Origin: Pseudomonadota bacterium
GTDB lineage: Bacteria > Desulfobacterota > Binatia > UBA1149
Length of the DNA: 47,602 bases
Assembly: GCA_014382245.1 (NCBI GenBank)
Contig: JACNKC010000038.1
Location: 1-47,602 of the forward strand
Direction of reading: 5' to 3'
Each line of letters begins with the position of its first letter. The first letter of the stretch is position 1. Of this stretch, positions 1-47,602 are shown one piece after another. A program made the position numbers and the translations under genes. The notes below the pieces were generated by a model. That model saw only the letters and a program-made list of their open reading frames with translations. It was not told the origin of the DNA and did not search any database.

Positions 1-600
1 CTGCGCAAGCTCACTGGAACCATCGCCCGTTCAAACACCATCCTGATTTTTATCAACCAGATCCGCATGAAGATCGGCGTAATGTTCGGCAGCCCCGAGA
101 CCACCACCGGTGGCAACGCGCTCAAGTTCTACTCCTCGGTCAGGCTCGACATACGCCGCATCGGCGCCATCAAGCAGGGTGAGCAGTCGGTGGGCAACCG
201 TACCAGGGTGAGGGTGGTCAAGAACAAGATCGCGCCGCCCTTTCGTGAGGCCGAGTTTGACATACTCTACGGCCAGGGCGTCAACCGCCAGGGCGAAATA
301 CTCGACCTTGGTGTTGAGTTCGGCCTCGTTGAGAAGAGCGGGTCCTGGTACTCCTACGGCGAAGACCGTATCGGCCAGGGCCGCGAGAACGTCTGCGAGT
401 TCCTTCGCGAGAATCCCGACATCTCCAACGCCATAGAGTTGGGCCTGCGCAGCGAGCTTGGCCTGGCAGATTCGGGTACGCCCGAGCTGACGGTGCTTGA
501 GGGCGGTGCCGATGGTAAAGAACCCGTAGGCGGCGACGCGGCCGAGCCGGTAGCCGAGGAAGCGAAAGCATCTCCCGCGGAGCAGGCCGTCGCCGAGTAA
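1..600 (+). CDS. recA: RecA recombinase, C-terminal part (5' end outside window)
   Basis: RecA forms ATP-dependent filaments on single-stranded DNA, catalyses strand exchange and triggers LexA self-cleavage in the SOS response. The frame is open from base 1, so only about 199 C-terminal residues are seen. Visible RecA signatures are [15 protein letters not shown], the L2 loop region [17 protein letters not shown], and [20 protein letters not shown]. The C-terminal domain ends in an acidic, Ala-rich tail ([18 protein letters not shown]), as is usual for RecA. The Walker A region lies upstream of the window. recX follows 16 bases downstream, the common recA-recX arrangement. Identification is near certain. 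Confidence 0.97.
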
Positions 601-616
601 ACCGGGCCAGGGGCTG

Positions 617-1180
617 GTGGCTGCGTTGGAAGATGCTGCAACGGATGATGCCGTAGCTGAAAGTACCGTACCGGCAGTAAAGCAGGCGCTTGACCTGCTG
701 GCGCGCTCGGCAAAAAGCCGGGCGACGCTGGCGCAGGCGTTGGGGCGTCGACATGAGCCCCCCGATGTTGCCCATGCGTTAGAGCGCATGGAGCAGCTCG
801 GACTGCTCGACGACCGGGCCTGGGCCGAAGATTACGTCAAGCTTCGCTACCAGCGAAGGGGCTGGGGTCGCGAGCGCTTGGTCGCGGAGCTGCGCAGCCG
901 GGGCATCGAGCAGGAACTCGCGCTTTCGGTGGTTGGCCGGCTGGTCGACGACGAGGGCCAGGAGGAGCTTGCCCGGCGTCTGCTCGAGTCTTTTCTCGCA
1001 AGCCGCGACCGTAGCGGCGGCGTTGCCGCTGACCCTGTTGCCGCTGACCCTGCTGCCGCTGATGGAGTGGCGGCCGCGCGCTACCTGGCCAGGCGGGGTT
1101 TTGACGAGGATCTCGTGGCCCGGCTGGTCGAGCCGTTGCTGGCCGAACAGTTAGAGGATCCTGTTGACCCCCACGGGTGA
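617..1180 (+). CDS. recX: RecX family regulator of RecA
   Basis: RecX binds RecA filaments and limits their growth. The 187-residue protein starts at a GTG 16 bases after recA. It has the RecX three-helix repeats: KQALDLLARSAKSRATLAQAL, then DDRAWAEDYVKLRYQRRGWGRERLVAELRSRGI (the W-A-x-x-[YF] and G-x-x-R/K-[IL]xxELxxKGI-type signatures), then YLARRGFDEDLVARLV. The family motifs and the position after recA agree. Between the second and third repeats is an Ala/Asp/Pro insert encoded by a 15-base tandem repeat, which makes the protein a little longer than many RecX proteins. Possible co-transcription with recA and alaS is inferred from spacing. Confidence 0.9.
   Translation: MAALEDAATDDAVAESTVPAVKQALDLLARSAKSRATLAQALGRRHEPPDVAHALERMEQLGLLDDRAWAEDYVKLRYQRRGWGRERLVAELRSRGIEQELALSVVGRLVDDEGQEELARRLLESFLASRDRSGGVAADPVAADPAAADGVAAARYLARRGFDEDLVARLVEPLLAEQLEDPVDPHG
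1022..1066 (+). repeat. 15-bp tandem repeat inside recX, three units
   Basis: The unit GTTGCCGCTGACCCT occurs twice exactly (1022-1036, 1037-1051) and a third time with changes (1052-1066). It is in frame and encodes repeated VAADP-type residues in the linker before the last RecX helical repeat. Being a multiple of three, copy-number change would not shift the frame. Confidence 0.85.
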
Positions 1181-1211
1181 CAAGCCCGCGCAATACCTGT
1201 AACAAAACGAC

Positions 1212-3860
1212 ATGCGCGGGGACGAAGTTCGATCGAGTTTTCTCGAGTTCTTTGAGTCCAGGGGTCACCTGGTGGTGCCCAGTGCGCCGCTGGTTCCGCG
1301 CGCCGATCCCACGCTGATGTTCACCAACGCCGGCATGGTGCCCTTCAAGGACATCTTTCTCGGCAACACCGAGGCGCCGGCCCCTCGCGTCGTTGACAGT
1401 CAGAAATGCCTGCGTATCTCGGGCAAGCACAACGACCTTGAAGAAGTCGGGCGCGATACTTACCACCACACTCTTTTTGAGATGCTCGGCAACTGGTCGT
1501 TCGGCGACTACTACAAGGCCGAGGCCATTGAGTGGGCCTGGGAGTTACTCGTTGGCACCTGGGGTCTGCCCGCCGACAAGCTCTACGCCACCGTTTACCG
1601 CGACGACGCTGAGGCCGAGAAGCTCTGGAAAAAGATTTCGGGGCTGCCGTCCGATCGGGTGCAGCGCTTTGATGAGAAAGACAACTTCTGGGAGATGGGC
1701 GAGACCGGCCCCTGCGGGCCCTGCTCGGAGATCCACATAGACCGTGGCGAAGGTGCTTGCGACATGCAGCAGGTCCCGGGCCACAAGTGCGAGGTCAACG
1801 CGGGTTGTGCTCGCTACATCGAGCTGTGGAACCTGGTCTTCATCCAGTACAACCGCGACGACACCGGCCAGCTGCACGATCTGCCCATGCGCCACGTTGA
1901 CACCGGTATGGGCCTTGAGCGCGTGGCCGCGGTGCTGGAGAACGTGGACAACAACTACGACGGCACGCTGTTGCGTGGCCTGGTAGCGCGGGCCGAGCAG
2001 ATGTCGGGTCTCGACTACGGCAAGGATCTTGAGCACGACGTTTCCATGCGCGTGCTGGCCGACCACGCGCGCGCGGTTTCGTTCATGCTCGCCGACGGCA
2101 TCGAGCCCTCCAACGAGGGCCGGGGATACGTGCTGAGGCGGCTGCTGAGAAGGGCCGCCCGGCATGGTCGCAGCCTGGAGCTCGAGGGCACTTTTTTTGC
2201 CCGGGTCTGCGAATCGGTCATCGAAGGCATGGGCGCTGCCTACCCCGAGCTCAATGACCGCCGCGAGGCCATCGTTGCCGGGGTGGAAGAAGAAGAACTT
2301 CGCTTTTCGCTGACCCTGGATCGCGGCCTGGCTCATCTCGACGAGGCGGCGGGACAACTTTCGGCCGGTGGCTCCTCGCTGCGCCTGGACGGCGAGACGG
2401 CCTTCCGTCTCTACGATACCTACGGGTTTCCGCTCGACATGACCCAGGACATCCTCAGGTCGCGCGGCATCGAGGTTGACGTGGACGGCTTCAAGGCCGC
2501 GCTCGAGCAGCAGCGCGAGCGTGCACGTGCTGCGCGTCGCCAGGGTGCCGCCGAGGTCGACCTCACCCGCATGGTCGCGCTGGCCCGCGAGAAGGGCGGC
2601 AGCAGTTTCGAGGGCAGCTGGCAGTTGCAGGCCGAGTCCGAGGTTATAGCGTTGGGCAAGGCCGGCGCGCCTGTAGGGAGGGCGACGGCCGGCGACGAAG
2701 TCGAAGTCGTGACCGCCGTGACCCCGTTTTACGCCGAGAGCGGCGGACAGGTTGGCGACACCGGTTTCATGAGCACCTCCGCCGGCACGACGCTCGAAGT
2801 TCTCGATACCCGCAAGGGGGCCACCGACGTTTCGGTACACGTGGCGCGCGTGGTCGAGGGCGAGCTGTCGCTGGGCGACACGGTTAGCCTGGGCGTGGAC
2901 GAAGAGCGACGGCAGGCCATACGCCTTAACCACTCGGTGACTCACCTCCTGCACGCGGCCCTGCGTCATCACCTCGGTGACGATACCCACCAGGCCGGCT
3001 CCCTGGTCGACGCGGCGAGGCTAAGATTTGATTTCAAGCACGACGGGCCGGTTGCTGCCGAGCTGCTGGCCGCGATCGAAAGAGAAGTAAACGACGCAAT
3101 CCGCGACAACCTCGAGGTGACGGTCGCCGAGATGTCCTACGACGATGCCCTGGCCACCGGTGCGCTGGCCTTCTTTGGCGAGAAGTACGGAGACCTCGTG
3201 CGCGTGGTTCGCATGGGTGACTACTCGGTCGAGCTTTGCGGCGGCACCCACGTGGCTCGCACGGGAGACATTGGATTGCTGAGGCTGGCGGGCGAGTCGG
3301 GCGTGGCGGCGGGAGTAAGACGCGTTGAGGCGGTCAGCGGCGCAGGCGCCCTGGGCGCGCTGCAGACCCGCGACGAGTTGCTCTCCACCGTGGCAGGGCT
3401 GTTGCGCGGTGGCGTCGACGAAGTGGTGGGCAAGCTGGAAAAATTGCTCGAGGCCAAGGGCGAGCTCGAAGGCCGGCTGTCGGAGCAGAGTCGCGCCCGC
3501 TCTGGTGACGCTGTCGAAAACGCGCGCGCCGCGGCGCGCGAGGTAGCCGGCGGCCACGCCGTGGTGGCCCGCGCCGACGGCTTGGACGCCGCCGGCTTGC
3601 GCGAGATGGCCGACCGACTGCGCGCCGGGCTGGACTCGGTGGTGGTGGTGTTGGCGGGCGACACCGGTTCGGGCGTGGCGGTGGTGGCGGCGACCTCGGG
3701 TGCGCTGGCCGAACGCGTGCACGCCGGTAATCTTATCAAGGAGCTGGCCCCGCTCGTCGACGGTCGCGGTGGCGGCAAGCCCGACTTTGCGCAGGCCGGC
3801 GGCAAGGACCCCGGCGGCCTCGACAAACTCCTGGAGAAAGCCAACGAGCTCGTCGGCTGA
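1212..3860 (+). CDS. alaS: Alanine--tRNA ligase
   Basis: AlaRS charges tRNA-Ala and edits mischarged Ser/Gly. The 882-residue product has the usual full length and domain order. The class II catalytic domain starts at MRGDEVRSSFLEFFESRGH, with PTLMFTNAGMVPFKD and CGPCSEIH. The editing domain has the zinc motif H-x3-H (NHSVTHLLHAALRHHLG) and CGGTHVARTGDIG. The C-terminal C-Ala domain contains a coiled coil (about 720-770) and a Gly-rich end (VDGRGGGKPDFAQAGGKDPGG). The position just after recX is widely seen. The next gene probably overlaps its 3' end. Nothing is missing. Confidence 0.98.
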   Translation: MRGDEVRSSFLEFFESRGHLVVPSAPLVPRADPTLMFTNAGMVPFKDIFLGNTEAPAPRVVDSQKCLRISGKHNDLEEVGRDTYHHTLFEMLGNWSFGDYYKAEAIEWAWELLVGTWGLPADKLYATVYRDDAEAEKLWKKISGLPSDRVQRFDEKDNFWEMGETGPCGPCSEIHIDRGEGACDMQQVPGHKCEVNAGCARYIELWNLVFIQYNRDDTGQLHDLPMRHVDTGMGLERVAAVLENVDNNYDGTLLRGLVARAEQMSGLDYGKDLEHDVSMRVLADHARAVSFMLADGIEPSNEGRGYVLRRLLRRAARHGRSLELEGTFFARVCESVIEGMGAAYPELNDRREAIVAGVEEEELRFSLTLDRGLAHLDEAAGQLSAGGSSLRLDGETAFRLYDTYGFPLDMTQDILRSRGIEVDVDGFKAALEQQRERARAARRQGAAEVDLTRMVALAREKGGSSFEGSWQLQAESEVIALGKAGAPVGRATAGDEVEVVTAVTPFYAESGGQVGDTGFMSTSAGTTLEVLDTRKGATDVSVHVARVVEGELSLGDTVSLGVDEERRQAIRLNHSVTHLLHAALRHHLGDDTHQAGSLVDAARLRFDFKHDGPVAAELLAAIEREVNDAIRDNLEVTVAEMSYDDALATGALAFFGEKYGDLVRVVRMGDYSVELCGGTHVARTGDIGLLRLAGESGVAAGVRRVEAVSGAGALGALQTRDELLSTVAGLLRGGVDEVVGKLEKLLEAKGELEGRLSEQSRARSGDAVENARAAAREVAGGHAVVARADGLDAAGLREMADRLRAGLDSVVVVLAGDTGSGVAVVAATSGALAERVHAGNLIKELAPLVDGRGGGKPDFAQAGGKDPGGLDKLLEKANELVG

Positions 3861-4830
3861 ATTCGGCTTCGCCGACACGCGGCGCCTGCACGAGTTGTTC
3901 GGCAGCCACGACAACAACGCACTCGCGCTCGAGAAAGCACTCGGCGTGCGCCTGTCCATGACCGCCGGTGGCATAGAGATAACCGGCGAAGAGCACGACA
4001 CCGAGCTCGCCGGCCACGTGCTCGGCAAGCTCTACGATCTCGTCGGCAAGGGCTTCACCCTTGAGCCGGCCGACGTCAAGCGCGCTGTCGAAGTGCTGAG
4101 CAACGACGAGAACGCGTCGCTGGCCAAAGAGTTTCTCGACACCGTGTTGGGCGGTGATCGTGGGCGCAGCGTGGCGCCGCGGTCGCGCAACCAGAAGGCT
4201 TACGCCGATGCCATGCGCGCCAGCGATCTCGTGTTTGCCATCGGCCCGGCCGGCACCGGCAAGACATATCTGGCCATGGCCATGGCGGTGGCAACGCTGC
4301 TGTCGGGCAAGGTAAATCGCATCATTCTCACGCGGCCGGCCGTCGAGGCGGGCGAAAAACTCGGCTACCTGCCGGGTGACCTCGCCGAAAAGATAAACCC
4401 CTACCTCAGGCCGCTGTACGACGCGCTCTATGACATGGTGGGCCCCGAGCGGGCGGCCGAGTACATGGAGCGGGGCACGGTGGAGGTGGCACCGCTGGCC
4501 TTCATGCGCGGACGAACGCTGAACGACAGCTTCGTCATACTCGACGAGGCCCAGAACACCACCCCCGAGCAGATGAAAATGCTGCTCACCAGGCTTGGGT
4601 TTTCGTCGCAGGCCGTGATCACCGGCGACGTAACGCAGATCGACCTTGCCGCGGGCCAGGTATCGGGCCTGGTCGACGCCAGGCGCGTGCTCGAGGGTAC
4701 AGAGGGCTTGGAGTTCGTGTACTTCGACCAGGACGATGTGGTTCGCCACCCGCTGGTGCGCGAGATCATCACCGCTTACGAGGCCAGCGCGGCCGGAACG
4801 GCCACCACATCGGCAGACGATGACGCTTGA
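3787..4830 (+). CDS. phoH: PhoH-like ATPase (YbeZ type)
   Basis: PhoH/YbeZ proteins are cytoplasmic P-loop ATPases, often encoded beside ybeY and linked to RNA metabolism and ribosome maturation. The protein has an N-terminal KH-like part (TRRLHELFGSHDNNALALEK), Walker A GPAGTGKTYLAMAMAV, the LTRPAVEAGEKLGYLPGDL segment, Walker B VILDEAQNTTPEQMKM and the sensor-like VITGDVTQIDL. The start is uncertain. Family similarity begins near base 3870, and no ATG with a good ribosome binding site lies just upstream. TTG at 3787 or GTG at 3769 are candidates, and the frame stays open back to an ATG at 3700. All of these overlap the alaS 3' end, suggesting translational coupling. The stop overlaps the ybeY start by 11 bases. 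Confidence 0.93.
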   Translation: MRRPAARTPAASTNSWRKPTSSSAEFGFADTRRLHELFGSHDNNALALEKALGVRLSMTAGGIEITGEEHDTELAGHVLGKLYDLVGKGFTLEPADVKRAVEVLSNDENASLAKEFLDTVLGGDRGRSVAPRSRNQKAYADAMRASDLVFAIGPAGTGKTYLAMAMAVATLLSGKVNRIILTRPAVEAGEKLGYLPGDLAEKINPYLRPLYDALYDMVGPERAAEYMERGTVEVAPLAFMRGRTLNDSFVILDEAQNTTPEQMKMLLTRLGFSSQAVITGDVTQIDLAAGQVSGLVDARRVLEGTEGLEFVYFDQDDVVRHPLVREIITAYEASAAGTATTSADDDA

Positions 4831-5344
4831 GCTCGATGCCGGCGCGGCCGACCCGGGCCTGGCGGCTTCGCTGGAGCGCGCGGCGGCGATCCTGCTCGAA
4901 GAACTGCAGGCCACCGACCAGGCTCCAGCCGACGGCGTGTTGTCGGTGTCGCTGGTAGACGACCGGCGCATGCGCGAGCTCAACAGTCGCTGGCGTGACC
5001 TGGACCGAAGCACCGACGTGCTCTCTTTCGCCCAGGAAGAAGTCGCCCAGGAAGACGACTGCCAGGATGACACGGCAGCTGCGTCGCCTGCTGCGGCCGC
5101 CGGTGCCGAGCGACCGCTGGGCGACGTGGTAATTTCACTCGACACCGCCCTCAGGCAGGCGGGGGAGGGCGGCTGGACGCCTATCGAAGAAGTTACCCGC
5201 TTGTTGTTGCACGGCCTGTTGCACCTGCTCGGCTACGACCACGAAGGCGCAGTGCCCGAGGCCGAGCGCATGCTCACCGAAGAACTACGCCTGGCCGCCC
5301 TGCTGCGCAGCGGCGGCTGCCCCTGCGCGGGTGACAGCCGGTGA
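4820..5344 (+). CDS. ybeY: Endoribonuclease YbeY
   Basis: YbeY is a zinc-dependent endoribonuclease for 16S rRNA 3'-end maturation and ribosome quality control. The hallmark zinc motif H-G-x-L-H-L-x-G-Y-D-H is present as HGLLHLLGYDH near the C-terminus, and the strand STDVLSFAQEE matches the conserved TDVLSFP-type segment. ATG 4820 was chosen because it overlaps the phoH-like stop by 11 bases and gives a normal N-terminus. An acidic/Ala-rich insert (EDDCQDDTAAASPAAAAG) between the TDVLSF segment and GDVVIS makes the protein (174 residues) somewhat longer than usual. Its stop overlaps the lnt start in a GTGA junction. Confidence 0.95.
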   Translation: MTLELDAGAADPGLAASLERAAAILLEELQATDQAPADGVLSVSLVDDRRMRELNSRWRDLDRSTDVLSFAQEEVAQEDDCQDDTAAASPAAAAGAERPLGDVVISLDTALRQAGEGGWTPIEEVTRLLLHGLLHLLGYDHEGAVPEAERMLTEELRLAALLRSGGCPCAGDSR

Positions 5345-6933
5345 GCATTTTCAGGCGACGCGCACTGGCCCTGGTCAGCGGACTGGCGCTGGCCGCGTCG
5401 TTTCCTTCGCTGGACCTGTGGCCACTGGCCTGGGTGGCCTTTGCTCCCTTGATGCTGGCGGTGAGGGGCCTGCGACCGGCTGCCGCGGCTCGCCTCGGCT
5501 GGCTCGCCGGCCTGTGTTTCTTCGTGCCCGCGCTCTACTGGCTGTCGCCCACGGTGAGCAACTACACCCGGCTGGGGCAGCTGTCGGGCGCCCTGGTTGT
5601 CTTTGCCATGGCGGGCGGGTGTGCGTGTTTCACGGCCGCGTTTGCTGCCGGGCTCGAGGCCCTGGCGGGGTCGCGGGCGCTGGCGAGCCGCGCCCTGCTG
5701 CGACCGGCCCTGGCCGCGCCATTGTGGGTGGTGCTGGAGTGGAGCCGCACGTTTTTTCCGGCCGCGTTTCCCTGGGCCGTGCTCGGCTACACCCAGCAGC
5801 CGGTGCTGTCGCTGGTGCAGTCGGCCGATCTCGGTGGGGTCTGGCTGGTGTCGGGGCTGCTGGTGTTCACGGCATCGGTGCTGGCCGAGGCCATGGCCGA
5901 GGGGCCCCGGCGCGCGCGCGCCTGGTTGGTCGCGGCGCTGTTGCTGTTCCTGGTCAACGCGGGCTACGGCGCCTGGCGTCTCGATTCGCTGTCCAGGCTC
6001 GATGTCAAAGGCGAACTCGACGTGGGCCTGGTGCAGGGCAATGTCGCCCAGGGCCACAAGTGGGACGACGACTGGCAGGACCGCATCCTTGAGCGCTATA
6101 TTGATCTCAGTCGGCGCTCGGCGGGTGATGGTGCCCGCCTGCTGGCCTGGCCCGAGTCGGCGCTGCCGTTTTTCATTCGTGTTGATTCGCGCGCCGCGGC
6201 CCTGCATGAGCTCACCGGCTCCACCGGCACCTGGCTGCTCACGGGTGCGCCGGGTTACGAGTCGCGCGACGGCGGGCCGCTCAGGGCCTGGAACCGGGCC
6301 TGGATGCTGGAGCCTGGCGGTGGCTTGCAGGGGCCCTACGACAAGATGCAGCTGGTACCCTTCGGCGAGTACGTGCCCTGGGGCCTGGACGCGGTGGTGG
6401 ACAAGATCGTGCAAGCGGTGGGCAGCTTCGGCCGCGGTGACAGCTACGTGATCTTCGAGGGTCCGCCCAGGCAACTACCCGCGGGCCAGGCCGGCGGCGA
6501 AGAGCCGTTGGCCGAAGGCAGCCCGGTGCGCGTGGCGGCGCTGATCTGCTACGAGGGTATCTTTCCGGCCCTGGTAAGGCGCTTCGTAAACGATGGTGCT
6601 GAGCTTCTCGTCAATCTCAGCAACGACGCCTGGTACGGGCGCAGTTCGGCGCCCTGGCAGCACCTGCGCATGGTGGCGCTGCGCGCGGTGGAAAACCGCG
6701 TGCCGGTAGTGCGCGCTACCAATACCGGCGTGTCGGCCGCGGTCGACATAAGTGGTCGCATACACTCGCCCAGCCAACTGTTTGAGCAGGCGGTGGTCAA
6801 TCATCGCGTCCAGCTGGGCGACTACCGCTCTCCGTACTCGCGCCTGGGCGACCTTTTTGTCTACCTCTGCGCGGCCTGGTTGGCGGCCCTGTTCGGCTAC
6901 TGTTGCCTGCGAAGGTCGGGCGTGGAATTGTGA
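5341..6933 (+). CDS. lnt: Apolipoprotein N-acyltransferase
   Basis: Lnt adds the third acyl chain to the N-terminal Cys of lipoproteins in the inner membrane. The 530-residue protein has an N-terminal set of membrane helices (about residues 1-200) followed by a nitrilase-like domain. The Glu-Lys-Cys catalytic triad is visible in LAWPESALPFF, YDKMQLVPFGEYVPWG and ALICYEGIFP. It starts with GTG in a 4-base overlap with ybeY. In many genomes a CorC/YbeX gene sits between ybeY and lnt; it is absent here. The protein has a substrate inside this window, the lipoprotein at 43955-44437. Confidence 0.96.
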   Translation: MSIFRRRALALVSGLALAASFPSLDLWPLAWVAFAPLMLAVRGLRPAAAARLGWLAGLCFFVPALYWLSPTVSNYTRLGQLSGALVVFAMAGGCACFTAAFAAGLEALAGSRALASRALLRPALAAPLWVVLEWSRTFFPAAFPWAVLGYTQQPVLSLVQSADLGGVWLVSGLLVFTASVLAEAMAEGPRRARAWLVAALLLFLVNAGYGAWRLDSLSRLDVKGELDVGLVQGNVAQGHKWDDDWQDRILERYIDLSRRSAGDGARLLAWPESALPFFIRVDSRAAALHELTGSTGTWLLTGAPGYESRDGGPLRAWNRAWMLEPGGGLQGPYDKMQLVPFGEYVPWGLDAVVDKIVQAVGSFGRGDSYVIFEGPPRQLPAGQAGGEEPLAEGSPVRVAALICYEGIFPALVRRFVNDGAELLVNLSNDAWYGRSSAPWQHLRMVALRAVENRVPVVRATNTGVSAAVDISGRIHSPSQLFEQAVVNHRVQLGDYRSPYSRLGDLFVYLCAAWLAALFGYCCLRRSGVEL

Positions 6934-6939
6934 CCGGCC

Positions 6940-8044
<1,105 letters not shown>

Positions 8045-8079
8045 GGTCGCCCCCGGCCGCGGCTGGGTGGCTCCTGTTG

Positions 8080-9300
8080 TCAGGCGCTGGGCCGTGAACG
8101 GGCGCGCGAAAGCGCGCGCTGCATGCGCAGCACCGCGTCGTCGAGCTCGGCTTCGCTTATGATCAGTGGTGGCGCGAGCCTGATGAGGCCGTCGTCGTGC
8201 AGGGTTCGGCCCGTGAGGAGCCGCTCCTCCAGGCACTCGGCCACGAAGGCCTCGGCCAGTGGGGGGCTGTCCATTTCCAGGCCCAGCAGCAGGCCGGCGT
8301 GGCGCACTTCGTGCAGCCCGTCTCCCCGCATGGCGGCCGTCAAGGCATCGGCAAAGTAGTCGCCCAGCTTGGCGGCGCGCGCGGGTAAGTGGTCTTCGAC
8401 GATGACCTCGAGCGTGGCAAGGCCGGCCGCACAACTGAGCGGGTGGCCACCAAAGGTGGTCACGTGGCCCAGCGGTGGGTCCTGCGAAAGAATAGCCATC
8501 AGTTGTTCGGATGCGATGAAGGCCCCGAGCGGAAGCCCGCCGCCAACGGCCTTGGCCAGTAGCAGCACGTCGGGCACCACGCCTTCGCGCTCGAGCGCAA
8601 ACAGCGTGCCCGTGCGGCCCAGGCCGGTGATGACCTCGTCGAACACCAGCAGGGCGCCCGCGGCGCGGCAGCTCGCTGCGAGTTCAGCCAGGAATCCCGG
8701 CTCGGGCAGTATCACTCCGGCCTCGGACTGCACCGGTTCGACGAACACCGCGGCGGTGGATTCGTTGATGGCCTTGAGCGAGCCCGTGTCGTTGAATTCG
8801 AGCTGGCCGCAATGGGGCAGCAGCGGCACGAAGGGATCACGGTACAAGGGGTTGCCGCCGAGCGACACGGCGCCGGTGGTGTCGCCATGAAACGCGCCGC
8901 GAAACGACAACATGCCGTTTCGCCCCGTGGCCTTGCGCACCATCTTTATAGCGCCTTCTACGGCCTCGGTACCCGAGTTGGTAAAGTAGACCTTGTCGAG
9001 GCCGGCGGGCAGCAGGCCGGCCAGGCGCGCGGCCAGGCGCAGCTGCGATTCGATGACGTACTCGCCGTAGACCATGACGTGCAGGTGGCGCGCGGCCTGG
9101 GCGCTGACGGCTTCGGCCACGCGTGGGTGGGCGTGCCCGAGAGCCGCCACGCCCATGCCCGACAGCAGGTCGAGGTACTCCTTGCCCCCGGGATCGTAGA
9201 TCAAGCAACCGCGTGCGCGGTCAACCACCACTCCCACCGGGAAGTCAGAGGTCAACGCGAGGCTGCTTGAGAAGCCGGGAAAAACGGCCCGGGGCGTCAC
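8080..9300 (-). CDS. Class III PLP-dependent aminotransferase
   Basis: A fold-type I, class III (ornithine/GABA/adenosylmethionine-type) aminotransferase of 406 residues. Visible features are YFTNSGTEAVEGAIKMVRKA (cofactor phosphate binding), FRGAFHGDTTGAVSLGG, the PLP-binding Asp in LLVFDEVITGLGRTGT, and the Schiff-base Lys in LLLAKAVGGGLPLGAF. The frame is open further upstream, but GTG 9300 is the likely start because it forms a GTGA overlap with the stop of the LuxC-like gene and removes an Arg/Ala-rich extension lying inside that gene. Translational coupling to an acyl-CoA reductase suggests it aminates the aldehyde made by the two upstream products. The substrate cannot be read from the sequence. 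Confidence 0.9.
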   Translation of the reverse strand: MTPRAVFPGFSSSLALTSDFPVGVVVDRARGCLIYDPGGKEYLDLLSGMGVAALGHAHPRVAEAVSAQAARHLHVMVYGEYVIESQLRLAARLAGLLPAGLDKVYFTNSGTEAVEGAIKMVRKATGRNGMLSFRGAFHGDTTGAVSLGGNPLYRDPFVPLLPHCGQLEFNDTGSLKAINESTAAVFVEPVQSEAGVILPEPGFLAELAASCRAAGALLVFDEVITGLGRTGTLFALEREGVVPDVLLLAKAVGGGLPLGAFIASEQLMAILSQDPPLGHVTTFGGHPLSCAAGLATLEVIVEDHLPARAAKLGDYFADALTAAMRGDGLHEVRHAGLLLGLEMDSPPLAEAFVAECLEERLLTGRTLHDDGLIRLAPPLIISEAELDDAVLRMQRALSRARSRPSA

Positions 9301-10622
9301 GCCTGCTCGTCCCTGTACCAGTCCAGCAGGTCTCCGAGTCGTTGGTGACCGTCCTGCCTCCAGCCGAGCGGCGGGGTTTGCAGCTGACCGGGCGCGCACA
9401 CCAGGGTGGCGTCGCAGGAGTAGATGTTGTTGACGGCTTCTTTCCAGTTGCGGCTGTCCGAGTTCATGGCGAGGGCCACGCCGGCGATCGGCACCCTCGA
9501 GCTTTCGAGCAGGTCGAGAGTAGCCTCGCGGTCGTGTACCGGCACTATCTTTACAACTCGCAGCCCGCAGCCGGGGTCAAGCTTGGCGCGCGGGTCAACG
9601 TGTACGACCCAGCCGTCGTCACGACCCCTGATCAGCAGCTCGTCGTGGTTGCCGGCCGACGACAGTTCGGCCCGTCCTATGAATGCGCGCCTCGAGGTCT
9701 CGAGATCCAGGTCCTGGGGCCCACGCGGCCACAAGCGCTGCAGGCGCGACAGTTCTATGCCCAGCTTGTGGGCCATGCGCGCGGCGCGGTCGGCGGGTCC
9801 TTCGACCAGCAGCAGCGACATGCTCAGGCAGCCCAGGCCTTCGTACATGGCCATGTCCTGCGCGATCCCGCGCGCCCACTGGTCGGTGTCAGCCTCGGCC
9901 GGCACCAGCCCCAACGATACCCTGCTGCCGTGTTCTACTATTGACCTGCCGCCGTAGCGCGAGGCTATGCGGTCCACGGTTTCGTCGCTGCCGTAGAGTT
10001 CCACCCGTGAGGCCACGCGCATGGCAGTGGACTCCATGCGTCGGTCGCCCGCGTCCCACTCGGTGGCCACCACCATGGAGCCGAGCACCGGGTGTATGGC
10101 GGCCAGGGTGTCGGCGAAGGCGCCGCTGATGATAGGTTGTCGCGGGCTGTCGCGTAGCAGGCAGCAGGATCGCGCCAGCAGCGCGCACACGATTGCCGGT
10201 ACGCCCATGCCGGGGACGTTGCCGGCCAGGGAGTGAAACACCAGGGCTGGGCCGCGCAGTCTCACCGACTCGCCGGCCTTGTTCGTGGTGGTGTGCTCAA
10301 GCGCCGCCGCGTCGGGGCATTCGCGCCGGAGAAGGTTCTCCATGGAGCTTGTCGTGATGGCCGAGAAAACAGAGCCCAGTCCCTGTTCGAGCATGGTGGC
10401 TGACATATGGCAGTGCTCGGCAAGAAAAGCCGCGGCGTCACGACGGATCTCGGAATTCTCCTCGCTCCAGGCCACGGCGGCCTCGGCGAGCACCGCCACG
10501 ATCTCGGAGTTGTCAAGCGTGGCCAGCGCCGTCTTGCGTGCATCCTCGGCCTCGGCAAGTTGCTGGCGCAGCAGCCGTTCTGGCGACTCGGTCTGCGATG
10601 ATTCTACTTGCTGGCGTTCCAT
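9297..10622 (-). CDS. LuxC-like acyl-CoA (fatty acyl) reductase
   Basis: Proteins of the LuxC family reduce an activated acyl group to an aldehyde with NADPH through a Cys thioester. The 441-residue protein has the conserved HSLAGNVPGMGVPAIVCALL segment, a later SRVSLGLVP strand, and the candidate catalytic Cys in YEGLGCLSMSLLLVEG. The first 60 residues are Glu/Ala-rich and probably helical. Its partner, an LuxE-like acyl-protein synthetase, ends 4 bases upstream, and the aminotransferase overlaps its stop. No luciferase (luxAB) or thioesterase (luxD) gene is nearby, so bioluminescence is unlikely. The acyl substrate is unknown. Confidence 0.88.
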   Translation of the reverse strand: MERQQVESSQTESPERLLRQQLAEAEDARKTALATLDNSEIVAVLAEAAVAWSEENSEIRRDAAAFLAEHCHMSATMLEQGLGSVFSAITTSSMENLLRRECPDAAALEHTTTNKAGESVRLRGPALVFHSLAGNVPGMGVPAIVCALLARSCCLLRDSPRQPIISGAFADTLAAIHPVLGSMVVATEWDAGDRRMESTAMRVASRVELYGSDETVDRIASRYGGRSIVEHGSRVSLGLVPAEADTDQWARGIAQDMAMYEGLGCLSMSLLLVEGPADRAARMAHKLGIELSRLQRLWPRGPQDLDLETSRRAFIGRAELSSAGNHDELLIRGRDDGWVVHVDPRAKLDPGCGLRVVKIVPVHDREATLDLLESSRVPIAGVALAMNSDSRNWKEAVNNIYSCDATLVCAPGQLQTPPLGWRQDGHQRLGDLLDWYRDEQA

Positions 10623-10626
10623 GGTT

Positions 10627-11700
10627 TCAGCTTTCCACCATCGTCAACAGTTGTGAGCAGCCGCGCAGCTGCGCGTCGCTGGCGCGGCCGACAAGCCGGA
10701 AACCGTCACCGACCCTGCGCGCGAGGTCCAGGGTCTGCAGCGCGCTCACCGATTCCCAGTTGGCAAGATCGGTATGCCTGAGCAGGCCGACCTCGCCGTC
10801 GGCCACCGGCTGCAGGGTGGTGGGACTTACCACCACGTGGCGGCACCATCGCGGCCCGGTCTTGATCCTCTGGTCTATACGTCCGCGGTGCCGGCTGACC
10901 AGCGCATCGTCGTAATACTGGGAGAGCATCTCGGTCATGCCGTACTCATTTACACACATGTAACCCGGAACGTGCAGGTAGCGCCAACAGGCCTTGCGCA
11001 TACCTGCTGCGGAGTAAGTCGGCGCGGCACCTTTTCGCCCGCCGGTGTCTACTACGCGGCTGCCGCCAGGCAGGCGGCAGAACAGCTTTTCTTCGCGCAT
11101 GCGGGCGAGCAGCGCGGTGAGCGCCGAGCTCACCGCGAGCAGCAGCACCGGCCTGTTGTCGGCAGACATGCGCCTGAGCCACTCGAGCGCAGCGGTGCTG
11201 TCGAGCTCGCCATCACCGTCGAAGACCACTTCCGAATCGGCGTTGGCCGTCTCCTCGTAGACCCAGGAAAACATCCTGCCCAGCGAGGAGTGAGGATGGC
11301 TGGCTACGCCCGGTCCGGCCAGCAGCACGCTCATCGATCCGGGTTCGTCGGGTAGCACCATCTCGTTGAAAAAAGTCATGGCCGATAAGCGGTAGGTTGA
11401 CAGCGTGGTCAACTGGTGGCGGCTGCGCTTGTCCAGGCCCTCGCTCGTTCCGCTGCTTAGAAAAACGTGGGCCTCTTCGCCGTGTGTGACGAGCTGTTGC
11501 TTGAACGCGTCGGCAGGCAGGGCGGGCACCTGTTGCCACTCGCTTACCGAAGAGGGACTGGCCTGTCTCGTGTCGCAGAACTGTCGGTACAGCGGCACGC
11601 GCTCGTACTGGTAGCCGAACAACTCGAGGGCGAGTTTCTCGAAGCTGCACTTATCGCCGTGAATGTCGGCGGAAATGAAGTGTTCGATTTTTTTCTGCAC
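10627..11700 (-). CDS. LuxE-like acyl-protein synthetase
   Basis: LuxE-type enzymes activate a carboxylic acid with ATP and pass it to their own Cys, then to LuxC. The frame is open to 11886, but the leading residues look non-coding. GTG 11700 gives VQKKIEHFISADIHGDKC and 357 residues, close to LuxE length. The nucleotide-binding HVFLSSGTSEG, the VNEYGMTEM segment and the C-terminal RGCSQLL are visible. The last contains Cys348, matching the near-C-terminal acyl-accepting Cys known from Photobacterium LuxE. It is the first gene of a reverse operon with the LuxC-like reductase and aminotransferase. A TACAAT at 11747-11752 (reverse) could be a -10 box, without a good -35. Confidence 0.85.
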   Translation of the reverse strand: MQKKIEHFISADIHGDKCSFEKLALELFGYQYERVPLYRQFCDTRQASPSSVSEWQQVPALPADAFKQQLVTHGEEAHVFLSSGTSEGLDKRSRHQLTTLSTYRLSAMTFFNEMVLPDEPGSMSVLLAGPGVASHPHSSLGRMFSWVYEETANADSEVVFDGDGELDSTAALEWLRRMSADNRPVLLLAVSSALTALLARMREEKLFCRLPGGSRVVDTGGRKGAAPTYSAAGMRKACWRYLHVPGYMCVNEYGMTEMLSQYYDDALVSRHRGRIDQRIKTGPRWCRHVVVSPTTLQPVADGEVGLLRHTDLANWESVSALQTLDLARRVGDGFRLVGRASDAQLRGCSQLLTMVES

Positions 11701-11823
11701 CGGCGGTTTCTCTGTAAACCGGCCTACTACGGGCCACTCGCAGCCGATTGTATCACGGCGTGGCGGGTGGTTCGGCTGGCGGGCCTTGCAACTAGTGGTA
11801 CAGATACTACTCTCACTGGCGTA

Positions 11824-12180
11824 GTGGCAAGCCGGGGCGACGACAAGGATATCGAGCAACTGTTTTACGACGGCTGTGACCTGCACGGCGAGCGTCGCTA
11901 TGACGAGGCCATGGCCTGCTTCGAGGCTTGTCTCGAAGTAGACCCTTACTACCGCGACGCACTGCTTGGAAAGGCCATGGTGTACATGGAGCGCGGCGAG
12001 ATGGATGACGCCATCAACGTGGCGCTGCGCCTGGTTGAACTCGACCCCACCGACATACTGGCGCAGACCAACCTGTCGATGTTTTACCAGAGGGCGGGTC
12101 GTATCGAGGAGGCCGAGGCCGCGGGCGCGGCGGCGAAAATGCTGGACTGGAAGCGTCAGCTGTCGGGCGAAGAAGACTGA
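11824..12180 (+). CDS. Small TPR-repeat protein
   Basis: A 118-residue cytoplasmic protein made of tetratricopeptide repeats: DIEQLFYDGCDLHGERRYDEAMACFEACLEVDP, YRDALLGKAMVYMERGEMDDAINVALRLVELDP (each split by typical TPR positions W/L-G-Y-A-P), and TDILAQTNLSMFYQRAGRIEEAEAAG. Such repeats mediate protein-protein contacts. The start is probably GTG 11824 (VASRGDDKD); the frame runs further upstream, but that part overlaps the divergent LuxE-like gene and lacks TPR character. A small unknown gene follows 27 bases downstream in the same direction. No specific partner can be named. Confidence 0.75.
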   Translation: MASRGDDKDIEQLFYDGCDLHGERRYDEAMACFEACLEVDPYYRDALLGKAMVYMERGEMDDAINVALRLVELDPTDILAQTNLSMFYQRAGRIEEAEAAGAAAKMLDWKRQLSGEED

Positions 12181-12207
12181 GCGGCAACAGGGGAGCTGGA
12201 AAAAATC

Positions 12208-12489
12208 GTGACGAAGCGTGTGATGTCAGACGAAGAAATGGTGGCGAGGCTTATCGACCGTTGCATACTACTAGTTGCGATAGACGACGACATGCCCACC
12301 GGGGTCAAGCTTGAGCTCGAGCCGATGCTCAATGAACTTGCCCAGGCCCTGTCGTTGCCCGAGGGCGATCGCGACAACGCGCGCGTGCGAGGGCTGTTCG
12401 ATCTTTCGCTCGAACTCGGCGCCGAAAGCCAGGACGCCCAGGCCCTGCTTGGCGCCGTGAGAAATTTCGTACCGCTGCTGCAGGACTGA
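12208..12489 (+). CDS. Small conserved-looking hypothetical protein
   Basis: A 93-residue acidic protein starting at GTG 12208 behind GGGGAGCTGG. No family is recognised. Residues 10-90 are predominantly helical in appearance (DEEMVARLIDRCILLVAI, VKLELEPMLNELAQAL, ARVRGLFDLSLELGAE). It has no signal peptide or membrane segment, so it is probably cytoplasmic. It lies 27 bases after the TPR gene and may be co-transcribed. The coding call rests on frame, RBS and composition. Confidence 0.6.
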   Translation: MTKRVMSDEEMVARLIDRCILLVAIDDDMPTGVKLELEPMLNELAQALSLPEGDRDNARVRGLFDLSLELGAESQDAQALLGAVRNFVPLLQD

Positions 12490-12513
12490 CAGCGGGGAGC
12501 GGGAGGCCTTCCC

Positions 12514-12792
12514 TTACTTGCTCTTGAGAGCCCTGAGTTCTTTGCGACAGACTTCCTTGTCTCGCAACTCGCGGGCTATGCGGGTAGAGAGCGTCTCGCG
12601 CTCGTTCTTGAGGTCAACGATAGTGTCGTTGGCTTCTCCGAGCCCCGCCTTTATCTCGGTGTAATCCTTGGCCTGGTACCAGGCTGCAAAATAGCCTGCA
12701 CCCAGAAGGGCCAGGGCTAATACCAGCCGCTGCATCCAGAGCCACATGGCTTCCTGTAGTTCCTGTTCGGCTGTTCCATTTTCTTCTGACAT
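12514..12792 (-). CDS. Small membrane-anchored coiled-coil protein
   Basis: A 92-residue protein with a short acidic N-terminus (MSEENGTAEQELQEAMW), one membrane helix (about 20-40, LVLALALLGAGYFAAWY) and a charged, heptad-like C-terminal helix (YTEIKAGLGEANDTIVDL to the end, rich in Lys/Glu/Arg). This is the plan of bitopic proteins with a coiled coil facing the periplasm or cytoplasm. No named family is recognised. It is convergent with the gene at 12208-12489, 24 bases apart. GGAGGGCTAG just upstream of ATG 12792 (reverse strand) is a good ribosome binding site. Confidence 0.65.
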   Translation of the reverse strand: MSEENGTAEQELQEAMWLWMQRLVLALALLGAGYFAAWYQAKDYTEIKAGLGEANDTIVDLKNERETLSTRIARELRDKEVCRKELRALKSK

Positions 12793-12908
12793 CTAGCCCT
12801 CCTTTGAGGCGGTACCGTTCGTATCGGCATGCCAAGGCTAACAAAAGCCGGGTCCGGGTCCAAGCCGGGGTTTGCCCACGGGGCGAGCGGCCATTATCTT
12901 TGCTCACC

Positions 12909-13721
12909 ATGGATCAAGAGGGCAGGTCAGCAACAGGGGCAGGTAAGTGGGCGGTAGTGCTGGGGGCGTCGAGTGGATTCGGCTCGGCGGTTTCGGCCCG
13001 GCTGGCCGCCGAGGGCTACAATATATGCGGTGTTCACCTCGACCGCCGTTCGACCATGGCCCTGGCCGACCGTGCCCGCGAGGCGGTGGAAGAAGCCGGC
13101 GTGGATTCGCTTTTTTTTAACGTTAACGCTGTCGACCGCGATAAGATGACCCTGGTGCTCGACCAGCTCGAGCCCCTGGCGGGCGCCGACGGGGTGTCGC
13201 TGTTGTTTCACTCGCTGGCCTTCGGGTCACTCGCGCCGCTGGTGGGCGAGGACGCGAGCGCTTCGGCACGCGACTCGCAGATGGCCATGACCCTCAACGT
13301 GATGGCAAGCTCGCTGGTTGCGTGGACGCAGGAGCTGGCCTGGCGGCGCCTGCTGGGTGAAGGATCACGGGTGATGGCCATGACCTCGGCGGGCAGCACC
13401 CGTGCGGCTCCTTCCTACGGCATGGTGTCGGCCGCCAAGGCCGCGCTGGAAGCTTACGTTCGCCAGCTCGCGCTCGAGCTCGGGCCGCGCGGAGTGGCAG
13501 TCAACGCCATACGCGCTGGCGTCACCGACACCCCGGCGCTGGCCCACATTCCCGGCGCCGCCGATCTCAAGGAGCACGCCCGCTCGGTGAACCCCGGCGG
13601 CCGCCTGACCGAGCCCGGTGACATAGCCGAGTTGGTGAGCCTGCTCATGCAGCCCGGCGGCACCTGGCTGACGGGCAACGTGCTGGGTGTAGACGGCGGC
13701 GAAGACATAGCCGCGGGGTGA
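12909..13721 (+). CDS. Short-chain dehydrogenase, enoyl-ACP-reductase-like
   Basis: A 270-residue Rossmann-fold NAD(P)H oxidoreductase. The nucleotide loop is VVLGASSGFGSAV (classical SDR G-x3-G-x-G). The active site has Y-x6-K spacing (SYGMVSAAKAALEAYVRQLA) rather than the usual Y-x3-K. Together with LLFHSLAFGSLAPLVG and VNAIRAGVTDTPAL, this points to the enoyl-ACP reductase group (FabI/FabL type), the last step of fatty acid elongation. A second possibility is a secondary-metabolite or polyketide SDR. ATG 12909 fits the Rossmann start; the longer upstream frame is Arg-rich and unlikely. The final LGVDGGEDI is typical of SDRs. Confidence 0.82.
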   Translation: MDQEGRSATGAGKWAVVLGASSGFGSAVSARLAAEGYNICGVHLDRRSTMALADRAREAVEEAGVDSLFFNVNAVDRDKMTLVLDQLEPLAGADGVSLLFHSLAFGSLAPLVGEDASASARDSQMAMTLNVMASSLVAWTQELAWRRLLGEGSRVMAMTSAGSTRAAPSYGMVSAAKAALEAYVRQLALELGPRGVAVNAIRAGVTDTPALAHIPGAADLKEHARSVNPGGRLTEPGDIAELVSLLMQPGGTWLTGNVLGVDGGEDIAAG

Positions 13722-13749
13722 CGCGGGCCGGGTGGCAGAAAAGTTGCAA

Positions 13750-13780
13750 TTTACCCCCCCCCCGACCGGGGGGGGGTAAA
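13750..13780. other. C10/G9 perfect hairpin between SDR and secreted-protein genes
   Basis: TTTA followed by ten C, GACC, nine G and TAAA forms a 13-bp stem with a loop of five bases. The forward strand has an A-run after it, not a T-run. As a terminator it would therefore suit reverse transcription, yet no reverse gene reads into it. It could be a bidirectional stop for the SDR transcript, a structured 5' leader of the next gene, or a slippage-prone homopolymer. Confidence 0.7.
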
Positions 13781-13820
13781 AAAAGAACTTGACCGAGGGG
13801 TTGTTGGCGTGTGATGTTTC

Positions 13821-14828
13821 GTGGGAGGGGCTTTCGCTATCTATCTGCAGGCAAAACATTCCTTTCTAACAGTCCAGGTATTGATCGCGCTGCTGTTGCT
13901 GCCGGCCTTTGCCTGGTCGGCCACCGTGGCAGGCGGTGGCAGCAAGAAGACCGACTGCATGGTCGTGCTCGATGCGCCCGGAGCCAACCACCCCGCTCCG
14001 CCCAAGACCCCCCGCGGCGCGAAGTGCTACGACGGCGACCTGTCCTGCGACGCCGACGGCCTGCGCAACGGTCGTTGCGAGTTTGAGCTGTCGGTGTGTC
14101 TCAATTCCAGCGCGCTGTCGCAGTGCAGCCCCGTGCAGGTAGACGAAGTAGAAATCGACCACGCGATCGACGACGGTGATCCCAGGTTCGACGTAGATTT
14201 CCAGGCCCTGCAATCGAGAGTAGACCTGCTCGCTTTTCCGGGCAACGACATCGTCGATGAGTGCACGCTCACCAGCAGCATCAACGTGCCCTTGCGTGGC
14301 CCCAACAGTTCGGACCGCATGCGCGCGGGACGCAAGAAGCTCAAGCTTTCGGCAGAGGGCAGCACCGCCGCTGGCACCCGGCGCGATCGCGATCGGGTCA
14401 AGTTCAAGTGCCTGCCCGAGGGCGACAAGATCTACGAGCCGCTCGATCTCTACGACGGCACCTTTGATCGCATAGCCACCCAGGTTTTCGCCGCGTCGTG
14501 CGCGGTGTCGGCCTGCCATGATTCAGAAAGCAATGCAGGCGGCCTGACACTGTTGCCCAACGCGGCATACTCGCAGCTGGTGGGAGTTGCGCCCACCAAC
14601 ACCGCGGCAGCCATTGCCGGTTTGCTCAGGGTGACGGCCGGCGACCCCGACGCGAGTTTTCTTTATCTCAAGGTCACGCACGACCTCGCGGCCGGCTACG
14701 GGATTGGCATGCCGCTGGGCAAGGGCATGATCGACGGCGAGTTGCAGGAGATCATACGCCTGTGGGTACTGGGCGACGGAGTGCTGGGACCCGCGCCACA
14801 GGCGGGTTGGGTAGAGGGTACGTGGTGA
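13821..14828 (+). CDS. Secreted C-x4-CH protein with lineage-type N-terminal module
   Basis: A 335-residue exported protein from GTG 13821, with a hydrophobic signal segment (FLTVQVLIALLLLPAFAWSA). Residues about 45-210 form a module also seen at 36214 and 38444 in this window: KTDC, CYDGDLSCDADG, CEFELSVCL, then KKLKL and DRVKFKC. The C-terminal part has C227-AVSA-C232-H233 followed by AGGLTL-type residues, GDPDASFLYLK and MPLGKG. That order resembles small c-type cytochrome domains with a widened C-x4-CH motif and a Met ligand. Heme binding is inferred, not shown. It precedes the DUF1800 and DUF1501 genes in one orientation and probably one operon. Confidence 0.75.
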   Translation: MGGAFAIYLQAKHSFLTVQVLIALLLLPAFAWSATVAGGGSKKTDCMVVLDAPGANHPAPPKTPRGAKCYDGDLSCDADGLRNGRCEFELSVCLNSSALSQCSPVQVDEVEIDHAIDDGDPRFDVDFQALQSRVDLLAFPGNDIVDECTLTSSINVPLRGPNSSDRMRAGRKKLKLSAEGSTAAGTRRDRDRVKFKCLPEGDKIYEPLDLYDGTFDRIATQVFAASCAVSACHDSESNAGGLTLLPNAAYSQLVGVAPTNTAAAIAGLLRVTAGDPDASFLYLKVTHDLAAGYGIGMPLGKGMIDGELQEIIRLWVLGDGVLGPAPQAGWVEGTW

Positions 14829-14889
14829 AGCAGTGCTCGACAATGGCACGCGGGACGGCGCGTGCGGGCAGGCTGAAAGGAGAACGACG

Positions 14890-16425
14890 ATGGCGGTAGC
14901 ATGGACCAGGGACAACGCGGCCCATCTTCTCAGGAGGGCTACTTTCGGAGCCCCCTCGGCGGAGATAGACAAGTTCTTTGATCGACACGTGTCGATCGAC
15001 GACGCGGTGGACGACCTGCTGTCGTTCAAGCCCAGCAAGAGAAAACCTCCCCCGGTAAAGGACAACAGCAGTGATGATAAGCTCAAGATACAACGATGGT
15101 GGACCAAGCAGATGGCCAGGCAGCGCAAGCCTGATAAGGCCTGCCTCGAAAAGCTCGTCCTGTTCTGGCACACGCACCTGGTAAGCGGCGGCGGCCCGCT
15201 CAATCATTTCGGTTGGCTGTCGTACCAGCAGCGGCTGTTCAGGCTCAACGCCGGGGGCAACTTCAGGTTTCTCGTGCGCGAGTTCAATCGCGACCCCGCC
15301 AACATGTACTACCTCGATGGCATCAAGAACAAGGCCAGCGATGACGGCGTGCACGTCAGCGCCAACGAGAACTTCGGGCGCGAGTTGATGGAGTTGTTTA
15401 CGCTCGGGGTATTCGAGCTTGCCGATGACGGCAGCCCCGACACCCAGAAGCCCACTTACACCGAGGACGACGTGCACGGCATGGCGCGTGCGCTCACCGG
15501 TTGGACGAAGGTCGACAAGATCGACGGTACTTACAAGGGCGTGTTCAATTCCAACCACTGGGACGGCGGCCAGTACGACGACGACGGCGATGATCTGCCC
15601 GACCCGATGGTGATCTTCGGGCAGGTGAGCAATGACTTCAAGATAGGCGAGGAGGTTGCCGGCACCTCCGACGACGTGCTGGAGCTCATTTTCTCGCGCA
15701 CCGACGACGCCGGCAACAACCAGGTGGCGATGTTCCTTGCCAGCCGGCTTTGGAATTTTTATGCCTACCCCCCACCCGGGCCGAGCCTGAAGACCCTGCT
15801 GGCCGGTTTCGCTGCGGAATTTGCCAACTCGGATTTTGAGATCAAGCCCTTGCTCAAGGCCATCTGGACCAGCGACGAGTTCTACAGCGATCGTGCGCGC
15901 ACACGCCGCGTGAAAAGCCCCGTGGATTTTGTCATCGGTGCCATGCGTTCTCTCAACGCCAAGGGCAACGGCCGGGAGATCGGCGATTCGCCCGACGAGA
16001 TGGGCGGGCTCATGGGCGAGATGGGAATGGACCTCTTTTTTCCGCCCAACGTGGCCGGCTGGCCGAGCGGCCTGGGTTGGATCAACAGTGGCACCTTGCT
16101 GCAGCGTTTCAATTTTGCACGCTACCTGGCCTCGGCCAGCAGGGGGCCGGCGCGCTTGAAGCTCAAGCGTATAAAGACGCTTCCGTGGAAAGACCCGGCG
16201 GCCGACCCCGGGGTGGTGCTCGACGCGCTGACGTACGAGCTCGGGCTCGACTCGGGCCCGCTGGCGTTCACCACGGGGCAGCGCGACTCGCTGATCGACT
16301 ACCTTACCGACAGCGGCGCGCAGGCAACGCTGGATCTTTCGACCGACGATACCGATGACGTGAACACCAAGGTACGCGGCGTACTCTCGCTGCTGCTGCA
16401 GACGGCCGAATACCAGGTCGGGTGA
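14890..16425 (+). CDS. DUF1800 family protein
   Basis: A 511-residue DUF1800 protein. Family hallmarks are AWTRDNAAHLLRRATFG at the N-terminus, KLVLFWHTHLV, NENFGRELMELFTLGV, DDVHGMARALTGW, and the C-terminal FFPPNVAGWPSGLGWIN. Function of the family is unknown; genes usually sit beside a DUF1501 gene, as here, and products are often exported with the partner. ATG 14890 follows an AAAGGAGAACGACG ribosome site, better than any upstream start. No clear signal peptide is visible at this start, so export with the Tat-targeted partner is a guess. Confidence 0.92.
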   Translation: MAVAWTRDNAAHLLRRATFGAPSAEIDKFFDRHVSIDDAVDDLLSFKPSKRKPPPVKDNSSDDKLKIQRWWTKQMARQRKPDKACLEKLVLFWHTHLVSGGGPLNHFGWLSYQQRLFRLNAGGNFRFLVREFNRDPANMYYLDGIKNKASDDGVHVSANENFGRELMELFTLGVFELADDGSPDTQKPTYTEDDVHGMARALTGWTKVDKIDGTYKGVFNSNHWDGGQYDDDGDDLPDPMVIFGQVSNDFKIGEEVAGTSDDVLELIFSRTDDAGNNQVAMFLASRLWNFYAYPPPGPSLKTLLAGFAAEFANSDFEIKPLLKAIWTSDEFYSDRARTRRVKSPVDFVIGAMRSLNAKGNGREIGDSPDEMGGLMGEMGMDLFFPPNVAGWPSGLGWINSGTLLQRFNFARYLASASRGPARLKLKRIKTLPWKDPAADPGVVLDALTYELGLDSGPLAFTTGQRDSLIDYLTDSGAQATLDLSTDDTDDVNTKVRGVLSLLLQTAEYQVG

Positions 16426-16437
16426 GGAGAAACAGCG

Positions 16438-17946
16438 ATGGCACCGTTTACAAGGAGACAGTTCATCAAGCGCAGTGCTGCTGCGGCTGCCGCTGCGGCG
16501 CTGCCGTGGTCGCGCGTATTGCCGGGCACAGGCGTCAGCTACGCGGCCGGCCCGGGCGACGCGATAGTGGTTTTTGTACAGCTCAACGGCGGCAATGACG
16601 GCCTCAACACCGTGTACCCGCTCGGTGGCAGCCAGCGCAGCAACTACACCCAGTTTCGTCCGACCCTGGCCCTGCCCGACACCCAGGCCGGTCTCACGCC
16701 TTGGGCGGGCGAGGGCTTCAGCGTGTCCGACGTGCTCGATATCGGCGTCAACGACGACGGCAACAACTACGCGTTTCACCCGGTGATGGGCGCCATGGAG
16801 GGCCTCTACCAGCAGGGCGACCTCGCGGTGATCAACGGCGTGCACTACCCCTTTGCCAACCACTCTCACTTTCGCAGCGAGGACATCTGGTACAACCTCG
16901 ACCCGATCGGTACGGGCAACGGCGGCTGGTTTGGCAGCTACCTCGACTGGGCGGGTTTCATTGGCACCGACGTGCCTTGCCTCAACATGGGGTCGTCGGT
17001 CAACCCGGCTTTCTCGCCCACCGATACCAGCGTGCTGGCCATCAAGAAGCTTTCGGAACTCGATTTTCCAGCTACGGGCGAGAAGTCGCTCAAGAAGGAT
17101 ACGGTGTTCGACCTGTACACCGCCAGCGGCCTGGCCGACCCTGCGCTTTACCCGGAGCTGGCCTCCATGGGCAATACCGGCGCGGCCACGATCAACAAGA
17201 TGGAAGAGTACTACCTGCCGGGCAACGGCCTGGCCAATGCCGGCAAGGTGGAGGCCTTGATGTTGTCGAGCTCGGGCAAGTACAACAGGAACAACGACCT
17301 GGTGTACGCCTCGGCGCTGAACAGCGACGTTAACCCCGAGGTGGCCTACGGTGGCGGCCTGGCCCGTGACCTGAGGCACGTGGCGGCCACCATTCGCTCG
17401 GACGTGGGCGCGCGCTTCTTCCACGTGCAGACCGGCGGGTTCGACACCCACGCGAGCCAGGAGAACGGGTTCTTCCACTCCTACCTGCTCAAAAAGGTGT
17501 CCGAGTCGCTGGTGGGATTTTACCAGGACATGGCCTCGGTGGTCACCATGCCGTCGGGATACACGGGTTACCTCGAGAGCAGTCTCATCGACAAGGTTCT
17601 CATCGTGGTCTGGTCCGAGTTCGGTCGTACCATTCGCCAGAACGCCTACGGCGCGGGCAGCGCGGGCACCGATCACGCCACTTCGGCGCCGGTTTTCGTG
17701 GCGGGCGGCTCAACCATCGGCGGCCAGTACGGGGTCTACCCGCAGCTGGACAACCCCGGCGTAGAGAACGAGGACGACCTGCGCATGACCTACGACTTTC
17801 GCGACGTGTTCGGCACCGTGATGGAAAACTGGCTCAACGTGCCGGCGGCCCAGCTTGTGCCCGGCGGAGCCTTGTTGCCGGCCACCGCCGCCACCGACCC
17901 CGACGGCGACAGCTACACCGCCTACAATTCTATCGGGTTCCTCTAG
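16438..17946 (+). CDS. DUF1501 family protein, Tat-exported
   Basis: A 502-residue DUF1501 protein, distantly related to the sulfatase/alkaline phosphatase fold. The N-terminus carries a twin-arginine signal (RRQFIKRSAAAAAAAALPW), so it is exported folded. Family segments are VVFVQLNGGNDGLNTVYPL, FHPVMGAMEGLYQQGDLAVI, FFHVQTGGFDTHASQENGF, VWSEFGRTIRQN and GTDHATSAPVFVAGG. The pair with DUF1800 lies 12 bases apart. Its stop at 17946 overlaps the end of a truncated GST gene on the other strand, a possible rearrangement junction. Confidence 0.93.
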   Translation: MAPFTRRQFIKRSAAAAAAAALPWSRVLPGTGVSYAAGPGDAIVVFVQLNGGNDGLNTVYPLGGSQRSNYTQFRPTLALPDTQAGLTPWAGEGFSVSDVLDIGVNDDGNNYAFHPVMGAMEGLYQQGDLAVINGVHYPFANHSHFRSEDIWYNLDPIGTGNGGWFGSYLDWAGFIGTDVPCLNMGSSVNPAFSPTDTSVLAIKKLSELDFPATGEKSLKKDTVFDLYTASGLADPALYPELASMGNTGAATINKMEEYYLPGNGLANAGKVEALMLSSSGKYNRNNDLVYASALNSDVNPEVAYGGGLARDLRHVAATIRSDVGARFFHVQTGGFDTHASQENGFFHSYLLKKVSESLVGFYQDMASVVTMPSGYTGYLESSLIDKVLIVVWSEFGRTIRQNAYGAGSAGTDHATSAPVFVAGGSTIGGQYGVYPQLDNPGVENEDDLRMTYDFRDVFGTVMENWLNVPAAQLVPGGALLPATAATDPDGDSYTAYNSIGFL

Positions 17947-18101
17947 GGAGAATACGAATGCTGGAGGCGGCGAGAAACCTTCGGCGAGAAGGGCACAAGG
18001 TGATAGGGGATCTCTTTGTAGCGGAGGTATCCCTCTAACTTGCCCGTGTAGTAGGAGATCGCCGAGCCGTAGACGGTCAGCTTGGTCGTGTCATGGTGCA
18101 T
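17943..18101 (-). pseudogene. Truncated glutathione S-transferase-like gene, N-terminal fragment
   Basis: From ATG 18101 the reverse strand reads TKLTVYGSAISYYTGKLEGY and LRYKEIPYHLVPFSPKVSRR, which resembles the first beta-alpha-beta part of a GST thioredoxin-like domain. The frame stops after 52 codons at the border of the DUF1501 gene, while GSTs have about 200 residues. The rest of the gene is not in the window, so this is a remnant. Similarity is judged by eye; a protein search with residues 6-45 would confirm it. Confidence 0.5.
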
Positions 18102-18394
18102 CGCGCTCAACTTTCGCTCGGGCCCGTGGGCGAGGGAAGTTCGAAAAAATAGAAATGGTGGTGGATGAAGTCGGGAGCGAATCTGTCTCTCATATCTCGG
18201 GCGTTGGTTCCCTGATAACCGGGAAAATACAGGGAAAATTTGCGAATAGGCCGGCCGTAGGCCTGGCTTTGGGTGGCAAAACGCCGGTGAATACAGGAAC
18301 TTCCGTATGGACGGGCCACACGGAGCATAAGGGGAACAGGGAATTATCAGGGAATCCTTGACAGGGATGGGTGCGAGGCTGAGGAGGATTAAAT
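18102..18394. other. Non-coding stretch with no supported gene
   Basis: About 290 bases of lower GC than the neighbours. Open frames here have no recognisable domain, signal peptide or ribosome site, and read like translated non-coding DNA. It separates the GST remnant from the toxin-antitoxin promoter. Confidence 0.5.
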
Positions 18395-18423
18395 TTGATA
18401 AGTTCACCTATCGGATGTACTAT
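18395..18423 (+). promoter_or_regulatory. Candidate sigma-70 promoter of the toxin-antitoxin pair
   Basis: TTGATA (18395-18400), a 17-base spacer and TACTAT (18418-18423) fit the -35/-10 consensus well. Transcription would begin near 18430, only one to three bases before the toxin ATG at 18432, implying a nearly leaderless toxin message. Predicted only from sequence. Confidence 0.5.
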
Positions 18424-18431
18424 CACCGTTA

Positions 18432-18710
18432 ATGGTCCGCCGGGTCGAGATCACGAGGCGGGCTGAAAAGCAGCTTCGCAGGGTGCCCAATCACATTGTG
18501 GACAATCTCATGATCTGGGTTGCGGCGGTGGAGTTAGACGGAGTAGAAGCGGTTCGTAGCGTTCGCGGCTACCACGATGAAGCCCTGAAGGGTAAGCGAT
18601 CTGGGCAGCGTTCGATTCGGCTGAGTCTAAGCTATCGAGCTATATACGAGATCAAGCGAAGCACGATCGAATTCGTGTCAATCGATGAAGTTAGCAAGCA
18701 TCGTTACTAA
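18432..18710 (+). CDS. RelE/ParE-superfamily toxin (HigB-like)
   Basis: A 92-residue basic protein with the RelE/ParE fold pattern: an N-terminal strand and helix RVEITRRAEKQLRRVPNHIV, a Gly/Lys-rich middle (RGYHDEALKGKRSGQRSIRL), and strands SLSYRAIYEI and STIEFVSIDEVSKHRY, ending in the typical His-Arg/Lys-Tyr. Members usually cleave ribosome-bound mRNA or poison gyrase. The XRE-type antitoxin follows 10 bases later, the reversed (toxin-first) order of HigBA-like modules. Its neighbours are a gene remnant and an insertion sequence, suggesting a mobile or plastic segment. Confidence 0.85.
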   Translation: MVRRVEITRRAEKQLRRVPNHIVDNLMIWVAAVELDGVEAVRSVRGYHDEALKGKRSGQRSIRLSLSYRAIYEIKRSTIEFVSIDEVSKHRY

Positions 18711-18720
18711 AGGAGGTCTC

Positions 18721-19041
18721 ATGCGCAAGCCGAAGGAAAAGAAAAGCGAGACAATGAAACTCCTGGAGAAGCTCTCGGGTGGGCCGCTTAGCTTTGCGCG
18801 GGCTATCAAGTCGATTCGGGCCTGCGACGAACTGTCGCAGGAAGCATGTGCAGAAAAACTCGGTGTTTCGAAATCGCACCTGTGTGATGTAGAGAAAGGC
18901 CGCAAGACAGTCAGCCCAGAGCGTGCGGCGAGGTGGGCTCGTGTTCTTGGCTACCCGGAGCCGGTACTGGTGCGGCTGGCGATCCAGAGCGAACTCGATG
19001 CGGCCGGGTTGAAATACCGGGTAGAGATAGAAGCGGCTTAG
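18721..19041 (+). CDS. XRE-family helix-turn-helix antitoxin
   Basis: A 106-residue protein with a Cro/CI-type HTH (SFARAIKSIRACDELSQEACAEKLGVSKSHLCDVEKGRK, in which LSQEACAEKLGVSKSHLCDVE is the HTH core). ATG 18721 follows an excellent AAAGGAGG site, unlike the toxin, which has almost no leader. It is expected to neutralise the toxin and repress the shared promoter. The insertion sequence begins 11 bases after its stop, so the module ends at an IS boundary but is itself intact. Confidence 0.87.
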   Translation: MRKPKEKKSETMKLLEKLSGGPLSFARAIKSIRACDELSQEACAEKLGVSKSHLCDVEKGRKTVSPERAARWARVLGYPEPVLVRLAIQSELDAAGLKYRVEIEAA

Positions 19042-19052
19042 GGCGTAGTGGG

Positions 19053-19071
19053 GGCGTTGGTGCATGAATCG
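19053..19071 (+). repeat. Left terminal inverted repeat of the IS
   Basis: GGCGTTGGTGCATGAATCG, identical to the reverse complement of 20102-20120. Pairing continues imperfectly inward (AAGTCAGC versus GAAGTGCG). Confidence 0.93.
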
Positions 19072-19106
19072 AAGTCAGCCCGAATGCCCCCCTGAGATTC
19101 GGTTTG

Positions 19107-20051
19107 TCACGTAGTGAGCTTCTCCGAACTTGGCATCGAGAGCTCGGACATCCAATTCAGCAAGTTACATGCGGCCAACATCTCATTCTGTTGAGCCATT
19201 GGATGGCGGGCCCGAAGGGCTGGTCCGAAGTTTCGCTTGTAACGATAGAATGTGTTTTCCGCTCGAGCCTGCCGGTGTTGCCCTTTTTCGCGTCGCCACT
19301 GCGCTCGGCCAACTCGATCCCTACGCTTTATGTGCCGGTTTCTAGTTCGTAGGACGGGATCACGTGATATTACAGCGCCGCGTTGAGGCGGGACGACGAC
19401 ATAGGCACCTCTTCTGCCGGCCGCGTCGTAAACTTCCCGTCGGTCGTACGCACCATCAGCAGTGACGCGGTCGATCTTCCCTTCGGTCATGTCAAGCAAG
19501 GTCGGGAAGACGGTAGCGTCGGCCACGTCATTGTCCGTGAGTTCTGCAGCCACAATGCGTCCCTCTTCGTCTACGGCCAGGTGTAGTTTCCGCCATCCCA
19601 TGCGCCGACATCCGTACTTTGCAGCTGCCCATTCACCTTGACCGAATACTTTGAGTCCTGAAGCATCGACGATGAGATGGATCGACCGCGAGGTTGGAGC
19701 ACGGGGAAGATCGGAAGCGAGGTCCTGAGAGCGTCTGGAGAGCGTGGTATGATCGGGAACCTCAAGGTCGAGACCAACCAACTCCATAAGCGATCGCAGG
19801 AGACCTTCTGTTTGTCGCCAGGGCAGACCCAGGAGCAACCGGAGATAAAGGGCAGTCTGGACCGCAACATCTGAGTACCGACGTTGGCCACCGCGGCGGC
19901 CGTTTTTCTCAGGCGTCCAGGCTTTAATCGCCTCGGGTGAGAACCATACGGTCAGGCTTCCACGCCTCACCAGGCCTCGATCGTAGGATGGCCAGTTGGT
20001 GATGCGGTAGCGAGTTTTGTAGTTCGGGTGGACCTTCGACCGTTTCGTCAT
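19107..20051 (-). CDS. IS5-family DDE transposase
   Basis: A full 314-residue transposase. The N-terminal region has YRITNWPSYDRGLVRRGSL and QTALYLRLLLGLPWRQTEG, typical of the IS5 family. The catalytic Asp residues are in HLIVDASGLKV and VTADGAYDRREVYD, and the Glu is in RAENTFYRYKRNFG. There is no frameshift or stop, so the element may still be mobile. The first Met at 20051 (MTKRSKVHPNYKTRYRI) fits the family; 51 bases separate it from the right inverted repeat, room for a promoter. Confidence 0.93.
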   Translation of the reverse strand: MTKRSKVHPNYKTRYRITNWPSYDRGLVRRGSLTVWFSPEAIKAWTPEKNGRRGGQRRYSDVAVQTALYLRLLLGLPWRQTEGLLRSLMELVGLDLEVPDHTTLSRRSQDLASDLPRAPTSRSIHLIVDASGLKVFGQGEWAAAKYGCRRMGWRKLHLAVDEEGRIVAAELTDNDVADATVFPTLLDMTEGKIDRVTADGAYDRREVYDAAGRRGAYVVVPPQRGAVISRDPVLRTRNRHIKRRDRVGRAQWRREKGQHRQARAENTFYRYKRNFGPALRARHPMAQQNEMLAACNLLNWMSELSMPSSEKLTT

Positions 20052-20101
20052 CCTTGGATCATGATCCAGGAGCCCAGGCGCGGGAAACGTGGCCGCACTT
20101 C

Positions 20102-20120
20102 CGATTCATGCACCAACGCC
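20102..20120 (-). repeat. Right terminal inverted repeat of the IS
   Basis: CGATTCATGCACCAACGCC, the exact reverse complement of 19053-19071. It lies 23 bases from the 3' end of tRNA-Ala. Confidence 0.93.
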
Positions 20121-20143
20121 GTGTGGTTTCGACCATGACTGAA

Positions 20144-20219
20144 TGGTGGAGCAGAAGGGATTTGAACCCTCGACCCCCACGTTGCGAACGTGGTGCTCTC
20201 CCAGCTGAGCTACTGCCCC
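20144..20219 (-). tRNA. tRNA-Ala(CGC)
   Basis: On the reverse strand a 76-base cloverleaf starts GGGGCAG and ends CTGCTCC-A-CCA. The anticodon arm is CCACG-TTCGCAA-CGTGG, giving anticodon CGC (codon GCG). The T arm has GGTTCAAATCC. CCA is encoded. It abuts the IS-bounded segment. Confidence 0.95.
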
Positions 20220-20286
20220 TTATTCCGTAACCGTTCTGTCCGCCGATTCCTGGTAGCCTGGCGGCGGTTCCCAATTGACACCACCC

Positions 20287-20664
20287 TCAGGTGGGGTGGT
20301 TCGGCTTGTTTTCTTTTCGTTCCTGGATTTCCTTGCAGCCTATGCAGAGCGTTGTAACAGCCCGGGCTCGCAGGCGGCCCACCGGGATCATCTCGCCGCA
20401 TTCCTCGCATTCGCCGAAAGTGCCGTCGCTTATGCGCGCGAGTGCCTCGTCTATTTTGCCGAGGAGCTTGCGCTCGCGGTCGCGAATGCGCAGGTCGCGG
20501 CCCGACTCGCTCTCCCAGGCTGCGCGGTCACCGGGGTCAGCGTAGCTCTCATCCTTGTCGGTCATCTCGTGGACCGTGCGGCCGACTTCTTCCAGAAGCT
20601 GCTGCTTCTGGTGCTCGAGCTGCCGCTCGAACATTATGAGCTGTTCCTTGTTGAGCTCTCCCAT
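20287..20664 (-). CDS. DksA/TraR-family zinc-finger protein
   Basis: DksA-type proteins bind the RNA polymerase secondary channel and, with ppGpp, reset transcription under starvation. The 125-residue protein has a coiled-coil hairpin (QLIMFERQLEHQKQQLLEEV ... ADPGDRAAWESESGRDLRIR), the helix KLLGKIDEALARISDGTFGEC, and a C4 zinc finger C-x2-C-x17-C-x2-C (CEECGEMIPVGRLRARAVTT then LCIGC). The ADPGDRA tip resembles the DxxDxA tip of DksA. ATG 20664 (MGELNKEQL) is preferred; the frame is open to an ATG at 20706, which would add 14 non-family residues. Confidence 0.88.
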   Translation of the reverse strand: MGELNKEQLIMFERQLEHQKQQLLEEVGRTVHEMTDKDESYADPGDRAAWESESGRDLRIRDRERKLLGKIDEALARISDGTFGECEECGEMIPVGRLRARAVTTLCIGCKEIQERKENKPNHPT

Positions 20665-20809
20665 TCGTGGGTTCCCTCTGCTGCCCCTTACGGGCAGACT
20701 AAACATGAAACCCTAGCACCGCGGTTGGGCCTAGTAAAGGCGGCCCCGGGAGTCGCAGCGCGGGGCGCTGCGGGCTGTTGTGTGGCAGAGAGACGATGAC
20801 AGGAAGGCA

Positions 20810-22003
20810 ATGAAAATAGGGTGGTTTGATGCTCCATCGGGCATAAGTGGCGACATGACCCTGGCCGCGCTGCTCGATCTTGGCGCAAGCGGAGGGTTCG
20901 ACTCCCAGCGGCTTGAGGACGGGCTCGCCTGCCTGGGGGTGGACGGCTGGAGGCTGGAGAGCAGCGAGACCAGTGTCGACGGGCTACGCGCGCGGCGGCT
21001 CGAGGTGATCGTAGACGAGGGGGTTACAGTCCGGCGCGACTGGTCGAGCATACGCAGCTTGCTCGAAGAGGCTCCGGCGCGGGGTTTCCCGGCCGCCGCG
21101 GCCGGGATCGCGCTCAGCATATTCGAGAAACTGGCCGCGGCCGAAGCCCGGGTGCACGGCAGCACGCCCGATGAAGTTCATTTTCACGAGGTCGGTGCTG
21201 TGGACTCTATTGTTGATATAGCGGGCGTGGCCTGGTGCCTCGACCGGCTGGGGATAGAGCGGTGCTTCTGCGGTCCGCTTCCCGCTGGCAGTGGTACCGT
21301 GGTTTGCGAGCACGGCACGCTGCCGGTGCCGGTGCCGGCGGTGGTCGAACTGCTCGCCGGTTTCGAGCTCGTGGCGGGCGATGGCCAGGGTGAAACCGTG
21401 ACGCCAACCGGCGCGGCCATCCTCAGCGCGTTGGCGGTCCCCGCGCGCCCGGTGTTCACGCTCGAGGCTTGCGGCAGTGGTGCGGGCAGCCGCCAGATGG
21501 ACGATCGGCCCAACGTTCTGCGTATTCTACTGGGCCACTGTGAAGCTCACGACGACGAGCAGGTTATTGCCATCGTGGCCGATGTTGACGACATGACGGC
21601 CGAGGCCATTGCCTTTGTGGCCGAGCGCCTGCGCGGGGCCGGCGCGCGAGACGTCAGCGTGGTGCCGGTGGGCATGAAGAAAGGGCGCCTGGGAAACCGG
21701 CTCGAAGTGCTGGCCGACGTAGGCACGGTGCACGAGCTGGCCCACCTGCTGCTCACCCACAGCTCCACCGCGGGGCTTCGTTTTCGGGCCATGGGCCGAG
21801 TGGTACTGCCGCGGCGAGTGGAATTGATGGACACCGAGTTCGGCCCGGTGGCGGTCAAGTTCATTGTGCGCCCCGACGGCAGCGAAACGGCCGAACCCGA
21901 GTTCGACGACCTCGCGCGCATTGCTTTGCAGCAGGGCCTTGCCTTCGAGGAGATAAGGCGCGCGGTGCTCGCCAGCCTGCCCGGCTCTGCCGTCAGCGAT
22001 TGA
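20810..22003 (+). CDS. larC: LarC-like nickel-pincer cofactor biosynthesis protein
   Basis: LarC is a CTP-dependent cyclometallase that inserts nickel into the pincer cofactor of lactate racemase and relatives. The 397-residue protein begins MKIGWFDAPSGISGDMTLAA, the family hallmark, then has DEVHFHEVGAVDSIVDIAG, AGSGTVVCEHGTLPVPVPA and TPTGAAIL. The C-terminal half (VADVDDMTAEAIAFVAERL, VGMKKGRLGNRLEVLA) is fused in one frame, whereas some Firmicutes split it in two. ATG 20810 has the AGGAAGG site. No larA, larB or larE is in the window, so the client enzyme is unknown. It converges on the next gene with an 11-base overlap. Confidence 0.92.
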   Translation: MKIGWFDAPSGISGDMTLAALLDLGASGGFDSQRLEDGLACLGVDGWRLESSETSVDGLRARRLEVIVDEGVTVRRDWSSIRSLLEEAPARGFPAAAAGIALSIFEKLAAAEARVHGSTPDEVHFHEVGAVDSIVDIAGVAWCLDRLGIERCFCGPLPAGSGTVVCEHGTLPVPVPAVVELLAGFELVAGDGQGETVTPTGAAILSALAVPARPVFTLEACGSGAGSRQMDDRPNVLRILLGHCEAHDDEQVIAIVADVDDMTAEAIAFVAERLRGAGARDVSVVPVGMKKGRLGNRLEVLADVGTVHELAHLLLTHSSTAGLRFRAMGRVVLPRRVELMDTEFGPVAVKFIVRPDGSETAEPEFDDLARIALQQGLAFEEIRRAVLASLPGSAVSD

Positions 22004-22625
22004 GCTGCATCACGATTTCGCTGAGCGTCAGCAGCGGTGCGGAACCGCAGCTGTTGATCATCGTGTGCAGCATCCCCGTGCCGCTGGCGGTCGCGAACTT
22101 GCCCGTGCCGCCGGTGATTTCAAAGTTGACCACTCCCTCGTTGGTGGTGCAGGCCTGGGCCACGTTGACCTCGACTTCGCAGATCGAGCCGCCCTTGATA
22201 ACGGCGTCTATCTTGTTACCCGGGTCGGGCAGGCCTTTTCTCAGGCGCTCGATGGTCACGGTAGAATCGGTGGTGAAGGGACCGAGCAGGCCGGTGCTGA
22301 AAGCGTGGGAGTCGGTGTTAACCAGTGCGCAGGGGTGCGAACTCGAGAAAGTGCCCCAATCCCAGGACGAACTGGTGGAGACCCTTGCCTTTCCCACCCC
22401 GGGGATCTTGCCCGTGGAGCTGCCCACAGCGCCAGCGTTGTTGTCGCCGCTCTGGGTGTGGGACACCACGTTCGAGATGCTTACGCTGCCCAGGCTGCCG
22501 ACCCTGCTTTTCGTGGCTGCATGCGCAGCCGACAGCGGCAGCAACAGCAGGGCTGCTACGATGAACGCTGTGGTCGCGGTTGTTGTGCGGTTACGAAGTG
22601 TCGGATTTGTGCGGTAGCCTTTCAT
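21993..22625 (-). CDS. Secreted hypothetical protein
   Basis: A 210-residue exported protein. After a basic N-terminus (MKGYRTNPTLRNRTTT) comes a hydrophobic segment and an AHA-A cleavage site (LLLLPLSAAHAATKS). The mature part is Ser/Thr/Gly-rich and seems beta-structured (TDSTVTIERLRKG, GVVNFEITGGTGKFATASGT), with the common adhesin-like phrase ITGGTGKFA-GT and four Cys. No family was recognised. GGAGGACACCT upstream of ATG 22625 is a strong ribosome site. Its stop overlaps the larC stop tail to tail. Confidence 0.75.
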   Translation of the reverse strand: MKGYRTNPTLRNRTTTATTAFIVAALLLLPLSAAHAATKSRVGSLGSVSISNVVSHTQSGDNNAGAVGSSTGKIPGVGKARVSTSSSWDWGTFSSSHPCALVNTDSHAFSTGLLGPFTTDSTVTIERLRKGLPDPGNKIDAVIKGGSICEVEVNVAQACTTNEGVVNFEITGGTGKFATASGTGMLHTMINSCGSAPLLTLSEIVMQLNR

Positions 22626-22680
22626 AGGTGTCCTCCCTGAACCCCTCATGGCTGCAAACCTGGTTCTTTCTTGCTCCTCG

Positions 22681-22710
22681 AAAGTAAGGCCCCTTGCCGG
22701 GGCATGTCAA
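22681..22710 (-). promoter_or_regulatory. Candidate promoter for the secreted protein at 21993-22625
   Basis: On the reverse strand a perfect TTGACA (22705-22710) is followed by an 18-base spacer and TACTTT (22681-22686). A short GCCC-GCA-GGGC hairpin just upstream of it (around 22716-22726) with a TTT tail may end the bio operon. Confidence 0.4.
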
Positions 22711-22733
22711 GGGATAAAGCCCTGCGGGCAGAT

Positions 22734-23471
22734 TCAGCCCCCCTGAACGGGGGAGTGAGCAGCGGCCAGCAGGGCGTCGATATCAAGCCCCGCCTCGCCC
22801 AGGCGTGCCAGTTGGCCGCTGTTTGATATTTCTTCGGGCGCAAGCGCCGTCAGCGTGCCCAGGCAGGGGGGGTTGCCCGCCAGGTGACCGAAGTCGGCAA
22901 TCGCCTGGCCGTTGCCACCCGGCGAGTCATCGTCGGCCAGCTGGTTCATGACGTAACCGGCCAGCTCCGCACCCGCGGATTCCAGCGCCGACATGGTGAG
23001 CAGCGCGTGGTTGATGCAGCCCAGCCGTGACGCCACCACGCAGACCACGGGCATGGGCGCGCGGGCGAGGAAATCAATCCAGGTCAACGAGGGCGCCAGT
23101 GGTACCAGCAGTCCACCGGCCCCTTCGACCAGTACCAGCTCGTGCTCGTCGGCCAGGGCGTGCACATCGGCTGCCAGCGAGTCAACGTCCACTGTTTCGC
23201 CCCGCTCGGCGGCGGCCACCATCGGCGCTGCGGGCAGGCTGTACAAACGACCCGCCACCTGGTCGGGCGACTGCCCGGTGACGCGGCCCAGTGCCCTGCA
23301 GTCGTCTCCGACCAGCTCGTCGCTGGAGCCGGGCACAGACGAGCAACCTGTTTCGACGGGTTTGAAGGCCACGGCGTCGACGCCGCGCGCGCGCAGGGCG
23401 GCCAGCAGGGCTAGCGAGAAAATCGTTTTGCCTACGCCCGTGTCGGTGCCGGTCACAAAAAGGCAGCCCAT
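22734..23471 (-). CDS. bioD: ATP-dependent dethiobiotin synthetase
   Basis: BioD closes the ureido ring of 7,8-diaminopelargonate with CO2 and ATP, the penultimate step to biotin. The 245-residue protein has the P-loop FVTGTDTGVGKTIFSLAL at the N-terminus, the substrate segment AFKPVETGC, and the LVLVEGAGGLLVPLAPSLTW loop with the Glu-Gly-Ala-Gly-Gly motif. It is the last gene of bioF-bioA-bioD, 9 bases after bioA. Length is normal. Confidence 0.95.
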   Translation of the reverse strand: MGCLFVTGTDTGVGKTIFSLALLAALRARGVDAVAFKPVETGCSSVPGSSDELVGDDCRALGRVTGQSPDQVAGRLYSLPAAPMVAAAERGETVDVDSLAADVHALADEHELVLVEGAGGLLVPLAPSLTWIDFLARAPMPVVCVVASRLGCINHALLTMSALESAGAELAGYVMNQLADDDSPGGNGQAIADFGHLAGNPPCLGTLTALAPEEISNSGQLARLGEAGLDIDALLAAAHSPVQGG

Positions 23472-23480
23472 GGTCGCGCG

Positions 23481-24896
23481 TCAGCCGGCCGTCGCAGCGG
23501 CCACCGATTCGGCGGTGGCGGTCACGAGTTCACGCATGAGCGTCTCGGGCAGGGCCGGCGGCGGCATGAGTACCATGGTGTCGCCCAGCGGCCTTATGAT
23601 GACGCCGCGCTTGCGTGCCTCGAGCACTGCGCGGTAGGCGCGACGCTCGTCGGTAGCAAAGCGAAGGCCGCTGTCGGGGTCCTTCAGTATTTCGAAGGCG
23701 GCCATTGTGCCCACCCTGCGCAGGGCAGACGTGTGGGCCAGCGGCGCAACGTGCTCGGCCAGCAGCTCGCCCATCAAGCGGCCGCGCGCGGCCCCGGCCT
23801 CGACCGTGTTTTCTTCGTCGAACACGTCGAGGTTGGCCAGCGCGGTGGCGCAGCCCAGTGGGTTGCCGCCGTAGGTGTGGCCGTGAAACAGCGCCTTGTA
23901 GTCCGAGTAGCGACCGCGGAAGGCATCGAACACCTGCTCGGTGGCAAGGGTTACGGCCAGCGGCAGGTAACCGGCGGTGAGACCCTTGGCCAGGCACATG
24001 ATGTCGGGGCACACTCCGGCCTGCTCGACCGCGAACATGCTGCCCGTGCGACCAAAGCCGGTGGCCACCTCGTCGCAGACCATCAGGGTGCCGTAGCGAT
24101 CGCAGAGCTCGCGCACACCGCGCACAAACGACGGTGGCTGCGGCCATATGCCTGCCGCGCCCTGCACCAACGGTTCGATGACGACGGCGGCGATCGACTC
24201 GCCTTTTTCGGCCAGCAGTTTTTCGAGCTGGGCGAGGCTCGCTGTGCCGGCTGCCTCGAGCGCCGGGGTTTCAATTCCGGCCACTACTGCTTGCTCGCCT
24301 GATCCCTCGTTAATGGGCTCGCACATCCACGGTGGGTTGAACTTGAATACTTCGAAGGTGATGGCCCCGTAGCCACGGTGAAACGGCTCGGAGAACCCGA
24401 GGCTCACCGAGCCCATGGTGTCGCCGTGGTAGGCTTCGGCCAGGGTGACAAAACGGTTTCGCTGTTGCTGTCCCCGCTGTCGCCAGTACTGGAAGGCGGT
24501 GCGCAGGGCTACCTCCACGGCCGTGGAGCCCGAGTCGGAATAGAACACGCGCGTGAGCGCCTCGGGGGTTATCTCGACCAGGCGTCGCGCCAGCTCTATG
24601 GCCGGCACGTGTGACAGGCCGAGCATGGTGGAGTGCGCCACGCGGTCGAGCTGCTCTTTCATCGCTGCCGTTATGCGCGGGTGGCCGTGGCCGTGCACGT
24701 TGCACCAGATCGACGACACGCCGTCGAGGTAGCGGCGGCCGTCGGTGTCCACGAGGTGAAAACCCTCGGCGCGCTCAACGATCAGCGGGTCGTGTGAGTT
24801 CCACTCCTCTGCCTGGGTGAAGGGGTGCCACAGGTAACGGTGGTCGTCTGCCGCGAGGTCACGCGGGCCAACGGTTGCGGTGGCGGGTTCTGTCAT
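23481..24896 (-). CDS. bioA: Adenosylmethionine--8-amino-7-oxononanoate aminotransferase
   Basis: BioA converts KAPA to DAPA with S-adenosylmethionine as amino donor. The 471-residue protein begins with the BioA-type HRYLWHPFTQAEEW, followed by SIWCNVHGHGHPRI, FYSDSGSTAVEVALR, EAYHGDTMGSVSLGF, the PLP Asp in LMVCDEVATGFGRTGSM, the Lys in IMCLAKGLTAGYLPLAVT, and HGHTYGGNPLGCA. The WHPFTQ motif separates it from other class III aminotransferases, including the one at 8080-9300. Its ATG overlaps the bioF stop in ATGA, a sign of coupled translation. Confidence 0.96.
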   Translation of the reverse strand: MTEPATATVGPRDLAADDHRYLWHPFTQAEEWNSHDPLIVERAEGFHLVDTDGRRYLDGVSSIWCNVHGHGHPRITAAMKEQLDRVAHSTMLGLSHVPAIELARRLVEITPEALTRVFYSDSGSTAVEVALRTAFQYWRQRGQQQRNRFVTLAEAYHGDTMGSVSLGFSEPFHRGYGAITFEVFKFNPPWMCEPINEGSGEQAVVAGIETPALEAAGTASLAQLEKLLAEKGESIAAVVIEPLVQGAAGIWPQPPSFVRGVRELCDRYGTLMVCDEVATGFGRTGSMFAVEQAGVCPDIMCLAKGLTAGYLPLAVTLATEQVFDAFRGRYSDYKALFHGHTYGGNPLGCATALANLDVFDEENTVEAGAARGRLMGELLAEHVAPLAHTSALRRVGTMAAFEILKDPDSGLRFATDERRAYRAVLEARKRGVIIRPLGDTMVLMPPPALPETLMRELVTATAESVAAATAG

Positions 24897-26164
24897 GCTC
24901 GGGCTCCGTTGTTTGCAGCGGTGTTCGTGTCGGCAGAATCATCGAGTGCGCAATCGATGATCGCGTCGCGCAGTGCGTTTATTTCCTGGCTCGTGTGCGT
25001 CGCCATCAGGCTCACCCTGAGCCGCGACGTGCCCCGGGCTACGGTCGGCGGGCGTATGGCGGCCACGTAGAAGCCCTTGGCCCTCAGCTTGTCGGCGGTG
25101 GCAACGGCCCGCGCCGCGTCGCCCAGCAGCACAGGTATGATCTGCGAGTCCGCGTTGGGCACCTCGAGGCCGGCCTCCCTGAGCGCCAGCGCCAGGGACG
25201 TGGCCCGCGCCAGCAATCCGGCCGCTCGCTGCGGTTCTCTTTCTACGACCTGGATCGCCGCCAGCGCGGCCGCTGCGGCCGAGGGCGGCAGTGCCGTCGT
25301 AAAAATAATCGAGCGGGCCTTGTTAACCAGCAGGTCAATCAGCGTGCGGCTGCCCGTGACGTAGGCGCCAAAACTACCGAGCGCCTTACCCATGGTGCCC
25401 ATGTGCACCTGCACCTGCCTTTCCAGTCCCAGCTGCTGCACCAGCCCGGCTCCGCGCTCGCCGAACACGCCCGCGCCGTGCGCCTCGTCGACCATCAACC
25501 AGGCGCCGTGACGCCTGCAGGCCTTGCTTATGTCGGCGAGCGGCGCGAGGTCGCCGTCCATCGAGAACACCGACTCGGTGACGACCAACACCCGGCCGGC
25601 GCCGCGGTTCTCGCACAGCACGCGCTCGAGGTCCTCGATGTCGTTGTGGCGGTAGACGACGGTTGCCGCTTTTGACAAGCGCGCGCCATCAATGATGCTG
25701 GCGTGGTTGAGCTCGTCGCTCACGATCAGGTCGCCTGGCCCGGTGAGAGAGCTGATCACGCCGATGTTGGCCTGGTAGCCGGTGGAGAACACCAGTGCCG
25801 CCTCCTGGTTCTTCCAGCGAGCGATCTTGTCCTCGAGCTCGGCGTGCACGGTCATGTGGCCCGACACCAGGCGTGATGAGACCGAGCTCGCTCCCCAGCG
25901 CGCGGTGGCCAGGCGCGCCGCCTCTACCACTTCGGGGTGACAGGCCAGGCCGAGATAGTTGTTCGAGCAGAACAGCAGCAGCTCGCGGCCGTCCAGAGTT
26001 ACCCGCGGCAGTTGGGCCGACTCCACCTCTCGCAGCCCGCGCAGGAGGTCGCGGTCGCGCAGCTCGGCCAGCTCGCCGGCGAGCGCGTGGTCGAGCCCGG
26101 CGCGCGGCGCCAGCTGGTCGCGGTCTTCGGCCGCGGAGGGTGTTTCTTCTGTATGTTCGCTCAC
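24893..26164 (-). CDS. bioF: 8-amino-7-oxononanoate synthase (KAPA synthase)
   Basis: BioF condenses pimeloyl-thioester with alanine, the first biotin ring-assembly step. Features are RVTLDGRELLLFCSNNYLGLA, the pyridoxal region SSVSSRLVSGHMTVHAELED, LMVDEAHGAGVFGERGAG, and the PLP Lys in HMGTMGKALGSFGAYV. The frame is open to TTG 26221, but that codon sits inside the BirA operator, so initiation is placed at GTG 26164 (VSEHTEET); GTG 26203 with a better upstream AAGGCGG is the alternative. First gene of the operon with bioA and bioD. bioB, bioC and bioH are not in the window. Confidence 0.94.
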   Translation of the reverse strand: MSEHTEETPSAAEDRDQLAPRAGLDHALAGELAELRDRDLLRGLREVESAQLPRVTLDGRELLLFCSNNYLGLACHPEVVEAARLATARWGASSVSSRLVSGHMTVHAELEDKIARWKNQEAALVFSTGYQANIGVISSLTGPGDLIVSDELNHASIIDGARLSKAATVVYRHNDIEDLERVLCENRGAGRVLVVTESVFSMDGDLAPLADISKACRRHGAWLMVDEAHGAGVFGERGAGLVQQLGLERQVQVHMGTMGKALGSFGAYVTGSRTLIDLLVNKARSIIFTTALPPSAAAAALAAIQVVEREPQRAAGLLARATSLALALREAGLEVPNADSQIIPVLLGDAARAVATADKLRAKGFYVAAIRPPTVARGTSRLRVSLMATHTSQEINALRDAIIDCALDDSADTNTAANNGARA

Positions 26165-26214
26165 TTGAGGATACCGCTGCCCGGGCCGAGCAATCCTGTT
26201 CACTGGCCGCCTTG

Positions 26215-26247
26215 TTGTCAACCTTGCCTACGATGGTTGGTTTACAA
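26215..26247. promoter_or_regulatory. BirA operator (biotin box)
   Basis: TTGTCAACC, 15 bases, GGTTTACAA. This matches the bacterial biotin operator (TTGTAAACC-N15-GGTTTACAA) at all positions but one. It lies 51 bases upstream of the bioF start and between bioF and the divergent radA. BirA with biotinyl-AMP is expected to bind here and repress bioFAD. Confidence 0.92.
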
Positions 26248-26351
26248 CTATCAGCCTTGGCAATCCCGTGTTGCCGGTGGTTTACAGGGGAAACTCGTTG
26301 AGAAGCGCAGGCGGCGGGCAACCGGGGCCGCCTCCGACGAGGGCAAAGGTC

Positions 26352-27740
26352 ATGGCAGGCAGAAGCAGTCGAAAACGCAGCGTTTACACCTGCCAGGATT
26401 GCGGGCAGTCGGCTTCGCGCTGGCTGGGCCGCTGCCCGGGCTGCGGCGAGTGGAACTCCATGGTCGAAGAGCTGCAGCCGGCGACCAGCCGCGGCAAGGC
26501 CACCGTAAAATCGGCCGCAGCCGCCGCCGAGTCCACCGTGCTGCTGGGCGAGGTGGCAGGGCCGGGCATCGAGGGACGACTGGTTTCGGGCAGCGGCGAG
26601 ATCGACCGCGTGCTGGGTGGTGGACTGGTGCCCGCCAGCGCGGTGCTGTTGGGCGGTGATCCTGGCATAGGAAAATCGACGCTGGCCCTGCAGCTTGCCT
26701 CGGCGCTTTCGGCCAAGGGAGCTTGCGTGTTGTACGTGGCCGGCGAGGAAGCTCCCGCGCAGGTGCGCCTGCGCGCCGACAGGCTGGCGCGTGCCGGGTC
26801 GGACAAGCTGCTCGTGCTGCCCGAGACCGACGCGGCCGCGGTCATCGAGGTAATGCGCAAGAAGCGACCGGCGGTGGCGGTAATAGATTCGATCCAGACC
26901 CTGTACTCGGGCGAGGTCGAGTCGGCCCCCGGCTCGGTGTCGCAGTTGCGGGAGACCTGCGCGCAGGTTGTGGCGGCTGCGCGCGAGTTGGAATGCGCGG
27001 TGATCTTCATCGGCCATGTAACCAGGGAGGGCACCATAGCCGGCCCACGCGTGCTCGAGCACATGGTCGACACGGTGCTGTATTTTGAAGGCGACAGTAA
27101 CCACGCGTTTCGTATACTGCGCGCGGTGAAGAATCGTTTTGGCGCGGCAAACGAGATCGGTGTCTTCGAGATGGCAGCCGACGGTCTGCGCGAGGTGCCC
27201 AACCCCTCGCTGTTGTTGTCGGGTGGCGCCAGGGAAGGCGTGAGCGGTTCCTCGATCAGCTCGTGCATGGAAGGCAGCCGGCCGGTGCTCGTGGAGATAC
27301 AGGCGCTGGTGTCGCCGGGCTCAGTGGGCAGCGTGCGCCGGACCACGCTCGGGGTCGATCACAACCGCGTGGCCATGCTGGCAGCCGTGATGGAAAAACG
27401 CCTTGGGCTGTCGATGGCCAGCCACGATATCTTTGTGAACACTGCGGGTGGCGTGCGCCTCGATGACCCGGGAGTCGATCTTGCGGTCATGGCGTCGCTG
27501 GCCTCGAGCCTGCTCGACGTGACCCTGCCCGCGGCTACCGTGGTGTTGGGCGAGGTGGGGCTGACGGGCGAGGTGAGGGCGGTTTCACGCCTGCACGCGC
27601 GGGTGAAAGAGGCGGCGCGGCTGGGTTTCAAGCGCGCCGTGGTGCCGGCGGCCAACAGCGATCGCCTCGACGACCTCGACGACCTCGAGCTGCTCAGGTG
27701 CAAGGGCGTGGCAGACGCGTGGCGGCTGCTGTCAGGCTGA
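26352..27740 (+). CDS. radA: DNA repair protein RadA (Sms)
   Basis: RadA is a RecA-like ATPase/helicase that processes recombination intermediates. The 462-residue protein has the N-terminal C4 zinc finger (YTCQDCGQSASRWLGRCPGC), Walker A LLGGDPGIGKSTLALQLA, the RadA-specific KNRFG motif (RAVKNRFGAANEIGVFEM), and a C-terminal Lon-protease-like domain (VNTAGGVRLDDPGVDLAVMA, GEVGLTGEVRAVSRL). ATG 26352 starts 13 residues before the first finger Cys, as in other RadA proteins; the longer upstream frame would run towards the BirA operator. It is divergent from bioF and convergent with the PpiD-like gene. Confidence 0.96.
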   Translation: MAGRSSRKRSVYTCQDCGQSASRWLGRCPGCGEWNSMVEELQPATSRGKATVKSAAAAAESTVLLGEVAGPGIEGRLVSGSGEIDRVLGGGLVPASAVLLGGDPGIGKSTLALQLASALSAKGACVLYVAGEEAPAQVRLRADRLARAGSDKLLVLPETDAAAVIEVMRKKRPAVAVIDSIQTLYSGEVESAPGSVSQLRETCAQVVAAARELECAVIFIGHVTREGTIAGPRVLEHMVDTVLYFEGDSNHAFRILRAVKNRFGAANEIGVFEMAADGLREVPNPSLLLSGGAREGVSGSSISSCMEGSRPVLVEIQALVSPGSVGSVRRTTLGVDHNRVAMLAAVMEKRLGLSMASHDIFVNTAGGVRLDDPGVDLAVMASLASSLLDVTLPAATVVLGEVGLTGEVRAVSRLHARVKEAARLGFKRAVVPAANSDRLDDLDDLELLRCKGVADAWRLLSG

Positions 27741-27760
27741 CGCCCAGGCCGGGATAGCGG

Positions 27761-29680
27761 TCAGGGTCGGACGCTGGCCACGAGGTCCGGGTTGTAGGTG
27801 ATATTAGCCCTTTCCTTCAGGTAGTTGACGAAGGCCGTGTAGGCTTCGAGGCTGCGACCCCGTTCGAGTTCGGCCAGGCGCTCCTCCTTGACCTCGTCAA
27901 AGTCTTCTCGCGAAGCTTCGCTGAGCTCACCGCGCGCGAGCACGTAGGCGTCGCCCCGGTGAACAAAGCTGCGCGGCAGAAGCTCTCCGTCTGTAGTGGT
28001 GCGGAAGGTCGCCTCGGCCACGGCCGGCAGCGCGCCGATGCCCTTGATAAAATTATTGTCGCGTCGCACAGGCCCGGCCTCGCCGACTTCGAGGCCGGCT
28101 TCTTTCGCTGCGTCGGCCAGGTTCGATTCCCGGGCGCTGGCGAGCAACTCGTCGGCACTCTCGCGCGCCAGTCGTGACGCCCCGCGCTTGCGGAACTCGG
28201 CCTCTACTTCTTCGCGCACGTCGGCTAGCTCGGGAACGTAGCTCGCCTGCTGGTCGGCCAGCTGGAGGACGTACCAGGTGTTGCCGGCCTTGACTGGGTC
28301 GCTGACCTCGGTTTTTGATCCAAGGGCAAGTGCGGCCTCTATGAACGAAGGCGCGCGTCCCACTCCCGGCACAACCTGTTGATCGCGATCGAGCAGGGGA
28401 GTGCTCTTGATCGTCAGCCCGTCAGCCTGGGCCATCTCTTCCATCGAGGCGCCGTCAACCATTGCCACGCTGGCCTCGGCTGCTTTGTCGAAGGCGATGT
28501 CCGTGGATTTTTTTGCTGCGAGCTTGTCGCGGATCTCGTCGCGCGAGTCTTCGAGCTTGCGCTCCTGCGGCGCCTGCCTTTTGTAAACCTTGATCAGGTG
28601 GAGGCCGAAGCGGGTCTCGGTGATACCGCTGACCTCGCCTTCGGCAAGAGCGAAGGCCGCGTCTTCGAAGGGTTTAACCATCTTCCGACGGCCGAACATG
28701 CCCAGGTCACCACCGTCGCTGGCGGTCGAATCGTCAGATTCTGTTTTAGCCAGTTCTTCGAAATCGGCGCCGTCTGCGAGCTTAGTGGCTACCGCTTCCA
28801 TGGCCGTCCTGGTGGCGGCCTTGTCGTCTTCCGAAGCGTCCGCGGCCACGCGCTTGAGGATGTGACGCGCGCCGACCTGTTCCTCGGTGGTGAACTCGGT
28901 GTCGACGTTGAGCAGGTAGTACTCCTCGATTTCTTCTTCGCTCACGCCCGCGCTGCCCTGGAAGGACTCGGGCGAGTAGGCCAGGTAGTTGACCCCCGCG
29001 CTCTCGGCGCGCCGCCACTGCTCTCCTTGTTCTTCGAAGAACAGCTCGATGTCTTCTTCGCTTACTTCCACCGCGTCCTCAAAGTTCGACGACTTGAGCT
29101 GAACGAAAGAAAGACTGATCTCGGAGGCACCCAGCTGAAATTCTTCCCACGCGTCCTCTTCTGTGACCATCACGCCCTGGGCCACGACGTCGCGCAGCTG
29201 GTTGACCAGCATCTCTTCTCGCATCGAGGCCTCGAAGGCCGAGGGCGACAGCCCCTGCCTCTGGAGTACGCTGCGGTACTGGGCGGGCGAAAAATCACCG
29301 TTGCGCTGGAACACGTCTATGCCGCGAATCTCGCGCCGCACGGTCTCGTCGGGTATGAGCAGGTTCAGGCGGTGTGCTTCCTGCGACATCAAGGTGGTGT
29401 CGACCAGTCGGCTCAGCGAGGCCGAGGGGATGTCGAGCGCGTCGAGCATCTCGGGACTGAGCGAGTCGCCGTACAGGTCCCGGTAGTAGGCCTGGTTGTT
29501 GAGCTGGGCCCTCTGGAAGTCGGCTATCGATATTTCGGTGGAGTCGACCACCGCCACCGCAGCCGGGCCGCCACCAATCTGTCCGCCCCCGCCCATGAAA
29601 AAGACGAAGACGAGACAGATAATTCCGAGCGCGATCTTGATGAACCAGGACCGCGCATTTCTACGCATGAAGTCGAGCAC
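27761..29680 (-). CDS. ppiD: PpiD-like peptidyl-prolyl isomerase / periplasmic chaperone
   Basis: PpiD is an inner-membrane-anchored periplasmic foldase near the Sec translocon. The 639-residue protein begins MLDFMRRNARSWFIKIALG, as in other PpiD proteins, with one membrane helix (about 15-32), a SurA-like N-domain (residues 40-260), one parvulin domain (VGARHILKRV ... GGDLGMFGRRKMVKPFEDAA ... ETRFGLHLIKVYKR, about 265-380), and a C-terminal helical/second rotamase-like region. Length and order match the family (E. coli PpiD is about 620). The thioredoxin gene lies 45 bases upstream on the same strand. A chaperone role fits the many secreted Cys-rich proteins here, but that link is inference. 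Confidence 0.9.
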   Translation of the reverse strand: MLDFMRRNARSWFIKIALGIICLVFVFFMGGGGQIGGGPAAVAVVDSTEISIADFQRAQLNNQAYYRDLYGDSLSPEMLDALDIPSASLSRLVDTTLMSQEAHRLNLLIPDETVRREIRGIDVFQRNGDFSPAQYRSVLQRQGLSPSAFEASMREEMLVNQLRDVVAQGVMVTEEDAWEEFQLGASEISLSFVQLKSSNFEDAVEVSEEDIELFFEEQGEQWRRAESAGVNYLAYSPESFQGSAGVSEEEIEEYYLLNVDTEFTTEEQVGARHILKRVAADASEDDKAATRTAMEAVATKLADGADFEELAKTESDDSTASDGGDLGMFGRRKMVKPFEDAAFALAEGEVSGITETRFGLHLIKVYKRQAPQERKLEDSRDEIRDKLAAKKSTDIAFDKAAEASVAMVDGASMEEMAQADGLTIKSTPLLDRDQQVVPGVGRAPSFIEAALALGSKTEVSDPVKAGNTWYVLQLADQQASYVPELADVREEVEAEFRKRGASRLARESADELLASARESNLADAAKEAGLEVGEAGPVRRDNNFIKGIGALPAVAEATFRTTTDGELLPRSFVHRGDAYVLARGELSEASREDFDEVKEERLAELERGRSLEAYTAFVNYLKERANITYNPDLVASVRP

Positions 29681-29725
29681 GTGATCAGGCTAGTAGACCA
29701 CGTTGCTGAAGGCAATCCCCGTTCG

Positions 29726-30052
29726 TTAGGAAATTGCCAGGTCGAGGGCCTCGGCCAGTTTGGGCTTGGCTGCCGCGCCCACGATCTGCTCGGCCACCTG
29801 TCCCTGTTTGAACACTATAAGGTTGGGAATGCTGCGAACCCCGTAGTTGGCTGCTACCTGCTGGTTGTCGTCAACATTTACCTTGACCACCCGGGCGCGG
29901 CCGTCGTATTCGCCGGCCAGCTCTTCGAGCACCGGGGCTATGGCCCTGCAGGGCGCGCACCAGGGTGCCCAGAAGTCCACCAGTACGGGCACCGACGAGT
30001 CGAGTACTTCCTGTTGAAAATTGGCGTCTGTTACTTCGGTGATGTCTGCCAT
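29726..30052 (-). CDS. trxA: Thioredoxin with WCAPC active site
   Basis: A 108-residue thioredoxin: [20 protein letters not shown] carries the active site, followed by [20 protein letters not shown] and the cis-Pro loop [12 protein letters not shown]. Thioredoxins reduce disulfides in the cytoplasm; no signal peptide is present. The dipeptide between the Cys residues is Ala-Pro, not the usual Gly-Pro, a known but less common variant. AACAGGAGACAATACAAG precedes ATG 30052, a fair ribosome site. It lies between tRNA-Leu and the PpiD-like gene. Confidence 0.95.
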
Positions 30053-30093
30053 CTTGTATTGTCTCCTGTTATCCCTGTATCGCGAGGCTAATG

Positions 30094-30177
30094 TGCCGGA
30101 GGTCGGACTCGAACCGACACGAGGTTTCCCCCACCGGATTTTGAGTCCGGCGCGTCTACCAGTTTCACCACTCCGGC
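30094..30177 (-). tRNA. tRNA-Leu(CAA)
   Basis: On the reverse strand an 84-base tRNA with a long variable arm begins GCCGGAGTGGTGAAACTGG and ends CTCCGGC-A. The anticodon arm is CCGGA-CTCAAAA-TCCGG, anticodon CAA (codon TTG). The next bases are CAT, so CCA is not encoded, unlike in the tRNA-Ala and tRNA-Thr of this window. Confidence 0.94.
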
Positions 30178-30219
30178 GTGGTTCACAAACGCCACACGGC
30201 GGCTCCGCCTTAGCGGAAC

Positions 30220-30942
30220 TTACCGCGGCGGTGCCATTCGTCGCTCAAGCTCCAGCAGCGTTGGCTGGCGGTTGGGAACAACGGCGGCGCGCGCCTCGAT
30301 CTTCTGAATAGCATCAGCGGCAAGTTGTTTCACCTGCTGGTCACTGCTGGTTTCCGAAAACCTGTTCAGCGCTTCTGTCACTTGGGGGGTGCCCGATTCG
30401 CCCAGCGCGTAGAGGGCGGCTGACCTGACGGTGTCGGAAGTGGCGGCCTTGGCACAATTGAGCAGCTGTTTGCTCGCCCTCGGGTCGGCTATGCGGCCAA
30501 GGGCGATGAGCACCTGGGTGCGCTCGTCTGCCTCGACTTCGGACAGGAACAGCTTCTGCATCAGCACGGGAACGGCCGCGTGCTGGCGCCGCACGCCAAG
30601 ATAGTTGACCGCCTTCACGCGCACGCGCTGGTCGCTGTCGGCCAAGGCGTCGAGCAGCGGGCCGAGGCTTTCTTCCATGTCGTCGACCTGGCCGAGCGAC
30701 TCGACGGCCTCCAGCCTGATGGCCACGTCTTCATCGGAAAGCCGCTTGGCCCACTCGGCGGCGTTGGCACCACGGCTGATGCGGTTGTATCGATCTCTCA
30801 CGCGGTGCGCGTATGATTGGGCCTCGGCCTGCTCTACCATGAGGCCCGGTACGGCGGGCAGTGCTATGATCGCGGCAAGGAGGATCATGCCAAGGACGAT
30901 CATGCCCGGGGGGATCGCTGAGCTGGTTCTGGACTCTTTCAT
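30220..30942 (-). CDS. HEAT-repeat protein with N-terminal membrane segment
   Basis: A 240-residue protein. Residues 12-41 form a hydrophobic signal or anchor ([20 protein letters not shown]). The rest consists of about four HEAT/PBS-lyase-type repeats: [68 protein letters not shown]. Such solenoids bind proteins; an exported location is likely. No enzyme motif is seen. The start ATG 30942 is near the divergent DUF3108 gene, and the ribosome site is weak. Confidence 0.8.
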
Positions 30943-31027
30943 GCCGACTTACCAACAGGAAAACTGTCGCGACTACCGGGTAAGTGCAAGCCGGGGTACC
31001 CGCCGGGCAGTCCGCGGGGCAGCGCGG

Positions 31028-31897
31028 GTGCGGCGGGCTTTGTGTTCAAGCCTCACCGGCCTGGCACTGCTCTGCCTTGCCCCGCACGGGGCCGTGGCCG
31101 AGGCCATCGAGCCCGGCGAGGTGCAGGTAAGCACCCCGGTTTACCAGTTGCCCGCCGACGTGGAGTGGCCTGACGAGCGCTGGGAATATCACTTCAGCTG
31201 GTCGGGTATTCCCGTGGGCAGGCTTTCTATTGAGGCGGGCAGGGAGCCGGCCGGCTCCGATGATCCCGGCGACGATGTAAGCGACGGCGACCAGCGGCAG
31301 CACCTGACCGTCCGCGTGCTGGGCACGACCAACAGTGTTATCGACCTGCTGTGGAAGTACAGGCTCGACGCTCGCGGAGTGGTAGCGGTGCGCCCTTTCT
31401 CGCCGCGCGAGTTCATCATCGACGAAACCGAAAGGCGCAAAGACAAGTTCACGCATATCCGCTTTGACGCCGACCGTAACGTGCACTCCATCCGTCGCAA
31501 GAACGACAAGACCAGGGAGTACCGCTTTGCCGGTGGTAACACCTTCGATCTCCTGTCCACCGTGTTCCTTGTGCTCAATCTCGACTACGTGCTGGGCGAC
31601 GAGTTCTACGTGGACACCTTTACGGGAACCAGCCGCTACCTGGTGACCGTGAGTGTGGACGCGAAGGAAGACACGTTGGCCGCCGGTGTATCGGTGCCGG
31701 CCTGGAGGCTGTCTGTGTATACCCACGAGCTCACCGACCCCGAGGAGGACGGCAAACACCGCGAAACAATACTATGGGTGTCGCGCGACAAGCCTCGCCG
31801 CCTGCTGGCCGCGAGAAGCAGGACCTTCGTTGGTGCCGTCGAAGTGAACCTCGATGCCGTTGTGCCCGCAGGCGACCCGACCCGGGTCCCGGAGTAA
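31028..31897 (+). CDS. DUF3108 family exported protein
   Basis: A 289-residue exported protein whose core matches DUF3108: ERWEYHFSWSGIPVGRLSIE at the start of the mature domain, LTVRVLGTTNSVIDLLWKYR, TFDLLSTVFLVLNLDYVLGD, and a C-terminal WVSRDKPRRLLAARSRTFVG strand. The family is a periplasmic beta-rich protein of unknown role. GTG 31028 gives a clean signal peptide (MRRALCSSLTGLALLCLA, then PHGAVA-EA). An in-frame ATG at 30941 would add 29 residues and touch the divergent HEAT gene; it is less likely. No co-directional neighbour is close; coxA starts about 200 bases later. Confidence 0.82.
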   Translation: MRRALCSSLTGLALLCLAPHGAVAEAIEPGEVQVSTPVYQLPADVEWPDERWEYHFSWSGIPVGRLSIEAGREPAGSDDPGDDVSDGDQRQHLTVRVLGTTNSVIDLLWKYRLDARGVVAVRPFSPREFIIDETERRKDKFTHIRFDADRNVHSIRRKNDKTREYRFAGGNTFDLLSTVFLVLNLDYVLGDEFYVDTFTGTSRYLVTVSVDAKEDTLAAGVSVPAWRLSVYTHELTDPEEDGKHRETILWVSRDKPRRLLAARSRTFVGAVEVNLDAVVPAGDPTRVPE

Positions 31898-31912
31898 CAC
31901 CTGCTTATTTCG

Positions 31913-31944
31913 AACATCACCTTTGCTTGCTGGTGATGTTGACA
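31913..31944 (+). promoter_or_regulatory. Inverted repeat overlapping a TTGACA box upstream of the cox operon
   Basis: AACATCACC (31913-31921), 10 bases, GGTGATGTT (31932-31940) is a perfect 9-bp inverted repeat. Its right end overlaps TTGACA (31939-31944), a perfect -35 hexamer; the -10 (TAACAA at 31962) is weak. It could be a repressor/activator site for the cox operon or a stem-loop ending the DUF3108 transcript, though no T-run follows. Confidence 0.45.
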
Positions 31945-32099
31945 AGCGGGTCACTTTTCCGTAACAAGGATACAGACGGGAACTCTTTCCGGACACCGAA
32001 AAAGGGGGAATGCCTCGTGGGCGCATCGTGTGCCGACGGGCTTCCATTGGTGTCCATTTACAGACAACTGACCAGTTTGCCACGGCGGAGCCGCGACTC

Positions 32100-33848
32100 A
32101 TGTCTGATGAACATCACGAAGAATTGAGCTGGGTACGAAAATACGTTTTTTCGACCGACCACAAGGTCATCGGCATGCAATACGGCGTTACTGCGCTGCT
32201 ATTCCTGTTTTTCGGGTTCTGCCTGATGATGCTGATGAGGTGGCAGCTGGCCTACCCGGGCGAGCCCATCCCCCTGATCGGTTCGCTTTTCAGCGACGCC
32301 ACCGCGCCGGGCGGCGTCATGCTGCCGGAGTTTTACAACCAGCTGGGCGCCATGCACGGAACCATAATGGTGTTCCTGGGCGTGGTTCCGCTGGCCGTAG
32401 GCGCCTTTGGCAACTACGTCATGCCGCTGCAGATCGGCGCGCCCGATATGGCGTTTCCCAAGCTGAACATGGCCAGCTACTGGGTCTATTTTATCGGTGG
32501 CGCGGTAATGCTCGCCAGCTTTTTCGTTCCCGGCGGAGCGGCCCAGTCGGGCTGGACCTCCTACCCGCCGCTGTCCAACCTGGCCTCGGAGGGGCAGACC
32601 TGGTGGGTCGTGGGAATGATCTTTCTCATCGCCTCGTCGCTGCTGGGTTCGGTCAACTTCATCGTGACTATCCTGCACCTGCGCGCCCCGGGCATGTCGA
32701 TGTTCCGCCTGCCGATCTTCGTGTGGTCGCAGCTTGTCACCTCGTTCCTGCTGCTGCTGGCCTTTCCGGCCCTGCAGGCCGCGGGCACCCTGCAGCTGAT
32801 GGACAGGGTGTTCGGGTCGAGCTTCTTCCTGCCCTCGGGGCTGGTGGTTGGCGGCGAAGTGCTGGCCGTCAGTGGCGGTGGCAGCCCGCTGCTCTGGCAG
32901 CACCTGTTCTGGTTCCTGGCCCACCCCGAGGTCTACGTGCTCATCCTGCCGGCGCTGGGTATAGTGGCCGAGGTCATCGCCACCAACACCCGCAAGCCCC
33001 CGTGGGGATACCGCTCGCTCGTGTACTCGATGATCTTCCTGGGCTTCATGTCCTTCATCGTGTGGGCTCACCACATGTACATGACCGGCATGGGCACCAC
33101 CATGAGTAATTTCTTTCAGACCACGACCATGATCATTTCGATTCCGTCGGTGGTCATCCTCACCGCGATGGTCATTTCGTTGTGGGGTGGAGCCATACGC
33201 TTCACGGTGCCGATGCTGTTTGCCTTGGCCTTCCTGCCCATGTTCGGCATAGGCGGGCTCACCGGCCTGCCGCTGGGACTGGCCACGCCTGACATCCACC
33301 TGCACGACACCTACTACGTGATCGGCCACTTTCACTACGTGGTGGCGCCGGGGACGATCTTTGCCCTGTTTGCCGGCGTGTACCATTGGTTTCCAAAGAT
33401 CACCGGCCGGCAGATGAACCAGACCCTGGGCAAGCTGCACTTCTGGACGTCGTTGGTGTTCATCAACGGTGTGTTCATGCCGATGTTCTGGCAGGGCATG
33501 GCCGGCGTGTCGCGCCGCTTGTACGACCAGACCTTCTACGCCCACGGCGCCGCGGTGCAGGACCTGACCATCATATCGTCGGTGAGCGCGTGGCTGCTGG
33601 GGCTCGCCCAGCTGTTCTTCATCGTCAACTTCTTCCGCAGTATTTTTGCGGGACCCAAGGTCGAGGACGACAACCCGTGGCAGGCCACCACGCTTGAGTG
33701 GGCCACGCCCACGCCGCCACCTCACGGTAACTTTCCGGTGACGCCCACCGTTTACCGCGGACCCTACGAGTACAGCCAGCCGGGTGTAGAAGCCGACTTC
33801 ACGCCACAGGATGTAGCCGACGCCAAGATGACCGCGGGCAAGGCCTGA
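32100..33848 (+). CDS. coxA: Cytochrome c oxidase subunit I (heme-copper oxidase)
   Basis: The catalytic subunit of an aa3-type oxidase, with 12 or more membrane helices in 582 residues. The binuclear-centre motif HPEVY (275-279, including Glu277 and the His-Tyr pair), the CuB histidines H324-H325 and HDTYYVIGHFHYVV are present. D-channel residues GNY, Asp116 and Asn123 (GAPDMAFPKLN) are conserved. By ungapped alignment from WAHHMY with the Paracoccus enzyme, the K-channel Lys354 is Ile353, Ser291 is Ala290 and Thr351 is Ser350 here. ATG 32100 follows GGCGGAG and matches the family N-terminus. First gene of the operon; order is I-III-IV-x-x-II. Confidence 0.96.
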   Translation: MSDEHHEELSWVRKYVFSTDHKVIGMQYGVTALLFLFFGFCLMMLMRWQLAYPGEPIPLIGSLFSDATAPGGVMLPEFYNQLGAMHGTIMVFLGVVPLAVGAFGNYVMPLQIGAPDMAFPKLNMASYWVYFIGGAVMLASFFVPGGAAQSGWTSYPPLSNLASEGQTWWVVGMIFLIASSLLGSVNFIVTILHLRAPGMSMFRLPIFVWSQLVTSFLLLLAFPALQAAGTLQLMDRVFGSSFFLPSGLVVGGEVLAVSGGGSPLLWQHLFWFLAHPEVYVLILPALGIVAEVIATNTRKPPWGYRSLVYSMIFLGFMSFIVWAHHMYMTGMGTTMSNFFQTTTMIISIPSVVILTAMVISLWGGAIRFTVPMLFALAFLPMFGIGGLTGLPLGLATPDIHLHDTYYVIGHFHYVVAPGTIFALFAGVYHWFPKITGRQMNQTLGKLHFWTSLVFINGVFMPMFWQGMAGVSRRLYDQTFYAHGAAVQDLTIISSVSAWLLGLAQLFFIVNFFRSIFAGPKVEDDNPWQATTLEWATPTPPPHGNFPVTPTVYRGPYEYSQPGVEADFTPQDVADAKMTAGKA

Positions 33849-33867
33849 GCGAGGAAGGAGATAATCG

Positions 33868-34458
33868 ATGGAAATTCCTCACGTCGTTGAAGTTCACCCG
33901 GAAACGGGCTTAGCCAACGCCAAGTTGGGCTTGTGGTTGTTCCTGGCATCGGAAGTCATGCTGTTCGGTGCCCTGTTTTCGTCGTACATCCTGCTGCGCG
34001 TAGCCGCGGTGGAGTGGCCGGCAGGCTCCACGATACTCAACGTGCCCATGGCGACCTTCAACACCCTGGTGCTTATCGCGTCGTCGGTGACGGTGGTCAT
34101 GTCGTGGGCTTCGCTGAAGATGAACGACTTTGCCAAGTACAAGGTCTACATGGGCATCACCATCGCGTGCGCCTTCATCTTCCTGATCGTCAAGTACTTT
34201 GAGTACACGGCCAAGTTTGACCACGGGCTTTCGCCGGCCAGCAGTACCTTCCTGGCCATCTACTTTACGATCACCGGGCTGCACGCCATTCATATTCTCG
34301 GTGGCATCGTGGTCAACGGCTACCTGCTGGGCCCCGGCGCCCGCATGTGGAAAACAGACCCCGAGCAGTTTACCGGCCGTGTCGAGGCAGCCGGACTGTA
34401 CTGGCACTTTGTTGACCTGGTCTGGATCTTCCTCTTTCCCGTACTGTACCTGCTGTAG
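33868..34458 (+). CDS. coxC: Cytochrome c oxidase subunit III
   Basis: A 196-residue, five-helix subunit III: LGLWLFLASEVMLFGALFSS (the W-x-F-x-x-x-E-x-M-x-F signature), VMSWASLKMNDFAKYKVY, FTITGLHAIHILGGIVVNGY (with the conserved H-x-x-H) and the final AGLYWHFVDLVWIFLFPVLY. It is the short, bacterial form without the first two helices. Located 19 bases after coxA with a GAGGAAGGAGA ribosome site. Confidence 0.95.
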   Translation: MEIPHVVEVHPETGLANAKLGLWLFLASEVMLFGALFSSYILLRVAAVEWPAGSTILNVPMATFNTLVLIASSVTVVMSWASLKMNDFAKYKVYMGITIACAFIFLIVKYFEYTAKFDHGLSPASSTFLAIYFTITGLHAIHILGGIVVNGYLLGPGARMWKTDPEQFTGRVEAAGLYWHFVDLVWIFLFPVLYLL

Positions 34459-34478
34459 ACGACAACTTTCAGGAGACG

Positions 34479-34859
34479 ATGATGTCAGCACATGCCGAAG
34501 ACATTCAGGCCCACGTAAGAACCTACGTCGTGGTGTTCGCGGTACTGGCCGCCCTCACGGTAGTCACCGTGGCGGTGTCCTATCTCGACCTGTCAACGCC
34601 CATGGCCATAGCCGTGGCACTGCTGGTGGCCTGCACCAAGGGAGCCCTGGTGGCGCTTTTCTTCATGCACCTGCTCGATGAAAAGAAGATCATCTACGCT
34701 TTGCTGGCGTTGTCGGTGATCTTTTTTGCCATGTGCCTGTCGATACCCACCGAGTGGCACTCGGGGCTGATCAGGTCCGACTCGGTCTGGAGCAGCACCG
34801 GTGCCGGTGCCGGTGCACACGGAGAAAGCGCCCACGACGATCACGGCGGGGGCCACTGA
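34479..34859 (+). CDS. Cytochrome c oxidase subunit IV (prokaryotic, small)
   Basis: A 126-residue protein with three membrane helices (TYVVVFAVLAALTVVTVAVS, then AIAVALLVACTKGALVALFF, then IIYALLALSVIFFAMCLSI), matching the prokaryotic subunit IV/CyoD-like group, including the K-x-x-L-V-x-x-F-F-M-H-L pattern of helix two. The C-terminus is Gly/His-rich (AHGESAHDDHGGGH), which might bind metal; that is speculative. ATG 34479 is followed by another ATG. It lies 20 bases after coxC. Confidence 0.88.
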   Translation: MMSAHAEDIQAHVRTYVVVFAVLAALTVVTVAVSYLDLSTPMAIAVALLVACTKGALVALFFMHLLDEKKIIYALLALSVIFFAMCLSIPTEWHSGLIRSDSVWSSTGAGAGAHGESAHDDHGGGH

Positions 34860-34863
34860 CTCG

Positions 34864-35070
34864 GTGTCACTGAAGGCCTTCCACGTTTTTTTCGTGTCGG
34901 TTTCCATCCTCCTGTTCAGCTGGATCGGTTGGGGCCGGGCGTCGGTGTACGGCGACACGGGGCAGGCGACGGCCCTGCTGCTGTCGATCGCTTCTTTCGG
35001 TTTCGCCGCGCTGCTGGTCGTTTATGGCGGCTACGTGCTGCGTAAGTTGCGGGGGATCAGCTACCTGTGA
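34864..35070 (+). CDS. Small two-helix membrane protein of the cox operon
   Basis: A 68-residue protein from GTG 34864, with two membrane helices (SLKAFHVFFVSVSILLFSWI, and ALLLSIASFGFAALLVVYGG) and a basic C-terminus (YVLRKLRGISYL). The frame is open to 34801, but that part overlaps the subunit IV tail and looks unlike a protein start. Position between subunit IV and the CSVCFG protein, with a 4-base GTGA overlap at its stop, indicates an oxidase accessory or extra subunit. No named family can be given from memory. Confidence 0.7.
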   Translation: MSLKAFHVFFVSVSILLFSWIGWGRASVYGDTGQATALLLSIASFGFAALLVVYGGYVLRKLRGISYL

Positions 35071-35345
35071 AGAAACCGCGCCGTCGTCGTAGCCTTACTG
35101 TACGCGTTGGGTTGGCCCTGCCGGGCGCTCTCGCGCTGTTGCTGGCCGGGGCTCTGCCGGCCGTGGCCTGCTCGGTGTGTTTCGGTGACCCGGAGTCGCC
35201 GCAGGCCCAGGGAATGAACTCGGCGATACTTTTTCTCATGGGGGTGATCGGCTCGGTGCTGGCCGCTTTCGCTTCGATGTTTGTTTACTGGGTGGCACGC
35301 TCGCGGCGCGTGACTGCTGCTGATCACCAGGGAATAGGGCTCTGA
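35067..35345 (+). CDS. Small membrane protein with CSVCFG motif
   Basis: A 92-residue protein starting at GTG 35067. It has an Arg-rich N-terminus, a signal-like helix ending at AVA (ALPGALALLLAGALPAVA), then directly the motif CSVCFGDPESPQAQGMN, a second helix (AILFLMGVIGSVLAAFASMF), and a short tail. The C-x2-C at the mature N-terminus could bind a metal such as copper or be a disulfide. I recall similar proteins beside oxidase genes in other phyla, but not a name. The position directly before coxB suggests a role in the oxidase, perhaps in CuA or subunit II assembly. Confidence 0.75.
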   Translation: MKKPRRRRSLTVRVGLALPGALALLLAGALPAVACSVCFGDPESPQAQGMNSAILFLMGVIGSVLAAFASMFVYWVARSRRVTAADHQGIGL

Positions 35346-35363
35346 GAAGGGCGGAGTAAAGAT

Positions 35364-36134
35364 ATGGAAAACGTAATGTATGGGTGGTGGTTGCCGCCGG
35401 ACGTATCGACGCACGGTCACCAGATCGATTTCATCATAAACTTCCTGCACTGGTTCATGCTGGTCTTGTTCGTGGGCTGGGGCGTTTTCATGGCAATCGC
35501 GTTGGTAAAGTTCCGCGCGAGGCCGGGCCACAAGGCCGACCCCAGCGGGGTGACGTCCCACCTGTCCACCTACATGGAGATCGGCGTAGCCGTGATCGAG
35601 GTCATACTGCTCGTGGGCCTGTCGATCCCGACCTGGGCAGAGCAGAAATCGGAACCCCCGGCCGAAGACGAGGTGGGCCTTGTCGTGCGCGCGGTCGGCG
35701 AACAGTTCGCCTGGAACTTTCACTACCCCGGGCCTGACGGCAGGTTCGGCCGCACCGACGTGGAGCTGGTGGACGGCGGTAACCCGCTGGGGCTGGACAG
35801 CAAGGATCCGGCTGCTGCCGACGACATTACCACCATCAACCAGTTTCATTTTCCCGTAGGCGAAAAGGTGCTGTTGTACCTGAGCTCCAAGGACGTCATC
35901 CACTCGTTCTCCCTTCCCGTGATGCGCGTCAAGCAGGACGCCATACCGGGCATGACCGTGCCCCTGTGGTTTGAGGCCACCGAGACCGGTTCCTTCGAGG
36001 TGGGCTGTGCCCAGCTCTGTGGCCTGGGCCACTACCGCATGAAGGGCTACATGACCATAGACACGGCCGAGTCTTTTGCCGCCTGGATGAAAGAACAGGC
36101 CGAACTGGCTTCCTTCGAGGACGACTACTACTAG
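35364..36134 (+). CDS. coxB: Cytochrome c oxidase subunit II (CuA subunit)
   Basis: A 256-residue subunit II that accepts electrons from cytochrome c. Two N-terminal membrane helices (IDFIINFLHWFMLVLFVGWG and IGVAVIEVILLVGLSIPTW) are followed by a cupredoxin domain with EQFAWNFHYPGPDG, SSKDVIHSFSLP and the CuA loop GCAQLCGLGHYRMKG (C-x3-C-x3-H-x2-M plus the upstream His). No cytochrome c domain is fused. The Glu of the helix-two MEI is kept, while the usual W-T-x-x-P after it is altered (VAVIE). It is the last gene of the operon, an unusual place for subunit II. Confidence 0.95.
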   Translation: MENVMYGWWLPPDVSTHGHQIDFIINFLHWFMLVLFVGWGVFMAIALVKFRARPGHKADPSGVTSHLSTYMEIGVAVIEVILLVGLSIPTWAEQKSEPPAEDEVGLVVRAVGEQFAWNFHYPGPDGRFGRTDVELVDGGNPLGLDSKDPAAADDITTINQFHFPVGEKVLLYLSSKDVIHSFSLPVMRVKQDAIPGMTVPLWFEATETGSFEVGCAQLCGLGHYRMKGYMTIDTAESFAAWMKEQAELASFEDDYY

Positions 36135-36164
36135 CCACTGAACGGTGACCACGGGCTTTTCCTC

Positions 36165-36194
36165 TTGACAATAGCCTGGCCGACGTGGTCGTAT
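36165..36194 (+). promoter_or_regulatory. Candidate promoter of the propeller gene
   Basis: A perfect TTGACA at 36165-36170 is followed, after 18 bases, by TCGTAT (36189-36194), a weak -10. It lies between coxB and the propeller gene, so the latter may be transcribed on its own. Confidence 0.3.
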
Positions 36195-36213
36195 GGCCGC
36201 TTGGAGGAAGCCC

Positions 36214-38220
36214 ATGAGACTTTTTGTCCAGCTTGCACTGGCGCTGTTTTTTTCGTGTTCGTTTGCGCTGGCTGATTGCCCGCCGAGTTGTGAGCTCACC
36301 GGCGGCAATGATCCAGTGACCGACTGCTACGGTGAGTACGCGGCGGCGGGCGTGAAGCTCAACTACCCGTTCTTCGACCCGGCCAAGCCGCGACCTGCCA
36401 AGGAAATTCGTTGCTTTGACGGCGACCCCGGTTGCGATCTGGACGGCGAGGCAGACGGCGCCTGCACCTTCGACGTTGATCTCTGCCTGCGCAATGACGA
36501 TCCGGCGCTTCCGTCCTGCGTGGTAGCCGACATAAGCGAGGTCAAGGTTGCCGGCACCGGCAGCCTGCCCGGGCTGCAATCGTTGCAGGATTCTGTGAAC
36601 GCGCTGCTGCCTGCCGTTGCCAACGTGTGCACCGACGGCGAGCAGATCGTGTTGCCACTCAAGGTCAAGAAGGGCGGCGTGCTCAAGCGCAGCAAGAAGG
36701 TTGTCAAGGCGACCGCCACCGGGCCGGCGGGCAAGGATAAAAACAAGCTCAAGCTTTCGTGTATCCCGCACGGCTGGCCCACCCACGGTTACAGCCGCCG
36801 CAACGACAGGGCGAGCAGCCTCGAGACCACTCTCAACCCGGTCAACGCACACGCCATCGAGGCGGGCTGGACCTTCGCCGTGGCCGGTGCAAGCGGCAGC
36901 AAGGGAGTGACGTCTACGCCCACGGTCGACAGCAAGCTGGTGTTTGCCAGTTCGTGGAACGGGAAGGTCTACGGGCTGAGCCGCAAGACCGGGAAGGTGA
37001 AGTGGGACTACGACACCGGCTCTGCCGGGGTGCTCGGAGTCCAGAGTTCGGTAACGCTTACCGCGGACGGGCGCGCGGTGGTGGGCGACAGCATGGCCAA
37101 CGTTCATTGCCTCGCCGCAAAGAAGGGCAAGCCGCTGTGGACAGCCAACGTGGGCGACCCGGTGACCGAGGCTGCCCACGTCTGGGGCTCGCCGGTGGTG
37201 GCAAACAACCGCGTGTTCGTGGGCCGTTCGTCGCACGGGGACCAGCCCTGCACGCAGGGACACATGTACGCCTTTGACCTCGACACCGGCGCAGAGCTGT
37301 GGCGCTACGCCACCGTACCGGCGGCGATCTGTTTTGCCGACACCTCCGAAGAGTGCACGGTCGACGCCGACTGCAGCGTGCAGGCGGGTAGTACCTGCGA
37401 CGTGGCCGAGGGTACCTGCGAGAGGGCCTCGTCGGTAGCCTGTACGGTTGACGCCGACTGCCCGAGCTGCGTGGCCGGCGTAGGCGGAGGAGTGACCGCC
37501 GGCGTGGCGGTGAGCGCCGACGGCGAGACCATCTACATGGCCTCGGTGGGCTGTTATACCGCCCCGTCTATAGGCAACTCTGACGCCATATTTTCCTTGA
37601 ACGCCGCTGACGGCGCTGTCAACTGGATACACCGCACGCAGTCGATCGAGCAATTCGACGACGGTCCGTTTTTTCACGACTACGGTTTCCTTAACGGACC
37701 GATCCTTGCCGAGGTAGACGACGGCCTGGGGGGCACACAGCCGCTGGTCATAGCCGGGGGCAAGGACGGCACACTGTACGCCGTGGACCGTGATACCGGC
37801 GTGCTGCTGTGGTCAAACGAATTGGCCCCGGCGCCGGAGTTTGCTGCATTCGGCCTGTTCAACGGCGCCATGGGCTTTGCCGATGGGCGCTTGTTTGCAA
37901 CGCTGTTCCAGACCGTGAACTGGCCCTCTTCGAACGATCACCTGTACGCCTTCAGCGCCCAGGACGGCAGCGTGGCCTGGTCAGACGACATAGGCGCGAG
38001 CTGGGGACACGTGGGGCTGGCCAACGGCTTGTTGCTCGCCGGCACCCAGCAGGCAGCCGAACTCTACGTTTACGATACCGACACAGGGCTGCGCCTGAAT
38101 ACGCTGCCCGCTTTTGACAGCGTGGCGTCCGGGCCGTCGATCGTCGACGGCACTGTGTACGTTGGCTACGGCGTATTCGGCGGCACCGGCGGCGTGATGA
38201 GCTTTGCCCTGCTGCCCTGA
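36214..38220 (+). CDS. Secreted PQQ-type beta-propeller protein with Cys-rich insert
   Basis: A 668-residue exported protein. ATG 36214 follows TTGGAGGAAG and starts a signal peptide (MRLFVQLALALFFSC to FALA). Residues about 20-190 are the same Cys module as at 13821 and 38444 (CFDGDPGCDLDG, ACTFDVDLCL, DKNKLKLSC). The rest is a propeller of PQQ-type blades, for example LVFASSWNGKVYGLSRKTG, MYAFDLDTGAELWRY and TLYAVDRDTGVLLWSNE. The HDYGFLNGPIL segment resembles PQQ-dependent polyvinyl-alcohol-type dehydrogenases. A Cys-rich insert (CTVDADCSVQAGSTC ... CTVDADCPSC) interrupts it. It could be a quinoprotein dehydrogenase or a binding-only propeller. Confidence 0.8.
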   Translation: MRLFVQLALALFFSCSFALADCPPSCELTGGNDPVTDCYGEYAAAGVKLNYPFFDPAKPRPAKEIRCFDGDPGCDLDGEADGACTFDVDLCLRNDDPALPSCVVADISEVKVAGTGSLPGLQSLQDSVNALLPAVANVCTDGEQIVLPLKVKKGGVLKRSKKVVKATATGPAGKDKNKLKLSCIPHGWPTHGYSRRNDRASSLETTLNPVNAHAIEAGWTFAVAGASGSKGVTSTPTVDSKLVFASSWNGKVYGLSRKTGKVKWDYDTGSAGVLGVQSSVTLTADGRAVVGDSMANVHCLAAKKGKPLWTANVGDPVTEAAHVWGSPVVANNRVFVGRSSHGDQPCTQGHMYAFDLDTGAELWRYATVPAAICFADTSEECTVDADCSVQAGSTCDVAEGTCERASSVACTVDADCPSCVAGVGGGVTAGVAVSADGETIYMASVGCYTAPSIGNSDAIFSLNAADGAVNWIHRTQSIEQFDDGPFFHDYGFLNGPILAEVDDGLGGTQPLVIAGGKDGTLYAVDRDTGVLLWSNELAPAPEFAAFGLFNGAMGFADGRLFATLFQTVNWPSSNDHLYAFSAQDGSVAWSDDIGASWGHVGLANGLLLAGTQQAAELYVYDTDTGLRLNTLPAFDSVASGPSIVDGTVYVGYGVFGGTGGVMSFALLP

Positions 38221-38250
38221 GGCGGACGCGGCCGCAGCGCTTACAGCCTA

Positions 38251-38269
38251 ACCCCCCGGTCGGGGGGGT
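38251..38269. other. C6/G7 hairpin downstream of the propeller gene
   Basis: ACCCCCC, GGTC, GGGGGGGT form a strong stem of seven base pairs, 30 bases after the propeller stop. It lacks a T-run. It belongs with the C-run/G-run hairpins at 13750 and 41682; a role in transcript ending or 3' protection is possible. Confidence 0.55.
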
Positions 38270-38351
38270 GGGCGCGAGCAGGCCGCAGCTCACCCGCCTG
38301 TGCGCCCCTTGTGCAAAGCGGCCCCGAACTGCGGGCAACGCAGAAAAGGCC

Positions 38352-38381
38352 TTGCAATGACTGGGCAAACCACTGTTTAAT
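38352..38381 (+). promoter_or_regulatory. Candidate promoter of the copper monooxygenase-like gene
   Basis: TTGCAA (38352-38357), 18 bases, TTTAAT (38376-38381) is a good sigma-70-type pair. Transcription would start about 55 bases before the GTG at 38444. Confidence 0.5.
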
Positions 38382-38443
38382 GGGCATCGAGTCCCTGCTG
38401 CCGCCCGCAGTGAGGACCACGAACAAGCTCCTGGAGGACTTAA

Positions 38444-40573
38444 GTGGTCAACGATCGCAAGACTTTAGTATTCGCCGCGCTGCTGCCCTTTCTTTTTGCC
38501 TGGCTCGCGCTCACCAGCGGCGCGGCCTGGGCCCACGACGATCCCAGCAACGACGGACTGATAGACGGCGGCGGCAGCTACAAGACCGACTGCGTGTCCA
38601 AGTTCCAGACGGGCCTTGAGCTCAACTACCCGGCCTCTCCGAAGAAGGCCAAGGAGCTCGCCTGTATTGACGGTGACCTTTCCTGCGACACTGACGGCGC
38701 CATCGACGGAAGCTGTACTTTCAGCGTCGGGTTGTGCCTGGCCGACGACGAGGAAACCGCCTTGTGCCTGCCCGCGGGCGTGCCCGTGGGCGGAGTTGAA
38801 ATAAAGAACAAACCGCTCGGCCACAAAAAATACGACGCCGACATGCAGGCGCTGCAGGACGAGGTGGACCTGTTGCTGGGTTCTACCGGCGTTGCCTGCG
38901 ACAACCCGGGCGCGGGTGGCGGCAACTGCTTTACCTGCACGGCTGCCCAGGTGGGCATAACCACCCCGTTGTCGGAGAAGAAAGGCCGCAAAAAGGTCAA
39001 GGTCAAGGTGACCACCGAGCCCGGTGGCCTGAAGAACAAACCCATCAAGGACAAGGACAAGCTCAAATTGCGCTGTATCGAGTGCGAGGCCGCCGGCACC
39101 TTTGAGCACATAAGCGACATTGTTTTCAAGCAGGGCTGCGCGTTTACCGGCGTGTGCCACACCGGTCCTGCTGCCGCTGCCGGACTGAACCTCGACCCCG
39201 ACCAGGCAGGTGGGCTCGACGCGCTCTACGACGAACTGGTTATCGAGGCCGCAACAGCGTCCGGCGCTTCGGCGCTCGGCATGGCGAGAATCATGCCCGG
39301 TGACACTAACCTCGGCACGGCGCTGTCATCCAGCCTGCTCTACGAAAAATTGCTCAAGACGGCCAGCGAGCTTGACCAGCTGTGTACCGACGGTGGCCAG
39401 CTGGCCGCTTGCCTGGGCGGCAACATGCCTCCTGGCTCTGATGTTTATTCAACCGGCAAGCTCGACCTGCTGCAGACCTGGATAGAGGCCGGCGCGCCGC
39501 GCGACGGCTGGGTAGCCGGCGCCAGCTGTGGCGAGCCCGAGGATATATGGACGCCGCTGGATCCCCCCGCGGCGCCTGCTCCCGGAGAGGGCTTCCAGGT
39601 GCACATGCCGGCACCCGCTGGTTTCACAGTAGAGCCGGGTACCGAGTTTGAAGGCTGCCAGTGGATAGAGATGCCCTCCGGCGTGACCGACACCTGGTAC
39701 ATCGATCGCGTGGAGCTTCACGCCAACTCGGGCACCCACCACATTATCTTGTGGGAACCCACCAACTCGGCGTCGGGCTACGCGACTTCGTTTGATCCGG
39801 GCGATTCTCTTTGTGCTAAGAAGCAGTCGGAGTTCGGCGTGCCGCTAAGCTTTCGCATTGGCTTCCAGGACGCGTCGACCGAGCTGCAGTTGCCCGCCAA
39901 CGTGAGCTACACCATGGAGCCTGGCAAGGTGTTTGGCTTCAACCCTCACTACACCAACCCGTTTAACGTGCCCATCTATCCCGAGGTGTGGGTCAACTTT
40001 TACGGTTCTACGACTCCGACGGTGGTGGAGGGAGAAGACATATTCCCGGGTGATACTGGATTCCAGGTACCCCCGGGTACCAAGGGTACCGGCAACCTCA
40101 CGAGCTACACCAATAACACGGGCGTAGGCCAGTGTTACTACTCCCTGGGTTCGCACTCGCACCGTCGCAACACCGGGTTCAAGATCTGGACCAGTCAACC
40201 GTCAAGCTGGGCCGACGCCGGTGACCTGATCTACCACAGTACCGACTGGGATCACCCGGTGGTACTGGAGCCCTCGCCCAGGTACTATCTCGCGCCCGGC
40301 GCCAAGTTGTGGTTCCAGTGCGAGTGGGACAACGGGGTGCTGGTCGACGTGAACAGGCGCTGCCGTACCCTGTCGGATTCGGGCGACGGACCGGGGCAGT
40401 GCGCGTTCCTCAACGACAAGGTCTGCATAACCGACACCGACTGCGGCGTGGGCACTTTCGGCTACTGTCGTGATTGCAACATCGACTTCGGTTTCCTGGC
40501 CGAGGACGAGATGTGCTTCATGCCGGGCCTGTACTACGACGCTCAGCCCGGCCCGGATCCCTGCCCGTACTAG
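38444..40573 (+). CDS. Secreted copper type II monooxygenase-like protein with C-x5-CH motif
   Basis: A 709-residue exported protein from GTG 38444 behind CTGGAGGAC. After a signal peptide (to AWA-HDD) come the shared Cys module (KTDC, CIDGDLSCDTDG, CTFSVGLCL, KDKLKLRC; about 45-225), then C232-AFTGV-C238-H239 with a following MPG and MPPG, a possible cytochrome-like domain. The C-terminal half resembles the two-domain copper type II, ascorbate-dependent monooxygenase fold (PHM/DBH). Candidate CuH ligands are H432-H433 and H502 (NPHY); candidate CuM ligands are H571-x-H573 (GSHSHRR) and M690 (EDEMCFM). A Cys-rich insert (KVCITDTDCGVGTFGYC) precedes M690. Substrate unknown. It stands alone between hairpin repeats. 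Confidence 0.75.
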   Translation: MVNDRKTLVFAALLPFLFAWLALTSGAAWAHDDPSNDGLIDGGGSYKTDCVSKFQTGLELNYPASPKKAKELACIDGDLSCDTDGAIDGSCTFSVGLCLADDEETALCLPAGVPVGGVEIKNKPLGHKKYDADMQALQDEVDLLLGSTGVACDNPGAGGGNCFTCTAAQVGITTPLSEKKGRKKVKVKVTTEPGGLKNKPIKDKDKLKLRCIECEAAGTFEHISDIVFKQGCAFTGVCHTGPAAAAGLNLDPDQAGGLDALYDELVIEAATASGASALGMARIMPGDTNLGTALSSSLLYEKLLKTASELDQLCTDGGQLAACLGGNMPPGSDVYSTGKLDLLQTWIEAGAPRDGWVAGASCGEPEDIWTPLDPPAAPAPGEGFQVHMPAPAGFTVEPGTEFEGCQWIEMPSGVTDTWYIDRVELHANSGTHHIILWEPTNSASGYATSFDPGDSLCAKKQSEFGVPLSFRIGFQDASTELQLPANVSYTMEPGKVFGFNPHYTNPFNVPIYPEVWVNFYGSTTPTVVEGEDIFPGDTGFQVPPGTKGTGNLTSYTNNTGVGQCYYSLGSHSHRRNTGFKIWTSQPSSWADAGDLIYHSTDWDHPVVLEPSPRYYLAPGAKLWFQCEWDNGVLVDVNRRCRTLSDSGDGPGQCAFLNDKVCITDTDCGVGTFGYCRDCNIDFGFLAEDEMCFMPGLYYDAQPGPDPCPY

Positions 40574-40575
40574 CA

Positions 40576-40635
40576 GGGATGCGCTCTCTTTTTTTCCGGC
40601 ACGCGGAGCGTGGCGAAAAAAAAGGTGCGTATCCC
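40576..40635. repeat. Dispersed palindromic repeat, copy 1
   Basis: Begins GGGATGCGCTC three bases after the stop of the monooxygenase-like gene and ends GTGCGTATCCC; the two ends pair imperfectly. The centre is a T7 run, CCGGCACGC-GGA-GCGTGGCG and an A8 run, which also pair. The whole folds into one long hairpin. Confidence 0.85.
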
Positions 40636-40650
40636 GTTTCTTCGGCTTGG

Positions 40651-40698
40651 CTTTTTTTCCGGCACGCGGAGCGTGGCGAAAAAAAAGGTGCGTATCCC
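40651..40698. repeat. Dispersed palindromic repeat, copy 2 (left arm missing)
   Basis: Repeats the central T-run/GC hairpin/A-run and the GGTGCGTATCCC arm of copy 1 exactly, 15 bases after it, but lacks the outer GGGATGCGC arm. Looks like a partial tandem duplication. Confidence 0.85.
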
Positions 40699-40730
40699 GC
40701 TTCTTCGCAGAACGGTAGGTGTCTCTTTCC

Positions 40731-41597
40731 CTAGTTGTCGGGCGCGCCCGAGTTGATCCAGGAACGCACGCCGTCGCGGAATTCCTGGGTCAGGGTGGGT
40801 ACGAGCGCCACTGGCATGGCGGTGCCGCACCAGGTTTCGCAGGTTCCGGATACGCAGTTGCCGTTGCTCGTGCACAGCAGGGTAGGGTCGTCGCTGCAGC
40901 GCTGGGAGACATCCAAGCCCGACAACGTGCAGTCAGCAGGTGTGGCGGTTACCCAGGGCATGGCGTCCAGCTTGTCCATCAACCAGCTCGCGTCCGCGTC
41001 GCCCGGTTCTACAATATTGAGGCCCGAATGCTCTGAGCTGGCTATACCCACCATGTCGGCGTGGGTCATCAGCACGCAACCACCGAGGGTCGCCAGTTTT
41101 CCCAGGCAGCAGGACGGGCAGGCGGGCACCGTACTCACGGCGTGACAGCCAAGGGAGGATGCGCAGCCACCTGTCAGAATCGGCGCCTGGAAGACGGCGG
41201 CTATCTCGGTCCAGGTTAGTGCGGGTGCTCCCAGGGTGGTGGTCGTGGAGCTGGTCGTGACAGTCGTACTGGTGGTAGTGGTGGTGGGCGGGCCAGGGCA
41301 GGTCAGGGGCACGGGCTGGCCTACGGCGCTTTGCAGGATGCGCAGCGCGTCCGAAGCCGAGGCCGTGCCGCCGTTGTCAGCATCGCAGGTGGTGAGGTCC
41401 ACGGGCTGACTGCCGACAGCCATCTGCAGGCAGTAAAGCGCGTCGGCGCCGGTGACGTTGCCGTCGCCGTTGGGCGGCGGGGCCGGGTCGCCGCAGCCCG
41501 CTGCGGGGGCCTGCAGGGGTAAACCCACAATCAGCAGGCTGGCTGCAATAAGAGAGAAAGCGGCTGCAAGAGCCGTGGATCGAACTGTATTGGTCAT
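40731..41597 (-). CDS. Secreted protein with dockerin-like repeats, Thr linker and C-x5-CH domain
   Basis: A 288-residue exported protein from ATG 41597 (signal MTNTVRSTALAAAFSLIAAS to QAPAA). Residues 43-100 form two dockerin-type segments (GDGNVTGADALYCLQMAVG and DADNGGTASASDALRILQ), which bind calcium in known dockerins. A Thr/Ser linker (about 103-122) leads to a domain with C145-ASSLG-C151-H152, many Cys, GDADASWLMDKL, a Cys-rich CTSNGNCVSGTCETWC and AMPVALVPTL ... VRSWINSGA. The last features parallel the small cytochrome-like domains of three other proteins in this window. Heme binding is not proven. Divergent from the diheme cytochrome gene. Confidence 0.78.
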   Translation of the reverse strand: MTNTVRSTALAAAFSLIAASLLIVGLPLQAPAAGCGDPAPPPNGDGNVTGADALYCLQMAVGSQPVDLTTCDADNGGTASASDALRILQSAVGQPVPLTCPGPPTTTTTSTTVTTSSTTTTLGAPALTWTEIAAVFQAPILTGGCASSLGCHAVSTVPACPSCCLGKLATLGGCVLMTHADMVGIASSEHSGLNIVEPGDADASWLMDKLDAMPWVTATPADCTLSGLDVSQRCSDDPTLLCTSNGNCVSGTCETWCGTAMPVALVPTLTQEFRDGVRSWINSGAPDN

Positions 41598-41638
41598 GGC
41601 TTGTAAGTGGCTGCGGGGAACCGGCAGCTCGCTATCGT

Positions 41639-41660
41639 ATAACCCGTGCACATGGGTTAT
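41639..41660. promoter_or_regulatory. Inverted repeat between divergent genes, operator candidate
   Basis: ATAACCC, eight bases, GGGTTAT is a perfect 7-bp inverted repeat, with GTGCAC in the spacer. It lies 42 bases upstream of the dockerin-like gene and 69 bases upstream of the cytochrome gene, a typical operator position. The regulator is unknown. Confidence 0.4.
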
Positions 41661-41681
41661 GTCTAGTCATATTCTGCCGAC

Positions 41682-41698
41682 GCCCCCTTCGGGGGGGT
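41682..41698. other. C5/G7 hairpin in the divergent intergenic region
   Basis: GCCCCC-TTC-GGGGGGGT forms a tight hairpin 31 bases before the cytochrome ATG. It is of the same style as the hairpins at 13750 and 38251, and could be part of the 5' leader. Confidence 0.5.
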
Positions 41699-41728
41699 GC
41701 CGTTCGACCCGCGTAACTCATTCACCCG

Positions 41729-42586
41729 ATGCTGACGACGACCAGGAAAATTTTCTTCTACGTCGTAGTCCTGGCGCTGCTCGCGGAGCAGGTCTGGGTG
41801 TTCGGACCAGCGGTGAAGAGCATGCTGTTTCCGCCCCACGAGGACACGGCTGAGCTGGGGGCCCGGGTGGCCCTGCGCATGGGCTGTCCGGCCTGCCACG
41901 GCGCGGCCGGGGGTGGCGGTTTCGACAACCCGGGCAGCGATAACGGCGTCGTGCCGGCCCTGTCGGGTGGCGAGATGATGATGTGGGCCGATGAGCCCGA
42001 ACACCTGCGCGAGTGGATACTGTACGGCCGCCGCCTGGACGACGAGTCGCCGAACGACCGCTCGGGCTTTACCGCGGGGCAGGGCAGTGCCCGCGCGGTG
42101 GTCATGCCCGCCTACGAGCCGTTTCTCGCCAACGGCGAGCTCGATCAGTTGATCGCCTGGCTCGGTGCCATATCCGGCCTGCAGTTTCCCGACGCGCCGG
42201 CGTCGGCACCCGACGAAGAAAAACAACGCACGGCGCGCGTGGCCGACGGGCTCGAGCTGGCCCACCGCCTGGGATGTTTTTCCTGCCACGGCCCCATGGG
42301 CACCGGCGGTGTGCAAAACCCGGGCTCGCTCAAGGGCTACGTACCTGGCTTTTTCGGCGAGGACTACGCCGAGCTGGTGGCCGACAACGAAGAGCTTCGA
42401 CAGTGGATAAGCGATGGTGCGGTCAGCCGCCTTCTCGACAACCCGCTCGCCCGCCGCGTGTTGGAGACCCAGGCGCTCAAGATGCCGAGCTACCGGGACT
42501 TTCTCGAAGACGAGGAAATCGACGCGCTGGTAGAGCTCGTCGCCTGGCTCGCGTCGGACCGCTGGCGCGAAATGCCGGTTCCCTGA
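41729..42586 (+). CDS. Membrane-anchored diheme cytochrome c
   Basis: A 285-residue protein with one N-terminal membrane helix (IFFYVVVLALLAEQVWVFG, about 8-26) and two c-type heme domains: GCPACHGAAGGGG (about residue 52) and GCFSCHGPMGTGG (about 190). Each is followed by a Met that may be the second axial ligand (AVVMPAYEPF and LKMPSYRDF). The two halves are an internal duplication, with the shared end pattern LDQLIAWLGAI / IDALVELVAWL. It could pass electrons from secreted dehydrogenases to the oxidase at 32100-36134. ATG 41729 lacks a good ribosome site. Confidence 0.9.
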   Translation: MLTTTRKIFFYVVVLALLAEQVWVFGPAVKSMLFPPHEDTAELGARVALRMGCPACHGAAGGGGFDNPGSDNGVVPALSGGEMMMWADEPEHLREWILYGRRLDDESPNDRSGFTAGQGSARAVVMPAYEPFLANGELDQLIAWLGAISGLQFPDAPASAPDEEKQRTARVADGLELAHRLGCFSCHGPMGTGGVQNPGSLKGYVPGFFGEDYAELVADNEELRQWISDGAVSRLLDNPLARRVLETQALKMPSYRDFLEDEEIDALVELVAWLASDRWREMPVP

Positions 42587-42587
42587 A

Positions 42588-42645
42588 GGGATGCGCTCTC
42601 TTTTTTCGGGCACGCGTAGCGTGTCGGGAAAAAGGTGCGTATCCC
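42588..42645. repeat. Dispersed palindromic repeat, copy 3
   Basis: Starts GGGATGCGCTCTC one base after the stop of the diheme cytochrome gene and ends GGTGCGTATCCC. The central arms differ from copy 1 (CGGGCACGC-GTA-GCGTGTCGGG), but the stem is still largely paired, suggesting the fold matters. The following CTTCTTCGG is also shared. Confidence 0.85.
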
Positions 42646-42723
42646 CCTTCTTCGGTCGTGCGTCACCGGTCATCAATGGACGGGTCTCCCCGCCCGGGTG
42701 GTAACCTGGTTGTGGCCACCTCC

Positions 42724-43929
42724 CTAAAAGAAAAGGTGCATTTCGAGCGTTAGCTCGTCGCGGTTGTGCTGCGGCTGATCCTCGGGCCCGTTGTACACCC
42801 GGTAGAACGCCCGAAGTTGCAGGAAACGATCGATGAAGGGCTCCACGCCCACGCTGACGCGGTTGCGCGTGTCCTCGGCGATGTTGTCGCTGGGGTCGTA
42901 GAAGTCGAAAGCCAGCTTGGCGTTCATCCAGTCGCACAACAGGTAGTTGGCCTCAACGTAACCCGCCCAGGCCTGCACGTCTTCAATTCCCGATCCGTTG
43001 TCCTGCTCGGTGTCGGTGATGTTGGCCTGGGCCAGCAGCGCGAGCGCGCCCCGCGACAGCCCCGTGTAAAGCGCGAAGGTATTGGCTTCCAGGTTGCCCG
43101 GTGAATCGTGCGAAGCCGAGCCGCCCAGCATGGCGTTGGCCACTGGCCCCTCGAGGTCGGTCCACAGGTAGAAGGCGTTGGCGGTCAGCAGCTGGTCGCT
43201 GTCGTTGTCCTCGTTGCCCTCTGAGACCGACACGGCCCAGTTCAGGCCCTCGCCACCGCGGCCCAGCTCTACGCCGGTGACCGAGCGGTCAAAGTTGAAG
43301 CCCGAGGTCGAGTTCACAAAGGCGGTGTCGTCCTGCAGCTTGAGGCCCCAGGCCGGGAAGAACTTGCCGGCCTTGAGGTAAGCGTCTTTCAAGTAGCCGT
43401 CGCCGGGCATGATGCCGTCGGCCAGCAGGAAGGCCTCGCGGTTGTCGGCTCCACCGGGCGCCACGCGCTCGTCTATGTAGGCCGACAGCACGCCGGGCAC
43501 CAGGCGCAGCTCGGCATAGAGCGTGGCCTGCTCGATGTCGATGTCATTGCTCTCCAGGTCGCGGAAGGCGGTGTTGTTTTCGACTTCGCCGTTCAGGTCA
43601 GGGTCGTCCTGGAACAGCAGCCGGTCGACCATGCGCAGGTCGGCGCCCACCGAGAAGTAGTCGTTGATGTTTGGCGAAAACCAGTCGTCGTGCGCGGGCA
43701 GCAGGCCCTGGCCGTCGTTAGGCAGATTGAGGATGTCGACGGCGTGCATCTCGGCGGTGAGCGTGCGCATGCCACCGCCGGTTCGGTTGACGTGGCAGTC
43801 GGCGCAGGAGTAACCACCGCGCAAGGCCATGTAGGGTTCGGCCCGGGCCGGCGTCGACTGTGCGAGCAGTGCTGTTAAGACCAGCAGTGTCGAGGCGAGC
43901 CTCGTGGTGTTGCGCGTGGATGCGAGCAT
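42724..43929 (-). CDS. Outer-membrane beta-barrel-like protein with N-terminal CxxCH
   Basis: A 401-residue exported protein (signal MLASTRNTTRLASTLLVLTA to ARA-EP). The mature N-terminus carries one c-type heme motif, YSCADCHVNRTGGGMRTL, a pattern I know from barrel proteins of electron-transfer systems. The rest alternates in the way of a beta-barrel (ADLRMVDRLLF, ATLYAELRLVPGVLSAYIDE, LNWAVSVSEG, NAFYLWTDL, LQLRAFYRVY) and ends with a terminal Phe (MHLFF), the outer-membrane targeting signature. It could form a porin-cytochrome unit in one chain. Reverse gene, upstream of which lies the C-x4-CH lipoprotein gene, 25 bases away, likely in one operon. Confidence 0.8.
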   Translation of the reverse strand: MLASTRNTTRLASTLLVLTALLAQSTPARAEPYMALRGGYSCADCHVNRTGGGMRTLTAEMHAVDILNLPNDGQGLLPAHDDWFSPNINDYFSVGADLRMVDRLLFQDDPDLNGEVENNTAFRDLESNDIDIEQATLYAELRLVPGVLSAYIDERVAPGGADNREAFLLADGIMPGDGYLKDAYLKAGKFFPAWGLKLQDDTAFVNSTSGFNFDRSVTGVELGRGGEGLNWAVSVSEGNEDNDSDQLLTANAFYLWTDLEGPVANAMLGGSASHDSPGNLEANTFALYTGLSRGALALLAQANITDTEQDNGSGIEDVQAWAGYVEANYLLCDWMNAKLAFDFYDPSDNIAEDTRNRVSVGVEPFIDRFLQLRAFYRVYNGPEDQPQHNRDELTLEMHLFF

Positions 43930-43954
43930 GTTCTTTTACTCCCGTGGGTGAATA

Positions 43955-44437
43955 TTAGAAGAGCGTGGTCGAAGTGGTCAAGCTGGTAGTGGTAGTCGAG
44001 AGGGGTGGATGGGCTCCTGCCTCTATCCACGAGCGAATCTGTTCGAGCTGTTCGTCGGTGAGTGAGGGCAGGCCGCCTATGTCGGGCATCTGCGCGCCAC
44101 AGCGATCGGTCGATGCACCCACCTTGTCCATGAGGTAGCTCGCGTCCGAGTCATTGGCAACGACCAGGGTGCGACCGGCGCAGAGCGTGGAAGCCGTGTT
44201 GACCAGGCCGGCGTGAGAAGCAGGGACGCTCGACAGGTTGAGCCCCGCCTGCTGTATCACCGCGTCGTGGCAGCCGAACTGCGCACAGCTGGGGGTGAAG
44301 ATCTGTTGCTGTATATCAGCTAGCGACGCGCCGCCCGAAGTGGCCGAGCCGCCCGCGCCCTCGCCGGCGCAGCCCGCGGCCACCAGCATCAACAACAGGG
44401 TAAGCCAGGGGCGGTGCGAGGAAGACGGGTTTTGCAT
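43955..44437 (-). CDS. Lipoprotein with C-x4-CH motif and Thr-rich tail
   Basis: A 160-residue lipoprotein. The lipobox LVAAGC places the lipidated Cys at residue 23. The domain has C51-AQFG-C56-H57, then QQAGLNLSSVPASHAGLVN, ANDSDASYLMDKVG, CGAQMPDIGGLP and LEQIRSWIEAGAHP. This order is shared with the C-x4/5-CH parts of the proteins at 13821, 38444 and 40731. The protein ends in a Ser/Thr tail (LSTTTTSLTTSTTLF). It probably works with the CxxCH barrel protein encoded 25 bases downstream. Binding of heme c is a prediction; normal c-type hemes need C-x2-CH, though C-x4-CH sites are known in some bacteria. Confidence 0.82.
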   Translation of the reverse strand: MQNPSSSHRPWLTLLLMLVAAGCAGEGAGGSATSGGASLADIQQQIFTPSCAQFGCHDAVIQQAGLNLSSVPASHAGLVNTASTLCAGRTLVVANDSDASYLMDKVGASTDRCGAQMPDIGGLPSLTDEQLEQIRSWIEAGAHPPLSTTTTSLTTSTTLF

Positions 44438-44451
44438 GGCTTACCTTTATT

Positions 44452-44479
44452 GGGAGTAGCCGCGGCGTTCAACTAGAAT
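44452..44479 (+). promoter_or_regulatory. Candidate promoter of the gene at 44504
   Basis: TTGGGA (44452-44457), a 16-base spacer and TAGAAT (44474-44479). The -10 is strong. Transcription would begin near 44486, with the ribosome site GGAGG 10 bases before the ATG. Confidence 0.45.
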
Positions 44480-44503
44480 GGTGCACTCACTGGAGGACTA
44501 TAG

Positions 44504-44884
44504 ATGAGAGTTTCACTGTTTGTTTCTGCGCTTGTGTTTGCTGCGCTGCTGGCCATCCCTGGCGGCGGTCTTTACGGCGGCGGCCAGGCCTGGGCCGAGG
44601 ACGCCCTGCTGGGCGAGGTGCTGGACCTCGCCTGCTACATACCCAAGAACGCCAAGGGTCCGCAGCACAAGCGCTGCGCCCAGACCTGTGCCGAGCACGG
44701 CATGCCGCTGGGCCTGCTCACCGACGACGGCAGCGTGTACCTGCTCTACCCGCGCCACGGCAAGGAGTCGGCCTTCGACGCCGTAAAGAAACTGGCCGGC
44801 TCGCGCGCGAGCATCAAGGGCAAGACTTCCGAGCGCTCGGGCATCAAGGGCCTGGAAGTACACGAAGCCGTGGCCGCTGACTGA
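44504..44884 (+). CDS. Small secreted protein with conserved Cys pattern
   Basis: A 126-residue exported protein (signal MRVSLFVSALVFAALLAIPG to AWA-ED). The mature part has LLGEVLDLACYIPKNAKGPQ, HKRCAQTCAEHGMPLGLLTD and DGSVYLLYPRHGK, then a small beta domain. I recognise this pattern (a GEVxDxxCY segment with a C-x3-C and GxPxGLLTxDG) from widespread short periplasmic proteins without a known function, but no name. The three Cys could bind metal or form a disulfide. ATG 44504 follows GGAGG. It is divergent from the lipoprotein gene. Confidence 0.8.
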   Translation: MRVSLFVSALVFAALLAIPGGGLYGGGQAWAEDALLGEVLDLACYIPKNAKGPQHKRCAQTCAEHGMPLGLLTDDGSVYLLYPRHGKESAFDAVKKLAGSRASIKGKTSERSGIKGLEVHEAVAAD

Positions 44885-44963
44885 CACCCCCCTCTTGCTG
44901 TGAGGGGCCCTGTTTACCGCCTGCATTATTGAAGAGTTTTACAAATAGTACTGCTCTATAGAC

Positions 44964-44989
44964 CGGGCTGAAATCGGCCTGTTTTTTTT
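44964..44989 (+). terminator. Possible Rho-independent terminator
   Basis: GGGC, a short loop, GCCT and then a run of eight T (TGTTTTTTTT). The T-run is good, but the stem is short, about 80 bases after the stop at 44884. Just after that stop a CCCCTC/GAGGGG hairpin (44886-44908) may contribute. Confidence 0.35.
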
Positions 44990-45010
44990 ATCCCGACCGC
45001 GTTGGAGCCC

Positions 45011-45040
45011 TTGACTGGCCCCGAGTGCCGGGGTTATCCT
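45011..45040 (+). promoter_or_regulatory. Candidate promoter of the Cys-repeat protein gene
   Basis: TTGACT (45011-45016), 18 bases, TATCCT (45035-45040). The start would be near 45047, giving a leader of about 75 bases that includes a GCCCGGCAGCTGCCGGGC hairpin (around 45093-45110) just before the AGGAGGAAAG ribosome site. Confidence 0.45.
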
Positions 45041-45122
45041 GTGTCCATTACTATTCGGCGATGTTGCTTCGGGGTAACGACTCGCCTTTTCAGCCCGGCA
45101 GCTGCCGGGCAGGAGGAAAGGG

Positions 45123-45869
45123 ATGCAGGTTTCTAAACCCCGAACGTTGTTGCTGGCCGCGCTTTTGCTGCCCGCTTTTCTTTTTGCTGACGGTTTTGTG
45201 GCCGGTGACGCCGAGGCTTCAAAAGAGTCTTCGATCTGTTCCAAGGCCTGCAACTTTTCGCGCAAGTCGTGCGATAAGCAAGCCAAGGAGTTGCGCGACG
45301 TCACGCGCGACGGCTGCAAGGACACGCGCGAGATCTGCAGGGACGGTTGTGACACGGCTGAAGACACCTGTCGCGATACCTGCGAAACCACGAGGGATAC
45401 CTGTAAGGAGGCCTGCAGCACTGACCCCACCCCGGACATCTGCCGCGACGCTTGTGACGACGCGCGGAACTTGTGTCGTTCGGGTTGCGGCAACGCAGAG
45501 GGGGATTGTCACACCGCCTGCAAGGATGATCGGAAGACCTGCAAGAAAGCCGCCGACTCCCTTCGCAAGGACGCCCAGGTAGCGTGCAAGAGTGATCGCG
45601 GAACATGCCGAAACGTTTGTGACGGTAACGACCCGGCCTGCGTGCGAGCCTGCGGTGATGTTGCCAATCCTTGCTTCAAGGACGCCAAGAAAGCGTTCAA
45701 GCAGTGCCGGAAGGCTTGCGGCTCAGGGTCCAACGTGAGCTGTCACGCTGATTGCACCAACGATTGGTTTGACGCCAATGATCTCTGCTCGGCGCCGTTT
45801 GCCAGTTGCCTGGCCGACTGCGTGGCGCTCGGGGCCTCGACCACGACCACCACGACGACTATGCCTTGA
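45123..45869 (+). CDS. Secreted Cys-rich protein with C-x3-C-x6 repeats
   Basis: A 248-residue exported protein (signal MQVSKPRTLLLAALLLPAFL to the start of an acidic mature chain) with 30 Cys. From residue 39 on, Cys spacing alternates 3 and 6, e.g. CKDTREICRDGCDTAEDTC then RDTCETTRDTCKEAC, an 11-residue period rich in Asp, Arg, Lys and Thr. Such spacing places Cys pairs along helices, so a stack of disulfide-linked helical hairpins is likely. No heme motif is present. It ends in a Thr tail (STTTTTTTMP). No family name is known to me; binding of metal is an alternative role. AGGAGGAAAG precedes ATG 45123. Confidence 0.82.
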   Translation: MQVSKPRTLLLAALLLPAFLFADGFVAGDAEASKESSICSKACNFSRKSCDKQAKELRDVTRDGCKDTREICRDGCDTAEDTCRDTCETTRDTCKEACSTDPTPDICRDACDDARNLCRSGCGNAEGDCHTACKDDRKTCKKAADSLRKDAQVACKSDRGTCRNVCDGNDPACVRACGDVANPCFKDAKKAFKQCRKACGSGSNVSCHADCTNDWFDANDLCSAPFASCLADCVALGASTTTTTTTMP

Positions 45870-46092
45870 CCTTACGTTTTCGGGCGTACCCCGGTGAATG
45901 GACCGGGTGGGGGTCAGTACAGCCGGCGTCAGCCCATTAAGACGCCGCTGTCCGGTCGCCGGCCCTGGCTATCTCCGGGGTCGGCGGCCGCCTTTTTCTC
46001 GGGCTCAATCACGCCGTGGCAACGCCTGGTTGTTTTGCCCGTTTGTTACGAAACCGATTGCCGCGGTTCGTGATATCCTCAATAGACATGCA

Positions 46093-46117
46093 CCCCGGAG
46101 CGAGTTAGCCTCCGGGG
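46093..46117. other. Hairpin upstream of tRNA-Thr
   Basis: CCCCGGAG, nine bases, CTCCGGGG is a perfect 8-bp stem ending 16 bases before the tRNA. No T-run follows. The whole gap 45870-46133 holds nothing else I can support. Confidence 0.5.
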
Positions 46118-46133
46118 CCGTTCATCGCGACAG

Positions 46134-46209
46134 GCTGACGTAGCTCAGTTGGTAGAGCAGCTGATTCGTAATCAGCAGGTCGGCGGTTCAACTCCGCCCG
46201 TCAGCTCCA
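46134..46209 (+). tRNA. tRNA-Thr(CGT)
   Basis: A 76-base cloverleaf beginning GCTGACGTAGCTCAGTTGG and ending CGTCAGC-T-CCA. The anticodon arm is GCTGA-TTCGTAA-TCAGC, anticodon CGT (codon ACG). The T arm has GGCGGTTCAACTCCGCC. CCA is encoded. Confidence 0.96.
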
Positions 46210-46708
46210 GTCTTTCCGCGGCCTTGCGGCCCTTTTTCACCCTTTGCAGAACACGCTTCCAGGCGCGTTGGTACCAGTTTGGTACCACCTGGCAGCGGCT
46301 GGCGGGGCTGTGCGTAAGTATCTGGTTTTGAGGGGGGCGATGTCGTGCGGGGAAGGGGGGTACCCCGGTTGGCTGGGTGCTGGGCGGCTCAAGCCTGGAT
46401 CGGCTTTTGGAGTGGACTCTTAGAATAACGTCTGAATACACCCTGCTGCCTGACCCACCGCGGTGGCCTCAATCAGACGTTCTGCCTTGTATATTACCGT
46501 TCCCGCGCGAAGTATCGTTCAGCGCGGGGAGCGCTAAAGTTGGCCCACAATAGTGCTGCAATTATCCTACGGGAGTGATTCAGTTCTCGTACTGCTGGTA
46601 ACCCGCTACTCAGCGCTGCCGTAAACGATCAGAAAGGGTCTTAAGGGAGAGATTCGGAAACAGTAGTAACGAGAGGTATTCTTTTGTCAGTGAACGTGAG
46701 TACTCCCT
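46210..46708. other. Gene-free stretch downstream of tRNA-Thr
   Basis: About 500 bases with lower GC than the rest. It contains two close GGTACCA copies (TTGGTACCAGTTTGGTACCACC, in two parts at 46268-46289). No recombinase gene is visible. Position after a tRNA 3' end is typical of integration sites, but no repeat of the tRNA end was found in the window. Confidence 0.4.
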
Positions 46709-47374
46709 GTGCGATTTAATTTCCCCCTGCTACTGGTTGAAGCTGATGCGGAGACGCCGCGCGACACGCTCAGGAGGTTTTTTGATGCCTTGGCGAGGGA
46801 ACTTGATGCCTTGCAGGACGCTATTCCAAACCCGCTGGACGTGCCGTGGAATACTTTTTTTTCCATTTTGCTCTTCGCACTGTGCTGCTGGGTCGGGATG
46901 TGGGTAATTTGGGGGGTTATGCTTGTTGTCGGCCATTTTGCTGCAGAGGCATGGCACTTTATTTTCTGGTTTTACCATGGAGCGCCCAAAGGCTCCGAGT
47001 GGCTGCGACGTGCAAGTGGCCGCATCTTATGGATTAAGGGTGAGGATGGGTGGAGGGCTTTTCGTCGGGGTGAATTCAATGTCGTTTTAGAGGCGCAGCC
47101 AGACTCTCCTGGGTATCTGGAAAGAGAGAGCTATAGCCTTGCGCGTTCTGTTAAGAAGTTGACCGGTTCGCGTGATCAATTCCAATGGGCGCCCAAGAAG
47201 TGGTCCTATCGCGGCAATTATCTCGTCTTGCCATGCGTGTTAAAGGAAGGGGTTTCAATCGAGTATGCGGAAATGGTCAAAACGGAACTCGAGCAGGAAG
47301 GGCATACTGTTGAAATCAAGCACGGTTCCAGCGACCGGGAAGATCGCGAGCAGGGTTCAGTAGCCGCTGACTGA
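46709..47374 (+). CDS. Hypothetical membrane protein
   Basis: A 221-residue protein from GTG 46709. Residues 1-45 are amphipathic and acidic (TPRDTLRRFFDALARELDAL); one or two membrane helices follow (about 48-90, FFSILLFALCCWVGMWVIWG and VMLVVGHFAAEAWHFIFWFY), then a basic/aromatic soluble part (GEDGWRAFRRGEFNVVLEAQ, SVKKLTGSRDQFQWAPKKW). No family is recognised. There is no good ribosome site, and codon use and GC content differ from the upstream genes, suggesting acquired DNA. The last 228 bases of the window hold no supported gene. Confidence 0.6.
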   Translation: MRFNFPLLLVEADAETPRDTLRRFFDALARELDALQDAIPNPLDVPWNTFFSILLFALCCWVGMWVIWGVMLVVGHFAAEAWHFIFWFYHGAPKGSEWLRRASGRILWIKGEDGWRAFRRGEFNVVLEAQPDSPGYLERESYSLARSVKKLTGSRDQFQWAPKKWSYRGNYLVLPCVLKEGVSIEYAEMVKTELEQEGHTVEIKHGSSDREDREQGSVAAD

Positions 47375-47602
47375 GCAAGGGGTGAAGACCGTGCCTTAAG
47401 GGGGCGGCCGCTGCACCTCGGAAACCAATCGTTTTTCAACAAACATCGCCCCGGCGGCCAGCGCTGTCGCTACCTGCTGATTATCCCACTATATGGCGAG
47501 GCGCCTTCTGTACGAAGGTGGCTGTGTCACTTAGGCCAGGAGCGCTGTGATTGGTGGTGTAGGGGATGGGGTGGAGAGAGGTGGTCCCGGGAATTCGGAC
47601 AG
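47375..47602. other. Window end, no supported gene
   Basis: Short stops in all frames; nothing recognised. Confidence 0.4.

Follow-up and report, generated by a model that had tools for sequence, protein, structure and literature searches.

Research on copper hydroxylases of the PHM/DBH type has, to our knowledge, dealt almost entirely with animal enzymes that depend on ascorbate. In PHM, ascorbate reduces both coppers, and the ligands of its CuH site are named here as in the same work (PMC6123673). The protein described in the following combines this fold with a cytochrome-c-like domain in a single bacterial polypeptide. It is encoded in a contiguous stretch of 47,602 nucleotides (the window) from a genome of 2.9 Mb and 95 % completeness, whose nearest named relative is UBP10 UBA1149 with 81 % identity. 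UBP10 corresponds to Candidatus Binatota (PMC8262859), to which the source organism accordingly belongs. In the favoured interpretation, the protein is probably a copper monooxygenase with the PHM/DBH fold, located in the periplasm or at the cell surface, and would receive its electrons from its own heme c in place of ascorbate.

The gene (38444-40573, forward strand) encodes a predicted secreted cytochrome c-copper type II monooxygenase fusion of 709 amino acids. It begins with a GTG start codon directly 3' of GGAGG, and orthologues in genomes of the same genus (G001-G003) share 87-91 % identity across the C-terminal half of the protein. Together with the signal peptide, these features indicate that the ORF is real. 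The residues on which the preliminary description was built (C232-x5-C238-H239, H432-H433, H502, H571-S-H573 and M690) are all found at these numbers in the translation. The signal peptide covers residues 1-30 (38444-38533, forward strand) with a predicted cleavage between A30 and H31 (AWA/H31), and the protein is predicted to be exported to the periplasm or the cell surface. The predicted mature N-terminus (38525-38545) starts with a His, following the pattern A-x-A/H-[D/G/E] with cleavage before the His, and the same is seen in the relatives L002, L012, L014, L033, L044, L045, L053, L055 and L056. Among family members with a type I signal, 11 of 26 have such an N-terminal His, compared with 8 of 137 for the remaining exported ORFs; the comparison was made with a crude signal caller, and its p value is inflated by relatedness (Fisher, p=7e-6). 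In LPMO, PmoB and CopC, an N-terminal His is a hallmark of copper binding.

The signal peptide is followed by a Cys-rich mobile module (residues 37-212; 38552-39079, forward strand), which was modelled with modest confidence, contains CxDGDxxCDxD and seven invariant Cys residues, and has no match in Pfam. The Cys module noticed beforehand is real, and it recurs in several other proteins of the source genome. It was also found at 13821-14828 and 36193-38220 of the window and in L006, L030 and L035, where its partners are cytochromes, PQQ propellers and copper enzymes.

The catalytic core of the copper type II monooxygenase, a double jelly roll, comprises residues 378-700 (39575-40543, forward strand). 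Searches of Pfam, NCBIfam and PDB with the 709-aa protein as a single sequence returned nothing useful, and weak Pfam matches such as zf-POGZ were discarded as chance. Since single-sequence searches are blind to the core, such genes stay unannotated. The Pfam model Cu2_monoox_C does not match the protein itself, and no gene of the source genome exceeds its cut-off, whereas a profile built from 22 sequences covering residues 378-700 (A2), with relatives gathered by whole-genome searches, recovered rat PHM structures at E=2.7e-11, in an alignment that matches up each of the six copper ligands (HMMER). The missing match is a detection limit of the Pfam model; the physical features of the family are present. 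Among the relatives, 16 of 39 match Cu2_monoox_C at E<=0.01, and the sister protein L022 lies above the cut-off with 30.9 versus 23 bits.

In the alignment of profile A2 with PHM, H432-H433 (39737-39742) fall on the CuH ligands H107-H108, and H502 (39947-39949), the His of an HY pair, falls on the CuH ligand H172. H571-S-H573 (40154-40162) and M690 (40511-40513), which lies in an EMC motif and is replaced by His in one clade, fall on the CuM ligands H242-x-H244 and M314 (all on the forward strand). Each of the residues that had been proposed as PHM-type CuH and CuM ligands is thus aligned with its counterpart. The five His residues are invariant in 22-39 aligned relatives at 20-90 % identity, and therefore their occurrence is not due to chance. 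Across the homologues examined, the ligand set consists of five His and a Met or His, with the paralogue L054 as the sole exception. L054 is a stand-alone protein in which Q, H, N, N, H and R stand at the positions of the copper ligands, and it is likely a non-copper pseudo-enzyme. Between HxH and EMC, a Cys-rich insertion (residues 640-678; 40361-40477, forward strand) is present in some subfamilies only. With a profile from a 39-row alignment spanning the cytochrome-like and copper domains (A3), a single search recovered both halves of the protein, with E-values of 4.5e-9 for PHM, 1.4e-4 for DBH and 2.2e-4 for FoxE.

An AlphaFold2 model built on the 39-row alignment reached a pLDDT of around 90 in the core. 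The best 31 Foldseek matches of this model were all PHM or DBH, with E-values from 2.3e-14 to 5e-10. In VIA-align, 261 residues were superimposed on PHM at 3.0 Å with Z=20.6, and Z=19.9 was obtained for dopamine beta-hydroxylase. The nearest other fold was PNGase F with Z=8.8, a double-jelly-roll cousin of PHM (PMC8812541). A fold unlike PHM had been named beforehand as the result that would contradict the assignment; the model resembles PHM and DBH far more closely than the next fold. At the level of the predicted structure, residues 378-700 are confirmed as a copper type II (PHM/DBH/TBM) monooxygenase fold with CuH and CuM ligand sets, which would be expected to load copper and to be active.

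Upstream of the core, residues 216-352 (39089-39499, forward strand) form a cytochrome-c-like domain, which is supported by profile and Pfam matches and, modestly, by structural comparisons. It carries the putative heme-attachment motif C232-x5-C238-H239 (39137-39160, forward strand) and a candidate distal heme ligand, Met328 of an MPP motif (39425-39427, forward strand). Both Cys residues, the His and the Met are invariant in 40 domain sequences with 28-89 % identity to the query, a set that takes in three other proteins of the window. The shared pattern of the domain is F..I..IF..GC(x4-5)CH...GGL.L...RV.PGD..S.L..KL...MP.G...WI.AGAP. The motif spacing is x5 in the clade of the window protein and x4 (C-x4-CH) in most relatives, and the canonical CXXCH spacing is not used. 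Heme c sites seldom have a C-x5-CH spacing. Among shorter variants, CX3CH and CX4CH are counted as heme motifs (PMC10734462). With a profile of the domain (A4), FoxE was recovered at E=2e-6, and weaker matches were obtained to hydrazine synthase alpha and cytochrome c6. The commonest Pfam match was PSCyt1 (16 of 40 members). A stand-alone model of the domain is helical with a pLDDT of 90.3, and VIA aligned it to FoxE with Z 7.5 (27 % identity over 99 residues) and to cytochrome c2 with Z 3.2. Foldseek with the domain alone was uninformative (best E 2.0), with cytochrome FoxE again as the top match. Genes for cytochrome c maturation and assembly are present in the source genome. The heme-like C-x5-CH site of the preliminary description can accordingly be placed in a separate cytochrome-c-like domain. 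Judged by these sequence features, it is probable that residues 216-352 are a c-type cytochrome domain with a non-canonical C-x5-CH motif to which heme would be attached. A common origin of the cytochrome-like and copper domains was considered and is unsupported (hhalign probability 0.2). Searches of plasmids yielded matches to the cytochrome domain only, in Novosphingobium.

Matches to the family were found in 45 of 148 genomes of the class; the genome searches covered one phylum, and every match falls in the class of the window. In three genomes for which all candidates were scored, 26, 21 and 26 family segments were counted. Because some genes give two matching segments, these counts exceed the number of genes, and the family comprises roughly 15-25 genes per genome in these three, which suggests many substrates. 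Both domains are present in 45 of the 58 unique homologues, and among the other 13 are short versions that stand alone and fragments truncated at locus ends. Stand-alone homologues without the cytochrome domain (L037, L028 and L040) indicate that this domain is not strictly required. The cytochrome-copper fusion is the rule in the family across the class and not a singleton. The view that such a protein would be unusual was right, though it is a member of a large, class-wide family of fused proteins.

In a maximum-likelihood tree, the window protein falls in a clade that has strong support and contains only members of its order. His takes the place of the CuM Met in ten sequences, which group together in one clade with 100/100 support. 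In these sequences (L022, L023, L026, L038, L039, L040, L050, L078, L082 and L083), the motif reads NEHCN and not DEMCF, which amounts to a natural CuM site with three His. The copy in UBA1149 (L009 and L010) looks like an assembly chimera of two paralogues, with the N-terminus and the upstream sulfotransferase gene stemming from one and the C-terminus and the downstream genes from the other; the second contig breaks at residue ~148.

The gene is preceded by the cytochrome c oxidase genes COX1-COX3-COX4-COX2 (32010-36134, forward strand; Pfam) and by a gene for a PQQ-type beta-propeller protein that also carries the Cys module (36193-38220, forward strand; PQQ_2, 3e-32). Based on sequence similarity, COX genes also precede the orthologue in L096 (G002), and COX2 does so in L094 (G003), where the orthologue is separated from the COX2/PQQ genes by another two fused paralogues. 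In L094 and L087, too, genes for PQQ propellers adjoin members of the family. Among proteins of solved structure, the propeller comes closest to quinohemoprotein alcohol dehydrogenases, to which it aligns in part only. Since it has no counterpart of the vicinal Cys pair of the aligned alcohol dehydrogenase, its dehydrogenase activity is unsure. A role as redox partner of the copper protein is possible, and the copper protein might hydroxylate a substrate whose alcohol the propeller would then oxidise.

Further cytochrome-like domains are located in the window at 14451-14819, 40734-41216 and 44009-44341. Downstream on the reverse strand, a cluster of exported cytochrome-like proteins comprises 40731-41651, 42724-43929 and 43955-44437, which are, by type, a C-x5-CH protein with a dockerin-like repeat, a porin-like protein with CADCH and a C-x4-CH lipoprotein. 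At 13821-17946, a protein with the Cys module and a C-x4-CH cytochrome-like part is followed by DUF1800 and DUF1501 genes. Genes for a LuxC-like acyl-CoA reductase, a LuxE-like acyl-protein synthetase and a class III aminotransferase lie in a row at 8083-11886 on the reverse strand.

The proposed mechanism starts from computed properties, namely the export signal, the order of the modules, the fold, the ligand sets, the conserved heme motif and the conserved fusion, and extends them to metal and heme loading, the path and direction of the electrons, hydroxylation activity and the substrate. The heme c would be covalently attached and His/Met ligated, and it would be reduced by the periplasmic cytochrome c pool or by the neighbouring PQQ-propeller protein. 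The cytochrome c pool is suggested as a donor because of the position of the gene behind those for cytochrome c oxidase. Single electrons would then be handed from the heme to the copper sites, CuM would activate O2, and a C-H bond of a probably non-peptide substrate would be hydroxylated. The heme would do the job that ascorbate does in the animal enzymes and, by analogy with tethered cytochrome-copper nitrite reductases, a tethered heme c may be a natural replacement for this reductant.

Alternatively, the protein could be a PHM-fold copper enzyme that receives electrons from ascorbate-like reductants or soluble cytochromes, with the cytochrome-like domain acting in docking or persisting as a structural relic whose heme is missing or inactive in redox terms. 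The stand-alone homologues, the departure of C-x5-CH from CXXCH and the failure of Foldseek to recognise the cytochrome fold confidently are consistent with this. However, a relic would not need the Cys, Cys, His and Met residues that are kept throughout the 40 domain sequences, which makes this explanation unlikely. The location after the COX genes and among cytochromes could also point to a dicopper/heme redox protein without monooxygenase activity that serves outward electron transfer or ROS/RNS detoxification beside the cytochrome c oxidase. This is less likely again, given that the two copper sites of PHM are preserved without change, down to the CuM Met, and that 15-25 paralogues per genome suggest a diversification of substrates and not a single redox duty. 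Moreover, the characterised members of this fold family (PHM, DBH and TBM) are, as far as we know, all monooxygenases. With PHM as the closest solved structure, a genuine bacterial peptidylglycine-amidating enzyme could be considered as well, but it is highly improbable. In PHM, R240, N316 and Y318 bind the peptide carboxylate; in the profile alignment they fall on G569, F692 and P694, and their absence makes peptide amidation unlikely. In addition, no lyase domain is present.

If the favoured interpretation, a monooxygenase fed by its own heme c, is extended to the whole family, Binatota would harbour a large and so far undescribed class of dicopper monooxygenases that are self-sufficient and driven by heme c. 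With 20 or more per genome, these would be wired to the respiratory chain and not to ascorbate, would act on varied environmental C-H substrates outside the cytoplasm, and would include one clade with a CuM Met-to-His exchange. This broader proposal is tentative, and we rate its chance slightly below even. Binatota are known for alkane and C1 metabolism. The PHM fold and its copper sites are known. As far as open full text shows, no description exists of the fusion with heme c, of its extent in Binatota or of the clade with a natural Met-to-His change at CuM. No account of bacterial cytochrome-PHM fusions, bacterial PHM homologues, M314H or CX5CH was found in the open full-text literature, and neither peptidylglycine nor ascorbate enzymes come up in the genome paper on Binatota. 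It is conceivable, if somewhat doubtful, that the fusion is already present in other bacterial phyla under general names. Members of the L022 type pass the Pfam Cu2_monoox_C cut-off, and bacterial proteins from other phyla may be listed under Cu2_monoox_C in Pfam as well; the silence of the literature on such fusions, that of the Binatota paper included, speaks against it. If the broader proposal is true, the absorbance of the heme would allow electron delivery to CuH and CuM to be tracked in a tractable bacterial system, and a large pool of oxygenases that are mostly invisible to Pfam would come to light. The natural Met-to-His clade would probe the role of the CuM thioether, which is a long-standing question.

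Compared to PHM (PDB 1PHM/1SDW/6ALA), the window protein shares the double jelly roll, the HH/H and HxH/M ligands, the EMC motif and secretion, despite an identity of only about 14 %. In contrast to it, PHM has no cytochrome and uses ascorbate, and the window protein does not keep R240/N316/Y318 and adds the Cys-rich insertion and the N-terminal modules. Dopamine beta-hydroxylase (PDB 4ZEL) has the same core and likewise an accessory domain ahead of it. This accessory domain is a DOMON domain and not a C-x5-CH cytochrome, and the enzyme depends on ascorbate. For residues 216-352, the c-type cytochrome FoxE (PDB 5MAB) and PSCyt1/planctomycete cytochrome C (PF07635) provide profile matches and a modest structural match, including the MPxG and WIxxGA motifs, but FoxE has no copper monooxygenase core attached, and the spacing of the heme motif in the window protein is not that of CXXCH. 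In cytochrome-c-tethered copper nitrite reductases and in pairs of cellobiose dehydrogenase and LPMO, a cytochrome feeds a copper site within the same chain or complex. With unrelated folds and different chemistry, these systems are functional analogues only of a copper site supplied by a tethered cytochrome.
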